DNA from: Paraniabella hibiscisoli
GTDB lineage: Bacteria > Bacteroidota > Bacteroidia > Chitinophagales > Chitinophagaceae
Length of the DNA stretch: 64,000 nt
Reading direction: 5' to 3'
NCBI RefSeq assembly: GCF_022512515.1
Contig: NZ_JAKWBK010000001.1
Location: 3,038,001-3,102,000 of the forward strand
A program made the position numbers and the translations under genes. The notes under the pieces were generated by a model. It made no database searches. It saw nothing but the letters and a program-made list of their open reading frames with translations, and was not told where the DNA came from. Each line of letters opens with the position of its first letter. Within the stretch, counting starts at the first letter, position 1. Positions 1 through 64,000 of the stretch are shown piece by piece.

Positions 1-20
1 AGAAAGTATTTCAAGGTTAA
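1..20 (+). CDS. rpsE: 3' end of ribosomal protein S5 (partial)
   Basis: Only the last codons lie in the window: K-V-F-Q-G, then TAA at 18-20. Position directly upstream of rpmD and the short tail fit the C terminus of S5, which precedes L30 in the spc-type operon. The call rests mainly on synteny. Confidence 0.5.
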
Positions 21-24
21 TATC

Positions 25-73
25 GTTTAAAGTTTCAAGTTTAAAGTTCGATGTTCTGTAATAAACTTTAAAC
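25..73. repeat. direct and inverted repeats in the rpsE-rpmD spacer
   Basis: GTTTAAAGTT occurs at 25-34 and again at 39-48, and its exact reverse complement AACTTTAAAC at 64-73. Either upstream copy can pair with the third to form an AT-rich stem in the leader of rpmD. Function unknown; it may be an mRNA structure or a generic intergenic repeat. Confidence 0.5.
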
Positions 74-103
74 ATTCAACTCTGAACGTTAAACAAAATC
101 GAA

Positions 104-283
104 ATGAAAAAAGTAAAAATAACATTAGTAAAAAGCCCGATCGATCGCCCGGAAAGACAAAAATTAACTTTGCAGGCTTTGGGTTTAAACAAAACTAATA
201 GCAGTAAAGAAGTTGAAGCTACTCCACAGGTGCTCGGTATGATCCGCAAGGTAGAGCATATGGTGAAAGTAGAAGAAATCTAA
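104..283 (+). CDS. rpmD: 50S ribosomal protein L30
   Basis: A 59-residue protein beginning MKKVKITLVKSPIDRPERQ and ending in a KVEHMVKVEEI tail. It is a small large-subunit protein bound near 5S rRNA. The central LTLQALGLNKTNS stretch and the length are those of bacterial L30. It lies between the rpsE tail and rplO, as in the spc operon. ATG at 104 is the only sensible start, with no Shine-Dalgarno sequence, as usual in Bacteroidota. Confidence 0.93.
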   Translation: MKKVKITLVKSPIDRPERQKLTLQALGLNKTNSSKEVEATPQVLGMIRKVEHMVKVEEI

Positions 284-296
284 TATTTTCCATAGT

Positions 297-353
297 AAAT
301 GTAGAATTTGAAGTGTAAGTGTTATACATTTGCATCCTTAAAATTCTACATTT
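297..353 (+). promoter_or_regulatory. stem-loop with possible internal promoter upstream of rplO
   Basis: A perfect 13-bp inverted repeat (AAATGTAGAATTT at 297-309, its complement at 341-353) flanks a 31-nt loop. Inside the loop, TACATTTG at 325-332 matches the Bacteroidota -7 box TAnnTTTG. A TTTG at 307-310 could serve as -33 element, but the spacing is short. Either an internal promoter for rplO-secY or an mRNA hairpin. Confidence 0.4.
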
Positions 354-407
354 ATCATTTTAAGAAGCGAGCCTCGGCTTTGAGGCGTAAGTTTAAAAAA
401 GCAAAGA

Positions 408-857
408 ATGAAATTACATGAATTAAGACCTGCAAAAGGTTCTACTCACAAAGAAAAGAGAATTGGTCGTGGTGAAGGTAGCGGCTACGGTGGTACATCA
501 ACCAAAGGTAACAAAGGTGGTCAGAGCCGTGCTGGTTACAAAAGCAAAATGGCGCACGAAGGTGGTCAGATGCCTATTCAGCGTCGTGTTCCTAAAAGAG
601 GATTTAAAAACCCTAATAAAATCGCTTATAAAGTATTCAACGTAGGTCAGTTTGATCATTACGCTGAAGTTTATGGTTTAACCGAATTTACTTTTGATAG
701 CCTTTATCAAATTGGTGCAGTAGGCAAAACAGATAAGGTTAAAGTTTTGGCAACCGGTGAATTGAAAGGTAAGTTCAGCTTTAAAGTACATGCAATAAGC
801 GAAAAAGCTAAATCTCTTATTGAGGCAGCTGGCGGAACTGTAGAGATTTTAAATTAA
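408..857 (+). CDS. rplO: 50S ribosomal protein L15
   Basis: 149 residues starting MKLHELRPAKGSTHKEKRIG, with the glycine-rich N-terminal tail (RGEGSGYGGTSTKGNKG) that threads through 23S rRNA and the GGQMPIQRRVPKRGF segment typical of L15. The C-terminal globular part contains the VLATGELKGKF motif. Length is normal for the family. It is in order between rpmD and secY, with unusually long spacers on both sides (124 and 145 bp). ATG at 408 is followed by the conserved N terminus, so the start is secure. Confidence 0.96.
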   Translation: MKLHELRPAKGSTHKEKRIGRGEGSGYGGTSTKGNKGGQSRAGYKSKMAHEGGQMPIQRRVPKRGFKNPNKIAYKVFNVGQFDHYAEVYGLTEFTFDSLYQIGAVGKTDKVKVLATGELKGKFSFKVHAISEKAKSLIEAAGGTVEILN

Positions 858-873
858 TTCTGAAAAATATATT

Positions 874-971
874 TGACGCACCAGTGGGGTGCGTCATTTG
901 ATTTTGACGATTGTTTAATTAAGATGCAACTTCTTCGAAGTTCCTCTTGTAGCAAGATCTCTCCGGAGATC
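874..971 (+). promoter_or_regulatory. three consecutive stem-loops between rplO and secY
   Basis: Three hairpins lie in the 145-bp gap. TGACGCACC (874-882) pairs perfectly with 888-896 around a 5-nt loop. AACTTC (928-933) pairs with GAAGTT (937-942). GATCTC (956-961) pairs with GAGATC (966-971) around TCCG. The first is followed only by a weak T-rich run, so it is at best an attenuator or processing site. The last lies just upstream of the secY start and could affect translation. Confidence 0.5.
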
Positions 972-1002
972 GGTATCAATAAAAATATTCAAGAGAAATC
1001 AG

Positions 1003-2343
1003 GTGAAAAAATTTATACAAACATTAAAGAATATCTGGAGCATTGAAGAGTTAAGGAGTAAGATTCTTTTCACTTTATTGCTTGTAGCTGTTTACAGGTT
1101 AGGTGCTCATATCACTTTGCCTGGAATCAATCCAATTGCTTTAGAACAACTGAGCAAGTCTCAGTCTCAGAACGGCATCCTGGATCTGATCAACACTTTT
1201 GCCGGTGGTGCCTTTAATATGGCATCCATTTTTGCATTAGGTATTATGCCTTACATTACTGCGTCTATCTTTGTGCAGTTAATGACAGTGCTGGTGCCTA
1301 CTTTCCAGAAAATGCAGAAAGAAGGGGAGAGCGGTCGTAAAAAGATCAACCAGTTGACCCGTTATATCACTGTATTAGTTACCATAGTTCAGGCTTTTGC
1401 TTATGTAGCTTATTTGCGTCAAACTTCAGGACCAGCTATTGTTCCTGGTTTTAATGCTGCTTATTTCACATTAACAACAGTTGTAGTTTTAACTGCAGGT
1501 ACTTTGTTTGTAATGTGGTTAGGCGAGAAAATAACTGATAAAGGTTTAGGAAACGGTACTTCCCTGATCATTATGATGGGTATCCTTGCCCGTTTGCCGC
1601 AGGCATTCGCACAAGAGCTTTCCTTCCGTTCTCAGCGTACAGGTGACATCCTTATCTTTATTATCGAGATCGCGGTATACATAGCCATTAACATGGGTTG
1701 TATATTATTGATCCAGGCGGTAAGAAAGGTACCTGTTAACTATGCTAAACAAATAGTGGGTAACAGACAGTTTGGTGGTGCACGCCAGTTCTTACCTTTA
1801 AAGGTGAACAGTGCAGGTGTAATGCCGATCATCTTTGCTCAGGCTATTTTGTTTATCCCCACTTTATTTACTTTAGGTAAAAATGGCGGAGACCTGGGAC
1901 GTATGTTTACAGATCACACAAGTGGCTGGTATATGCTGATCTACTCTGTTGTAGTAATTGGCTTCACTTTCCTTTACACAGCGTTGATCTTTAATCCTAA
2001 ACAGATCTCGGATAACCTGAAACAAAATAATGGATTTATCCCGGGTGTAAAACCTGGCCAGCCTACTACTGATTATATCGGTAGCATTATGGATAGAATT
2101 ACTTTTCCGGGCGCAGTAATGCTGGCCTTTATTGGTATTCTTCCTGGTTTAATCCAGTTATTATTCGGAATGACACAGGCCTTCTCTATGTTCTTCGGAG
2201 GTACATCGCTGTTGATTATGGTGGGTGTGGTGTTAGACACATTACAGCAAATCGAAACACAGTTAATGATGCGCCAGTACGATGGATTAATGAAAGGTGG
2301 TCGTATACAGGGCAGACAAACGAGCTCTGCTGTACAGATCTAA
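1003..2343 (+). CDS. secY: protein translocase subunit SecY
   Basis: A 446-residue polytopic protein with about ten hydrophobic segments, the channel-forming core of the SecYEG translocon. Family marks include the N-terminal NIWSIEELRSKILFTLLL, the plug region GGAFNMASIFALGIMPYITA, the cytoplasmic loop with KMQKEGESGRKKINQLTRY, and the late loop NNGFIPGVKPGQPT. The start is GTG at 1003; no ATG lies upstream in frame near the conserved N terminus. It is intact despite many frameshifts elsewhere, and a rho-independent terminator follows it. Confidence 0.97.
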   Translation: MKKFIQTLKNIWSIEELRSKILFTLLLVAVYRLGAHITLPGINPIALEQLSKSQSQNGILDLINTFAGGAFNMASIFALGIMPYITASIFVQLMTVLVPTFQKMQKEGESGRKKINQLTRYITVLVTIVQAFAYVAYLRQTSGPAIVPGFNAAYFTLTTVVVLTAGTLFVMWLGEKITDKGLGNGTSLIIMMGILARLPQAFAQELSFRSQRTGDILIFIIEIAVYIAINMGCILLIQAVRKVPVNYAKQIVGNRQFGGARQFLPLKVNSAGVMPIIFAQAILFIPTLFTLGKNGGDLGRMFTDHTSGWYMLIYSVVVIGFTFLYTALIFNPKQISDNLKQNNGFIPGVKPGQPTTDYIGSIMDRITFPGAVMLAFIGILPGLIQLLFGMTQAFSMFFGGTSLLIMVGVVLDTLQQIETQLMMRQYDGLMKGGRIQGRQTSSAVQI

Positions 2344-2370
2344 ATAGCGCATTTAATTTATTGAAATACA

Positions 2371-2394
2371 AACCCGGTTTTACCGGGTTTTTTT
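2371..2394 (+). terminator. rho-independent terminator after secY
   Basis: AACCCGG at 2371-2377 pairs with CCGGGTT at 2383-2389 around a 5-nt loop, followed by a run of T. It sits 27 bp after the secY stop and only 16 bp before the map start, so map may be expressed partly by read-through or from a promoter inside this gap. Confidence 0.8.
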
Positions 2395-2410
2395 ATGAAC
2401 TTTGCAGGCT

Positions 2411-3211
2411 ATGATTATTATCAAAACGGATGAACAGGTGGAACTGATGCGCAAAAGTGCGTTAATGGTAAGCCAGACTTTGACTGAAGTTGCAAAAATT
2501 TTAAAACCGGGCATTACTACTTTGTCCCTTGATGAGTTTATAGGAAACTACATTAAAGATCATAATGGTGTTCCATCTTTTCTCAACTATCATGGATATC
2601 CGTTCAATTCCTGCATTTCTGTGAATGATGTAGTGGTACACGGCTTTCCCAATAAAGGTGAACTGAAAGATGGCGATGTTGTTTCTATAGATGTGGGCAT
2701 CATCCTTAATAAATGGCATGGTGATCATGCTTATACTTTTGTAATAGGCGAGGTTGCCGAAGACGTACAGCAGCTGGTAAGGGTAACTAAAGAATCACTT
2801 TACAAGGGCATTGAGAAAGCGGTTAGCGGCAATTTTATAGGAGACCTTGCTTTTGCCATACAGGAACATACCGAGAAGAAATATGGCTATGGTGTAGTAA
2901 GGGAATTGGTAGGACATGGGTTAGGCCAAAGCATGCATGAAGATCCTCAGGTACCTAATTACGGGAAGCGGGGTAGTGGTAAGAAGCTTAAATCAGGAAT
3001 GGTATTGGCCATTGAGCCGATGATCAATATGGGTAAGAAAGACGTATTCACAGAACCTGATGGCTGGACTATCCGTACTAAAGATGGCAAGCCTTCGGTG
3101 CATTTTGAACATGATGTATGTGTAAGAAAAGATAAAGCGGATATACTGTCCAATTATGCACCTATAGAGGAAGCAGAAAGGAATAACCCTAACTTGTTTG
3201 TGTGCGGTTGA
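2411..3211 (+). CDS. map: type I methionine aminopeptidase
   Basis: A 266-residue cytosolic metalloprotease that removes the initiator methionine. The pita-bread fold and dinuclear metal site are recognisable: SIDVGI and GDHAYTFVIG (two Asp ligands), ELVGHGLGQSMHEDP (His), MVLAIEPMI (Glu) and HFEHDV (Glu). A TTG nine bases upstream is in frame, but ATG at 2411 gives the conserved start MIIIKTDEQVELMRKSA. It follows secY as in many bacteria. Downstream, infA/rpmJ and the alpha operon that commonly follow map in relatives are absent. Confidence 0.95.
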   Translation: MIIIKTDEQVELMRKSALMVSQTLTEVAKILKPGITTLSLDEFIGNYIKDHNGVPSFLNYHGYPFNSCISVNDVVVHGFPNKGELKDGDVVSIDVGIILNKWHGDHAYTFVIGEVAEDVQQLVRVTKESLYKGIEKAVSGNFIGDLAFAIQEHTEKKYGYGVVRELVGHGLGQSMHEDPQVPNYGKRGSGKKLKSGMVLAIEPMINMGKKDVFTEPDGWTIRTKDGKPSVHFEHDVCVRKDKADILSNYAPIEEAERNNPNLFVCG

Positions 3212-3286
3212 TATAAGGTTCATGACCCACTGGGCTGTTCAAAACCAACCATAAATCTTAAATCTCAGATCATAAATCATAAATCC

Positions 3287-4490
3287 TTAATAGTAATTGG
3301 TGGCGGAGCAGCCGGTTTTTTCTGCGCTGTAAATGCAGCGAGAATGAATCCTTCTTTAAAGGTTACGCTTGTAGAGCGCTCCAATAAATTATTATCAAAG
3401 GTAAAAGTAAGTGGGGGCGGTCGCTGTAATGTAACTCATGCATGTTTTGATAAAGTTGAAATGTCAAAACGTTATCCCAGGGGCGCTAATTTTGTAAAGA
3501 AACTCTTTCATAGCTTTTTTACTAATGATACAATTGCCTGGTTTAAAGAACGGGGCGTAGCATTAAAGACTGAAGCAGATGGGCGTATGTTTCCCATATC
3601 AGACTCTTCTCAAACTATTATCGATTGCCTGCTAAGAGAAGCTGATAAGTATCACGTACAGATCCGGATGCATTGCGATATTAAAAGTGTACAAAACTCC
3701 GAAGAGGGTTTCAGGCTTTTAACCGCTAATAATGAAGAACTGACAGCTTCTTATGTATGCATTGCTACCGGAGGCTTTCCCAAGGCCTCCATGTTTGACT
3801 GGTTAATGCAAACAGGGCATAGCTTTTCTACACCCGTGCCCTCCTTATTTACATTTAATCTACCCAGGCATCCGATCACTCAATTAATGGGCGTTAGTGT
3901 ACCTAATGCCCTGGTAAAAATAGCAGGCAGCAAATTGCAGCAACAGGGACCGGTTCTTATCACCCACTGGGGATTAAGCGGACCTGGCGTATTAAAACTA
4001 AGCGCTTATGCGGCAAGAGAACTGGCCGAAAGGAACTGGGAGTTTGAAGCCATCATTAACTGGTTACCGGATTATAATGAGCAAACTTTAAAGGAGCAAT
4101 TCCTGCATATACGCAATGAAAACGGTTCATCACTTTTGTATCATAAAAACCCATTTGGTTTACCTCAAAGGTTATGGGAGTTTTTTTGCAAGAATGTAAT
4201 ATTCCCGAAACCTGTCGCCGCGCAGACCTGCCTGCCAAACCTCAAAATGAGCTGGTAAAAAAGCTAACCAATTATCTTTTCTCCGTAAAAGGTAAAACCA
4301 CTTTTAAAGAAGAGTTTGTGACGGCCGGAGGTATTACATTAAGTGAAATCGATTCCAATACTATGATGAGCAAAAAGCAGCCTAACCTCTTTTTGCCGGG
4401 GAAGTAATTGATGTGGATGGTATTACCGGCGGCTACAACTTTCAAAATGCCTGGAGCACGGGTTGGGTAGCTGCGAAAAGTATCAGTTAA
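3287..4490 (+). CDS. BaiN/HI0933-type flavoprotein (frameshifted twice)
   Basis: FAD-dependent NAD(P) oxidoreductase of the HI0933/BaiN (YhiN) family; the substrate is unknown in most members. The dinucleotide fold [18 protein letters not shown] is followed by [12 protein letters not shown] and, at the C terminus, [19 protein letters not shown], the hallmark FAD-binding end. The frame shifts near 4183-4189 (run of seven T) and 4390-4396 (run of five T); adding one T in each restores about 400 family residues. No ATG precedes the conserved N terminus in frame, so the start is uncertain and 3287 marks only the first recognisable residue. Confidence 0.82.
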
Positions 4491-4522
4491 AATTGACCAG
4501 CCAGGTAATGTTTTAAGGAAAA

Positions 4523-5137
4523 TTATTGTCGCCCAAATACTTCAAACATAACTTGCCCCATCAACAAGGCCATCAATGTAGAGATGATGGTTAATGTTAT
4601 CACAGCTGCATTCTTATAGGACTGTTTTGTAAACGCTTTAATAGTTCCATAGCATAGAAGAATAACACCAATAAGAATGATAAGGAACATTCTGCCAGAC
4701 CACATCAACTGTAATCCCCACATGATTCCTGCCAATATCGTAGCCAAAATTGCTGCTGGTATTCCGGCAATAAAAGTCCGGGGTTTAAGTTTTCTGTCTT
4801 CGATATCCCTGCTTTTTTCTTCGAGTGCATTTTGTATGACGTCTTTTATCTGAGCTTCATTTAAACTGTCAGACGAAATGCTTTGGGACAGAAAATCTAA
4901 ATCAAACGGAACCTTTTTTAAAGCCATTACTTCTTCTTGAATCCTTTCAATCTCTGCCGTATCGCGTAATTTTTCCTCTTTGTTTTTTAATAGAATATCA
5001 ATACCACCCCTACCTTTTACAATATAAAACAAGGCCTCCTTTGCTTCCGAAGAGTAGTCTCCCAGCCTGTCATACACTTCAAGTAATTGCTCGTCCGAAT
5101 AATTATTGTAATTATTAACCAACTCCTGGTAAGTCAT
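4523..5137 (-). CDS. hypothetical membrane protein with three C-terminal helices
   Basis: 204 residues, not recognised. The N-terminal half (about residues 1-115) is soluble, acidic and helical, starting MTYQELVNNYNNYSDEQLLE. The C-terminal half has three hydrophobic segments (around 125-145, 150-170 and 178-198). It ends 32 bp from the flavoprotein gene on the other strand and starts 5 bp after galM on the same strand, so it is probably the last gene of a galM transcript. No metal-binding or catalytic motif is evident. Confidence 0.72.
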   Translation of the reverse strand: MTYQELVNNYNNYSDEQLLEVYDRLGDYSSEAKEALFYIVKGRGGIDILLKNKEEKLRDTAEIERIQEEVMALKKVPFDLDFLSQSISSDSLNEAQIKDVIQNALEEKSRDIEDRKLKPRTFIAGIPAAILATILAGIMWGLQLMWSGRMFLIILIGVILLCYGTIKAFTKQSYKNAAVITLTIISTLMALLMGQVMFEVFGRQ

Positions 5138-5142
5138 AAGAG

Positions 5143-6180
5143 TTATTTACTTGCAATTTTATACACAGTCTTAGTATAGTATTGCTCTCCGGGCCTTAAA
5201 ACAGTGTCAGGAAAACCTGTAATTCTGATAGCATTGGGATGCTTCTGCGTTTCATAACAAAAGCCCGAGAAGGGTTGGTACTGCGTTCCATTTTTACCCG
5301 TTATTACAGGCGCTCCTACGGCGTTGTAAAGGTGAACTAACGGTTCTGTAGTAAATACCTGTAGCTTAATATCCTGATCATCTGAGTACGCCTCGGCAGC
5401 TATATTTTCTAATGAAGGGTTATCCAGCGGAAAGCTGATGTCAATACCATTTTCCGGATTTTCTATTTTTCCGGTCTGCGTAAAACTTCTGAAATCATTC
5501 CTGGTACCGGCAACAGTTAATGTCTTTCCCGTAGTACAATAGTTGGCATCCTGTTCCAGGTAATTACTGGCATTAATTTTTAGATAGTGACTTTGAATAT
5601 CTCCCTCGCCATTATTTAAATTGAAATAGCTGTGATGGGTAATATTAACCGCTGTTGGTTTGGTAGTAGTCGCTTTCAGTTCATAACTTAATTCATTCTG
5701 CTCATTCAGCCTGAATAGTATTTGCGTTGTTAATTCTCCGGGGAACCCTTCTTCTCCGTCAGCACTTATATATTGAAGCACGAGCTCATTGGCCAGTGAG
5801 GGTATCCTTTCCCATACCTTTTTATCAAATCCTTCCACACCACCATGTAACTGGAAGCCCGGACTGGTGCTATTGAGATTGTAATCGGTCCCATCAATGG
5901 TGATAGCAGCTTTATCTATACGATTTCCGTAGCGGCCGATAATAGCACCAAAATAAGGATAGTTTACCAGGTACGCTTCGCTCCAGTATTGGGCCGGATC
6001 GTCAAAGCCTAAAACAATATCATTGTAAGTGTTGTCGGATTTCTTTATTTTTATCGCCATGATGATGGCGCCATAGTTCGTTATTTGTACAATGGTTCCC
6101 GCTTCATTTTTTAAAGAATAAACAAATATGTCTTTCCCATTTGGATGTTTGCCATGCTGTTGTTCTGATATTTCAACCAT
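5143..6180 (-). CDS. galM: aldose 1-epimerase (mutarotase)
   Basis: 345 residues of the galactose mutarotase family, interconverting alpha and beta anomers of galactose/glucose. Seen are FGAIIGRYGNRI with the substrate-binding region, FQLHGGVEGFDKKVWE (catalytic His), NITHHSYFNLN (second His pair) and the C-terminal SGFCYETQKHPNA with the catalytic Glu. No signal peptide is obvious, so it is probably cytosolic. It diverges from galK with only 32 bp between start codons, indicating joint control of the Leloir pathway. Confidence 0.94.
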   Translation of the reverse strand: MVEISEQQHGKHPNGKDIFVYSLKNEAGTIVQITNYGAIIMAIKIKKSDNTYNDIVLGFDDPAQYWSEAYLVNYPYFGAIIGRYGNRIDKAAITIDGTDYNLNSTSPGFQLHGGVEGFDKKVWERIPSLANELVLQYISADGEEGFPGELTTQILFRLNEQNELSYELKATTTKPTAVNITHHSYFNLNNGEGDIQSHYLKINASNYLEQDANYCTTGKTLTVAGTRNDFRSFTQTGKIENPENGIDISFPLDNPSLENIAAEAYSDDQDIKLQVFTTEPLVHLYNAVGAPVITGKNGTQYQPFSGFCYETQKHPNAIRITGFPDTVLRPGEQYYTKTVYKIASK

Positions 6181-6212
6181 ACATTTATTTTACATAAAAA
6201 TATAGAATTGAC

Positions 6213-7370
6213 ATGACTATCGATAACCTGAAACTTGAATTTGAAAAGAATTTTAACAAACCCGCTCAACATATTTTCTTTTGCCCCGGCCGCGTGAACC
6301 TTATTGGAGAACATATTGACTATAATGGTGGCATGGTAATGCCCTGCGCTATTACGATGGGCACCACTTTGCTGGTGGCAAAAAATGATGATAATATTTT
6401 CAGGTTCCGCGCAGTTGATTTTCCCGAAACAACAGATGTAGCCCAACAAAGCAGCTACAGCAAAACAGGTCACGAGTGGTTTAATTATCCCGTAGGAGTG
6501 ATACATGAGTTTACCCAGGCGGGCATTGAGTTGAATGGATTGGATTTTCTTTTTAGTGGTAATCTGCCTATTGGTTCAGGACTTTCATCTTCTGCATCTA
6601 TTGAAGTGTTAACAGCTCATGCATTAAATGAAATGTTTAGCGGAGGTATGAGTAAGGTAGAGCTGGCTTTGCTTGGTAAGCGGGTAGAGAACGATTTTAT
6701 GGGGCTGAACAGCGGCATCATGGACCAGTTTGCAGTAGCCATGGGTAAAGATGCGAATGCGGTGCTGCTCAATTGTGATACACTCGATTATGAGTACCTG
6801 CCTTTTGAGATCGGTGATTATGTATTAGCCATTGTTAATACCAATAAGCCGAGGAAGCTGGTGGAGTCAAAATACAACGAGCGGTTTAATGAGTGCCGAA
6901 CCGCTCTGAAACAGTTGCAGCAGGCAATACCTGTCAATCATTTATGTGAAGTAACTATTGAAGACTTTACCAAACATCGCTCGCTGATTAATGATAAAGT
7001 GGTAGAAGATCGTGCGCTTCATGTAATTTCTGAAGACCAACGGGTAAAAGAGGCCAGGACTGCTCTGGTATCAGGAGACATTCAGCGTTTTGGTGAACTG
7101 ATGTATGCATCTCACGCTTCCCTGCAAAGCTTGTACGAAGTATCGGGTATAGAACTGGATACTATCGTGGATTTTTGCAAAACTTTTGATGATTGTATAG
7201 GAGCTCGTATGACCGGAGCCGGCTTTGGAGGTTGTGCTATCGCACTGGTTAAAAAAGACAGCTTTGATGAATTCAGCGGGCAATTAACAGAATACTACAA
7301 TAACAAGATTGGTTATAAACCGGGTGTTTTCTCTTCTGTAATTGCAGAAGGAGTAAGAACAATTGTATAA
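6213..7370 (+). CDS. galK: galactokinase
   Basis: 385 residues; GHMP kinase that phosphorylates alpha-D-galactose with ATP in the Leloir pathway. Signatures are CPGRVNLIGEHIDYNGG (galactose signature), LPIGSGLSSSASIEV (ATP-binding GHMP loop) and GARMTGAGFGGCAIAL near the C terminus. LNSGIMDQFAVAMG carries the catalytic Asp. Length is normal. It is divergent from galM; no galT, galE or sugar transporter is adjacent. A strong terminator follows. Confidence 0.96.
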   Translation: MTIDNLKLEFEKNFNKPAQHIFFCPGRVNLIGEHIDYNGGMVMPCAITMGTTLLVAKNDDNIFRFRAVDFPETTDVAQQSSYSKTGHEWFNYPVGVIHEFTQAGIELNGLDFLFSGNLPIGSGLSSSASIEVLTAHALNEMFSGGMSKVELALLGKRVENDFMGLNSGIMDQFAVAMGKDANAVLLNCDTLDYEYLPFEIGDYVLAIVNTNKPRKLVESKYNERFNECRTALKQLQQAIPVNHLCEVTIEDFTKHRSLINDKVVEDRALHVISEDQRVKEARTALVSGDIQRFGELMYASHASLQSLYEVSGIELDTIVDFCKTFDDCIGARMTGAGFGGCAIALVKKDSFDEFSGQLTEYYNNKIGYKPGVFSSVIAEGVRTIV

Positions 7371-7388
7371 TTACTTGATCTTTTTGGT

Positions 7389-7430
7389 AAGGGCTGCCGC
7401 AATTGAATTCAATTCCTGCAGCCCTTTTTT
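7389..7430 (+). terminator. rho-independent terminator of galK with palindromic core
   Basis: AAGGGCTGC (7389-7397) pairs with GCAGCCCTT (7418-7426), followed by T residues. The intervening AATTGAATTCAATT (7401-7414) is itself a perfect 14-bp palindrome and extends the stem. Confidence 0.82.
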
Positions 7431-7436
7431 ATCGCA

Positions 7437-7961
7437 TCAGCAGCTGTTATTGAACTGTGTTTGCCTTCTTAAACGGAAACCCCACCTTTTTTCCTGGCCT
7501 TTGGCCTGACCTGATATTTCAGCAAATAAAGAGTCGCTTCCGATTTTTGTATAAGTTATCTTAGTAGGAAAGTCGTGCTGTGGGTTTTCGAAAACAAGTG
7601 CTTCTGCATTTTCAGACACTAACTTAAAGCTTACGGCTTCGTTATCATTCTGTCCCCTTGTTTTAGCCACATAATATAGGCTGTTATTTCTTTGTTCCAG
7701 TTTTACTTGTTCATAAAAAACGGTGTCTTTTCCGGCTACTACAAAACTTTCTGCACTTAAAGTAGAATCATCCACTTTTTCCCATGTTTCTGTCGCATCG
7801 CCCTCTTTAGAACTATTGAACCAACTGCCCAATAGCCATTGAGTGCTATCCAATTTTTCATACAGAGGGGTTTCAACCAGGGCAGGTTTGTCTTTGGGTG
7901 CATCATTGCAGGCCGCTATACAAACGATAATAATTATTACTACAGGTAGTTGTAAGCTCAT
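7437..7961 (-). CDS. DUF6265-type lipoprotein
   Basis: 174 residues. The N terminus MSLQLPVVIIIIVCIAACND is a lipoprotein signal with lipobox IAAC. The mature part starts a LLGSWFNSSKEGDATETWEK segment and continues with LVFENPQHDFPTKITYTK and RWGFRLRR, typical of the DUF6265 beta-barrel-like domain of unknown function in Bacteroidota. In the sequence as given it is in the same open frame as the upstream oxidase, because that gene is frameshifted past its own stop. I treat the two as separate genes because this one has its own start and signal peptide. Confidence 0.75.
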   Translation of the reverse strand: MSLQLPVVIIIIVCIAACNDAPKDKPALVETPLYEKLDSTQWLLGSWFNSSKEGDATETWEKVDDSTLSAESFVVAGKDTVFYEQVKLEQRNNSLYYVAKTRGQNDNEAVSFKLVSENAEALVFENPQHDFPTKITYTKIGSDSLFAEISGQAKGQEKRWGFRLRRQTQFNNSC

Positions 7962-8032
7962 ATAAAAGTTTATTTTAAAAAACAATCTTATTAGATCGCC
8001 GGTTGGCAATTCGGAGTTACTCTGATAACAGG

Positions 8033-9143
8033 TTATATCATTTCTGCCAGCATTTTCCCCATCATAGGAGCTAATGCCACGCCCATGCCGCTTAATCTTA
8101 CACTGCAAAAAGTTCTGTCTGTTAGCTGCTTTAAAACCGGCGATTTGTCGGGGCCCATCGCCATAATACCCGCCCAGCGTTGTTGAATAACCGGCTGCTG
8201 GCCAGGCAGCACCATTTTGCTTAAAAATCTTCGAGTGCCTGTTGAATGGGCAAAGTGGTAAAAGCATCCAGCGTGTATTCTGTTTCAATAGATGTGTTAC
8301 GGGCGCCCCCAGTAAGATCCGGTTATCCAGGTTTCTAAAATAGTAAAAGCCTTCATCATAATGGAATACACCATTTAGTTGTAAGCCGGGAATGGGCTCT
8401 GTCAACAGTACCTGTCCACGCGCAGGCACCACTGCTATTTCGGGCAACAGGGATTTGCTGAAGGCATTGGTACAAAATACGAGTTGCTCTGCCAATAATA
8501 TTCTTTTGTCGCTTATTTGCAGAGTAATATTGCGGCTGCTTTCTACAAAGCTCTTCAACTCTGTACCAAACATCACCTGCACATCCATAGAAATTACTTT
8601 TTGCAGTAAAGCTGTAAGAAGTTTGCCTGGATGAAGCGCTCCTTCGAAACGATTTTCCAGAACATGGTTAACGTTGGCAAAACCAAAATCATTGATGCAG
8701 CTATGTTTTGGAACAAAGGTTTCGGTAGCGTTGGTGATGTTGTACAGAAAGCCATTAATATGGCTGAGCTGTTCAAGCGGAGCATCGTTTGTTAATAATT
8801 CATACCCGCCTGTATTGTGATAATCAAAATCAATATCGTTAAAATGCTGACGGATGATCTTCAACCCTTCAAAGCGCCAATTGATCAGCTGCAAAGCCTT
8901 GTCAATACCCATGGTTTCTATATCGGATAGTATTTCTGTAAGACTGCCAAAGCATGCAAAACCAGCGTTACGTGCTGATGCGCCGGCTGGCGTAGCGCCA
9001 CGTTCTATAACGGTAATTTTTTTAGAGGGATATTTTTGTTTAAGATGCAGTGCTGCCCACAAGCCACTAAAGCCTGCACCTACAATTACAATATCCTGTG
9101 GGGCATAAAATGTTTCTGCTTCCCAAATGCTTAATTGTTGCAA
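8033..9143 (-). CDS. DadA-like FAD-dependent amine/D-amino acid oxidase (frameshifted)
   Basis: Reconstructed as about 370 residues. The N terminus has the FAD dinucleotide fold IVIVGAGFSGLWAALHLK and the SARNAGFACFGS segment of the DAO family. The C terminus, in another frame, has QQRWAGIMAMGPDKSPVL and SVRLSGMGVALAPMMGKMLA, the closing FAD-binding part. Frameshifts lie near 8306-8312 (run of C on + strand) and 8221-8226 (run of A); one added base in each restores the family sequence. Substrate is not predictable, but glycine/D-amino acid or sarcosine-like amines are typical. Confidence 0.78.
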
Positions 9144-9211
9144 ATGATTTCTACTTTTATGAGCATAAATTTATCATTTAATATTTTTCATTCAATATTT
9201 ATTATTTTATC

Positions 9212-9617
9212 ATGGCTTATTGGTTGATCAAATCAGAACCGTTTAAATATAGCTGGGACCAGTTGGTAAAAGACAAAAAAACAGTATGGGATGGTGTTCG
9301 CAACTATTCGGCAAGAATAAATCTGAGGGCAATGAAAAAGGCGACCTCGCTTTTTTTACCATAGCAATGAAGGCGTAGAGATCGTGGGTATCGCTAAGAT
9401 CGTAAAAGAAGCATTCCAGGATCCAACAACCGATGACGATCGCTGGGTGGCTGTAGAAGTAGCCCCTCATAAAAAATTAAAGAACCCGGTAACCCTTGCT
9501 CAAATAAAAGCTGAACCGGCGTTAGCTGATATGGATCTGGTTCGCCTGGGCAGACTATCTACTCAGTCGGTAAAGCCAGAAGAGTGGGAGCTGGTGCTGA
9601 AGATGGCGGGCGAATAG
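9212..9617 (+). CDS. EVE domain protein (frameshifted)
   Basis: Reconstructed as 135 residues: MAYWLIKSEPFKYSWDQLV, then WDGVRNYSARINLRAMKKGD and FYHSNEGVEIVGIAKIVKEA. This is the EVE (PUA-like, thymocyte nuclear protein 1) fold, which binds modified bases in DNA or RNA. Two frameshifts, at about 9330-9337 (run of A/G) and 9351-9359 (run of T), each look like one missing base. ATG at 9212 gives the conserved start. It stands alone here, not next to a restriction system. Confidence 0.85.
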
Positions 9618-9728
9618 ATAATGGCGATGGGGGAAAGTATGGTTTGCTAGCCAACCAGTCAGCAATCATCTAATTAACAAAACTTACAGTTGTTAGTTTT
9701 TGTTTAATATTGCACTTTCCTGTGCTGT

Positions 9729-11489
9729 ATGAACAATTATAATAACGTATATAATAGACCGGTTACCCCACCATTTACGGCAATATATTGTGCCGCAACA
9801 TTACCAGCATTATACACCGGTAGACCATGCGGTGTGGCGTTATGTAATGCGGCAGAACTATAATTATCTAAAAGATGTAGCTTACTATCCCTATATACCC
9901 GGTTTAAAGAAAGCAGGGCTAACTATTGAACATATCCCGGATCTGCAAACAATGAACGATCATTTGAAGCAGATAGGCTGGGGCGCTGTAACCGTAAATG
10001 GTTTTATTCCTTCGCAGGCTTTTATGGAGTTTCAGGCGTATCGGGTATTAATTATTGCAGCAGATATACGGCAAATAGAGCATATCGAGTATACGCCTGC
10101 CCCCGATATTATTCACGAGTCGGCTGGGCACGCACCTATTATTGGTGAGCCTGAATATGCCCGGTATTTACAGTTTACCGGGGAAGTAGGTACTAAAGCC
10201 ATGAGCTCAAAAAAGACCATGAGCTGTTTGAAGCCATTCGTAAACTGGCCGTGTTGAAAGAGTTGGCAGGAACAGGCGAAGAGCGGATCCGGCAGGCTGA
10301 AGAAGAGTTGACACATATACAGGCTAATATGGGTGAGCCTTCGGAAATGGCTTTATTAGCGCGTCTGCATTGGTGGACTGTGGAATATGGTTTAATTGGT
10401 AACCTGGATCATTATAAAATATATGGTGCAGGACTTCTTTCTTCGATAAGTGAGAGCGTTAGTTGTATGAAGCCGGATGTAAAAAAGATTATGTATACGC
10501 TGGATGCAGTTAACTATCCTTATGATATAACGCAGCCTCAGCCGCAACTATTTATTACTCCCGATTTTGAGAACCTTATCAGGGTACTCGATAAGTTTGC
10601 TGATTCGCTTTCGTATAGGAGAGGCGGGGTTTTTGGCCTAAGAAAGGCTATCGAATGCGGGCTGCCCAGTACTGTTGTTTATAGTTCGGGGTTGCAGGTA
10701 TCTGGCATATTTGTAGGAAATAGGAAGGAGGAAATACTGTCTTATATACAAACAAAAGGTGCTACAGCGTTGGCAGTTAATAACAAGGAACTGGCCGGGC
10801 ATAATAAAACCTATCATAAAGCTGGTTTTGGCTCGCCTGTTGGGAAATTGAAAGATATTGACCTGCCGATAGAAGAATGTGCTATTAGCGACCTGGCAAA
10901 CCTGGGTATCGAGGAGGGAAAGCAAGCTGTATTACATTTTACAAGCGGTTTGGATGTAAAAGGAAGAGTAGAAAACATTATACAGAGCAATGACAAGATC
11001 ATATTGATTTGTTTTACCCATTGCGAAGTGCTCGATACCACTACCGGGCAGGTATTATTTGAGCCCTCATGGGGGAAATATGACATGGCCGTAGGAGAGA
11101 AAATTGTTTCTGTATTTTCAGGCGCTGCTGATAAGGAAGCATTCGAACAGGTGCCTCTTTTGCCAAAGGAAATGCCGGTTTCTTCTTATAGCCCCGAAAA
11201 ATTGGCCTTGCATCATTTATATCAGTCAGTTCGTGATATAAGAGAAGGTAATTTACCTGTCAGCTCAGTAGGAGAGATATGGAAACAAATACAAACTTTT
11301 CATGCTGATGATTGGCTTTGCGCCCTGGAGATCTTAGAAATCCTGAAGGATCGCCATTACGACTCCGAACTTCAAAACGAAATAGTAGTATATTTAGAGC
11401 ATCTTCAGGTTGTCAGTCCAGCTTTTTCTACCCTTATTAATGATGGTCTGAAAACTTTAAAGCGAATTTCAATTATGCCTCATGCATAG
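9729..11489 (+). CDS. aromatic amino acid hydroxylase (phenylalanine 4-monooxygenase type, frameshifted)
   Basis: About 586 residues. Pterin- and iron-dependent hydroxylase that would convert phenylalanine to tyrosine. The 2-His-1-Glu iron site is visible as DIIHESAGHAPIIGEPEY (two His) and WWTVEYGLIG (Glu). The long C-terminal extension after about residue 330 is usual for the Bacteroidota version. Frameshifts are near 9758-9770 and 10209-10216 (run of A). The product, tyrosine, feeds the catabolic cluster starting about 2.5 kb downstream. Confidence 0.87.
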
Positions 11490-11588
11490 ATATCATCAGG
11501 TTTTTTTAAGAAACAGGGGGAAGTAGCAGACTTTATAATTATGGCACGTAGAACTACGCGCCATAATTGAACTGGCCAGTTTTACATC

Positions 11589-13573
11589 TCAATTAATTGC
11601 TTCTACTTTTAAAGAGGAAGTTATTTCATTAAAGGAAAGTGTAGAAAGATTTATGGTATTGCTAGTGAGTACTACAGCATTTCCCAGGTAATTGTCATGT
11701 TGGTAAAGTGTTACTTTAAGACCAGGTGGAACAGCGACGCTGGATGCCTGATCGTTTATAACGCCCATAGCCTGCAAAGAAGCAAGCGTATATTGCCCGA
11801 TACCTAATTCTTTATACCACCCGCTGTAACTGGTATTTCCATAAAGAGTGATCTTTGCCGGGTATGGATTTACAGGATTTCTGCTGAAAGAATTAAGATA
11901 ATAAGCAAGGCCACGGCTATGGCGGGTGTTGTTTTGATACATTATCGCAAAAATATCTTCTACCTGGTTACGGGCTACTGCTAATACCTCATGCAAAGCA
12001 TATGCTACACTGGAGGGACTAAGAGGCTGGCCGTAATCACTACGGTCCCTGTCAGGTTCCCATTCGGTATTGACGAATTCAAGGTGAACATTATTCTGCG
12101 GATCAACCATATAAGGTTTCATAAATAGTAACGCATCCATCAGTGATCCGCCTAAGGTTCCGTTACCTGTCCAGTTGTTCGAACGATGATATACTAAACT
12201 GTCAGCCTTGTTTCTACCTTCATAAATGTACATGGTTCGTATCAAAGGAGCTGTGAAATTCATGTCATAAGCATGATAAGCAAAAGCATCTCGTCCCAAA
12301 AATCTAAACTGGCTCCATCCGCCCGGTAATTTATATTGTGGTGTTGTAAGAATGCATTCCTTGCATAATTAGTCATTTCCTGGTTTCCTAATATATAGGC
12401 AATGTCAACAAAAAACAGGTTTTTTATTGTCTCCCAGTTATTGGTTCGAACGGAAAGCGTCTTAAAGTAGTTAAACCTGTTTGTAAGCCAGGCATCGATG
12501 AAACTTCTGCTATATGCGTCAATTTGCTGCCTGATAATAGAATAGCCTTTAAAAAATCCAGCATAGCTGTTTCATTGGGGGTATGGCTGGTAGGGTTATT
12601 AACTGCAGCCCAGCTAAGTAGGTATTGCTTTGCTTTGTTCACATAATTATAACCTGCAGTGTCCTGTTGATTCAGAAACCATTGCAATGCTAAAGCGAAT
12701 ACGCGACCGCCGTCTTGTATGGCATTATTTCTATTGGTAAGGCTGGTTACATCGGCGGCGGGCGCGGGGTTGCAGTAAGTGCCTGATTGGCTTTTGTGGT
12801 TACCTGTGTACTGATGAGATAGCGTGCACTTCCCGATGCGATCAAATCAAGCAAAATAGAGTCGTAAGTAATTTCGTCCATAACTATATTGGGTACATAA
12901 CCAGGGGCCTCCAGTTCTGCATAGTTGAAGAGTAACTGAGGTTTATAGGTGGTATTGGTAGCTTCTTTTGATGCAAAATCCGAATAGAAACTTCCTGGTA
13001 CACTGGAATTACGGGGCTGCATTATAATACGGATAGAAAGAATTTTATCGGATTGCCAGGCGGCCTGCATTACTGATTGTGGAATATTGAAATCAACCGT
13101 GCTGCCCGTAGTTTTTATGGTGCCAGGTACTTCGCCGATTTGCTGTCCATCCCTTGGCGCATTATTCCAGGTAATGCCATTTTCGGTCCACTGCTTACTT
13201 GCTGTTGCGTAGTATACCCATTTGGCATTTGCCGTATCTGGTCCGGTAACTCCACCAGTAAGCCTTAATGTGGCAGATCCCATATTAAAAGCACTAGCGG
13301 GTAAACCGCTTAAATCGAATTTTAAATACGATTCTCTTTGGTATCCAGGGCTGTCCTTTTTGCAATAAGCCATTGAGCGGTGCCATAATTGGAGAACGCA
13401 TAAGCGCCGTCCTGAACATAGGCATCAGCAATGGGTGACAGCGATTGCGAAATTACCGATCTGGGTGTTGTAAGAGGCGTTCCATCTGTAAGGCTATATT
13501 TACGACAACCTGTTATTAATGTAAGGGTCATCAGGATAATGAAAGCACGGAAAGTTTTGACTTTTGGAAGCAT
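11589..13573 (-). CDS. DNRLRE - alginate-lyase-like - crystallin-like secreted protein (frameshifted)
   Basis: One gene reconstructed from four frame segments; shifts near 13340, 12765, 12540 and 12300. N terminus MLPKVKTFRAFIILMTLTLI ends in a lipobox (TGC). Next is a DNRLRE/CBM96-like beta domain (IADAYVQDGAYAFSNYGTAQ, then SYLKFDLSGLP). The middle is an alpha/alpha-toroid alginate-lyase-like region (QDGGRVFALALQW, GRDAFAYHAYDMNF). The C-terminal 45 residues (KVTLYQHDNYLGNAVVL, then EITSSLKVE) look like one beta/gamma-crystallin motif. Probably a surface polysaccharide lyase; the substrate is not certain. Confidence 0.7.
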
Positions 13574-14031
13574 GGCAAATAAACGTTTAGGGTTAATAAA
13601 TGGAGTGGACCTGTACGAGTACTACGACAATGAGTTGTTTTCTACAATTTATGTTACAAATAGAGCCTTGGGGGTAGAAAATCTTAAAGAAAAAGAAGAA
13701 AAATATAAATTTTTGCATTGTATTGGTTTTTAATATATTGAATCGGTCTGTGGTCTTATTTTTATACCAGATCAATGCTATTAAGCGAACATTTTTCCTC
13801 CTGGCCGGAAGTATAAAATGCTTTTAGCCAACTGAAGCGCCAATCAGGATGTGCGCTAAATATGCAACAGTAATTAAGTGCGCGCTTTCAAGAATAGAAA
13901 TACAGGCCATATCTATTAACACTAAGGGAACAGATAGCTCCCATGCTACTTGTAGCAAAGCTGACGATTCAAAATTAGGTAGCGGAATGTTCAGTTTTCC
14001 CTTAGCACAACGACCGTTATGAAGGGATTAA
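13574..14031. other. 458-bp spacer without recognisable gene
   Basis: Between the start of the lyase gene and the end of homogentisate dioxygenase, both on the minus strand. Short open frames here have no family features. It must hold the lyase promoter and the 3' end signals of hmgA; I found no clear TAnnTTTG box or terminator hairpin. Confidence 0.5.
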
Positions 14032-15187
14032 TTATTCTGCCCAACTCATAACATAGTTGTCATTTTCTATATCAAGCGCTTGCTGGGTAAGCATCAGTGG
14101 GCGAAAAGTATCAACCATTACTGCCAGTTCTTTTGTTTCCCTGGCACCGATACTTTTTCAACAGCGCCGGGATGTGGTCCATGTGGGATGCCTGCGGGGT
14201 GAAGCGTGATCATACCCCTTGTTACATGCTTGCGGCTCATAAAGTCTCCGTCTACATAGTAGATCACCTCATCGCTATCAATGTTACTGTGATTGTACGG
14301 TGCAGGAACTGCCAGGGGATGATAATCGAACAGGCGCGGCACAAAAGAGCATACCACGAATGCATTGGTTTCAAAAGTTTGATGTACAGGTGGTGGCTGA
14401 TGAACCCGGCCGGTAATGGGTTCAAAGTCGTGGATAGAGAAGATATACGGATAACAACAACCATCCCAGCCTACCACATCAAAAGGATGCGTTCCGTAAT
14501 GTAGTCCATATAACATTCCTTTCTTCTTTGCTTTGATCATAAAATCGCCTTTTTCATCCAATGTTTTAAGATCCTGCGGAGGACGTATATCACGTTCACA
14601 ATAAGGCGCATGTTCCATCAGCTGACCCAACCGGCTCATATACCGCTTGGGGTAACGCAGAGGCGTAAATGACTCTACAATAAATAAACGGTTATGCTCA
14701 TCGTTAAACGATATCTGGTAAATGGTGCCACGCGGAAGAATGATGTAATCGCCAAAACTAAAAGGCAATTCGCCGTATTGTGTATGTACAGTGCCGCTGC
14801 CTTCGTGTATGAAAATAAGCTCATCAGCATCTGTATTCTTGTAATAATAGTTCTGCATGCTTTGTTGCGGAGCCGCCAATACAATATGACAGTCGTTGTT
14901 AACCAAAACCGGCACACGGCTTTGTAAAAAATCCTTTGCAGGTTTAATCTTGAATCCTTCGAAGCTTCTATGCTGTAGCATTTTTCTTCTGCTATCCTCG
15001 GACTCACATCCACCTGGGGTTCGGTCCTTATGATTTGAGTAGGAGGGTGACAATGATATAATAGTGAATAATCATCACTAAACCCTTCTGTAGAAAATAA
15101 CTGCTCGCTGTATAATGAACAGTCAGGTTTTCTGAATTGTGTATGACGTTTATGGGGAATGTTGCCCAGTGTGTAATAATGCGCCAT
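14032..15187 (-). CDS. hmgA: homogentisate 1,2-dioxygenase (frameshifted)
   Basis: Reconstructed as 385 residues from MAHYYTLGNIPHKRHTQFRK to the tail NDNYVMSWAE. Non-haem iron dioxygenase opening the homogentisate ring to maleylacetoacetate. The cupin segments DELIFIHEGSGTVHTQYGEL, SDEVIYYVDGDFM and ITLHPAGIPHGPHPGA include the expected His/Glu ligands. Frameshifts at about 14980-14985 and 14152-14158 are both in five-base runs. It diverges from hppD, the preceding enzyme of tyrosine breakdown, across a 448-bp region. Confidence 0.92.
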
Positions 15188-15453
15188 GTTCTATAATTTA
15201 GAAATGAAAAATGTAGCATGTAAAATAAAAGATCACCAGTTTTTACATGATGTGTCGAATAGGGTGACGTACCTATTACATGTTCCCGGCCATCGCGAGC
15301 GTAGCCAGAAGAAAACAGTATTTCCATTTTCTTTTATCAATCCAGTAAATAAAGTTTCTAAAGTACAGCATCGCTATAAGTACTTTTTAGAGCACTAATG
15401 ATATCATTGGCAGTCTAAAATTACAGATAAAAAAATTGCATTAGTAAAATAAC
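15188..15453. other. hmgA-hppD divergent control region, hmgA-proximal part
   Basis: Non-coding region upstream of hmgA. It should contain the hmgA promoter, but I could not place a convincing -7 box on the minus strand. No gene or strong repeat is visible. Confidence 0.4.
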
Positions 15454-15461
15454 TATCTTTG
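15436..15461 (+). promoter_or_regulatory. probable promoter of the hppD operon
   Basis: TATCTTTG at 15454-15461 matches the Bacteroidota -7 consensus TAnnTTTG. A TTG at 15436-15438 is a plausible -33 element, though the 15-nt spacer is a little short. Transcription would start within about ten bases, at or just before the ATG of a 30-codon open frame. Confidence 0.55.
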
Positions 15462-15469
15462 TATTTTAA

Positions 15470-15562
15470 ATGAGGCCAGATTATCCATATAAAATTTTTA
15501 CTGACAAACGTGTGAATTACGTGTTGTTGGTTGAGGCGCTTGCTACTGATCACCAGATCTAA
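15470..15562 (+). CDS. possible 30-residue leader peptide upstream of hppD
   Basis: Open frame MRPDYPYKIFTDKRVNYVLL followed by VEALATDHQI. Its ATG is 8 bp after the -7 box, so the mRNA would be almost leaderless. Three Tyr and one Phe fall in the first 17 codons. A 6-bp hairpin (15569-15574 with 15585-15590) and a T-rich tract follow before hppD. Not recognised as a known gene. It could be an attenuating leader or chance. Confidence 0.3.
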   Translation: MRPDYPYKIFTDKRVNYVLLVEALATDHQI

Positions 15563-15635
15563 CCTATTCTTCTATTTTGTCCCGTAGAAGGGATATTTCA
15601 TTCTTTTTCTTTTTTAACGATCTTAAATACTTGTT

Positions 15636-16765
<1,130 letters not shown>

Positions 16766-16844
16766 TTGGTAAGTTGATTAGTTGATAGGTTAACTAGTAG
16801 AGAGGAATTTAGAATTTGACATTTAATATTTACGTTTTTCATTC

Positions 16845-18070
16845 ATGAAACTTTCACAATTAGCAGAAACAATGCCGGCTCCGGCGCCCCTGGCAATAGG
16901 GAGTGCCATCAAGGAGCGTATAAATAAAGGCGAGCAGATTTACAATTTAACCATTGGTGATTTTTCACCTTCCCTGTTTCCAATACCTCAGTTGCTGGAA
17001 GAATCGATTATAGAAGCTTATCAAAAAAAGCAAACGAATTACCCGGCACCTGAAGGTAATGCGGACTTGAGAGAACGTCTTTCTGGCTTTATACGCCATT
17101 TCCAAAACCTTCATTATACACCTGCTGAGATATTGGTGGCATCTGGCGGCAGGCCATTGATTTTCGCAGCCTATCAAACGATAGTAGACAAAGGTGATAA
17201 AGTGATTTACCCGGTTCCATCCTGGAATAATCATTACTATGTACAGTTAAGCGGAGCCAGGGGATGTGCTCTCGAAACTTCCGTAGAGAACAATTTTATG
17301 CTAACCGCTGAAGATATCCGCCCGCATATAAAAGATGCTGTTTTATTGGCTTTATGCTCGCCTCAAAATCCTACAGGAACATGTTATACGCAGGGCCAAA
17401 TGAAAGCTATATGTGATATGGTTGTTGAAGAGAATAACCGGCGCAGGGATGATGAGAAAAACTGTATGTGTTATACGATCATATTTATAACCTGCTGGTG
17501 AGAGATTCAGCACAGCATATTGATCCGGTTTCGGTATGTCCGGCAATGAAAGCATACACCATTTTTACAGATGCAGTGAGTAAGAATTTTGCCGCTACCG
17601 GCGTGCGCGTAGGCTGGGGATATGGACCCGAACGGTTGATCAATAAAATGAAAACAATTTTAAGCCATGTAGGGGCCTGGGCGCCTATGGCCGAACAAAA
17701 AGCGCTGGCCGTCTTCTTTGATAATTTGCCGGTTGTAGAAGAATACCTGCATCACTTTAAAAGAAAGATTGCCCGCCGTCTGGATGGTTTTTATGAGGGC
17801 CTGATGGAACTCAAACAAGAAGGGCTTGCTGTAGATGTAATAGCGCCGCAGTCTTCAATTTATTTAACCGTAAAAATGGATATACCCGGAAATATTTTTA
17901 ACGAGTTGCTGGATGAAGGTGTTGCCGTGATACCGTTTTCAGCTTTTGGGGCGCAACAAGCAGGTAATTGGTTTAGGTTAAGTGTGGGTACTTGTAAGCT
18001 CGAAGATATTGCTCCTGTTATACAAAAGTTTAGAAAAGTGCTAATGCAAAAAACAGAAATAGTTCATTAA
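16845..18070 (+). CDS. PLP-dependent class I/II aminotransferase (frameshifted)
   Basis: 408 residues after restoring one A in the run near 17457-17461. Fold type I aminotransferase: GNADLRERLSGFIRHF, ALCSPQNPTGTCYTQGQM (Asn of the NPTG motif), the Schiff-base lysine in FTDAVSKNFAATGVRVGW, and FRLSVGTCKLEDI with the substrate-carboxylate Arg. Located between hppD and the FAH gene, it is a good candidate for the tyrosine/aromatic aminotransferase that makes 4-hydroxyphenylpyruvate. The amino-acid specificity is inferred from context only. Confidence 0.88.
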
Positions 18071-18176
18071 AATAATACTTATGAAATGTGGCGAAAGAGA
18101 ATATTCATTTTCATACCCTGTTGAATGAATGTTTCTGCGGAATGATATGTGATCAAAATCAAATAAAAACACACAC

Positions 18177-19182
18177 ATGAAACTGGTATCTTTTTTATAT
18201 AATGATGGTATTGAACAATGCGGGATATTGGTGGATAAACAGGTATACCCAACCAGCAGCATTGGGATGCCTGGTACTATGTCAGCATTACTGAATAACT
18301 GGGACGAGTCGTATTCGCGATTGAAGGACATTGAGAAGGATATTGTTTCAGGTAAGCAGTTTCATAGCCTTGATCTGGATAAGGTGAGTTTATTGGCGCC
18401 AGTGCCCCGCCCCAGCTCTTGCAGGGACGGCTATGCTTTCAGGCAGCACGTAGCAGCTGCGCGTCGTAACCGCAAACTACCTATGATACCCGAGTTTGAT
18501 GCTTACCCCATTTTTTATTTTACCAATCATAATAGTATCCAGGGGCCGGGTGCAATTAAATGTATGCCCGATCATTTTCAGAAACTGGATTTTGAATTGG
18601 AAGTAGCTACCGTAATAGGCAAGCGTGGACGTAATATCAAAGCTACAGATGCAGATGCTTATATTGCCGGCCTGATGATCATGAATGATATGAGTGCACG
18701 TACATTACAAATGGAAGAAATGCTATTAAACCTTGGACCTGCCAAAGGGGAAGGATTTTTCGACCGTGATCGGTCCCTGGCTGGTAACCCTTGATGAACT
18801 TAAGGATTTTGAGTCAGCCCCTAAATTGAATCATGTTGGCCGCAACTGGAATTTAAAAATGACCTGTAGCGTAAACGGTGTGCAGGTGAGTGAAGGCAAC
18901 CTGGGAGATATGGACTGGACCTTTGCTGAAATCATCGAAAGAGCGTCTTATGGTGTGGATGTGTATCCGGGCGATGTTATCGGGAGCGGTACTGTGGGCA
19001 CCGGCTGCTTTTTGGAGCTCAATGGAACAGGAAAGCTGAATGACCCGGAGTATAAAGAACAGTGGCTGCAGGAGGGTGATGAAGTGGTAATGGAAGTAGA
19101 AGGCTTAGGCGTATTGAGCAACACTATTATTGCGGAGCAAACAGATTGGAGTATATTAGCAGTGAAGAAGGAACTGGACTAA
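18177..19182 (+). CDS. fumarylacetoacetate hydrolase family protein (frameshifted)
   Basis: 334 residues after removing one G from the run near 18746-18751. The FAH metal site is seen in FQKLDFELEVATVIGKRGRN (Glu ligands) and GLMIMNDMSARTLQMEE (Asp). DVIGSGTVGTGCFLEL is the family's C-terminal barrel signature. It would hydrolyse fumarylacetoacetate to fumarate and acetoacetate, the last step of the pathway. An Asp/Glu-based metal site is also used by other FAH-fold hydrolases, but the neighbours favour this role. The stop codon abuts an inverted repeat that flanks the next gene. Confidence 0.9.
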
Positions 19183-19642
19183 CCGCAGAGAAAGGAGAAC
19201 GCGGGGCTAACGCAGAGACTATGACAAACGAAACGTTGAATAAAATTGGTGGAGTCATTCTTGATGCTTGTATTACTGTGCATCGGGAGTTAGGACCAGG
19301 TTTATTAGAGTCGGCTTACGTCATCTCGTTAGTACGTGAGCTGTATCTTAGAGAGATTAATACAAGAGTTCAGGTACCGGTAGAGATGACTTATAAGGAA
19401 ACGCCTTTAGGCAAAATATATGTAATTGATATTCTGGTTGAAAACGAAATTGTCCTTGAAATAAAAGCAGTAGAAAGAATGGAGCCTGTCTTTAAAGCGC
19501 AATTAATTACCTACTTAAAGTTAACTAATAAAAAGCTTGGGTATCTTATTAATTTCAATGTTCCTTTATTAAAGGACGGATTCTTAAGGATCGTTAACAA
19601 CTTTTAGCTCAGCGTAAACTCCTTGTCTCATTTCTCTGCGGT
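19182..19642. repeat. inverted-repeat-bounded cassette carrying the GxxExxY gene
   Basis: ACCGCAGAGAAA at 19182-19193 is the exact reverse complement of TTTCTCTGCGGT at 19631-19642. Pairing continues inward with mismatches, with TAACGCAGAG near 19208-19217 opposite the complement of CTCAGCGTAA near 19609-19618. The pair encloses only the GxxExxY gene and begins on the last base of the FAH gene's stop codon, as if a small cassette had entered the operon. No target-site duplication is evident. Confidence 0.6.
19221..19607 (+). CDS. GxxExxY protein
   Basis: 128 residues from MTNETLNKIGGVILDACI. The family motif is in HRELGPGLLESAYVISLVRE, followed by the PD-(D/E)XK-like core YVIDILVENEIVLEIKAVER and the tail LITYLKLTNKKLGYLINFNV. 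This matches the fold of small nuclease-like proteins, though activity is not established for the family. An in-frame start at 19146 is open but overlaps the FAH gene. The ATG at 19221 fits the family N terminus. Inverted repeats on both sides suggest separate acquisition. Confidence 0.85.
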   Translation: MTNETLNKIGGVILDACITVHRELGPGLLESAYVISLVRELYLREINTRVQVPVEMTYKETPLGKIYVIDILVENEIVLEIKAVERMEPVFKAQLITYLKLTNKKLGYLINFNVPLLKDGFLRIVNNF

Positions 19643-19655
19643 GAAATTATCAATA

Positions 19656-20522
19656 ATGATTTTAGACTTACAACAACTCAGCACAATCGATAAGCAACAC
19701 TACCTGCAGCACATTATTGCGCCGCGGCCTATTTGCTTTGCCAGCACCATCAGTAAAGCGGGTCAGGTGAACCTAAGCCCCTTTAGCTTTTTTAATTTGT
19801 TTTCTACTGATCCGGCAATAGTGGTTTTCAGCCCTTCCCGCAGGGTGAGAGATAATACCATAAAACATACTTTAGAGAATGTGCTGGAGGTTCCCGAAGT
19901 TGGTATCAATATCGTTGATTACGATATGGTGCAGCAAACCTCTCTGGCAAGTTGCGAATACAGCAAGGATATTTCTGAATTTGAGAAGGCGGGCTTTACA
20001 ATGGAATCTGCCCAACTGATCAAACCACCACTGGTTAAAGAAAGCAAGGCCAAAATGGAATGCAAGGTACTTGAGGTGACATCACTCGGCGATAAAGGAG
20101 GTGCCGGGAACCTGGTGATATGTGAGGTGCTTCGCATACATTTAGATGAAAGTATTCTGGATAATAATAAGAGGGTTGATCAGCGCCGGTTAAAACATGT
20201 AGCACGCCTGGGAGGCAACTGGTATTGCAGGGTTGATGAAGCCAATCTTTTTGAAGTAGAAAAACCTAATGTGAAGCTAGGCATCGGCTTTGATGCATTG
20301 CCTGAAGCTATTCGAAACAGCACAGTACTTACTGGAAACGACCTGGGCATTCTGGCTAATGTGGAAATACTGCCACCAATACAACCTGGCTTTTCAGATA
20401 TACAATTGGAGCAATTACTGGCTGATGCAGGTAACAGGCCTGTGACCATACACCAATATGCAGCTAACCTTATCGCAGCCGGAAAAATAGCAGAAGCCTG
20501 GCAGGTCTTACTAAGATCTTAA
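19656..20522 (+). CDS. flavin reductase family protein
   Basis: 288 residues. The N-terminal half has the FMN-binding split-barrel signature: HIIAPRPICFASTISKAGQV, LSPFSFFNLFSTDPAIVVFS. The C-terminal 90 residues are a less conserved helical extension. Such proteins commonly sit beside hmgA, hppD and FAH genes in Bacteroidota, but the role in aromatic breakdown is not defined. An in-frame start at 19623 lies inside the inverted repeat; ATG at 19656 is preferred because the conserved sequence begins there. Confidence 0.88.
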   Translation: MILDLQQLSTIDKQHYLQHIIAPRPICFASTISKAGQVNLSPFSFFNLFSTDPAIVVFSPSRRVRDNTIKHTLENVLEVPEVGINIVDYDMVQQTSLASCEYSKDISEFEKAGFTMESAQLIKPPLVKESKAKMECKVLEVTSLGDKGGAGNLVICEVLRIHLDESILDNNKRVDQRRLKHVARLGGNWYCRVDEANLFEVEKPNVKLGIGFDALPEAIRNSTVLTGNDLGILANVEILPPIQPGFSDIQLEQLLADAGNRPVTIHQYAANLIAAGKIAEAWQVLLRS

Positions 20523-20809
20523 GGCAACACACCTTTTATCGCTACCTGCATTTAAACAGCAGGATGTATAGTTGTATGCCCTTGAACAATCTTTACTGTG
20601 CCAACTTCAGGGAGGTTTCCATCTCTCTTCATCTTTTACCAATCCTTAACAAATTTTAAGGATTACTATTTTTATAAAAACGGTATTAAGAAGTATCTAA
20701 TAAAAAATAGATATGCCATTAGCATACTGATGTAAACTTCCGGGGTTGACATCAATATTGCTTACTGCCTGAGGTAAACCTCAACTTTTAATCATTAAAA
20801 ATATACATA

Positions 20810-21457
20810 ATGAAACGCTTATTTTTTGCAATAGCCCTATTGCCCTGGTTGCTTATTGCCTGTAATACGATCACTTTTGAAGAACCTCAACCTGCTACCA
20901 ATGATATCTTAAAAGAGATTCCTCAAGACCTCACAGGTCATTATTTTGATTATGATCATTCTAAAAGTTTGTTCATTACGCCGGGCTTGATTTATACTGT
21001 TCAGTTATCAACTGATACCGTTACTATAAGTGAGTTAAAGGACCAGGAGAAATTGGATAAGGATACACTATATCAGCTAAATCAACATTACAAAGTAAAC
21101 AGGATTACTGATACTTCGTTTACCGGTTACAGGTATGTTGATACGGTTTTTAACCTGGCCGATCAAGGCCAGTTGCTCAAAGCTGAGGGTGAGGATTATT
21201 ACCTGAACTATAAACTAGAAGATAATATGTGGTGGGTGACCAAGCTCGCTTTCAGGGGAAATGTGATTAATCTGACCAATATTGAAACTGCAAATGAAGT
21301 GAAAATGATGGAGCATATTACCCATGTTCAGCAGGATAGCGGGAAAGGTTTACTGGTGAAACCCAATAAAGAGCAGTTTAAAAAATTCGTCAGCCAAAAC
21401 GGCTTTATAAAAGGCAACACTTATTTAAGAATAGATTCCACAACCCATATACTTTAG
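20810..21457 (+). CDS. lipoprotein of unknown function
   Basis: 215 residues. N terminus MKRLFFAIALLPWLLIACNT is a lipoprotein signal (lipobox LIAC) almost the same as that of the following gene. The mature part is polar and beta-rich, with no motif I recognise. It is 21 bp upstream of the VWA gene and probably co-transcribed with it. Confidence 0.75.
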   Translation: MKRLFFAIALLPWLLIACNTITFEEPQPATNDILKEIPQDLTGHYFDYDHSKSLFITPGLIYTVQLSTDTVTISELKDQEKLDKDTLYQLNQHYKVNRITDTSFTGYRYVDTVFNLADQGQLLKAEGEDYYLNYKLEDNMWWVTKLAFRGNVINLTNIETANEVKMMEHITHVQQDSGKGLLVKPNKEQFKKFVSQNGFIKGNTYLRIDSTTHIL

Positions 21458-21478
21458 TAACCAATTAATAAAAAATTT

Positions 21479-23070
21479 ATGAAACGATTTATTTTTGCAA
21501 TAGCAATATTGCCATGGCTGGGCTATGCCTGTAACCAATCCTATAAAAACAGAACCACTGAGGTCGCGGCAGAAACATTGGCCGACCAGGCGGCTCCTGA
21601 TGAGTCACAGGCTTACTTTACAGTGCCGGAGTCGAAAGACTTTAGTGGCGAAGGTTATGCACATATCACAGAAAATAATTTTTCTACAGCGCTTGATCAG
21701 CCGCTATCAACATTTTCAGTAGACGTAGATAAAGCCGCCTACAGTAATATACGGCGCTTCCTAAATAATGGTCAGCTACCGCCGGCGGGTGCCGTTCGTA
21801 TAGAAGAAATGATCAATTATTTTGACTATGACTATAGGCAACCTTCGGGAAGCGATCCCTTCAACGTAATAACAGAAGTGGCTAGCTGTCCGTGGAACGA
21901 AAAACATCAATTGGTACACATAGCGCTTAAAGGAAAAGAAATGGAGCGGCAGGAATTACCTCCCTCTAACCTGGTATTCTTAATAGATGTTTCGGGCTCT
22001 ATGCAGGATGAAGACAAGCTGCCCTTGCTAAAAAAATCTTTACTACTACTCACTAAAAATCTAAGGGAAGATGATAATGTGTCTATCGTTACCTATGCGG
22101 GTAGCGCCGGATTGGCATTGCCATCAACCAGTGGTTCAGATAAAGGAGATATTGAAGATGCAATAGATGACCTGGAAGCAGGAGGCTCCACAGCAGGAGG
22201 AGAGGGGATTCTACTGGCTTACAAAGTGGCCCGCCAGCATTTTAAAAGAATGGTAATAACCGCGTTATTATAGCTACTGACGGTGATTTTAATGTGGGGG
22301 TTAGCAGTGAAGATGAGCTGGTACGCCTGATTGAAAAAGAGAGGGAAAGCGGCGTGTTTTTATCTGTGCTCGGGTTTGGTACCGGCAATTACCAGGACGG
22401 TAATATGCAGCAACTGGCAGATAAAGGGAATGGTAATCATTACTACATTGATGGATTGCAGGAGGCGAAGAAAGTTTTGGTAAATGAGATGAGCGGAACA
22501 CTTTTTACTATTGCAAAAGATGTAAAAATACAAGTGGAATTTAATCCTGCTAAAGCACAGGCTTATAGGTTGATTGGATATGAAAACAGAATGTTGAATA
22601 AGGAAGATTTTAATGATGATAAAAAAGATGCTGGTGAGATAGGTGCAGGTCATACCGTAACAGCTTTATACGAAATAATTCCGATAGGCGTAAAAAGTGA
22701 TTTTGTGAAACCGGTAGATCAGTTGAAATATCAAAAGACGGGGAATATAGAAAGAAATAATTCTAATGACTTATTCACCGTTAAGCTCCGATATAAGAAA
22801 CCTGACGAAGAAGAAAGCCGTAAAATGACCATACCTGTTGCCGATAGTAATGGTGATTGGGGAAATGCCAGTGACAATTTCAGGATGGCTGCCGCGGTCG
22901 CCGAATTCGGTATGGTGCTCAGAAACTCTGAATACAAAAGTAAAGGGAGCTATGAGCAAGCATTGGCAATTGCTAAAACAGCGAAAGGTATTGACGAAAA
23001 TGGTTATAGAGCGGAGTTTACAGGTCTTATAAAAGCGGCTGAGAAACTTAGCTCAAAGCTTAACGATTAA
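21479..23070 (+). CDS. YfbK-like von Willebrand factor A lipoprotein (frameshifted)
   Basis: 530 residues after restoring one A near 22246-22250. Signal MKRFIFAIAILPWLGYACNQ with a lipobox at YAC. An N-terminal VWA-associated domain (STFSVDVDKAAYSNIRRFLN) precedes the VWA domain with the MIDAS motif FLIDVSGSMQDEDKLPLL and IATDGDFNVGVSSEDEL. The C-terminal DUF3520 region includes FGMVLRNSEYKSKGSYEQA. Likely periplasmic or outer-membrane anchored with a metal-dependent ligand site. A related C-terminal fragment lies at 24084-24180. Confidence 0.9.
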
Positions 23071-23158
23071 TAACAGTTTTCTTTAGCTTTAAGAGCTGGC
23101 TAAAATACTCCCCAACAGTGTCGCAGAAATAGTATATTCAGGAAATAAAATTTAACCA

Positions 23159-24045
23159 ATGAAACCAAATTTTTTAATGCTTCCGGTCTGCTTATGCATA
23201 TTGATAAGTTGTAGCAGGGGCATTGATCAGAGCGCTGAACCCCTGGCAAGCATCTCAAACCGCTCTGCATAGCCGTAATGCCGGCGATGGCTTAGAAATG
23301 TTGTCAAAAGCGCCTTCCAAAGAGATTGCTCTTGCGGATCAGGCTAGCATCCCTATCGTGGAGCAAGGACAGCAGATCATTAGAACTGCTCATCTTGTTC
23401 ATGAAGTAAAAAGCAGCCAGGTGTATAATAACTATGTACGCAACCTGCTCAGGAAACATAATGCTTATATTTTCAAAGAGGATAACAGTGTTGCGGATAA
23501 CAAGGCACAGACCACAATAGTTATAAAAGTTCCGGTAGCGTTGTTTGATAGTTTGATCGGGCAACTCGTTACAAATGACGTAAAGCAACTGCAAAAGAAC
23601 ATCACTTCCGAAGATATTACCGGTGAGATCATTGATACGCGAGCAAGACTGGAAACCCGGAAAGCAACCCGGGATAAGTATCTCGAGTTTTTAAATAAAG
23701 CAGGTAAAATTGAAGATGTATTAAAAATACAGCAGGAAATTAACATATATCCAGGAAGATATCGAATCGGCGGAAGCCAGGCTGGCGCAGCTTTCGGGTC
23801 AGGCAAGGTATAGTACCGTTAACCTGACGTATTTTGAACCCGGTAGCGGGTATGAAAATCATAATAGCGATCCCGGGTTTTGGAGTCGTGTCGGCAGTGC
23901 TGTCAAAAACGGCGCTGCAATTTTGGGGCAGATTTTTATTGCTTTGGTAACAGTCTGGCCATTTTGGGTTGTGGGATTGGTGCTGGGCTTTGTGATCAGG
24001 AACTATAGGAGACGAAATAAGAACCTTACCAGGAAAGAGCAATAA
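23159..24045 (+). CDS. DUF4349 lipoprotein (frameshifted)
   Basis: Reconstructed as about 295 residues. N terminus MKPNFLMLPVCLCILISCSR carries a lipobox. The DUF4349 core IIRTAHLVHEVKSSQVYN, TIVIKVPVALFDSLIGQL and TGEIIDTRARLETRKATRDK is followed by a coiled coil. A C-terminal membrane helix (GQIFIALVTVWPFWVVGLVL) ends in a basic RRRNKNLTRKEQ tail. Frameshifts are near 23250-23275 and 23740-23750. It is probably an envelope protein operating with the preceding VWA gene; the function is unknown. Confidence 0.85.
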
Positions 24046-24083
24046 AGTTTTATCCGTCATGCTATTAATGCCGTTTGCTTTAA

Positions 24084-24180
24084 GCGGCGACGATTGCTGA
24101 GTTGGGTATAATGCTCCGTAGTTCTGAATATGAAAAGAAACGCAAGTTATGATCAGGTACTGGTAATTGCTATAACATCG
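24084..24180 (+). pseudogene. decayed C-terminal fragment of a second VWA (YfbK-like) gene
   Basis: Translation gives A-A-T-I-A-E-L-G-I-M-L-R-S-S-E-Y and, after one frame change, S-Y-D-Q-V-L-V-I-A. This parallels AAAVAEFGMVLRNSEYKSKG and SYEQALAIA of the intact VWA protein, including order and spacing. Homology stops before and after. It is a remnant of a paralogue, not a gene. Confidence 0.65.
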
Positions 24181-24226
24181 ATAATACAGGAAGCTCTAAT
24201 ACTGCCACCTATATTTTACTGCGGGG

Positions 24227-24294
24227 GCGCAAAGGCGCAATGTGTTTAAGAACTAACAGAACATCTTTTTTGCGTCATAGCGTCTTTGCGGTTA
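24227..24294. repeat. GCAAAG/CTTTGCG-type intergenic inverted repeat
   Basis: GCGCAAAGGCGCAA at 24227-24240 faces TTGCGTCATAGCGTCTTTGCGG at about 24270-24291 in opposite orientation. The pattern resembles the repeats around the GxxExxY gene and the one near 46681, but no gene lies between the arms. Confidence 0.5.
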
Positions 24295-24348
24295 GATTAC
24301 ACGGATCTGGCAGCACGAATATTTATTGAAATGCTTTAAGTTTACTGC

Positions 24349-25038
24349 ATGAAGAAGAAGCTGGTAGTATTAACCGGTGCTGGTATCAGCGCAGAGAGCG
24401 GTATAAAAACGTTCAGGGATGGAGATGGATTGTGGGAGGGGTATGATGTTACCGAAGTGGCTTCTCCCGAGGGATGGAAAAGAAACTCTTCGCTGGTACT
24501 TGATTTTTATAATATACGTCGCAAGCAGGCATTGGAAGCTTTACCCAATACAGCTCATAAAGGGTTAGCAGAACTGGAACAATGGTTTGATGTGGAAGTA
24601 ATCACCCAGAATATTGATGACCTGCATGAAAGGGGTGGTTCTTCAAAAGTAACTCATTTGCACGGGGAGATATTTAAGATGCGCAGTGCGAAATCGCTGG
24701 CTCCTTCTTTCGAAATAAAAGGCGATATCCATATAGGTGACCTCGCGCCGGACGGAGCCCAGTTAAGACCGGATATTGTTTGGTTTGGCGAAGCAGTGCC
24801 GATGATAGAAAAAGCAATAGCGATCACCCGTAAAGCGGATATATTTGTGGTAATAGGTACCTCGCTGGTGGTATATCCTGCTGCAGGCTTAATAGATACA
24901 GCTCCCTTTCACAGTAAAAAATTTGTGATCGATAAAAACATCCCCTCTGTACAACATGTATCCCATTTGATTACTATAGAGAAGCCTGCCACAGAGGGGG
25001 TGAAGGAGTTGACAGGGATACTAAAAACCATGTTGTAA
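24349..25038 (+). CDS. NAD-dependent protein deacylase (sirtuin) without zinc cysteines
   Basis: 229 residues of the Sir2 family. GAGISAESGIKTFRD binds NAD, TQNIDDLHERGG and THLHGEIF hold the catalytic His, and VVIGTSLVVYPAAGL closes the Rossmann fold. DFYNIRRKQ carries the Tyr-x-x-Arg pair that marks class III (SIRT5/CobB-like) deacylases acting on acidic acyl-lysines. The small domain (KMRSAKSLAPSFEIKGD) has no Cys, so the usual Zn ribbon is missing. The same is known for some bacterial class III members. Confidence 0.9.
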   Translation: MKKKLVVLTGAGISAESGIKTFRDGDGLWEGYDVTEVASPEGWKRNSSLVLDFYNIRRKQALEALPNTAHKGLAELEQWFDVEVITQNIDDLHERGGSSKVTHLHGEIFKMRSAKSLAPSFEIKGDIHIGDLAPDGAQLRPDIVWFGEAVPMIEKAIAITRKADIFVVIGTSLVVYPAAGLIDTAPFHSKKFVIDKNIPSVQHVSHLITIEKPATEGVKELTGILKTML

Positions 25039-25100
25039 ACAAAATAAAGGTTCTGGCTGGGTTAAGCAACGGCATATTGTGTATTCGGATTGTTGGGCGC

Positions 25101-25553
25101 TCAATACTCTTTTTGATTTTCACGCTTCATATAAAAATCAACTTTGTCTTTAATACCAGGAAATGGCTTTACTGTTAGCATGTCTTTGTTCCATACTCCT
25201 GGCGTTTTAAAATCTTTTGTTTTGTTCCAGCTTTGGGGAGTGGGTGTAGACTTCCGTAGCTGATTGCGATACTTCCATGGCTCACTTTTCCAGAAATTGG
25301 GTATTTCATTTGCTGTTGTTTCTCTCCTTGCTGCATTTGGAATAGGAACAGCCGATGTATAAGGCATAATGCAGGGCATGTTGTACTGTGTTAGCCTGGC
25401 TACAGAACCATAGTGGCTGCTATACATATTGGAAGTATCCAGCAAACTTTCAGGTCCTAAAGGATTACTACTGTGCGCATTTTGTATCCGGGCTTTCTGG
25501 CCGTAAGACAATGTAACGGCAAGACAAAAAAGTAGAGAGACGATCATTTTCAT
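25101..25553 (-). CDS. small exported protein of unknown function
   Basis: About 150 residues from MKMIVSLLFCLAVTLSYGQK, a Sec signal with likely cleavage after YG. The mature region is rich in Pro, Asn, Ser and Trp (PNFWKSEPWKYRNQLRKS), without a domain I recognise. The open frame extends 14 codons upstream, but the signal peptide argues for the internal ATG at 25553. Confidence 0.62.
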   Translation of the reverse strand: MKMIVSLLFCLAVTLSYGQKARIQNAHSSNPLGPESLLDTSNMYSSHYGSVARLTQYNMPCIMPYTSAVPIPNAARRETTANEIPNFWKSEPWKYRNQLRKSTPTPQSWNKTKDFKTPGVWNKDMLTVKPFPGIKDKVDFYMKRENQKEY

Positions 25554-25620
25554 ATATCCGTTTCGGTCATGATGCATGGTAAGGCCGGATTGCATAAATT
25601 TTTTTATTCTTTTTGGGAAA

Positions 25621-25655
25621 TAAAAAAGCTGGTCACCCCAGGGTAACCAGCTTTT
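25621..25655 (-). terminator. rho-independent terminator of pgi
   Basis: AAAAGCTGGT at 25624-25633 pairs with ACCAGCTTTT at 25646-25655, with further pairing inside. Read on the minus strand, the hairpin ends in a run of T, 18 bp after the pgi stop. Confidence 0.8.
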
Positions 25656-25672
25656 AAAAAGACAGGCAGCTC

Positions 25673-27319
<1,647 letters not shown>

Positions 27320-27413
27320 ATCAAAAATAAAATTTACTGTTTGCTTTAAAGGCTGAAGGTAAATGATATTTAGCTAAGAGAAAAGATTAGAATGCAGCGG
27401 CTGTTTCTTTATA

Positions 27414-28427
27414 TCAAACTTGTTGTACCGTATGGATCACCTGCTCCACCATAGCTCTTGTAATGTCCAGGTGTAACACTAACCTCACTTTGGTAGGCGC
27501 TATGGCATAGGCAAGAATAGAATGCTCCTTTAGTTTTGCCACCAGTTCTTTGGCGCTAATGCCTTTCGTTTCAAAAATGACAATATTAGTTTCAACCGGC
27601 ATTACAGTCTCCACATAATCCTGCGTTTGCAATGCTTCGCCTATCATTTTCGCGTGAGCATGATCTTCGCTTAAACGCTCCATATTATGTTGCAATGCAT
27701 ATATACCTGCCGCCGCCAGGTAACCCGTTTGGCGCATACCACCGCCAAACAATTTTCTCACACGCCGGGCCTTTTTGATAAAGGCCGTATCTCCTAATAA
27801 CAGGCTCCCTACCGGACATCCCAGGCTTTTGGATAAACAGATCGAAATGCTGTCAAATAATTCACCGTATTGCCGGGGTGTTTCATTTTTGGCCACCAGT
27901 GCATTAAACAAACGCGCTCCATCTATATGAAACGGCAACCCGTTATTTCCACAAACCTGTTTGATCCTTTTTAGTTCTTCAAAATCATAACAGCTGCCAC
28001 CACCGCGGTTGCTGGTGTTTTCAACGCACACCAGGCTGGTGCGTGGCCGGTGCACATCGTCAGGTTGTATGGCTTCTTCCACTTGCAAGGCGTTGATGCG
28101 CCCCCGGTCGCCTGGTAATAATTTTACTGAAGCGCCTGAATTAGCCGCAATACCTCCGCCTTCATATTGATAAACATGGGCATCGGCATCGCAGATCACT
28201 TCATCGCCGGGTTGCGTATGGCATTTGATAGCAATCTGGTTCGTCATGGTACCGCTAGGGCAAAATAAAGCCGCTTCTTTACCGAATAATGTAGCAGCCA
28301 TTTGCTCCAGTTCATTTACTGTAGGGTCTTCTCCAAAAACATCATCGCCTACAGGCGCTTTCATCATGGCTTCCAACATGGCCGGAGTTGGGCGGGTAAC
28401 GGTATCTGACCTGAAATCAATGATCAT
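27414..28427 (-). CDS. ltaE: L-threonine aldolase, low-specificity type
   Basis: 337 residues. PLP enzyme cleaving L-threonine/allo-threonine to glycine and acetaldehyde. Typical start [20 protein letters not shown], then [44 protein letters not shown] (PLP-binding Asp) and [18 protein letters not shown] with the Schiff-base lysine. Complete and intact. It could also act on related beta-hydroxy amino acids. Confidence 0.94.
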
Positions 28428-28468
28428 GTGCTTATTGTTATGGATTCAAATTTAGTCGAATGCATTCA

Positions 28469-28496
28469 TTTGCACGAAGTTTGTATTGTATCTTTG
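28469..28496 (+). promoter_or_regulatory. probable promoter of the YajQ gene
   Basis: TTTG at 28469-28472 and TATCTTTG at 28489-28496 form a Bacteroidota-type -33/-7 pair with a 16-nt spacer, 44 bp before the start codon. Confidence 0.6.
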
Positions 28497-28540
28497 CTGA
28501 CCGGCTGCCATTATTAATTTTTTAAAACAGGAGCAATTTT

Positions 28541-29032
28541 ATGCCATCATTTGATTTTGTAAGTAAGGTAGATGCACAGGCGTTAGATAACGCTGTGAAC
28601 GTTGTAAGTAAAGAAATAGCTAATCGCTTTGATTTTAAAGGGTCGCACCTGGTGATCGACCTGGACAAGAAGAATTACACGCTGAAGGTAGAAACTGAGG
28701 ATGATATGAAAATGAAGCAGCTGATCGACGTGTTAGTGAATAGAGCGCATAAGCAGGGCATTTCGCCCGAAGCATTCGATTTGAGTAAGGAAGGAAGTAT
28801 GATCGGCAAGGCCTGGAAAAAAGAGATACAGGTACGCAATGGTTTGAAACAGGAAGATGCAAAAAAGATCATTAAGCAAATTAAAGACGCTGGCTTAAAA
28901 GTACAGGCATCTATAAATGATGACCTTGTGAGGGTAACCGGTAAAAAAATAGATGATCTGCAGGAAGTAATACAGGCTTCTAAAGGTTGGGGATTAGATA
29001 TACCCTTGCAGGTGGAAAATATGAGAAGCTAA
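28541..29032 (+). CDS. YajQ family nucleotide-binding protein
   Basis: 163 residues of the DUF520/YajQ family, whose members bind nucleotides such as cyclic di-GMP or GTP. Two ferredoxin-like repeats: MPSFDFVSKVDAQALDNAVN, RFDFKGSHLVIDLDKK, LKQEDAKKIIKQIKDAGLKV, QASINDDLVRVTGKKIDDLQ. Length and both motifs match the family. Own promoter upstream. Confidence 0.95.
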   Translation: MPSFDFVSKVDAQALDNAVNVVSKEIANRFDFKGSHLVIDLDKKNYTLKVETEDDMKMKQLIDVLVNRAHKQGISPEAFDLSKEGSMIGKAWKKEIQVRNGLKQEDAKKIIKQIKDAGLKVQASINDDLVRVTGKKIDDLQEVIQASKGWGLDIPLQVENMRS

Positions 29033-29119
29033 GGGAGTGAGTGGTGAATAATAGGAATTAGGGAGTACTGAGAGGGGCGAAATGTTTAAATTTTCAAATC
29101 TTAAATCATAAAATTGTTG

Positions 29120-29190
29120 TACCTTTGCACTCCTTTGAAGCAATTCTGAGGATAATTTTATTAAATAATTTGTACGGCAAAATCCGTACA
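29120..29190 (+). promoter_or_regulatory. rpmE2 promoter and leader stem-loop
   Basis: TACCTTTG at 29120-29127 fits the -7 box TAnnTTTG. In the leader, TGTACGG (29171-29177) and CCGTACA (29184-29190) form a perfect 7-bp hairpin with a 6-nt loop, 20 bp before the start codon. L31 genes in several phyla have autoregulatory leaders; here that role is only a possibility. Confidence 0.55.
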
Positions 29191-29210
29191 ACCTTAAAAA
29201 TCATACAATT

Positions 29211-29459
29211 ATGAAACAAGGTCTCCATCCGGAAAGCTACCGTTTTGTTGTGTTTAAAGACATGAGTAACGGCGATGCTTTTTTAGGAAAGTCTACTGCA
29301 AATTCTAAAGAAACCATTAAATGGGAAGATGGTAACGATTACCCGGTAATTAAACTGGAGATATCAAGTACTTCTCACCCGTTCTTTACCGGTAAAAACA
29401 TGCTGGTTGATACAGCAGGCCGTATCGATAAATTCAAAAAGAAATACGCGAAAAAATAA
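29211..29459 (+). CDS. rpmE2: type B 50S ribosomal protein L31
   Basis: 82 residues: [20 protein letters not shown], then [20 protein letters not shown] and a lysine-rich end. It lacks the CxxC zinc motif of the other L31 class, so it is the zinc-independent (type B) form. Short monocistronic unit with its own promoter and terminator. Confidence 0.95.
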
Positions 29460-29487
29460 TTGTTCCTCAGGAATTTATTTTATGGAG

Positions 29488-29511
29488 AACCCCGCATTGG
29501 CGGGGTTTTTT
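29488..29511 (+). terminator. rho-independent terminator of rpmE2
   Basis: AACCCCGC (29488-29495) pairs with GCGGGGTT (29500-29507) around ATTG, followed by T residues. Confidence 0.88.
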
Positions 29512-29566
29512 CTTGTCCTTACCCATCCAATGCTTCGCTGCAAATGCTTATCTTAGAAGCTTCAAT

Positions 29567-30795
29567 ATGAAACCTGTTATTGCATTTGCTCCAGCTCATG
29601 GCGAACCGACTTTTCTACAACCCTTTATTTTTACAAGAAAGGTGCAGGATTTCAGGATCGGCGCATTGACTATTCGTGAAAAATGGGAGCAGCTTCTCGA
29701 TGCATCTTCAGTCGATTTAAAAGATAACCGGCTGTCTGAGTTTTTTTCATCAACTGCCCTGGAAGAAATTGGTAACGAAGTTGCTAAGTATATTATTGCA
29801 GCAAACCTCCTGCCCGATAATGCATTGATAGAAAAAATAAAAGCGCTGTTACCCGGTCAATCGATTGTGTCAAAGGACAATGAAATGCTGGTCGGCTATA
29901 TAATGCAATTAACGGATATCAATAACCTGCAGCCGATAGCGACTTTAGAAGCAGCAGATTTTAAACTGCTTGGAGCCGTTACGCAGATCAATCTGTTGAA
30001 TAAGAACGCGCTGTTGTATGACTATGAGATATTGAAACAAAAATGTGTTGCTCAGCCAATTGATCCTTCAAACGGGTTAATAGCCTCCGAAAATATTTTT
30101 ATTGAAGAAGGTGCTGTTGTAAGGCATGCAATACTCAATGCGGAGGAAGGCCCGATTTTTATAGCGAAAAATGCGCAGGTAATGGAAGGCGTTTGCTTAC
30201 GTGGGCCCCTCTATATTGGAGAGCGTGCTGTAGTGAAAATGGGAGCAGCCATTTATGGAGCAACGACCATTGGTCCGGGTTGTGTAATAGGTGGCGAAGT
30301 GAAAAATGCGGTATTTTTTGCCAACTCTAATAAAGGACACGATGGGTATATCGGGGATTCGGTGGTAGGAGAGTGGTGTAATTTCGGCGCAGGTACCAGT
30401 AGCAGTAATATGAAGAATAATATCGGCGATGTTAACTACCAGTTACCTGATGCTGTTATTGTGACCGGTCAGAAAAAGGAGGTGTACTTATGGGTGATTT
30501 TAGCCGCACCGCCATCAATACATCTATTAATACAGGAACGTGGGTGGGTGTAAGCTCCCATGTGTTCGGAAACGGGCTCACTCCGAAAATAATTCCTAAT
30601 TTTAGCTGGGGATTCGAATCAGGATTGGGAAGTTTACCCCTGCGTTACACCGAGGATGGTATACCTAATAACGAGGAATTTATATACAAGCTGGATAAAG
30701 CTTTAAAAGATGCCGACGCCTGGATGCGGTTAAAAGGAGCCGCATTAAGTGAGGCGCAAAAAAATATATTGACAGAACTTTACAATAAACGATAA
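29567..30795 (+). CDS. GlmU-like sugar nucleotidyltransferase/acyltransferase (frameshifted)
   Basis: 409 residues after adding one A near 30472-30478. The N-terminal part (LQPFIFTRKVQDFRIGALTI) is a divergent nucleotidyltransferase-like region. The C-terminal part is a left-handed beta helix of hexapeptides (GAVVRHAILNAEEGPIFIAK, GAAIYGATTIGPGCVIGGEV) with NFGAGTSSSNMKNN, as in GlmU. Bacteroidota carry this as a separate family of putative sugar nucleotidyltransferases next to tpiA. ATG at 29567 gives the conserved N terminus; 17 bp separate it from tpiA, so they form one operon. Confidence 0.85.
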
Positions 30796-30811
30796 AAAAC
30801 AATTTTTAAAA

Positions 30812-31572
30812 ATGAGAAAGCAAATTGCAGCGGCAAACTGGAAAATGAACCTGACTTATACGGAAGGACAACAGTTGCTGGCTAGTATTTTAGAGAATGA
30901 CCTGGGCAGCAAAGAAAACCATGAAGTAATTTTCGCAGTTCCTTTTCCTTACCTGATCATGGCGAAGGAAAAACAACTACGTTGAAAAATTATTATATAG
31001 CTGCGCAGAATTGCAGCAACAAAAAGTCAGGTGCTTACACGGGTGAGGTTTCTGTGGATATGCTGGACTCTATTCATATCAAACATTGCATCGTAGGTCA
31101 TAGTGAAAGAAGAGAATACTTTGGCGAAACCAACCAGGTATTGGCAGAAAAAGTGAACCTGTTACTTGAAAAAGGAATCACACCTATATTCTGTTGCGGA
31201 GAGGCTTTGGATATCAGGGAAGCTAATACTCAAAATGCATTTGTTGAGGCACAATTAAAGGAGTCATTATTTCACCTATCTGCTGAAGATGTTCAAAAAG
31301 TGGTAATTGCCTACGAACCTATCTGGGCTATTGGCACTGGCAAAACTGCTTCTACAGAGCAGGCACAGGAAATGCATGCGCACCTTCGTTCGGTACTGGC
31401 TGCTCAATATGGTGCTGAAGTAGCTAATGAAATATCTATCCTTTATGGTGGTAGTGTAAAGGCTAATAATGCAAAAGAGATCTTTGCTTCTCCTGATGTG
31501 GATGGAGGTCTTGTGGGAGGTGCTTCATTGGTAGCTTTGGATTTCATAGAAATTATCAAAGCCTTGAAATAA
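30812..31572 (+). CDS. tpiA: triose-phosphate isomerase (frameshifted)
   Basis: 253 residues after adding one base between 30961 and 30982. Interconverts dihydroxyacetone phosphate and glyceraldehyde 3-phosphate. Start [19 protein letters not shown] with the catalytic Lys, [16 protein letters not shown] (catalytic His), [18 protein letters not shown] (catalytic Glu in the signature), and [16 protein letters not shown] with LVGGASL for phosphate binding. A core glycolytic enzyme that is normally single-copy, so the frameshift is almost certainly an error in the sequence. Confidence 0.96.
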
Positions 31573-31598
31573 AGCAGGTGTTTAAATAGTTAATATGA

Positions 31599-31625
31599 AG
31601 CCGGGTATTATCGCCCGGCTTTATT
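31599..31625 (+). terminator. terminator of the GlmU-like/tpiA operon
   Basis: AGCCGGG (31599-31605) pairs with CCCGGCT (31614-31620); a T-rich run follows. Confidence 0.8.
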
Positions 31626-31663
31626 GATTTGGATACTTCAGACGTTTTTCACCTGATGTAAAC

Positions 31664-31693
31664 AAAAAAGCCGCTGCTTTGTAGCAACGGCTT
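31664..31693 (-). terminator. terminator of the exported isomerase gene (minus strand)
   Basis: AAGCCGCTGCT pairs with AGCAACGGCTT with one mismatch, and the minus-strand copy ends in a run of T. It lies 21 bp after the stop of the gene at 31714. Confidence 0.75.
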
Positions 31694-31713
31694 CTGCTGT
31701 AAAAATCGTTTTA

Positions 31714-32583
31714 TTAAAATACCAGATTGTTCAGGTAAGCCGCCCCTTCTTTTACACAGTCCAAAGGTGCTTTCTCGTAAGCTTCCTGCTCTAAAATATA
31801 GCGTTGCATACCGAGGTCTTTCGCTTTCGCTAATATCGATTTGTAATCAATAGACCCTTTCCCCACAATACAACTTTGGTTTTCTTCGCCTTCTTTGAAG
31901 GCCACATTTTTCTTGCGGTCCTTTATATGACACAGTTTAAATCTCCAATTATATTTTTTCATCCATTCTATCGGATCCTGGCCGGCAGTAACTACCCAAT
32001 ACATGTCCATCTCAAAATCTACCAGTGCGGGATCTGTATTCTTCATTATAATGTCCTGCGGATACTGTGTGTCTTGCATTCTAAAGGAATAGTCGTGGTT
32101 GTGATAAGCAAACCTGATCCCGTTTTTCTGGCAGATCTCACCAGCCTTATTAAAGTCTTCGGCCGCTTTTTTATAGTCATCCAGTCTGCGCTGTTTGCCC
32201 AGCCATGGGCAGATCAGGTATTTCATACCAATAGCGCCAGCTTCTGCGGCTTTTCTTTCAAAGTCTTTTTTATAATCGCAATGGCTGCTTACAATAGTTA
32301 ATCCGAGGGAATCCATATACTTTTTAAAGTCTGTATTAGACATGCCCCAGAACATCCCATTCGCGCCCTCATAGCTTTCAATTTCTTTATATCCGAATGA
32401 AGCAAGTTTTTTCAATATCCCTTTAGGATCTTTAGGTAGGTCATCGCGAAGTGAGTATAATTGTATGCCCAGGTTCTTAATGGTACCCCGGCTGCCGGTA
32501 GACTTTCCCCCGGCTCCACAGGAAGCCAGTGCCATACCCAGGGCAGCACCGCCGCTCATTTTTAAAAAATCTTTTCTATCCAT
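31714..32583 (-). CDS. exported sugar phosphate isomerase/epimerase-like TIM barrel
   Basis: 289 residues. The N terminus MDRKDFLKMSGGAALGMALA with a following SC looks like a Tat-type or lipoprotein export signal. The barrel matches the xylose isomerase-like/AP endonuclease 2 superfamily: IQLYSLRDDLPKDPKGIL, RFAYHNHDYSF, LVDFEMDMYWVVTAGQDP, FKLCHIKDRKKN and CIVGKGSIDYKSILAKA, with the His, Asp and Glu residues that bind a metal. Such exported members are common in Bacteroidota sugar-utilisation loci; the substrate is unknown. Confidence 0.85.
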   Translation of the reverse strand: MDRKDFLKMSGGAALGMALASCGAGGKSTGSRGTIKNLGIQLYSLRDDLPKDPKGILKKLASFGYKEIESYEGANGMFWGMSNTDFKKYMDSLGLTIVSSHCDYKKDFERKAAEAGAIGMKYLICPWLGKQRRLDDYKKAAEDFNKAGEICQKNGIRFAYHNHDYSFRMQDTQYPQDIIMKNTDPALVDFEMDMYWVVTAGQDPIEWMKKYNWRFKLCHIKDRKKNVAFKEGEENQSCIVGKGSIDYKSILAKAKDLGMQRYILEQEAYEKAPLDCVKEGAAYLNNLVF

Positions 32584-32687
32584 TTTGCAAAGTTTAAATA
32601 AGGTTTTTTTTAATACTGATCCGCTATAAAATTAACATACATCTGTCAACCATGAACTATCATCTATGAATCACTCACTATTCTCAC

Positions 32688-33568
32688 CTACACATCACAA
32701 ATATGTACGGCCTGCTCCAGCGCTTTAAAACGTTCCTGATCCGTTTTCCCCGTTGGAATAAACTCTTGGGCCACGTGACCTTTAAAGCCTGTTTCCAGGA
32801 TGGCGTTCATGATAGCAGGGTAGTAGAGCTCTTGCTTGTCATTCAGCTCATGCCTTCCCGGAACTCCTGCCGTGTGATAATGGGCGATATACTGATGATT
32901 GGCTTTAATGTTGGCGATTACGTTGCCCTCATCTACCTGCATGTGGTAAATGTCGTATAATAATTTGAAGTTTTCGCTGCCCAATCTTTTGCATAGCTCT
33001 ACGCCCCAGGCTGTATGGTCGCAGAAATAATCTTTATGATCTACCTTGCTGTTCAGTAGTTCCATTACTAAAACTACTTTATGTTTTTCAGCAATAGGCA
33101 ATATTTTTTCAGTCCTTCCACACAATTCTTTAAACCTGTTTCATCGTCCATGCCGCGGCGGTTACCGCTAAAGCAGATCAGGTTTTTATAACCCGCCTTT
33201 GCAACCAATGGAATACCTTCTTCGTAGTCTTTGATCAATCCTGCGTGAAACTCAGTTCCGGCAAATCCATCTACCAGACTTACTTTTCCAGGTATATAGC
33301 ACATGCTACAGGTAATGCCATGCTTCTGAATAATTGGCCAGTCTTTAGGAGCCAGCAGATCAATGGCATTCAGTCCCATTTTCTTTACGGTTACGCATAA
33401 TTCTTCCAAAGGAACTTTGCCGAAAGTCCACTGGCAAACGCTATGATTGATATTTCCTTTTAGCTGGTACATTGATTTTTCTTCGTTCGCGAATGTTGTT
33501 AAAGGGGAGAGGCTGGCGGCAACGGAGCCGGCAGCTAATGTTTTAAGCATGTTTCTTCTGCTAGGCAT
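32688..33568 (-). CDS. hydroxypyruvate isomerase-like TIM barrel, exported (frameshifted)
   Basis: 293 residues after adding one A near 33103-33108. N terminus MPSRRNMLKTLAAGSVAASL is a Tat-like signal (RR). The barrel shows VCQWTFGKVPLEELCVTVKK, MCYIPGKVSLVDGFAG, ICFSGNRRGMDDE, VVLVMELLNSKVDHKDYFCD and YDIYHMQVDEGNVIANIK. These fit Hyi-like sugar isomerases with a Glu/Asp/His metal site. It overlaps the end of the MFS gene upstream by a few bases and probably shares its transcript. Confidence 0.82.
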
Positions 33569-34788
33569 TAGTAACTGTTTTTTATCGTTTCTGAAAATTA
33601 CGGCAAATAAGAAGCAAACCACTGCAGCAATTCCGGCAGGTACCAGCCAAACATGTTGCCAGAAGCTATCCGCAGTGGCCGCTGTTTTATAGTGTTCTGT
33701 TACAAAGCCCGCTACCCAAAAACCGATTAACATTCCTACACCGTAGGTAGCTAGTGTAATTAATCCCTGGGCAGAGCTTTTATATTTCTCGCCTGCTTTG
33801 GCATCTGTATAAATTTGACCTGATACAAAAAAGAAATCATAGCAAATCCCGTGTAATGCAATACCTATAATCAGCATAAAAGATAATTCTCCGGCATTGC
33901 CGTAAGCAAATAATAAATATCTTATTGCCCAGGCGAGCATACCTATTAAAATAGTATTCTTAAAGCCAAATCGTTTAAATAAGAACGGAATTAGCAAGAG
34001 GAACAATAATTCCGAACCTTGACCTATCGCCATTTTAGCTGTTGGGTTTTCGAGACCTACGGCTGTAAGAAATGGGTTTGCATTTTGGTAGTAAAATGCA
34101 AGTGGAATACATATCAATACTGATGCGATGAAAAATGTAAGAAAATTTTTATCTTTTAATAAATTTAAAGCATCTAGTCCAATTATCTGAGCAAAAGATT
34201 TATTCCCTTCTGCATTTTTTACAGGAGGCGTTTTAGGCAAGGTAAAGCTAAATACTCCTAATACCGCAGATGCGATAGCTGCCATTAGGAATGTATTTTT
34301 TAATGCGCCGGTTTCCGCATTACTGTTATCCCAATCAAGCAAACTAATTATAACACCAGCTATAATCCAACCTAATGTACCAAATACTCTAATGAATGAG
34401 AATTCTTTTTCAGGATTTTTCATTTGCCTGAAAGAAACTGAATTTACCAAAGCAAGGGTTGGCATGTATAATACCATATATACGAAAACATACGGATAAA
34501 ATACAGCAACATTATCTGCATTAAACATCATATACATAAGAACTGCTCCTGCTAAATGTAAAACTCTAGAATTTTTTCTGCATTAAAAAAGCGATCGGCA
34601 ATCAGGCCAATGATAAAGGGTGCAATGATTGCGCCCCATGATTGAGTGGAAAATACGTTGGCAATTTCCAACCCATTTGCTTGAAGATTGGTGCCTAAAA
34701 AAGTCCCTAAGGTTACAAACCATGCTCCCCAAATAAAGAACTGGAGAAACATCATTACGGAGAGTTGGGCTCGGGTTGTGGACTTCAT
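33561..34788 (-). CDS. MFS transporter, nucleoside:H+ symporter-like (frameshifted)
   Basis: 409 residues after two single-base corrections. Twelve hydrophobic segments; start MKSTTRAQLSVMMFLQFFIW, then GAWFVTLGTFLGTNLQANGL and GIALHGICYDFFFVSGQIYT, as in the NupG/NHS family. Frame changes are near 34562-34566 and at about 33583-33588. Without the second correction the frame runs straight into the TIM-barrel gene, producing an apparent 487-residue fusion. With one A added, a TAG stop appears at 33561-33563, overlapping the next ATG. Confidence 0.8.
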
Positions 34789-34845
34789 AGTTTTATTTTT
34801 AATTGATCAATCTTTATGATCAGGCCAGTGGGCCTGGTTAGTTTT

Positions 34846-36119
34846 TTACAATGCCAGTTGTCTTCTTTTACGCATGTACAGGTTGAGGCCGATAAATGCT
34901 GCAATTAAAACAACTGGAATGATTAATGTTGTATTGATGATTTCGGGTCCTGCAGCTTTGTTGGCTTCACTTAAAGCCAGCTTCATTTCTTCAGTAGCTT
35001 CTGCCGAATTATAAATCTTAATGTCGGCGCCTTCGGGCAATTTCTCGGCAATATATTTATCATAAACCCCGCCCATAAACATCATATAAATAGATACTGC
35101 GAACATACCGCCCCCCCATCAGGTTCAATCCCACAGCCCCAGTTTTAGGAAGGTATTCAGCTACGAATCCCAACATGGTTGGCCAGAAATAACAAACACC
35201 TGCACCAAAAACCAATGCTCCCGCAAATATCATATTACCGCTGGTATTCCCTAAAAGATAAAGCCCCAGGGTAGCCAATATGGACGACATTAATAACACC
35301 CCCTGCGGTGCCAGCTTTTCAACAATGGGGCCTGCAAAGGCTCGCCCTATTACCATTACACCGGTGGATACTGTGAGTACCAGAAGTGCGTTGTCGGTGA
35401 CGTTTCTCAATAATACATCAATCCACTGGCCTGTAAATAATTCGGTAATAGCCGTGCCGAACATACAGATGATCATGAATATGAAAAGCGGGTTTGCAAG
35501 CGATTTATACATTTCACCAGTAGAGATACCGTTGGCAACTCTTTCGGTAACCGGAAAATGTTGTTTGGTAAACATAAACCCGTAGATAAGCGCTGGAATA
35601 ATCATCATGGCAACCTGTATCTGCCAGCCCAGAGCTATTTTGTCGAAGAAGTATACTATGAGTGTACCTAATACTATACCTCCGGGGAACCATAAATGAA
35701 AGTGATTGAGTTTGGTGGTTTTATTTTCGGGGAACAGGGCCGTAAACCAACGGGTTACATGCAGCCTCTACTGTTCCGTTTGCAATGCCAATAAGCAGTG
35801 TTGAAAAGAAAAGAGACCAGAACGGATTGTCGAATTTACCCGCGAAGATGGTGAGTACGATACCGATCAAATGAAAGATGAATGCAAACAGCAATAGCTT
35901 TTTCATTCCAACAATATCTACAATCAGACCGCCGAGAACTACCGCAAGGGGAAAACCCCAGAATGCTGTTGCGGCAATGGTGCCTAATTCGGCTTTATCT
36001 AATCCAAAATCAACTCCCAGCTTATTTAATATACCAGCCCGGATCCCGAATGAAAGGGAGGTTACGAGTAAGGCCAGGCAACTTGCTGTAAATAGTTGCG
36101 ACCTGTTGATTGTCTTCAT
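34846..36119 (-). CDS. MFS sugar transporter (frameshifted)
   Basis: About 424 residues reconstructed from MKTINRSQLFTASCLALLVT to a basic RKRRQLAL end. Typical pieces are ATAFWGFPLAVVLGGLIVDI, IGIANGTVEAACNPL, NHFHLWFPGGIVLG and ALVFGAGVCYFWPTMLGFVA, as in MFS permeases of the sugar/FucP-like group. Frame changes are near 35745-35750 (an extra T) and 35110-35116 (run of seven C on the + strand). It lies upstream of the second transporter and the two isomerases on the same strand, suggesting one sugar-uptake and processing unit. Confidence 0.82.
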
Positions 36120-36232
36120 GCTTGCTTTCGTTATAGTTTGTCGGTAAAAGGAAAAACGATTTTATGGCTAAATGTAACAATTTAATCCATAACAAATATA
36201 TGCGGTCTTACTTTTTATTAAGTACTTATACA

Positions 36233-36259
36233 ACAAAAGGCTCCCGGGGAGCCTTTTGT
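36233..36259 (-). terminator. terminator hairpin after pyrG
   Basis: ACAAAAGGCTCC (36233-36244) pairs perfectly with GGAGCCTTTTGT (36248-36259) around a 3-nt loop. It is 24 bp from the pyrG stop and may work on either strand. Confidence 0.78.
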
Positions 36260-36282
36260 AATAATTATACCAGAAAAATCAG

Positions 36283-37953
<1,671 letters not shown>

Positions 37954-38072
37954 TTATCAAACAAGCATCAGAATGTACTTGCAGACAATGTTATTATAAA
38001 ATTTAGTATGAAAAAAGGATCTTAAAACGACCAGCAGAAATACTCCTTTAAGGGGAACTTATGGAGGTCATG

Positions 38073-38080
38073 CAAAGATA
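38073..38080 (-). promoter_or_regulatory. possible -7 box for pyrG
   Basis: Read on the minus strand, 38080-38073 is TATCTTTG, a match to TAnnTTTG, about 147 bp upstream of the pyrG ATG. No convincing -33 element was found. Confidence 0.35.
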
Positions 38081-38122
38081 GGAATTAGCAAGGATATTTT
38101 AAAATGCTTGTTGGAAATGCAC

Positions 38123-39436
38123 CTATCTGTTAAAAGGGCGTTCGTTGATCCAGTTAAAACCTCTATTCATCAGCAGAAATTCGTCTGGGTTCTTTTTACG
38201 TAGAAATATTTGAACAGAATCTGCATCGAACCTTCCTGAAAGAGAGGTAATACCATTACTGTCGCTTCCAATTTTTAGCGTCTTTTTGGTAGAGGCAGGT
38301 TCACCAATTGGGGTTAACTCAATATAGTTTTCTTTTCCATATACAAATTTGTATTTATAGCTTTTTAGGCTGTCGGTCATAAATCGGATAGCCGCTGGCC
38401 GCTGGCTTCTTATATTGAGGTGTTTCCAGCGGGAGGAATCAGCGCTATTCGCAGGTAGTTCTTTGTTATTCACTACAAATCTTGTAACCTCATAAAATCC
38501 AAGGTAGGTGTAAGTAGGGGCATTTTCGCCATACTCCTTATTGGCCGATAAAGTATAGCTTATTTTGGGGATAAGGGTGGCTGCAATGAGCAATATTTTT
38601 GCAGTCAGCTTGGTAAACTTCATCCATTTTTTTGATAAAACGGGCGCCTTTATCGTAGGCAGCGACACTGGCTTTCCTGAGAATAAGAACAGGCACAGGC
38701 GTTTTATATCGTGGGCAAGTAAGAATGCCGTCATTACTACCAGCATGGTAGAAAGGATTTTTACGGGAACATCAAAAAAATAATTTACCGCCATTATATT
38801 GGCTGCCGTCATAAGGGTTATTATAGCACCAAAAGTCATTGTTCTTCTAAAGAGCAGTAAAAGAGCTGCACATTCAGCTATACCCATAAATATATTATAG
38901 CCCTTCGAAAATCCTAAAAAGGTCCATGCTAATCCCATTGGCGATGATTCTCCGTAAGGTTGCATAAGCCGTCCAACATGCGGGGAGGGAAATTGTAGCT
39001 TGATGATTTTTACTATTCCATAACTAAAAAGTATAAATGCCACATAAAACCGAACCAAAACGGTTAGCCAATAGTACAATTTTACGTAGCTTTTACGGTT
39101 CCGGTCTATTGCCGACCATAAAATAGTTGCTATAACGGCAATCAAAAAAATAATGAACAGAGTTACATACATATAAGTATTGTCTCCACTACCATGTCCA
39201 TTTTGCTCAAATTCGTAGGGGATTTTTAGAATATGTTTGCTTACCCAGCGTACAAGTTTGTTAAACTGGTTAGCCGCAGGTGTCATAAATGATGCCAGCT
39301 CTATCGGGAAGGCAGCACCGCTGGTAAGGCTAATAAACAGAGTGAAGAAAATAAAAAAGAATCTGAATAAAATCTTTTCATACCAATGCCATGCCGCTTG
39401 CGGCTCTAACAAGTTTGTCTGGAGGTGGTTATTCAT
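38123..39436 (-). CDS. DoxX-like polytopic membrane protein
   Basis: 437 residues. Seven or so hydrophobic segments between about residues 20 and 300, with a DoxX-like motif region (VRFYVAFILFSYGIVKIIKL, QPYGESSPMGLAWTFLGFSK, GIAECAALLLLFRRTMTFGA). The last 130 residues form a polar beta-rich domain. The start MNNHLQTNLLEPQAAWHWYE is well placed. The function is unknown. It lies between pyrG and proC on the same strand. Confidence 0.75.
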   Translation of the reverse strand: MNNHLQTNLLEPQAAWHWYEKILFRFFFIFFTLFISLTSGAAFPIELASFMTPAANQFNKLVRWVSKHILKIPYEFEQNGHGSGDNTYMYVTLFIIFLIAVIATILWSAIDRNRKSYVKLYYWLTVLVRFYVAFILFSYGIVKIIKLQFPSPHVGRLMQPYGESSPMGLAWTFLGFSKGYNIFMGIAECAALLLLFRRTMTFGAIITLMTAANIMAVNYFFDVPVKILSTMLVVMTAFLLAHDIKRLCLFLFSGKPVSLPTIKAPVLSKKWMKFTKLTAKILLIAATLIPKISYTLSANKEYGENAPTYTYLGFYEVTRFVVNNKELPANSADSSRWKHLNIRSQRPAAIRFMTDSLKSYKYKFVYGKENYIELTPIGEPASTKKTLKIGSDSNGITSLSGRFDADSVQIFLRKKNPDEFLLMNRGFNWINERPFNR

Positions 39437-39468
39437 ATGTCAAGTGTTAGCAGGTAGTGTTTGTGTTT

Positions 39469-40263
39469 CTAATCTTTCGCTATTTTTTTATAACTGGTAA
39501 TAACCCCTCGTATTAATGAAGAGCTGAAGCCCCTGTGCTCCATTTCATTTAAACCTACAATCGTGCAGCCCTTAGGGGTAGTTACCTTATCTATCTCTTG
39601 CTCGGGATGCGTATTGTTAGATAGTAATAGCTCAGCAGCGCCTTTTACCGTTTGAGCGGCAATAAGGCTGGCAGTTTTGGCGTCAAAGCCTATTTCTATC
39701 CCTCCCTGTATATTAGCACGTATATAACGAAGTGCGAAAGCAGTACCACAGGCCCCGAGCACAGTAGCTGCATCCATCAGCTTGTCGTCAATAACAGCAA
39801 CTTTCCCAACTGTATTAAACATTTTTGTAACGAACTGCACCTGTCTGTCCGTTGCGTTTTCGTAGCTGATGCAGGTCATGCTTTCCTGGATAGCAACAGC
39901 CGTATTGGGCATAGCGCGGAAAACGGGCAGTTGCACCTGGGCCATTTCCTTCAGATCGCTTACCGTTACACCCGTGATTACAGAAATAAGCACCTGTTTT
40001 TTGGTCAATACCGGTGCAATGGTTTTCATAACGCCTTCAACCTGGAAGGGTTTCACTGCTAATATAATTACATCGCTCACCGAAGCGGCTTTTGCATTGT
40101 CATCAGTGATCTTTACTGTTTTGGGCAGTTCACCTTTAAGTGTTGAAATGTTTCTTTTGGTGATGGTAATGTCGGCAGGATTACAAAAATCGCTTTTAAT
40201 TAATCCCTGGGCTATGGCGGTACCTAAATTTCCTCCGCCGATGATGGCTATTTTTTGAGACAC
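39469..40263 (-). CDS. proC: pyrroline-5-carboxylate reductase
   Basis: 264 residues. Last step of proline synthesis. N-terminal Rossmann motif IAIIGGGNLGTAIAQGLIKS, VILAVKPFQVEGVM, FRAMPNTAVAIQESMTCISY, and the C-terminal P5CR signature in AAQTVKGAAELLLSN and VTTPKGCTIVGLNEMEHRGF. Length is that of the family, and the gene is intact. Confidence 0.95.
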   Translation of the reverse strand: MSQKIAIIGGGNLGTAIAQGLIKSDFCNPADITITKRNISTLKGELPKTVKITDDNAKAASVSDVIILAVKPFQVEGVMKTIAPVLTKKQVLISVITGVTVSDLKEMAQVQLPVFRAMPNTAVAIQESMTCISYENATDRQVQFVTKMFNTVGKVAVIDDKLMDAATVLGACGTAFALRYIRANIQGGIEIGFDAKTASLIAAQTVKGAAELLLSNNTHPEQEIDKVTTPKGCTIVGLNEMEHRGFSSSLIRGVITSYKKIAKD

Positions 40264-40575
40264 TGATATTTTGTTTTAAGAACTACAATAAGGTAATGGC
40301 AAAACCAGCACCTTTTTTCTAAGGGATAGCAAATCTACAAAACCATTGAAACTTTTGCTCATTTTTCCACCCCACCTAATCCATGTTATGAGTGCAGCCG
40401 GCCGATTTACAGAAAATTTAAAACCAATTGTTTGATGCATTATGAAATTAGATAATGTTATAAAAAACAAGGAAAAAATCGCAATAATTATAATTTATGT
40501 AATAATTACAAATATTTTTAATAAAAAAATCCCTTAAATCGTATATTTGCTCTCAATTAAAACAAACTTATCACG
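40264..40575 (+). promoter_or_regulatory. proC-glnA divergent region with glnA promoter
   Basis: A 312-bp spacer that is very AT-rich over its last 130 bp. TATATTTG at 40542-40549 matches TAnnTTTG, 27 bp before the glnA start; no clear -33 element. No gene or RNA was recognised in the rest. Confidence 0.55.
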
Positions 40576-42764
40576 ATGTCTTTAAGAATTTCTGCACTTT
40601 CGAACATTCCGGCTACAACAGATGAGTTGGGAAAAATTACGCCAAAGATTACTACCGTATTTGGCTCACATGTATTTAACCTTAAAACTGCAAGAGAGTA
40701 TTTAAGCGATGATGCTTATAAAAGTATAGTTGCTTCTATCAAATCGGGGCAGAAAATTGACAGAAACGTAGCTTCTAACATCGCTAATGGCATGCGTGCC
40801 TGGGCAGAAAGTAAAGGTGTTACACACTTTACACACTGGTTCCAGCCTCTTACAGGTACTACTGCTGAAAAGCATGATTCGTTTTTTACATTGAAAAGCG
40901 ATGGTACCCCTATCGAAGAATTTGATGGCGCTGCATTGATTCAGCAGGAGCCTGATGCATCTTCTTTCCCTAACGGTGGCCTGCGTGCTACTTTTGAAGC
41001 AAGAGGATATACGGGTTGGGATCCATCTTCGCCTCCTTTTATTATAGAAATTGGTCATGGCCGTACACTTTGTATCCCTACCATTTTCATTTCATACACT
41101 GGTGAGTCCTTAGATTATAAAGCCCCATTATTAAAATCTATTGATCTGTTAAACAAAGCAGCAGTAGATGTTTGTAACTTTTTTGACAGAAACGTAACCC
41201 GTGTAAATGTTACTTTAGGTTGGGAACAGGAGTACTTCGTTGTTGACGATGGTTTATTCCGTGCAAGACCTGACCTGGTAATGTGTGGCCGTACTTTATA
41301 TGGACATAACTCGGCTAAGAACCAGCAGCTGGAAGACCACTATTTCGGATCTATTCCTGAAAGAGTGTATGCTTTTATGCGTGATTTTGAAAACGAGTGC
41401 TATAAATTAGGTATTCCTTTAAGAACCCGTCACAACGAGGTAGCTCCTGCTCAGTTTGAGTGCGCACCTATCTTTGAAGAGGCGAACCTGGCTGTTGACC
41501 ACAACACTTTGTTGATGGACGTAATGAGCCGCATCTCTATCAGGCATGGCTTACGTGTTTTACTGCACGAAAAACCATTTGCTGGTATCAACGGTAGCGG
41601 TAAGCACAATAACTGGAGCTTATCAACCGATACAGGCGTTAACTTATTAGCTCCTGGTAAAACTCCAAAAACTAATTTGATGTTCCTTACATTCTTTGTA
41701 AATGCCATCAAAGCGGTTCACGATTATGCTGATGTATTAAGAGCTTCTATTGCTTCTGCACCGAACGATCACAGGTTGGGAGCGAATGAAGCACCTCCTG
41801 CTATTATTTCTGTATTTATTGGCGAATACCTTACTAAGGTGTTAAACGATATCAAACAGCGTGTAAGCGGTGATATGGACGAGCAGGATGAAAGCATGCT
41901 GAAACTGGATATCCATAAAAACATCCCGGATCTTTTATTAGATAATACCGATCGTAACCGTACATCTCCATTTGCATTTACAGGCAATAAGTTTGAGTTC
42001 AGAGCGGTAGGTTCTACTGCCAACTGTGCCAGCCCGATGACTGTTTTAAACACCATCATGGCGCAAACCCTGAAAAACTTTAAATCGGATGTAGATGGTC
42101 TGATTGAGAAAGGTGAGAAAAAGAGATCGCTATTATGCAGGTGATCAATGAATACATTGTTAGCAGCGAAAAAATACTGTTTGAAGGTGATGGCTATAGC
42201 GAAGCATGGGAAAAAGAAGCAGAAAAAAGAGGTCTTCCTAACCTGAAAACAACTCCTTTGGCCCTGGATGCAATGGTAAACGAAAAGAATACCAAGCTGT
42301 TTATCGAAAATGGTATCTACAGCCACTCAGAGCTGGAAGCAAGACACGAGATCGAGCTGGAAAAATACATTAAGAAAGTACAGATCGAAGGTCGTATTAT
42401 GGGCGAAATGGCTACCAGCATGATCCTTCCTCCGGCAATCCGCTATCAAAACCTGTTGGCTAAAAACATTAAAGGTTTGAAAGAAGCTGGTTTAACGGAA
42501 GAAGCCTATGCGAATCAAAAGCAGATCCTGGATAAGATCTCTGAGCACATTAACAAAGCCAGTGATTTGGTTGAGAAAATGATCGAAGCGCGTAAAATAG
42601 CTAATGCTATTGAGAATACGCGTACTAAGGCTATCGCTTATGAAAGCCAGGTAAAAGCTGCTTTCTTTGATCAGATCCGCTACCACGCTGATAAATTAGA
42701 GTTGTTGGTGGATGATAAAGAATGGTACCTGCCTAAATACCGTGAGTTGTTGTTCTTACGCTAA
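40576..42764 (+). CDS. glnA: type III glutamine synthetase (frameshifted)
   Basis: 729 residues after restoring one A near 42118-42123. ATP-dependent amidation of glutamate, in the large GSIII (GlnN) form found in Bacteroidota and cyanobacteria. Seen are FGSHVFNLKTAREYLSDDAY, THFTHWFQPLTGTTAEKHDS, GWEQEYFVVDDGLF and RHNEVAPAQFECAPIFEEAN (metal and substrate Glu), and GINGSGKHNNWSLSTDTGVN. The C-terminal helical region after about residue 515 is in the shifted frame and complete. Confidence 0.96.
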
Positions 42765-42786
42765 TAAGCAATTCAATGATAAGTTA

Positions 42787-42817
42787 AAGTCGCTGCAGCA
42801 ATGCAGCGGCTTTTTTT
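42787..42817 (+). terminator. rho-independent terminator of glnA
   Basis: AAGTCGCTGC (42787-42796) pairs with GCAGCGGCTT (42803-42812, one G-U pair), then seven T from 42811. Confidence 0.88.
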
Positions 42818-42970
42818 GTTGCCAGTGAATTTTTGAGAAATGAGTTGGGTCTTAAGCCTGGTCCGCAAACCGTTATCATAAAAGAAAAATATAAGATGGT
42901 TGGTGCTAGGCAATGCTGGCTGGTTGTTATGGTTCACAGCAGCATAGGGCCGAGCTATATTTGGGGTACT

Positions 42971-42995
42971 AAAAAACCCCTCCGAAAGAGGGGTT
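42971..42995 (-). terminator. terminator of tRNA-Leu
   Basis: AACCCCTC (42975-42982) pairs with GAGGGGTT (42988-42995); on the minus strand the hairpin is followed by a run of T. It directly follows the tRNA 3' end. Confidence 0.85.
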
Positions 42996-42998
42996 GTG

Positions 42999-43082
42999 TG
43001 CCCAGAACAGGAATCGAACCTGCACTCCGTTGCCGAAACAAGATTTTGAGTCTAGCGCGTCTACCAATTCCGCCATCTGGGC
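42999..43082 (-). tRNA. tRNA-Leu (anticodon CAA)
   Basis: On the minus strand the gene starts GCCCAGATGGCGGAATTGG, and its first seven bases pair with TCTGGGC at the 3' end. The anticodon loop reads CTCAAAA, giving CAA for UUG codons. The long variable arm (GTTTCGGCAAC) and the T arm GGTTCGAATCC are typical of Leu tRNA. The 3' CCA is not encoded. Confidence 0.93.
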
Positions 43083-43277
43083 TTCACTTCGAAACGGGGT
43101 GCAATATTACGAAATTATCATCAATAATATTGCCCACCTCAAGTATTATTTTACTTATTTATTTACAGCAGCTTTTCCTGGGTATAATAAGCCTCAGGAA
43201 AAATTTCCCTATTTTTTTTAATGTGATCATTCAAAAATCTTTAAAGTAAATTGCATAGAACCCAGCTGCAAAGTTAT

Positions 43278-44477
43278 ATGATTAAAATTGGCATCATTAA
43301 AGAAGAAAAAATACCGGCTGATAACCGCGTGGCTTTAACACCCGATCAATGTCGCTGGCTACTGTCTCATAACAAAGAATTGGAGATAGAAGTTCAGCCT
43401 TCGGCGATTCGTTGCTTCCCTGATGTTGAATACGAACGCGCAGGTGCCCGCCTTACCGAAGACCTGTCGGGTTGTTCCATCCTCCTTGGAATAAAGGAAG
43501 CGGCTATCAGCAGCTTGATTGACCATAAAACCTACCTGTTTTTTTCTCATACCAGGAAAAAGCAACCGCAGAACCAGGCCCTGTTAAAGTCAATCCTTGA
43601 AAAAAATATCACCTTAATTGATTATGAATGCCTGGAGCATGACGATGGGCAACGTATTATCGGGTTTGGTTTTTTTGCGGGCATTGTAGGCGCTCACAAT
43701 GGTATTATGGCTTATGGTAAAAGAACCGGCTTGTACCATCTTGAAAGGGTTTTTAAACAAAAGAATTTTAAGGAATTAATACATAGCTATTTTGGCCTGA
43801 AACTACCTAACATAAAAGTGGTGATCACGGGCAGTGGGAGGGTTGCCCACGGATTGATAGAAGTGATGAATCTTTTAGGGTTGCATGAGGTGGAGCCCGA
43901 CGAGTACCTGAGAAGACGGTTTGCCTATCCAGTGTACACCCAGTTAAAGGGGAAAGATTTATATGAGCATGAAATAACCGGTAATTATAGCCGCGAAGAC
44001 TTTCATCAGCATCCGCAAAATTATCAGAGCAAGTTTTATCCATACGCTTGCCAGACAGATATTTTGCTGAACGGCGTTTACTGGGAGGAAAATATTCCCC
44101 GTTTATTTCACCCCGGCGATATTAATCATCCAGACTTTATTATTCAAACCATCGCAGATGTTTCTGATGATAAAGAAGGATCGGTGCCTGTTAATATTGG
44201 AAGTGGGACGATAGAAGATCCTGTATATGGTATTGACAGAGCAACGCTTATTAAAACATCGCCTTATGAAATGGGTTCTATTGATATAATGGCAGTGGGT
44301 AATTTGCCGAATGAGTTACCGCGCGACGCCAGTCGTTATTTCGGGGAGCAGCTGATAAAATATGTTTTAAGCGACCTGTTGCAGGGCGGAAGTAAGATCA
44401 TTCAGCGGGCGACCATTGCTTCAAATGGCCAATTGGGAGACCACTACGCCTACCTGCAGGATTACGTGGAGCGTTGA
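43278..44477 (+). CDS. alanine dehydrogenase/saccharopine dehydrogenase (Lys1)-like oxidoreductase
   Basis: 399 residues. N-terminal AlaDH/PNT-type domain (MIKIGIIKEEKIPADNRVAL) and an NAD-binding fold KVVITGSGRVAHGLIEVMNL. DINHPDFIIQTIADVSDD and TSPYEMGSIDIMAVGNLPNE are similar to lysine-forming saccharopine dehydrogenases. The exact reaction is uncertain. The open frame extends nine codons upstream to 43251, but ATG at 43278 starts the conserved N terminus. Confidence 0.82.
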   Translation: MIKIGIIKEEKIPADNRVALTPDQCRWLLSHNKELEIEVQPSAIRCFPDVEYERAGARLTEDLSGCSILLGIKEAAISSLIDHKTYLFFSHTRKKQPQNQALLKSILEKNITLIDYECLEHDDGQRIIGFGFFAGIVGAHNGIMAYGKRTGLYHLERVFKQKNFKELIHSYFGLKLPNIKVVITGSGRVAHGLIEVMNLLGLHEVEPDEYLRRRFAYPVYTQLKGKDLYEHEITGNYSREDFHQHPQNYQSKFYPYACQTDILLNGVYWEENIPRLFHPGDINHPDFIIQTIADVSDDKEGSVPVNIGSGTIEDPVYGIDRATLIKTSPYEMGSIDIMAVGNLPNELPRDASRYFGEQLIKYVLSDLLQGGSKIIQRATIASNGQLGDHYAYLQDYVER

Positions 44478-44513
44478 TCTTTACAATGATACAGACCAGA
44501 TACCTGACCACTT

Positions 44514-45683
44514 TTATCCTATAGTATTACCCATATTAAACATAGGCAGGTACATAGCTATCAAAACAATGCCTACGACAAAGCCCAGAATAACGATAAT
44601 AGCCGGTTCGATGAATTTGCTAAGTTGCGTGGTTTGGTAATCCAGCTCCTCAGAATATCGGTCCGAGAGCGTTTTGAAAAATAATTCCAGTTGGTTTACT
44701 TCTTCGCCCACCTTTACCAGAGCTACCATTTTAGGCGGAAAGATTTTTTGAGCTGCCATACTTTGATGCAAGGGCATGCCTTTCAGAATGTCGGCTTCCA
44801 TTTGAGAAAGCGCGCGTTCGAGCGGATAAAATCCCATAACCTGTTTGCTCAATGATAGCCCCTGTACTAAAGGTACTTTAGCACTCAATAACAACTGCAT
44901 GGTAGAAGCAAAGCGGGACAGGTATATTTTAGAGGCGATATTCTTTACCAGTGGCAATTTTTGAAGCAGCAGGTCTTTGTTTTTCTGGTACCAGGGCTTT
45001 TTGCGATTTGCTACCATAAAGACGATCAGCAGTGCTACTATTATTACAATTCTGCCAGCCCAGGCCTGTACAAATTTTGATATATCTAATACTACCTGTG
45101 TAAGATAGGGTAGGTCGCTGCCAAATCTTTTAAAAACATCGGCAAACATTGGTACTACATAGTTCATCATAAAAGAAACCGAAACGAAAGCAACACTTAA
45201 AACGATAAGTGGGTAGGTAAGCGCGCTAACGATTTGTCTTCTTTGTTTGATCTTACTTTTATAGTATACGGATAGCTGCTGCAGTACTGCAACCAACTTA
45301 CCCGTTTCTTCACCGATTTCTACTGTGAAATACTCGTAGGCGGTAAAGTTCTTGTTTTCTTTTAATGCTACAGACAGGGTTGTTCCGCTTACCACTTTAT
45401 CCAGAAGCTCAGTAAGGGTTGCTTTGGGTGTTTTTTTGGTTTGTTCATCTCTTATGAGCTGCAGGGCACTGCGAATGTCGAGGCCTGCCTCCATTAAGCT
45501 TCCTAACTCCAGGTAAAAAGATTCTTTGAGCTTATCGGAAAAAGGGCTGCCAAAAAGTGAAATATCTTTCGACAATAATTCTTCTATCCGTTTCATCAGG
45601 CTTTTTCGGTCTTCAGTACTGAGGCTGGTTTGCTCTTTATTACCCGGCTGTTGTAAAGCTTTTATATCAATCCTGTCACTCAC
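44514..45683 (-). CDS. type II secretion/type IV pilus inner-membrane platform protein (GspF/PilC-like)
   Basis: 389 residues. Two repeats of the T2SSF domain: LGSLMEAGLDIRSALQLIRD with FTVEIGEETGKLVAVLQQLS, and STMQLLLSAKVPLVQGLSLS with MVALVKVGEEVNQLELFFKT. Three membrane helices lie at about 155-175, 205-225 and near the C terminus. It forms the platform on which the GspE ATPase acts. It overlaps the preceding pseudopilin gene by 8 bp. The matching GspE is about 13 kb away on the other strand. Confidence 0.92.
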   Translation of the reverse strand: MSDRIDIKALQQPGNKEQTSLSTEDRKSLMKRIEELLSKDISLFGSPFSDKLKESFYLELGSLMEAGLDIRSALQLIRDEQTKKTPKATLTELLDKVVSGTTLSVALKENKNFTAYEYFTVEIGEETGKLVAVLQQLSVYYKSKIKQRRQIVSALTYPLIVLSVAFVSVSFMMNYVVPMFADVFKRFGSDLPYLTQVVLDISKFVQAWAGRIVIIVALLIVFMVANRKKPWYQKNKDLLLQKLPLVKNIASKIYLSRFASTMQLLLSAKVPLVQGLSLSKQVMGFYPLERALSQMEADILKGMPLHQSMAAQKIFPPKMVALVKVGEEVNQLELFFKTLSDRYSEELDYQTTQLSKFIEPAIIVILGFVVGIVLIAMYLPMFNMGNTIG

Positions 45684-46203
45684 TTGTTTGTAGATTTTTG
45701 TTAGCTACCGACAGCATCTCTGCTGCTGAATAATCTTTTTGAAGATAGGTAAAAAATGCTTTTTGATGATAGATGGTACGCATTTTTACAAATGTCACCA
45801 GGGACAGTGTATCCTGCATAAAACTAATACTTTCAATAGTGGCTCCCGGTTTTAAAGTGTCTATTCGATCGCCCTGCGCTCTCAGAACATAATTGCTGTC
45901 CAGGTAGATCTCTAAGGGTTGATCTGAGTTAGCTCCTCCACCGGGTGCACTAATAGTGAGTTTTTTGCGATCATCAGAAATGGTGATCAATCCGGGTCGA
46001 CTAAAATCTCTTTGCAGCACCGACTTGGTGAGAAAATAATCGGTGTAGAAGCTATTCTTTTCCTCCATGTTTCGCACTTGTTTGTTAACGATCATGTAAA
46101 CAGCAAAGCCTGTTGCAAAAACTATACTCATGATCAGGAGACTGATCACCATTTCGGGCAATGTAAATGCACTGAGTTTTTTATGGTAACAGGTTGGGTT
46201 CAT
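45676..46203 (-). CDS. pseudopilin (GspJ-like)
   Basis: About 175 residues from MNPTCYHKKLSAFTLPEMVI. The prepilin signature is a short basic leader, the cleavage-site region SAFTLPEM with Glu at +5, then a hydrophobic helix (VISLLIMSIVFATGFAVYMI). The rest is a polar globular domain. The minor type GspJ is suggested by length and position before GspF. An in-frame start three codons upstream is less likely than the ATG at 46203. Confidence 0.82.
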   Translation of the reverse strand: MNPTCYHKKLSAFTLPEMVISLLIMSIVFATGFAVYMIVNKQVRNMEEKNSFYTDYFLTKSVLQRDFSRPGLITISDDRKKLTISAPGGGANSDQPLEIYLDSNYVLRAQGDRIDTLKPGATIESISFMQDTLSLVTFVKMRTIYHQKAFFTYLQKDYSAAEMLSVANKNLQTSE

Positions 46204-46228
46204 GCGCTGCAAAAATGTGGCGGCAAAT

Positions 46229-46592
46229 TTATTGTTTAATACTGGTTATTTTGTTCCGGGTTAGTAAAGGCGTATAAAGAGAATCGTTAGCGTAAACTGT
46301 ATAGTTGATGGTGGCCAGGCTGTCGCCTGACGGGTGTGATTGTACTTCCCGGCTTAGCATCCATCCGTTTATTTCCTCCTGGCTGTATTAAATGTTTTTT
46401 GAGCTTCGGTATGATGTATATATTCATTCAATGCACCGGCTGCACTTATTTTGCCGGTAGTTGCGGAAGACTGGCCAATACTGGTGAAAAACTCAATCAC
46501 AATAAAAAAAGAAGCAATAGAATCACCAGGGCTACAATTACCTCTACCAGCGAGCTGGCGGCTAAACGGTATGTTAATGGTTTTCCCGGCAT
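46229..46592 (-). CDS. minor pseudopilin (GspI-like, frameshifted)
   Basis: Reconstructed as about 121 residues. The N terminus MPGKPLTYRLAASSLVEVIV followed by ALVILLLLF is a prepilin leader and helix with Glu in SSLVEVIVAL. The remainder reads IGQSSATTGKISAAGALNEY and EEINGWMLSREVQSHPSGDS. Frame changes are near 46505-46511 (run of A) and 46383-46388. It is 26 bp upstream of the GspJ-like gene. Without correction it would be missed as coding. Confidence 0.62.
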
Positions 46593-46957
46593 AGTTCTGC
46601 GCAGCAAGGTAGTAAATTAATGCTTGCAGTTGCCCCTTTTACTAACAACAGGGTGCTTAAAAGTTTTTCGCCGCTACAGGCGTCCTTTGCGTCTTCTCTG
46701 CATACTTCGCGGTAAAAATATTACAATGCGAAAAATTTTTACGCGCCATAACAACAGGCAAGTGGTTTGCTAAATATAAAAATGTAGTACAGTTGGTTAG
46801 TAAATGAAAAATCTCCTGTATTTTTGCTCTGAAATATAACTGCTGATACTTATGAGACATCATCCTGTTAACCGAAATATCCAGGCTTCCCGTTAAAGAG
46901 GTTTCTCGTTGGTGAAAGTAGTTGTTATCTACTTCAACTAAAACCCAGTATAAACTT
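46593..46957. other. divergent spacer between pseudopilin and first fibre gene
   Basis: 365 bp. It contains a CTTTGCG/CTCTGC-type repeat at 46681-46713 resembling those at 19182-19642 and 24227-24294. It should hold promoters in both directions; none is clear. A short open frame on the minus strand has no family features. Confidence 0.5.
46681..46713. repeat. degenerate CTTTGCG/CTCTGC repeat
   Basis: Reads CGTCCTTTGCGTCTTCTCTG then CATACTTCGCGGT, a single arm of the repeat type seen at the GxxExxY cassette and at 24227-24294. No partner arm is obvious here. Confidence 0.45.
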
Positions 46958-48137
46958 ATGAGAAAAAGATGCCGTTTTTCAACCGCCTTGAAGATGTTTC
47001 TATTGCTGTTTATGACCTGCGTTCATTTTATGGCTAAAGCTCAAACCCTGGTGGGGCAAACCCTCGACGCAGCCCCCGGAGATGCTTTCATTTACCAATC
47101 ACAATCGGCGCCACATTATGGTATTAAATGGACGAGCGATACCTGGGCCCCAGGCGCAAGCACTGCCTGGTTCAGCAGCTATGCTGGAATTAAATTTTTA
47201 CAGCGGCACCAGGAAACTTTCAATAGATGCTAATGGGACAACTGAAATTCTTGCACCATTAATTATAAATCCAGCAACCCCAGCAAATAATCATATTTTA
47301 TTTCGAAATAATGGTACAAGCCTGGGAATATTAGGTTCGTCAGGGAGTTTGTATGGAAACCCGGATGATTTTGTATATATATATGCTTACGGCAGCAGCA
47401 ATCTTGAATTTTCTACAGGAGCCGCAAAACGCCTTGTGATAAAAAATACAGGTAATACGGGTATTGGTACCGATAATCCTTATGCAAAGCTGGATGTCGC
47501 TGGTGACATATTCATGTCATTACATAATCATTGGAATCAACATCATCCATCGGAGCAGGGAAGCTTTAAAGTTGGTATGAAAAGCGGCAATACCACTGAT
47601 GGGTTTTCGGGCATGCAGGTTACAACGAAGCCATACGGCGAAGGTAATGGCAGTATACTCCAGTTTTTTACCTGGGGGTTTAATACTGCGTTTTCACGGG
47701 AAGTAATGAGAATTACGGAAGAAGGCAATGTTGCTATTGGTATCACTTCATTTCCTCCGCAATATAAACTTGCCGTGGCAGGAAAAGCTATTGTTGATGA
47801 GTTAAAGGTTAAGCCTCATGCTGCTGGCTGGCCCGATTATGTATTCAAATCGACTTATAAGCTAACTCCGCTTTCTGAGGTCGAGAAATTTATAAAAACC
47901 CATCAACATTTACCAGAAGTGCCCAGTGCTAAAGAGGTCGCAGCTAATGGTATTGAGGTAGGAGCTAACCAGGCTTTACTGTTAAAGAAAATTGAGGAGC
48001 TCACACTGCATATTATAGAGGTGAATAAAAGTGTAGAAAGCTTAAATAATCAAATGAGTGAGTTAAAACAGGAGAATAAAAAACTTAAGACCAGGGTTGT
48101 TCAACAGGAGAATATTGTTAAACGTTATATTAAATAA
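46958..48137 (+). CDS. fibre-like exported protein 1 (NVGIGT/HLPEVPSA family, frameshifted)
   Basis: Reconstructed as about 392 residues after removing one T near 47193-47197. The signal peptide ends at ...FMAKAQ; the mature start is TLVGQTLDAAPGD. Two NTGIGT-type beta motifs (TGNTGIGTDNPYAKLDVAGD, YKLAVAGKAIVDELKV) precede the shared C-terminal module: WPDYVFKSTYKLTPLSEVEK, HLPEVPSAKEVAANGIEVGA, ALLLKKIEELTLHIIEVNKS. It ends in a coiled coil (NNQMSELKQENKKLKTRV). Probably a trimeric surface fibre. No catalytic motif, no T9SS tail signal. Confidence 0.8.
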
Positions 48138-48156
48138 AGCCTAAAGAATATTTTTT

Positions 48157-49156
48157 ATGAAAAAGATCAATGCGTCATGTATAAAACGAGTGGGTTTTGT
48201 TGTCCTTTCTTTATTATGTACAGAATTTACCCTCCATTCTCAAACCCTGGTGGGGCAAACGCTGGATGCAGTGCCTGGAAATTCGACTACCTACGACGGG
48301 CAAACACGCCCGCACTACGGGATTAGATGGACTACTGACTCATGGTTTCAAGGCGCGCCAACGGCATGGATCAGTAGCTATGGAGGTATGAAGTTTTTTA
48401 CCGGTTTAAATGATTGGCTTTCTATTGATATAAATGGGAATATAAAAGCAAAAGGACAGTCGTTTGTTATTAATTCTCCAAAGGTTGGCATAGGAACAGA
48501 AACACCCCTTTCAGCTTTACATATTGAGAACAATGACCAGACTTATGTGATGATCAAGGCCACGGACTATACAATGAATCCATCGGTGTTGACAAAAAAA
48601 GGTGGTATTGTATTCAGCCAACAGTATGCAGATAAAACAGCAGGGATTAGCTTTGCTGTCCCCCGGGATATCATGTGCCTGGTATTATTTTTTCAACTAA
48701 AATAGCCTGGGATAATCCGGGAGTTGGAATGACTGAATGGCATGATAGAATGTCATACATCCGGATGGTAATGTGGGTATTGGTACTACAACCCCTGGCG
48801 AAAAACTTGCAGTGAACGGAAGAATTCTTGCCAAAGAAATTAAAGTAGTAAGTGGGGCTACTACAAGCTGGCCCGATTATGTGTTCAACCCGAACTACGA
48901 ACTAACACCACTTTCCGAGTTGGAGCAATTTATTAAAACGCATCAACACCTACCAGAAGTGCCCAGCGCTAAAGAAGTTGCTGCAAATGGTATTGAAGTG
49001 GGCGCTAACCAGGCTTTACTATTAAAAAAGATCGAGGAAATAACGCTGCATCTGATTGACCTTAATAAGAAGGTAGCCGAATTGCAACAGGAAAACCAGG
49101 CATTGAAAAAAGCCGAAAGAAACGTTTGTTATGGTAGCCAGCTGATTATTTTTTGA
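48157..49156 (+). CDS. fibre-like exported protein 2 (frameshifted)
   Basis: Signal MKKINASCIKRVGFVVLSLL...LHSQ, then TLVGQTLDAVPGN, so its N-terminal domain is related to protein 1. The frames around 48665 and 48755 join a middle region to NVGIGTTTPGEKLAVNGRIL and the shared module WPDYVFNPNYELTPLSELEQ, HLPEVPSAKEVAANGIEVGA, ALLLKKIEEITLHLIDLNKK with a short coiled coil. It starts 19 bp after gene 1. Its 3' end overlaps the convergent pseudopilin-like gene by 28 bp. Confidence 0.77.
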
Positions 49157-50388
49157 TCGCGGGCTCCTTCAAAAAATGAGAACGGGTGACCTTGTAACAG
49201 GTAGGGACTCCTGGTTATGGAAACATCTATTAAAATATTTTCCATACTCAGTGGGCCGCGCTGTTCAAAAAAGAAATCGGTGTAGATAGATCCTTCCACT
49301 TTGCCGTTCAGGTAGGCGTAGCCGCCACAATACACCAGTCCTTTAACAATAGCGCCTTGCTTTATCTTAACCACCGGGTGGATATTGGATTTTTTTCGCT
49401 TTTAAAACTCGCTACAATTCCTTCTACGGTGGCATTGTTATGTAAGGTAATGGTGCTGCCGGTATTACCCATTTCACCCTGCCGGCCCAGGCCAATCAAT
49501 GCTGAGGGGTAGATCAAACGACAACCGGCATCTACCGTAATGCTATCCAGGGCCAGCGCCTGGATGCTGCCTTCAAAGCCCTCTTTAAAATGGATAAAGG
49601 GGCGATAAGCAGGATGTTCTTAAGACGGCTGCTTTTATCTACTTCAATAACAGAATCGCTTACTACAATGATTTTTCCCGACAACGCCCGGTTGTTTAAA
49701 ATGCCCCAGGAGCCGGTTTGGTAGCGTTGAACGCTCTGGGTGAAGGATTGCTGCGCATCTTCTGTTAAAGGGATGCTGTTTGAAGGATTGCTAACAAGCT
49801 GTGCATATTGCTTGAAATGTTCAGCGTATGAAGCTATGATACTTGGTAATTCTTTTTGCTGGAGTCCGTGGCTCCTTCAATTAATCGTTTGCGCGAAAAT
49901 CCCTTTTGCTGAAAAAGCCGCTCCGGATGCCCGATTTAGGCAGGTAAGCTTTTCCCTCTATATAAGTGTCACCAACCAGTGATAGGGGTCTGTTCTGATC
50001 ACTCAGGTATAAAGTGGCATCTGCAAAAGGATAGGATGAGGCGCCGTATAAAAAGCAGAGCTCTTTTTGCCGGCCCTTATAAGAAGCTTTTATATGAGCA
50101 AGGGGATAGGCGCCCCATAGTTCTTTGGTGTAATATGCCGAGTCCGGTTGCTGGTTAAATAATAAAAAACTATCTAAACGAACCTGGTTGCTGATCTCAT
50201 TATCAGCCAACAGTAAGGTCTTGATCGATTGAATATCGTTTTCTAACCGCTCATTGATCTCGTCCTTTACCTGGAAATAGCGTAGGTAATAAACTCCCAG
50301 TAATAGCAGCGAGCAGGTGACGAATAAGATCAACGAAAGGAATAGGGTAGATAGCAGAGAGGACGCCGGTAATTTTTTTCCAAAACAT
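49129..50388 (-). CDS. pseudopilin-like membrane protein with bactofilin-like repeats (several frameshifts)
   Basis: Reconstructed as about 418 residues. Removing one A from the run at 50372-50379 gives the start MFWKKLPASSLLSTLFLSLI and a long helix (LFVTCSLLLLGVYYLRYF). This resembles a class III-type prepilin leader but lacks the usual Glu at +5. The C-terminal half is a turn-rich beta helix (GKIIVVSDSVIEVDKSS, TLHNNATVEGIVASFKSEKK, GAIVKGLVYCGGYAYLNGKV) like bactofilins or GspK-type tips. Frame changes are also near 49888, 49870, 49605 and 49390. I do not recognise a named family. Confidence 0.6.
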
Positions 50389-50396
50389 GCCGGTAA

Positions 50397-50914
50397 TTAT
50401 GGGTTAGGCAATGCCTGGCCTTTTTATAACGGGTTACCACAGAGCTATCGCCCTGTAAATTCACCTGGTAGCCGGTAAACAAGTCCTTGTTTTCAAAACC
50501 GCTTTTGATGGTATTGCCATTAGCGTCGTATTCTTTAATGGCATAACTGTTGTTCCAGAATCCGAAGCGCTTACGGCGAGTAGATTGGAGTACGCCGTCT
50601 GTATACCAGCTGCGCCAGAGTCCCGTTTTTTGTCCCTTCTTAAATTGCCCCTCCTCTAATAAATGCCGGTCACGGTCTACCACTTTGTAGTTACCGTGGA
50701 GTAGTTTGCCATAGTAACCTCCCTGGGTTTTATGTATGCGTCCTGATTTAAACCAATAGTAGAAAAGCCCCTGGTTAGTGCGGCGGTTATCATCAGTTAC
50801 CTGGAAAATGTACGATCGGTCCGAAGAGTCGATGCGCACCCTGCCGTTGTAATACTGACCTTTTGCAGCAGTAACAACTATTGATAAAAATACAATAAGT
50901 AGCAACCTTGTCAT
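50397..50914 (-). CDS. MORN-repeat exported protein (frameshifted at end)
   Basis: 172 residues. Signal MTRLLLIVFLSIVVTAAKGQ. The mature part has MORN-like (YwqK-type) strands: GLFYYWFKSGRIHKTQGGYY, LLEEGQFKKGQKTGLWRSWY, YDANGNTIKSGF. Adding one A near 50425-50430 gives a tail ...KKGQALPNP and a TAA at 50397-50399, 8 bp before the next ATG. Without it the frame reads into the pseudopilin-like gene. The two are surely co-transcribed. Confidence 0.72.
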
Positions 50915-51262
50915 TCATGAAGTTTAGGGTATAAAAATAGGTAAATACTTGTCAAAAAATAGTAGGAGTGAAAAATGAGATTTGCTCAGGAGTTTATCTA
51001 TATTCGCATTCGGCTAACAATCCCATTAATAACCAGGCTATAAAACTTTTGAGAAGCGGCTAAACCAGGAACTTGATCAGTTTTTTAGTACAAAAAATAA
51101 CTTATGAGAGAAATGTTTTTAGATGACGCTAAGCAAATCACAACGGGTATAACAGGAATATATTTTCTGGACTTCTGGCTGTAGCCGGAATATAGCTATA
51201 TAATGTACTGGTTAAGGTGTTTGACCAATTAAATACTACCGTCATCATAAAAATTAACTGTT
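50915..51262. other. divergent spacer before the fibre gene run
   Basis: 348 bp between the MORN gene (minus) and fibre gene 3 (plus). AT-rich, without a gene I can recognise. It must carry promoters in both directions. The last 12 bp belong to a 39-bp sequence repeated before gene 4. Confidence 0.5.
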
Positions 51263-51289
51263 ATGAATAACAAAATCAAAACGCTGTTA
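51251..51289 (+). repeat. 39-bp exact repeat (second copy 52256-52294)
   Basis: The 12 bases before the ATG and the first nine codons of fibre genes 3 and 4 are identical (51251-51289 and 52256-52294). Identity of untranslated and signal-peptide DNA indicates a recent tandem duplication or gene conversion. Confidence 0.85.
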
Positions 51290-52246
51290 GTCCTTCTTAT
51301 CGTGCCAGTCTTTTTAAGGGCCCAAACCCATACCGATCAAAATGGCTGGAAGACATCGGTGACTGATCCCCTTAGCGGTCAGCCAACATCGGCTAGGCGT
51401 TTCGAAGTAGCAACATTAGGTTACAATTCTCATCATTGGCAAATGGGTGGTTTGATTTTTGTTGAATTATTTAACCAATACTTTGCCACGGGTTATATGA
51501 AATATGTAGTGGAAAATGGGTATGGTCAGGGAGCCGGAGGTGGCGCTCCAGTTCTGCGTCTTTTAGAAACCTATGGTACGCAACGGGATGCCCGGGTTGT
51601 TCTTGGGGTCGCAGATAGCGTTACTGCTTTTAATGGCGTATTTCAAATAATGAAACTCCCGATATATGTAGATGTGGGCAACTATGGGAGTTATAAAGTG
51701 AAAATTACCTATCTCCAGGATAAAGTAGATGCCCTCACTGGTCAGAATCAATTAAAATTTAATGTAGCTCCGGCTGGAGATGTTGTTGGAGCTTTTACTG
51801 GTCCGGCAGCTCCTGATAATAACATCGCGGGATCAGGCAATTTAATGATATCTGGCTTAGGGGCGCATTATATCGAAAATGGCAATGTAGGTATTGGTAC
51901 TAAAAATCCTACAGAACGGCTTTCTGTGAAGGGTAAGATCCGTGCGCAGGAAATTAAAGTTGAGGCCGCGAATACTGGCAACTGGCCCGACTATGTATTT
52001 ACAAAAGAGTATCAACTCCCCAGTCTGGCTGATGTAGAAAAGCATATTAAAGAGAAAGGGCATTTACCCGAAGTGCCATCGGCTAAAGAGGTAGAGAAGG
52101 AAGGAATAGCTTTAGGTGCTAACCAGGCTTTATTGTTGAAAAAGATTGAGGAGCTGACCCTGTATATCCTGGAATTGAATAAAACAGTTTCGGGTCTTAA
52201 GGAGAAGGTATTGGAGCTTGAAAGCGTTCCAAAACAACAAAAGTAA
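51263..52246 (+). CDS. fibre-like exported protein 3
   Basis: 327 residues, intact. Signal MNNKIKTLLVLLIVPVFLRA. N-terminal domain THTDQNGWKTSVTDPLSGQP to about residue 205, with LPIYVDVGNYGSYKVKITYL, then NGNVGIGTKNPTERLSVKGK, RAQEIKVEA and the shared module WPDYVFTKEYQLPSLADVEK, HLPEVPSAKEVEKEGIALGA, ALLLKKIEELTLYILELNKT, with a short coiled coil. The N-terminal domain is shared with protein 4. It differs from that of protein 7, although the DNA of the C-terminal module is nearly the same as in gene 7. Confidence 0.82.
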   Translation: MNNKIKTLLVLLIVPVFLRAQTHTDQNGWKTSVTDPLSGQPTSARRFEVATLGYNSHHWQMGGLIFVELFNQYFATGYMKYVVENGYGQGAGGGAPVLRLLETYGTQRDARVVLGVADSVTAFNGVFQIMKLPIYVDVGNYGSYKVKITYLQDKVDALTGQNQLKFNVAPAGDVVGAFTGPAAPDNNIAGSGNLMISGLGAHYIENGNVGIGTKNPTERLSVKGKIRAQEIKVEAANTGNWPDYVFTKEYQLPSLADVEKHIKEKGHLPEVPSAKEVEKEGIALGANQALLLKKIEELTLYILELNKTVSGLKEKVLELESVPKQQK

Positions 52247-52267
52247 ATCGCACACAAATTAACTGTT

Positions 52268-53257
52268 ATGAATAACAAAATCAAAACGCTGTTACTGGCT
52301 TTTATCGTACCAGTCTTTTTAAAGGCCCAAACCCATACTGATCAAAATGGTTGGAAGACTTCTGTTTCTAACCCTATATCAGCCAGTGCTGAACAGGCCA
52401 TGCGATATGAGATCGCGACAATCGGCTATAATTCGGCGCATTGGCAGCCCGGAGGACTTATTTTCATTGAATTGTTTCACTATTCTTATGCAACGGGTTA
52501 CTCTAAATATGTGCTGGAAAACGGCTATGGCCAGGGAGCTTTAAATGGTACGCCTGTTTTACGGCTGGTTGAAAACTACGGGGCTGTAGCCAATGCAAGG
52601 GTATTGCTGGGAACACCGGTTGATCTCGCAACCAGCTACATAGGACAGGTAAACAGGAAGTTGCCTGTTTATGTAGATGTAAGAAGTTACAGTACTTACA
52701 AGGTAAAGATTACGTATTTACAAGAGCGGGTAGATATTGTGGATAACCAAAATCAGCTGGGTTTTAATATTGCGCCAACCGGTACGCCGATCTCCGATTT
52801 TACCGTCTCAGGGTTGCCGGACAATGACATAGCGGGCTCAGGAAATTTAAAAATAACCGGCCCTGGCCATCATTTTATCAAAAATGGTAATGTAGGAATA
52901 GGCACCAGAAATCCGACAGACAAACTTTCGGTTAAGGGCAAAATACGCGCGCAGGAAATTAAGGTAGAAGCTGACAATGGCGCTAACTGGCCTGACTATG
53001 TTTTCAAAAAAGATTATAAGCTACCCAGCCTGGCTGATGTAGAAAAGCATATTCTCGAAAAAGGACATTTGCCCGAAGTTCCTTCAGCTGAAGAAGTTGA
53101 AAAGGAAGGTATTGCTTTGGGGGCTAACCAGGCCTTGCTTCTCAAAAAAATAGAAGAGCTAACCTTATACCTTATTGAGAAAGATAAGCAATTGAAAACA
53201 CAGCAACTCGTTAATGAGGAGCTCGAAAAAGATTACAATACCTGGAAAAGATGCTAA
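52268..53257 (+). CDS. fibre-like exported protein 4, tandem paralogue of protein 3
   Basis: 329 residues, intact. Same domain order as protein 3 and clearly homologous along its whole length (THTDQNGWKTSVSNPISASA, LPVYVDVRSYSTYKVKITYL, NGNVGIGTRNPTDKLSVKGK, WPDYVFKKDYKLPSLADVEK). It ends ...NEELEKDYNTWKRC. The leader and first codons are identical in DNA to gene 3. The divergence in the middle of the N-terminal domain would fit variation of an exposed face. Confidence 0.82.
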   Translation: MNNKIKTLLLAFIVPVFLKAQTHTDQNGWKTSVSNPISASAEQAMRYEIATIGYNSAHWQPGGLIFIELFHYSYATGYSKYVLENGYGQGALNGTPVLRLVENYGAVANARVLLGTPVDLATSYIGQVNRKLPVYVDVRSYSTYKVKITYLQERVDIVDNQNQLGFNIAPTGTPISDFTVSGLPDNDIAGSGNLKITGPGHHFIKNGNVGIGTRNPTDKLSVKGKIRAQEIKVEADNGANWPDYVFKKDYKLPSLADVEKHILEKGHLPEVPSAEEVEKEGIALGANQALLLKKIEELTLYLIEKDKQLKTQQLVNEELEKDYNTWKRC

Positions 53258-53287
53258 AATTACCTTATAAATTATAACTGAACACGA

Positions 53288-54297
53288 ATGAAAAAAATAA
53301 CAGTCCTTGCATTTTTTGTATTAAATGTTTTTACGCTTTTGGGGCAGGAGTTCTCTTCTCCTACCCGTACAGAAATCAAGCATGATGCAAGTGAGCAAGC
53401 TTCGAAATCAGGTTTCTTTCAAACGGCACATCCTGCCAATTTTCCCACAGGGGCCAATGGATGGTGGCATTTATTGGATGTAAGGCATGATAACCCGCAA
53501 AATAACTATGCGATGCAATTTTCGGGTAGTTTTTTTGACCAGGAGCTATATTTCCGTAAAATAAACAATAATGCAACAGAACCCTGGCAAAAAGTATTAA
53601 TGGCTAACGCCAACGGAAACCTGGGTGTTGGTGTCGTAATGCCAACTTCTAAACTTACAGTTAACGGGGAGAGAACAACAGGGCGATCGAAATTGTTGGA
53701 GGGAACTATTATGGGAGCGGCGCCAGTTATAGTTTCCCCGCTTTAAGCTTCTATTCTACCATAAACGCTGTGAGATCTGCCGTCCCTACTTCAGAGATAC
53801 GATTTGTGGACCGGCCGGGAACTTTTGGTTATCCTGAAAATGTAAGGGCATCAGATATTGAGTTTTATACAGTTAAAAGTTGGGATGGAAATGTATATAC
53901 ACATGTTCCAAGCCTTACAATGACTATCAAATCTAACCAGGACGGAGGCTATGTTGGTATTGGAACGGCTGTTCCAAAAGAAAAGCTATCTGTAAATGGT
54001 AAAATCCGGGCACACGAAATAAAAGTGGAGCAAAACAACTGGCCAGACTATGTATTCAAACCAGCATATCAGCTAATGCCAATCAGTAAGCTGGAAGAAT
54101 ATATAAAGATACACAGCCATTTACCCGGTATACCCTCGGCGCATCAAGTGAAGGAAAATGGTATCGCGTTGGGAGAAAATCAGGCTGCTTTATTGAAAAA
54201 GATCGAAGAACAGGCTTTGTATATTATACAACAGGAGAAAAAGATGACTTCACTTGAGAAGCGCATAGAAAAATTGGAGAAGCTAATTAACAATTAA
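53288..54297 (+). CDS. fibre-like exported protein 5 (frameshifted)
   Basis: 336 residues after one base is added near 53670. Signal MKKITVLAFFVLNVFTLLGQ. A tryptophan-rich N-terminal region (GANGWWHLLDVRHDNPQNNY, NNATEPWQKVLMANANGN) resembles short segments of phage tail-fibre proteins. Then come LGVGVVMPTSKLTVNG, YVGIGTAVPKEKLSVNGKIR and the shared module WPDYVFKPAYQLMPISKLEE, HLPGIPSAHQVKENGIALGE, ALLKKIEEQALYIIQQEKKM, ending in a coiled coil. Confidence 0.78.
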
Positions 54298-54307
54298 ACA
54301 ATACCGT

Positions 54308-55252
54308 ATGAAGACCCTTTTATTTTTTACATTTTTATTGATTAAGTCCTTTTCAGGTTTTGCTCAAAGCAATGACAAATATGAAACATCGGTTACTTTT
54401 CCTGGCACTTACCAGGTAGGTGATTATGTGGAATTTGTACAGACATCGCCCATAGATGCAGGGGCTTCGGGGTATTATGAAGTGTCTATAAGCTACACCA
54501 GGAGTGGTATTGCGGCGGCGGCTACTTATATAGCTTCAGTTTCTCACGCTAACTATAATAAATGGAGAGAAGCGGGTATGGTTAACTCCAATGGTTATGT
54601 TGTTGCAGAGCAGAGAAGCTTTACCATAGACTGCAACGGGTCTTCCAGCCGGTTTCGCATAAGAGCTATTGCTACCTATGGTTATTATAACACGGAAGGT
54701 ATAACCGTAAATATTAAAGTCCGTTCCATTAATTTTAATACTGGCTGGACTGCATTAAATAATGCGGGTAATGATATTTCGGTAACCCAGCTACACCCGA
54801 TGACCAATGAATGGAGCTTATATACGGGCAATTTGGGCCTTGAAACATCGGCTCATATTGCGTTCCACGCAAAGAGCAATGGTAATGTTGGAATAGGCAC
54901 CAGGAATCCAATGGAAAAACTATCTGTGAATGGCAAGATCCGCGCAAAAGAAATTAAAGTAGAAACAGCTGAAAATACCTGGCCAGACTATGTATTTATA
55001 AAAGAATATAAGCTGCCTACTCTTGCTGATGTCGAGAAGCATATCAAAGAAAAAGGGCATCTACCTGAAGTGCCTTCAGCTTCGGAAGTGAGTGAGCATG
55101 AGCATGGGCTGGAGCTGGGAAATAACCAGGCTTTGTTATTGAAGAAGATTGAAGAGCTGACTTTGTATATGATTGACATGAAGAAAACGGTAGATGTGTT
55201 GATTAAAGAGAATAAAGAGCAGGCCAGGCAAATAGAGCAATTGAAAAAATAA
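54308..55252 (+). CDS. fibre-like exported protein 6
   Basis: 314 residues, intact. Signal MKTLLFFTFLLIKSFSGFAQ. The N-terminal domain is a beta-sandwich-like region (YYEVSISYTRSGIAAAATYI, SSRFRIRAIATYGYYNTEGI) not shared with neighbours. Then NGNVGIGTRNPMEKLSVNGK and the shared module WPDYVFIKEYKLPTLADVEK, HLPEVPSASEVSEHEHGLEL, ALLLKKIEELTLYMIDMKKT, plus a coiled coil to the end. Confidence 0.82.
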   Translation: MKTLLFFTFLLIKSFSGFAQSNDKYETSVTFPGTYQVGDYVEFVQTSPIDAGASGYYEVSISYTRSGIAAAATYIASVSHANYNKWREAGMVNSNGYVVAEQRSFTIDCNGSSSRFRIRAIATYGYYNTEGITVNIKVRSINFNTGWTALNNAGNDISVTQLHPMTNEWSLYTGNLGLETSAHIAFHAKSNGNVGIGTRNPMEKLSVNGKIRAKEIKVETAENTWPDYVFIKEYKLPTLADVEKHIKEKGHLPEVPSASEVSEHEHGLELGNNQALLLKKIEELTLYMIDMKKTVDVLIKENKEQARQIEQLKK

Positions 55253-55263
55253 AAATCCAAAAA

Positions 55264-56192
55264 ATGTTTATGAGAAAGCTAATTATGATAACAGCATGTT
55301 TGCTGGCTGTACTCTATGTAATGGGCCAGTCTTCCGGCTCAATTACAGTGGGTGGTGACCTCGATAAATTTTACCCTGTCACTTTTAATGATGGAGGATG
55401 GGATAATCATGTGCCTACCAAATTGATAATCGGGAGGTCGAATGTGCATGAAAATGAAACATGGAGAGGTAGTTTAATGGCAGAGTTTTCGTTTCACACT
55501 TATTCCGTAGGACACACGTCTAATTTTATAGACGTGATGATTAAGAATGATGTGTTTTCATGGACTGAAAACACCATGAAAAAATTCATAGCCGGATGGG
55601 TTGATCCCACAGACGGGCCCAGCCCAAGAGTTATTATTATTTGGCTAAGAGGAGGAGGCATTACTTATCATTATTCTTCGAATTTTACTGTAGGTCCGGT
55701 TATTTACGACGGCATTCAAAATGCCTTGCCGCTTACCGGCCATGGTTTAGGTACTTATAATTATAAAACCCAGGCAGACCGTTATGTGAATTCTCTGGGA
55801 TATACCTGGGGTACTATTCATAACTTCTTAGGTAATGTGGGAATAGATGTGGCAGCCCCCACGGAGAAGCTCGAAGTGAATGGAAAGATACGCGCTAAGG
55901 AAATAAAGGTAGAAGCTAACAATGGCACTAATTGGCCCGACTATGTATTTACAAAAGAATATCAACTCCCCAGTCTGGCTGATGTAGAAAAGCATATCAA
56001 GGAGAAGGGGCATTTGCCCGAAGTGCCTTCCGCCGCGGACGTGACTAAGAATGGACTGGAATTAGGAAATAACCAGGCTTTGTTATTGAAGAAAATTGAG
56101 GAATTAACATTGCACCTCATTCAAATGGAAAAAGAAACAACGAGCAGGATAAAGAAATAGAACGTTTGAAAATAAAACTACAATCTAAATAA
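55264..56192 (+). CDS. fibre-like exported protein 7 (frameshifted near end)
   Basis: 309 residues after adding one A near 56131-56133, giving the tail KIKLQSK. Signal within MFMRKLIMITACLLAVLYVM; an ATG six bases downstream is an alternative start. N-terminal domain (SGSITVGGDLDKFYPVTFND, FIDVMIKNDVFSWTENTMKK) of a third type. Then LGNVGIDVAAPTEKLEVNGK and the shared module WPDYVFTKEYQLPSLADVEK, HLPEVPSAADVTKNGLELGN, ALLLKKIEELTLHLIQMEKE. DNA at 55933-55997 matches 51983-52047 of gene 3 with one difference. Confidence 0.8.
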
Positions 56193-56194
56193 GT

Positions 56195-57133
56195 ATGAAG
56201 AAGCAAATTGTAGCAGCCTTTTTATTGCTTGGTGTTATTGTGTGCCAGGCGCAGACCAGCATTTACGAGAGCAATGGTAACGTGGGGATCGGAACAAGTA
56301 CCCCGTTGGCGAAACTAGATGTTTTGGGTGGGATAGATATGGCACCTTCTTACCCTATCCGATTGGTTAGAGGCGATGGAAATCATGGTCTTCGGTATAA
56401 GGCTCAGTATGACGCAACAACTACATTAGATGGTCCTTTTTTATTTGGTTTTTATGGCGGAAGTCTTGGCATAAAACAAGGAGAAATTGAACAACACTTT
56501 ATCAACTGGAATTCGGTTGGTAATGTGGGCATTGGTACCGTTAATCCCGAAAATGCCGAAGGCTGGCATAAAGTGCTTGAGGTTAAGTCTGCAAACAATG
56601 CTAAGTCACTTGTTTCGAGTGAAAATGTCATCTCTGGTTTATGGTCACATGAATGGGGTTTCTACGGTGCTCCTGCCGGAGGTATTTCGGGTACTTATAC
56701 CAATCATCCTTTTAGCTTTATGACCAACAAAATAAGCCGTATGACGATCACTAATGATGGTCGTGTAGGGATCGGAACCAGCGCTCCGCCATCGAATTAC
56801 AAATTGGCTGTAGCCGGTAATATAATTGCGGAGCAGGTAAGGGTTCAACTTCAATCGTCCGGCTGGCCCGATTATGTTTTTAAACCAGGTTATAAGCTGA
56901 TGCCGATTAAGGATATAGAAACTTTTATTGAGCAAAAAGGCCACCTCCCCGAAGTGCCATCGGCAGAACAGGTAGGTAGGGAAGGCGTGGAGCTGGGTAG
57001 TAACCAGGCTTTGCTACTCAAAAAGATTGAGGAAATGACCCTGCATCTCATTAGTATTCATAAACGGGTAGAAAGTCTGGAAGAGGAAAATCTGTTGTTA
57101 AAAAAACGCCTCGAAAAGTCTGCAGTACAATAA
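56195..57133 (+). CDS. fibre-like exported protein 8
   Basis: 312 residues, intact; starts 2 bp after gene 7. Signal MKKQIVAAFLLLGVIVCQAQ. It consists almost entirely of NVGIGT units: ESNGNVGIGTSTPLAKLDVL, SVGNVGIGTVNPENAEGWHK, DGRVGIGTSAPPSNYKLAVA. Then the shared module WPDYVFKPGYKLMPIKDIET, HLPEVPSAEQVGREGVELGS, ALLLKKIEEMTLHLISIHKR and a coiled coil (ESLEEENLLLKKRLEK). It directly precedes the GspG-like gene on the same strand. Confidence 0.82.
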   Translation: MKKQIVAAFLLLGVIVCQAQTSIYESNGNVGIGTSTPLAKLDVLGGIDMAPSYPIRLVRGDGNHGLRYKAQYDATTTLDGPFLFGFYGGSLGIKQGEIEQHFINWNSVGNVGIGTVNPENAEGWHKVLEVKSANNAKSLVSSENVISGLWSHEWGFYGAPAGGISGTYTNHPFSFMTNKISRMTITNDGRVGIGTSAPPSNYKLAVAGNIIAEQVRVQLQSSGWPDYVFKPGYKLMPIKDIETFIEQKGHLPEVPSAEQVGREGVELGSNQALLLKKIEEMTLHLISIHKRVESLEEENLLLKKRLEKSAVQ

Positions 57134-57166
57134 ACAACCGTATTTTTGTTAAGTAACCTACAAGTA

Positions 57167-57595
57167 TTGCGCACAAGATCAATTATAAAAACAAAATTCA
57201 AAACCAGGCTGGCCGGGTTTACACTAACCGAGGTATTGGTGGTGCTGATCATTATCGGTATACTGGTTTTGCTGGCCTTACCCAGTTTAATGCCGCTCAT
57301 TTCCAAAGCCAAAAGCACGGAGGCTAAGCTGCAACTGCAGCACGTATATACATTGGAACGTTCGTACTTTTTTGAGAACTCCACCTATACCAACGAGTTG
57401 CCGTCTATTTCTTTCGAGCAGCAGTTATTGACTACCCAGGGCGGACAGGCAAATTATAAGATCGAGATCATTGAGGCTTCTCCCAAAGGATTCAGGGCCA
57501 GGGCTACCGCAGTAACTGATTTCGACGGAGACGGTGTTTTCAATCAATGGGAAATAGACCAGAACAAAAAACTAACCGAAACGGTACCGGACTAA
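57167..57595 (+). CDS. major pseudopilin (GspG-like)
   Basis: About 142 residues. The class III prepilin signature is textbook: a basic leader (KTKFKTRLAG), cleavage before FTLTEVLVVLIIIGILVLLA with Glu at +5, and an amphipathic helix running into ISKAKSTEAKLQLQHVYTLE. DFDGDGVFNQWEID near the C terminus resembles the Ca-binding loop of GspG. No ATG precedes the leader in frame; TTG at 57167 (or 57146) is the probable start. Followed by the peptidase and GspE genes. Confidence 0.85.
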   Translation: MRTRSIIKTKFKTRLAGFTLTEVLVVLIIIGILVLLALPSLMPLISKAKSTEAKLQLQHVYTLERSYFFENSTYTNELPSISFEQQLLTTQGGQANYKIEIIEASPKGFRARATAVTDFDGDGVFNQWEIDQNKKLTETVPD

Positions 57596-57637
57596 TCTGG
57601 AAAAGAACCGGGTTGTCCCTGCGGAAGGAACGTCCTG

Positions 57638-58174
57638 GTGAGCTTGACGAACCATAACTGTAATATTTTTGCGTTAATACAGCCCTTTCTTACTTTGATA
57701 ACTGTAATAATCTCTATAATCTTATTGGCCATTGCTTATACCGATTTTAAAGAACGGTCTGTTCCGGTATATCTATTAGTTGCATTATTGGGTATTTGCA
57801 TAATGGATACTGCTTTGCAAATAGATGTAACCACTGCTTTGTGGCAACTGGCTGTTAACACGGGCTTGATCCTACTGTTGTTAAGTACTTTGTTGGTCTA
57901 CTACCGGTTCAAACAAGGCAGTTTTAAAGAAGTGATCAATCAAAAGCTGGGTATGGGAGATGTGGTATTCTGGATCGCCATTACACCTTTATTTTCTCTG
58001 TTTAATTTCATACTGTTTTTTATTGCATCTCTGCTGATTGTGCTAATAATTATGTTGATCCGGGTAGCTTATAAGAAGCCTGTAACGCTGATTCCCCTCG
58101 CTGGCTACCAGGCACTGGTGTTGGTGGCAATCATTCTTTCGAACCTGCTTTTTTCAATCATCCTTTTTCCATAG
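57638..58174 (+). CDS. minimal type IV prepilin peptidase (A24 family)
   Basis: 178 residues, all membrane segments. The two catalytic aspartates of A24 peptidases are visible in AIAYTDFKERSVPVYLL and INQKLGMGDVVFW. The N-terminal methylase domain with CxxC pairs found in PilD is missing, so this is the short form that cleaves but probably does not N-methylate. Start appears to be GTG at 57638. It lies between pseudopilin and GspE, its expected substrate and partner. Confidence 0.85.
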   Translation: MSLTNHNCNIFALIQPFLTLITVIISIILLAIAYTDFKERSVPVYLLVALLGICIMDTALQIDVTTALWQLAVNTGLILLLLSTLLVYYRFKQGSFKEVINQKLGMGDVVFWIAITPLFSLFNFILFFIASLLIVLIIMLIRVAYKKPVTLIPLAGYQALVLVAIILSNLLFSIILFP

Positions 58175-58224
58175 ATTTACTTTCGTTTTACTCAAACCCG
58201 TAAATAGCTTAGCGCAATAACCTC

Positions 58225-59648
58225 ATGAATATAGAAGCTACTCATCATAAACTGATCACCGCTGAACTGGCCTGGCGTTATCGTATAGCTTACCTGAAGC
58301 AGCAAAACGGAATCATTTACCTGCATGCAGCTTCGAATACCGACCCCGCTCAGTTAAAACAATACCAGGAAGAGCTGTCTTTGATAACAGGCCATCCCAT
58401 AGCATTCGACCTGGTAGAAGAGGACTTGTTATTGCAAATAATGGAGCAGCAATATGCCAGGCGGGATAGTGCAGATGAGCGCTTACAGCACAACTATTAT
58501 GAAGGCAATCCCGATCATTTTTTAGATGACCTGATTGCCGAAGCCAAGTTTTTAAAGAGCAGTGATATTCATATCGAAACTTATGAAACGGATTGCCGGG
58601 TGCGGATAAGGGTAGATGGTTTACTGGTGCTGCGCTACCTCATCGAGAAGAAGCTGTATCCTTCGCTGATCAATAAAATAAAGATCGCCGCCAACCTCGA
58701 CATTGCCGAGAAAAGATTACCACAGGATGGGCGCATTTTCTTCAATAAGGGAGCTGATAAATTTGATATTCGTGTTTCCATTGTTCCCGCCTTGTATGGA
58801 GAAAAAGTGGTGCTCAGGTTATTAAGTAATGATGCAACGGATATTAAACTGGAGAACCTCGGCTTTTCAGAAAACGACCTGTATAATTACCTGGAAGGCT
58901 TGAAAAAGCCTTATGGTATTATACTCATCAGTGGTCCTACCGGCTCTGGTAAAACCACCACCTTGTATGCCACTTTAAAGCGGCTGAACCTCTCTACCAA
59001 AAATATTCTCACCATTGAAGATCCCATTGAGTATACCTTACAGGGTATTAACCAGGTACAGGTACGCGATAATATCGGGTTGACTTTTGCCAAGGCCTTA
59101 AGAACCTTTTTAAGGCAGGATCCGGATATTATTATGTTGGGTGAGATACGCGATGCGGAAACCGCTAATATGGCCATACGCGCGGCTTTAACGGGCCATT
59201 TGGTATTATCCACCATACATACCAATTCGGCCTGGGGCACTATTTCCCGCTTAACGGATATGGGCATTCCGTCCTTCCTTATCGCCAGTACATTGAACAC
59301 TTCGGTAGCACAGCGCCTGGTGCGGTTACTATGTCCGGATTGTAAGAAACAGGTGCCTTTTGATAGCTCCCTGTTTCCGCGTAAATACACACCACCAGAA
59401 GTAGTGGAAATGCATTATATACCGGTTGGTTGTTCTCACTGTTACAACACCGGTTATCGCAAACGCAAAGCCATTTATGAAGTACTGCCGATAGACGAAG
59501 ACCTGGCGGATGAAGTAAAAAAGGAAGCTCTAAAGTAGATGAGCTGCTAAAGGAAAAGGACATTCAAACCCTTGCCGGCAATGCGTTCCGGCTATTTAAA
59601 ACCGGGCAGACTTCGATAGAAGAAGTGTATTCGATGTTGTTGGGGTAA
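58225..59648 (+). CDS. type II secretion/type IV pilus assembly ATPase (GspE/PilB-like, frameshifted at end)
   Basis: 474 residues after adding one A near 59518-59523. Cytoplasmic hexameric ATPase powering pseudopilus assembly. N-terminal GspE-N domain, then FLKSSDIHIETYETDCRVRI, Walker A ISGPTGSGKTTTLYATLKR, the Asp box LTIEDPIEYTLQGINQVQV, Walker B DPDIIMLGEIRDAETANMAI, the His box TGHLVLSTIHTN, and a four-Cys zinc motif (CPDCKK, CSHCYNTGYRKRK). The tail in the other frame (SIEEVYSMLLG) completes the family C terminus. Confidence 0.93.
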
Positions 59649-59919
59649 ATTTTGTCAAAAAATATTTTGTGAATAATATACAAACCTTAATTTTGTTAAG
59701 CGAAGAATAACCTGAATGAAATGAACTATGATAAAGACTAATTGCGTTGAACGGCTAACTATCAAAAGTGATTTTCAAATAATATTTAAGGATAGGAATA
59801 GTGAGATAAAATGCTGAACGGACCTCTGAGTTTACTATTTTGTCATTGAGAAAATAAAATTGACTGATTTTACACGCTAAAGATATTTCCGCTATGTGCG
59901 GAGTGTCAAAATTTTAAAC

Positions 59920-60468
59920 ATGCTTATGAAATGGCTGACTAAGAAGATGGTTATTGGCGTACTCGCCGTGGTTATTTTGATAATGGTTGGGTGGCTGTGT
60001 TTTCGCAGCTCTAAAATCGCCTATATCGATTCAGCAAAGTTAATGACGGGGTATAACGCCATGGTAAATGCCCGTAAGGAATACGATAGTAAGGGTAAAA
60101 CCTGGCAGGCTAATATTGACTCTTTGACGAAAGATGTGCAGGGAGCTATCACCACTTATGAAAAAACAATGGCCTTAGGCACTGATAAAGAAAAACAATT
60201 GGCGAAAGACCTTATTAATACCAAACAGAGACAGTTACAGGATTACCAGGCGGCCATTCGTAAAAATGCGGGCGAAGAAGAACAACGTTTAACCCAGAAT
60301 GTATTAACCACGGTGAATAGCTTTTTACAGCGATATGGCAAAAAGCATGGTTATAAAATGATACTGGTGGCAGCTAACGGAAATATTGCTTACGCAGATG
60401 CCGACCTGGATATTACAGATAAAGTAGTAGAGGAGTTAAACAAGGAGTATGCGGTACCTGCAAAATAG
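59920..60468 (+). CDS. membrane-anchored Skp/OmpH-like protein
   Basis: About 182 residues from MLMKWLTKKMVIGVLAVVIL, a single N-terminal membrane helix with no cleavage site. Then the OmpH/Skp pattern: SKIAYIDSAKLMTGYNAMVN, a long coiled coil (about residues 50-130) and KKHGYKMILVAANGNIAYAD, with LDITDKVVEELNKEY at the end. Skp-like proteins hold unfolded outer-membrane or exported clients in the periplasm. The position before a large exported protein suggests a dedicated chaperone, which is inference. Confidence 0.8.
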   Translation: MLMKWLTKKMVIGVLAVVILIMVGWLCFRSSKIAYIDSAKLMTGYNAMVNARKEYDSKGKTWQANIDSLTKDVQGAITTYEKTMALGTDKEKQLAKDLINTKQRQLQDYQAAIRKNAGEEEQRLTQNVLTTVNSFLQRYGKKHGYKMILVAANGNIAYADADLDITDKVVEELNKEYAVPAK

Positions 60469-61059
60469 TATCGGAATATTGATTGTTGCTGCATTTCTTT
60501 TGTTATACAGTTGCGGTATTACTAAAAAAGGAAGTCTCAGTAAAGAGGAATTGCTGGAATATGTCAATGATCCTGATAATGGCTTAACGAAAGAGCAGGA
60601 GGCGAATGGTGTAAAAGTAAAACTATCTTTTTACCCTTCTTCTTTGCTGGTAGCCCAGGAGCAAGCGGATACTATACCCATCGAAAAGTTAAAGGCCAGG
60701 TATGGAGGGCATTATTATTTTAAGGCCAGGTTTAGTAAGGATGGCAAGGAAGCCATAAGGCAATTGGGTGACTTTGGTAAGTATAGCGAAATGGTGCAGG
60801 TGCTGGCTTTTCGTATGAACGATTATGTAAATCTTACTACCAGTAGTAAAGATACTTTGTCGATGGCAGATTATTTTTTCGATCAAACCTACGGAATGAG
60901 CGATGGTAATAACCTCATGTTAGTATTCAGCAAGGATCAAATAAAAAATGCAAATATGTTCGATATCAATATAGCGGAGTGTGGTTTTGGAACAGGGGCA
61001 TTAAAATTTTCTTTAAAAAGGAAGACTTGGAACAGCTGCCTGAGTTGAGGGATAATTAA
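60449..61059 (+). CDS. lipoprotein of unknown function (frameshifted near end)
   Basis: 203 residues after adding one base near 61011-61018, giving the tail KEDLEQLPELRDN. Signal MRYLQNSIGILIVAAFLLLY with a lipobox ending in SC. The mature part (GVKVKLSFYPSSLLVAQEQA, MADYFFDQTYGMSDGNNLML) has no recognised domain. The start overlaps the Skp-like gene by 20 bp, so they are translationally linked; the RHS-type gene begins 46 bp downstream. Confidence 0.75.
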
Positions 61060-61105
61060 TAACCGATTAAAGACCGATAAGGCTAACATAACTAACCGTT
61101 TTACT

Positions 61106-64000
61106 ATGTTAAAAAAAACAATGCTGCGTAAGGTAATGGCATTAACCATGCTGTTGATTTTAGCTACCAATACCTTTATGCCTGGAGTGGCTTATGCACT
61201 TACAGCCGGCCCTACCTCACCTGAAACAACCAGTTTCGAGCCGGTAGATACCACGGATATGGTGAATTTGAATACAGGATCATTTACCTATAATTTGCCA
61301 TTATTAGAAGTACCAGGACCAGAAGGCGGGTATCCGTTATCATTATCTTATCATGCAGGTATACAGCCAGACCTGGATGCTAGTTGGGTAGGCTTAGGCT
61401 GGACACTAAACCCTGGTGCTATCAACCGGAATGTAAATGGGACGCCGGATGACTGGAATGGTGTAGATGCAACAACCCGAGAGTATTGGAGTGGCGGACA
61501 ACGGCAGATTTTTACTGTTGGGGCAAGCGTCGGCATTGCCAATACGCCGGCTACGGTTAGGGCAGGGTTAACTATAGGCACAGATACCTACCAGGGTTTT
61601 GGGATTGGCGGATATGCGGGAGTGGGATATAGTTTTGGTAGTATGAGCATATCGGCAACAATGGGAGTGTCTCCTGGGGGATCCTTATGCGAGTTTAGGC
61701 ATCGGTGGCGGTGCAACTATCGATAATGGTATTTCAGGATCTGTTGGTTTAAATATATCCACCAATTTTGAGTCGGTCAATGTAGGGATGGGTGGCGGCA
61801 TTGGCTGGTCGGCAGGTGCGCGTAATACACCCGGGGCCAATAAACAAAACCTGGGAGGTTCTCTTCTTGGGGCTTCCATAGAAACAGGTAGCGGGAAGCC
61901 TTCTTTTTCGGTTGGAGGCTATGAGGCCAGCATCGCCAACAGCAATAGCGGTAAAATAAGTAGCGAAAGTTCAGGCGGAACATTTGATATACCGGTATGG
62001 TATGGTGTAAATGTAACATTGGGATATCAGAAAACCAGATACTGGTCTGATGAAAAATCAACTTCAAAAACTTATGGGAGCTATATAAACCGGGTAATGC
62101 CAGCATCTGATTATTTAAATTTTAATGATGCCTATGATAATTACTCTTCCCTTGATGAAGGTGTAAATATGTATACCAATATAGAATCAAGGGAATTAAA
62201 TAGTGCCAGCTATGTTGATTATGACCAATACACGGTTGTCAGCCAGGGGCTTTCCGGCTCTATCAGGCCTTATGCATTTCAGCATCATTTAATCAATCAG
62301 GCTAGGGTTTTGAAAAATGCCGGCGGCTTTCAATGGCAACTGTATTCTAACAGGAATAATGCGAATAACCACCAACCTGTTTTCAGGTTTGAAAATGACT
62401 TTTCAAATACCTATAGACAAAATTACGGAGCTCAAATACAGGACTTAAACAATCTTCCCGATCCCTATAGCCAGGTACCGGCATCATTTGACGGAACTCC
62501 TACATATGGAGATAATGACGGTAGCTATGGTTTTGGCGGAGGTAATAAACTTGCAGGATCTCAATCTATCCAGGTGGGTGCATTTATTAAGCCAAGCAGG
62601 GTGGATACTCCATCGACAAGGCCACTGTTAGGTGAAAGACCCGGCACAATCCCGGGATTTAGTATTACCAATAATTCGGGAGTTACCTATCATTATGCTT
62701 TACCTGCCTATGCGAATGAAGAAGAGTCTTTCCAGGCATGGACACGTGATAGGGATCATAATTTTAACAGGTTGACGCGTCCCAAAGCTTATGCTTACAC
62801 CTGGTATTTAACGTCTATAACTGGGCCCGACTTTGTAGATCGAAATGGCAACCAGGTGGCTGATCCCAATGACTGGGGCTACTTTGTCAATTTTGAATAC
62901 GGATTATGGAATGAAAATTTTATGTGGCGTAATCCTGCAGAAGGGTTTCGTCAGGATGAGGATCCTACTTTTTCAGGAGTGTCGATGGGACAAAAAGAAA
63001 TTTATTATCTAAACGCCATTAAAACCCGCACCCACACTGCTTTATTTGAAAAGGAAGAAAGAATAGATGGCAAAGGAGTAAGCCCCTTGGCTAAAGAAAA
63101 AGATGGGGAGATGATCTTAGAACTTATTTATTCCCCAATGGCCTGTTTGATGAGAATTCTCAGACAACAATGCGGTTAAACCGGATCTATTTATTGAAAA
63201 ATGAAGATATTGGCATCGTTAATTACAGCAGTAGTGGTTCGGGAGATAATACTTCAACCAAAAACGTTCCGGTAAATGATTCTCCACCCCGGGATCTGTA
63301 GGGCCAGGGATTCCACCTCCTGCGGATGAGTTTTGGACTTACAGAACTATCCGCGATTACAAACCACAAAGGCAAAATGTATTAGACAACAATGATCTGA
63401 GTAGCATACGGACTGATCTTGAATCAAAATCTATTCGAGTGATCGATTTCACTTATGATTATTCATTGTGTGATAATACAGCTAACAGCTTCCATAAGAT
63501 AAATCCTAACTCTAAATATGGTAAGCTTACTTTAAACGCTGTTAAAACACGTGGTAAAGGTGGCGCCGATCTGCTGCCGGCAACGACATTTGGATATAAC
63601 ATTGGCGATGAAGAGATAAAAAGATCCTCCTATGCTTATACCATCACTCCAACGTCTTTTTCCGGTGAATCGCAATTTGAACCAGGAGACCTGATAGAAA
63701 CAGATGAACCTGCTCCCCGGTTTTTGGGAGTGATCACCCAAAAAAGCGGCAATAATTATACACTCGCCAATGGTACGATCATATCCAACATCACCGCTAA
63801 AATAAGGACTACAAAAAACCCGCCTTATAACAGGTATGCCTATGATTACTGGCAGATGTATAAAAGCAATGTCAGAACCGACCTGGTTGATAAAAACGGC
63901 AACAGGTACAGGAGGTGTGACGATATCTCTTCAAAATCAACAGATGTATGGAGTTTAAGAAATATATCAGGGCCTTATGGCGAAAAAATTAAGATACAGT
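61106..64000 (+). CDS. large exported RHS-type protein, N-terminal part (frameshifted, runs off window)
   Basis: At least 960 residues are in the window. Signal MLRKVMALTMLLILATNTFM...VAYA. The opening VNLNTGSFTYNLPLLEVPGP and YPLSLSYHAGIQPDLDASWV, then GLGWTLNPGAINRNVNG, is the conserved head of Bacteroidota RHS/YD-repeat proteins. Glycine-rich segments follow (GIGGYAGVGYSFGSMS), then VDRNGNQVADPNDWGYFVNF. Frame changes are near 61675, 63120 and 63295. No YD repeat or toxin domain is reached before position 64000, so the RHS assignment rests on the N-terminal signature. Confidence 0.68.

Follow-up and report, generated by a model that had tools for sequence, protein, structure and literature searches.

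How do neighbouring genes come to carry closely similar C-terminal ends when the N-terminal regions of their products are unrelated? The question is raised by a 64,000-nucleotide stretch of the Paraniabella hibiscisoli genome (NZ_JAKWBK010000001.1, positions 3,038,001 to 3,102,000; hereafter the window), in which a first-pass annotation had noticed a near-identical stretch in two fibre-like genes, g3 and g7, and had proposed that a C-terminal module was exchanged between them, perhaps as an anchor onto which new tips could be spliced. We consider it quite probable that the locus codes for modular secreted fibre-type proteins (15 genes), and that short stretches of their module are copied between paralogues by ectopic gene conversion, thereby uncoupling the modules from the tips. 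The designation "fibre" is provisional, and the WPDYVF module would be the anchor of these proteins. In broader terms, some soil and water bacteria appear to possess series of genes encoding thread-like surface proteins, which differ in their tips and share one end piece.

An array of genes with a shared C-terminal module

Eight genes within the window (g1-g8) and seven just outside it give 15 modules with W(P/A)DYVF in a 97-kb stretch, and a whole-genome search with g3 returned 17 matches, all within 3085.7-3126.3 kb of the contig. These eight window genes all lie on the forward strand. The product of g3 (51263..52246) displays an N-terminal hydrophobic segment, signal-peptide-like by eye, followed by a tip at about residues 22-200, a neck (NVGIGT..IKVE), the W-domain and a coil; g4 (52268..53257) is its paralogue over the whole gene. 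In g7 (55264..56160), a beta-rich tip, which matches phrog_10758 (annotated function unknown), precedes the neck, W-domain and coil. The remaining fibre-type genes are g6 (54308..55252; module W at 54980), with a tip showing 48-58% identity to tips from other Niabella, Pedobacter and others; g8 (56195..57133; module W at 56864), with extra NVGIGT necks in its N-terminal part; and g1 (46922..48137; module W at 47829), g2 (48157..49156; module W at 48869) and g5 (53288..54297; module W at 54040). These last three of the eight have a frame-broken look, each being split by an apparent frameshift.

The shared module forms the C-terminus of the window's fibre-type proteins and the N-terminal region their variable part. 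The plan would run from a variable N-terminal tip through a tail-fibre/MAT-like neck (NVGIGTxxPxxKLxVxGKIxAxEIKV) to the WPDYVF domain and a long helix. Nine window proteins were scanned against Pfam and NCBIfam, and no family cut-off was exceeded; a text match for WPDYVF, WPDYVFE, HLPEVPSA, HLPGIPSA or NVGIGT was absent from the papers searched. Nevertheless, in a sample of 197 genomes of the window's class, 97 carried the module (E <= 1e-10); the survey scored up to 24 candidates per genome, such that modules may be undercounted in some genomes. Across the whole set, related tips formed 49 clusters, singletons left out.

A bounded tract of silent-site identity

Comparison of g3 (51983..52047; WPDYVFTKEYQLPSLADVEKHI) with g7 (55933..55997), both on the forward strand, confirmed the near-identity first noticed: 64 of 65 bases match, the single difference is silent (GAG/GAA), and by codon rows the match begins at the W of WPDYVF. 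The N-terminal regions of the two proteins (204 and 187 aa) are indeed unrelated (best E 1.6). In the best segment of the pair, PDYVFTKEYQLPSLADVEKH, identity extends to 19 of 20 silent codons, as against 20 of 56 outside it. This segment was equalled in none of 2000 within-pair permutations and in none of 300 codon redraws (maximum over 105 pairs); the redraws leave position-specific codon preference unmodelled, a factor on which the within-pair permutations do not depend in the same way. Uniform synonymous divergence along the genes, which would speak against recombination, was looked for, and the divergence proved non-uniform: silent codons are identical at 4 of 18 comparable positions in the upstream flank of the tract (alignment columns 20-50) and at 15 of 32 in the downstream flank (columns 72-118).

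The contention that such silent identity goes beyond protein-level constraint is likewise borne out. Among the 15 modules of this genome, silent sites approach saturation (2547 of 6030 identical, 39% expected), and identity in the other 104 pairs amounts to 49% (540/1107) over the tract columns; hence, the silent sites of these columns are not constrained as such. The near-invariant codons TAT, GAA and CAG of these modules vary in relatives. As to the proposed exchange of the module, the tract spans about 20 codons inside it and not the module as a whole; elsewhere in the module, g3 and g7 stand at background silent identity. A second case in the same genome, g14/g15, which lies beyond the window, shows 20 of 21 silent codons identical inside the tract and 12 of 37 outside. 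In each, a bounded tract of silent identity is set within otherwise diverged paralogues, the pattern by which ectopic gene conversion is recognized, and short-tract conversion is the best reading of the g3/g7 match. By the statistics above, the pair records one such event, and the process itself would be homologous exchange of the RecA type.

Probable conversion in related genomes and the uncoupling of tips from modules

The module set comprised 359 hits, of which 355 were retained after removal of overlapping copies (L058 and L113 were omitted as copies of L042 and L045). By within-pair permutation, 33 of 1583 within-genome pairs were significant at an FDR of 5%, with a median tract length of 72 nt, whereas 1.6 of the 1583 would be expected at p 0.001. 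Of the 39 genome groups, 17 contain such a pair, and many of these are Pedobacter. Among 1594 pairs, 11 of which had fewer than 20 comparable silent codons, 101 lay above the 99% family-wise null with a score >10. Sixty-five of these, in 22 of the 39 genome groups, were called mosaic on the basis of silent identity outside the tract of <=0.6 over >=15 codons. In all these counts, neither pairs drawn from related genomes nor loci of a single genome are independent of one another. The silent-site tracts of this genome and its relatives hence lend strong support to the recombination or gene conversion first suggested; by contrast, no concentration of breakpoints was seen at the module border. A tract ends at WPDYVF in seven genome groups, but the ends are otherwise spread over the module with no hotspot.

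With time, such conversion makes modules grow alike within a genome and become uncoupled from tips. In a comparison based on 503 cross-genome pairs with related tips, W-domain identity was 0.577 for the same tip in another genome, 0.567 for another tip in another genome, and 0.677 for another tip in the same genome. In permutations that reassigned modules between the genes of a genome, the only clear linkage to the tip lay in the first 15 columns of the neck (z 4.4), with a similar result in four subsets. A slight link between module and tip remains, with a W-domain excess over the null of 0.003-0.017 (p 0.007 to 0.33 by subset; p 0.045 in the whole-set permutation). In blastn comparisons with each tip limited to its own reading frame, only 38 of 1605 within-genome pairs had related tips. 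Two pairs in relatives are chimaeric: one in P. nototheniae with the tip at 98% over 303 nt, neck 96%, W-domain 64% and coil 68%, and one in P. steynii with the tip at 86% over 647 nt, neck 84%, W-domain 54% and coil 54%. In relatives, as these sequences show, recombination at times places a tip together with its neck onto a different module. Tip and module are nearly unlinked, evolving almost independently. The notion that new tips are spliced onto the module draws support from these chimaeras and this near-independence, but not from the g3/g7 tract, as this is confined to the module and no tip moved with it. We posit that the module, as the common end, trimerises, anchors or sorts the protein, while the tips may bind surface ligands.

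Selection on a shared protein interface, with one receptor or machine per genome, could in principle keep modules alike without any DNA exchange. The greater likeness of modules within than between genomes at the protein level is also expected from such co-evolution with one partner; however, such selection does not predict bounded tracts of silent identity, be it that of g3/g7 or those of the 33 significant pairs. We accordingly hold it improbable as a substitute for conversion, though it may act together with it. Less likely still is a recent whole-gene duplication, followed by tip replacement or very fast divergence, of which the tract would be a remnant. Tandem duplication does occur, with g3 and g4 being whole-gene paralogues at 70% protein identity, but the g3/g7 tract gives way at each end to diverged sequence that still belongs to the same module, and tips of this genome have Pedobacter relatives at up to 57% identity and are therefore old.

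The PilV shufflon brings together a type IV pilus-like machine, diverse adhesins, site-specific recombination and an adjacent recombinase. Variable adhesin-like genes adjoin such a machine here too, and g12 and g13 point the opposite way from the genes around them. Yet, of four matches to tyrosine recombinases genome-wide, the nearest lies ~385 kb away from the array and falls short of the family cut-off, the inverted repeats in the two stretches searched are all short and imperfect, and the tract ends are scattered; we hence regard a shufflon-like swapping of segments as very unlikely. Least credible is an assembly or sequencing artefact in the form of a collapse or misassembly, for while the completeness of 83% and several apparent single-base frameshifts suggest an error-prone assembly, indel errors cannot make a 64/65 match between diverged flanks, collapse does not account for a 65-base match with diverged sequence on both sides, and the assemblies of other genomes show a like pattern.

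The neighbouring secretion machine

The fibre array sits inside a T2SS/type IV pilus-like gene cluster. On the reverse strand are genes for a GspF/PilC-type inner-membrane platform (44514..45683; PF00482, E 1.8e-44) and a pilin-like protein (45676..46212; PF07963, just under cut-off). On the forward strand follow those for a pilin or pseudopilin (57146..57595; PF07963, above cut-off), a prepilin peptidase (57638..58174; PF01478) and a GspE/PilB-type ATPase (58225..59538; PF00437, E 4.3e-121), after which, beyond the window, comes a secretin (L019:777-2761; PF00263). The components looked for in a Bacteroidota T2SS/type IV filament system are thus all present, with PF00437, PF00482, PF00263, PF07963 and PF01478 above their cut-offs. 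T2SS genes are interleaved with or adjoin module genes in four Niabella genomes (G001, G006, G012 and G016). Of 76 named loci (77 less L126, which is viral and contained no module), 29 likewise had T2SS genes in the flanking sequence retrieved. The module occurs in 27 of 34 GspF-positive genomes as against 70 of 163 GspF-negative ones (p 8.5e-5, own genome counted); conversely, 7 of the 34 GspF-positive genomes are without it, and GspF is absent from 7 of 17 genomes carrying five or more modules. On these counts, the machine cannot be the sole export route. Linkage and co-occurrence nevertheless suggest that the interleaved machine exports or displays the fibre-type proteins, making the module proteins candidate cargo for a Bacteroidota T2SS-like machine.

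Comparison with known systems

The Cytophaga hutchinsonii "T2SS", which excerpts of PMC6668835 discuss as divergent, resembles this machine in having genes for GspD/E/F, a pseudopilin and prepilin peptidase in one locus (PMC5553014, excerpts); unlike the present case, no link to a fibre array is described in the available parts of either paper.

The closest parallel to the proteins themselves is with the mosaic adhesive trimer (MAT) fibres of Bdellovibrio bacteriovorus (PMC10769870; PDB 8OND, 8OL4, 8OML), which, according to excerpts of that report, likewise constitute a secreted multi-gene repertoire with one conserved and one variable end and tips exchanged in evolution. The neck profile matches 8OND (E 7.7e-6 with A3, 5e-4 with A2, 1.1e-3 with A1) and 8OL4 (E 2.5e-4), pointing, at the sequence level, to a MAT-like beta-helix/prism neck with a capping-loop motif. 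However, the same excerpts give MAT fibres a constant N-terminal domain and C-terminal tips, whereas the present proteins have their constant module at the C-terminus and vary in the N-terminal part: in place of a conserved N-terminal beta domain (~130 aa after the signal peptide), g3 and g7 have unrelated N-termini, and where a diverse adhesive domain would stand at the C-terminus there is the shared module. Moreover, silent-site evidence of exchange was found for our genes and not, in those excerpts, for the Bdellovibrio fibres. Monomer structure models were moderate (pLDDT 74 and 70), and Foldseek searches of g7 and g3 against the PDB gave no match at E <= 0.001. VIA-align gave middling Z-scores for the g7 tip, 6.7 with the tailspike-like WceF (rmsd 3.3 over 105 residues) and about 3.4-4.0 with galectins, which is only a hint of a lectin-like sandwich. 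We tentatively entertain, as a possibility short of an even chance, that these are widespread reverse-topology MAT-like adhesins of Bacteroidota and that the shared C-terminal WPDYVF/coil module is their means of export or display by a dedicated T2SS/type IV pilus-like machine, with homologous exchange in the array keeping the module compatible in each genome and re-assorting the tips. If true, this would be an adhesin-swapping system without a recombinase of its own.

The neck and tip also resemble phage tail-fibre proteins (PHROG hits); however, the C-terminal Peptidase S74 chaperone of such fibres is absent, with no match among the nine window proteins (Pfam, E <= 1). BFVD yielded 14 matches at E <= 0.001 with low TM-scores. 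A phage origin was considered and rejected: the module scan of IMG/VR recovered one relative (25% identity) among 486 candidate stretches, and g7, the sole gene so searched, had a single weak tip-only match in 50,697 phage records.

The array and the PilV shufflon both have diverse adhesin-like genes next to a type IV pilus-like machine, but the array differs in its C-terminal constant end, the lack of a nearby tyrosine recombinase and an exchange that looks homology-driven. While mosaic adhesins themselves are known structurally, in the present case the exchange has left a DNA trace that can be seen at silent sites across many genomes. Ectopic conversion between adhesin paralogues is known from Helicobacter bab and Neisseria pil, and the present genes resemble these in converting between paralogues; they differ in that homogenisation affects the constant part and leaves the variable part distinct.

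Silent-site identity within the C-terminal modules

The fibre-type genes share a common layout, in which a variable N-terminal tip is followed by a neck (NVGIGT..IKVE) and a C-terminal module comprising a W-domain (WPDYVF) and a coil. We found the near-identity reported by the first-pass annotation for 51983-52047 in g3 (51263..52246, +) and 55933-55997 in g7 (55264..56160, +) to hold, with 64/65 positions the same, and comparison of their N-terminal regions bore out that these are unrelated. In codon rows, the identity begins at the W codon and extends for some 20 codons before loosening into a tail that reaches PEVP. Silent codons are identical at 19/20 positions inside the tract versus 20/56 outside it, with 4/18 comparable codons identical upstream (columns 20-50) and 15/32 downstream (columns 72-118). 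This segment was equalled in 0/2000 within-pair permutations and 0/300 family-wise redraws, and the other 104 own-module pairs are 49% identical in the same columns.

Over all 105 own-genome pairs, same-amino-acid codons are identical in 2547/6030 cases (42%, with 39% predicted by codon usage); hence, the silent sites of these modules are near saturation. The proposed comparison of silent divergence across these pairs revealed it to be non-uniform, g3/g7 and g14/g15 being exceptional. The latter pair, from beyond the window, has 20/21 identical silent codons inside its tract and 12/37 outside (0/2000 permutations, 0/300 redraws), while g6/g7 is borderline (9/9 silent codons, family-wise p 0.013). 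Despite this near-saturation, at AACCAGGCT in the coil the conserved Q is encoded by CAG in 13/13 own modules and the next A by GCT in 13/15.

From a collection of 355 modules, we carried out pair tests on 39 genome groups with at least three modules. Of 1594 within-genome pairs, 101 lie above the family-wise 99% null, 65 of them mosaic and distributed over 22 groups. This null presumes saturated silent sites, an assumption that fails in places (overall identity 49%), and we therefore added a within-pair permutation test, which recovered 33/1583 pairs at FDR 5% in 17 groups (1.6 expected at p 0.001). Their tracts span 24-189 nt (median 72), and 18 of the 31 such pairs on one locus are neighbours in module order. 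The breakpoints, which had been suggested for inspection at the module border, are spread out overall without a focus there. A Pararcticibacter pair (L067, 5872 and 6857) mirrors the g3/g7 tract: 38/38 silent codons are identical from the neck through ADYVFN, with divergence thereafter.

Joining of tips to different modules

Tips of the array have relatives in other genera, as exemplified by that of g6 (48-58% identity). Across genomes, the 503 pairs whose tips are related have a W-domain identity of 0.577; for unrelated tips it is 0.567 across the same genomes and 0.677 inside one genome. Same-tip identity exceeds same-genome identity in 91/503 pairs. When modules were shuffled among the genes of each genome, clear tip linkage was confined to the 15 leading columns of the neck (z 4.4). 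For the W-domain and coil, the excess over the shuffling null is about 0.01 (p 0.045 and 0.06, respectively), and therefore a weak residual link between tip and module persists. The full set and four subsets give a like effect size (W-domain p 0.007 to 0.33), and when each gene entered only once, the latter half of the neck also reached p 0.010. The idea that tips are spliced to other modules is supported by direct chimaeras in two relatives: two P. nototheniae genes (L105) are 96-98% alike in tip and neck and diverge directly past WPDYVF, and a P. steynii pair (L114) shows 84-86% likeness over tip and neck, its protein match stopping after WPDYVF.

The array and its neighborhood

A whole-genome search with g3 gave 17 matches, all inside about 41 kb. 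The 97-kb stretch that we read contains 15 W(P/A)DYVF modules, of which eight belong to the window and seven lie outside it. Two of the latter are inverted: the fibre-type modules g12 and g13 (L018 15797-17652, -) carry WADYVF and oppose their neighbours in orientation. The modules sit among Bacteroidota T2SS/type IV pilus-like genes, namely those for GspF, pilins, prepilin peptidase, GspE and secretin. Similar interleaving occurs in the Niabella genomes G006 and G012, in the latter of which 11/12 module matches lie at 634-660 kb with GspF beside them at 629 kb; on the shorter contigs of G001 and G016 the two adjoin. At least one such component occurs in the fetched flanks of 29/76 named module loci, among which some genomes give several and many flanks end at contig ends.

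Within the genus (17 genomes, including our own), seven have GspF and module, one GspF only, two module only (one a weak coil-only match in a 72% complete genome) and seven neither (Fisher p 0.012). Across a sample of 197 genomes from the class, again including our own, the module occurs in 27/34 GspF-positive versus 70/163 GspF-negative genomes (p 8.5e-5), and GspF in 10/17 genomes with at least five modules versus 24/180 others (p 5.5e-5). The association, uncorrected throughout for kinship among the genomes, is real, yet not exclusive, and we hypothesize that the T2SS/type IV pilus-like machine exports the fibres.

Between g2 and g3, two reading frames (49881-50914, -) are kept near GspF in G012 and G006. 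Inspection by eye suggests that the first, for which no Pfam match was found, may be a divergent minor pilin and that the second contains MORN-like repeats. Three more proteins are encoded in the same island (59896-63179): one is OmpH-like, another is small and of secreted type, and the third is an RHS-type secreted protein with a DUF6531 match under the family cut-off. In G006 and G016, too, all three lie close to fibre genes. Several fibre-type genes and one RHS-type gene appear split by single-base frameshifts (window about 47200, 48700, 53750 and 61730; L018 14424-14470, 15401-15440 and 17196), with g10 and g11 both breaking at the same TATAAAAAA run. These are likely assembly indel errors (completeness 83%), though some could be real pseudogenes.

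Mechanism and likeness to known fibres

Our analysis demonstrates bounded silent-identity tracts, within-genome module likeness beyond that predicted by tip ancestry, and tip chimaeras in relatives. Such a pattern probably arises by ectopic, presumably RecA-type, conversion between paralogues; the searches made found no tyrosine recombinase near the array and no sign of phage origin. The shared module might serve in trimerisation, anchoring or sorting, and the tips would bind ligands. The g7 model, of moderate confidence and low over WPDYVF itself, shows the tip as a beta-sandwich and the C-terminal module as helical, closing in a long helix, and the g3 model resembles it.

The neck matches the mosaic adhesive trimer (MAT) fibres of Bdellovibrio bacteriovorus (8OND, E 7.7e-6). 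According to the MAT paper, those fibres have one conserved and one variable end, with tips swapped, but their polarity is opposite to that of the present proteins (PMC10769870). Hence, the array works like a MAT repertoire but misses two defining MAT features, and we do not file it as a MAT member.
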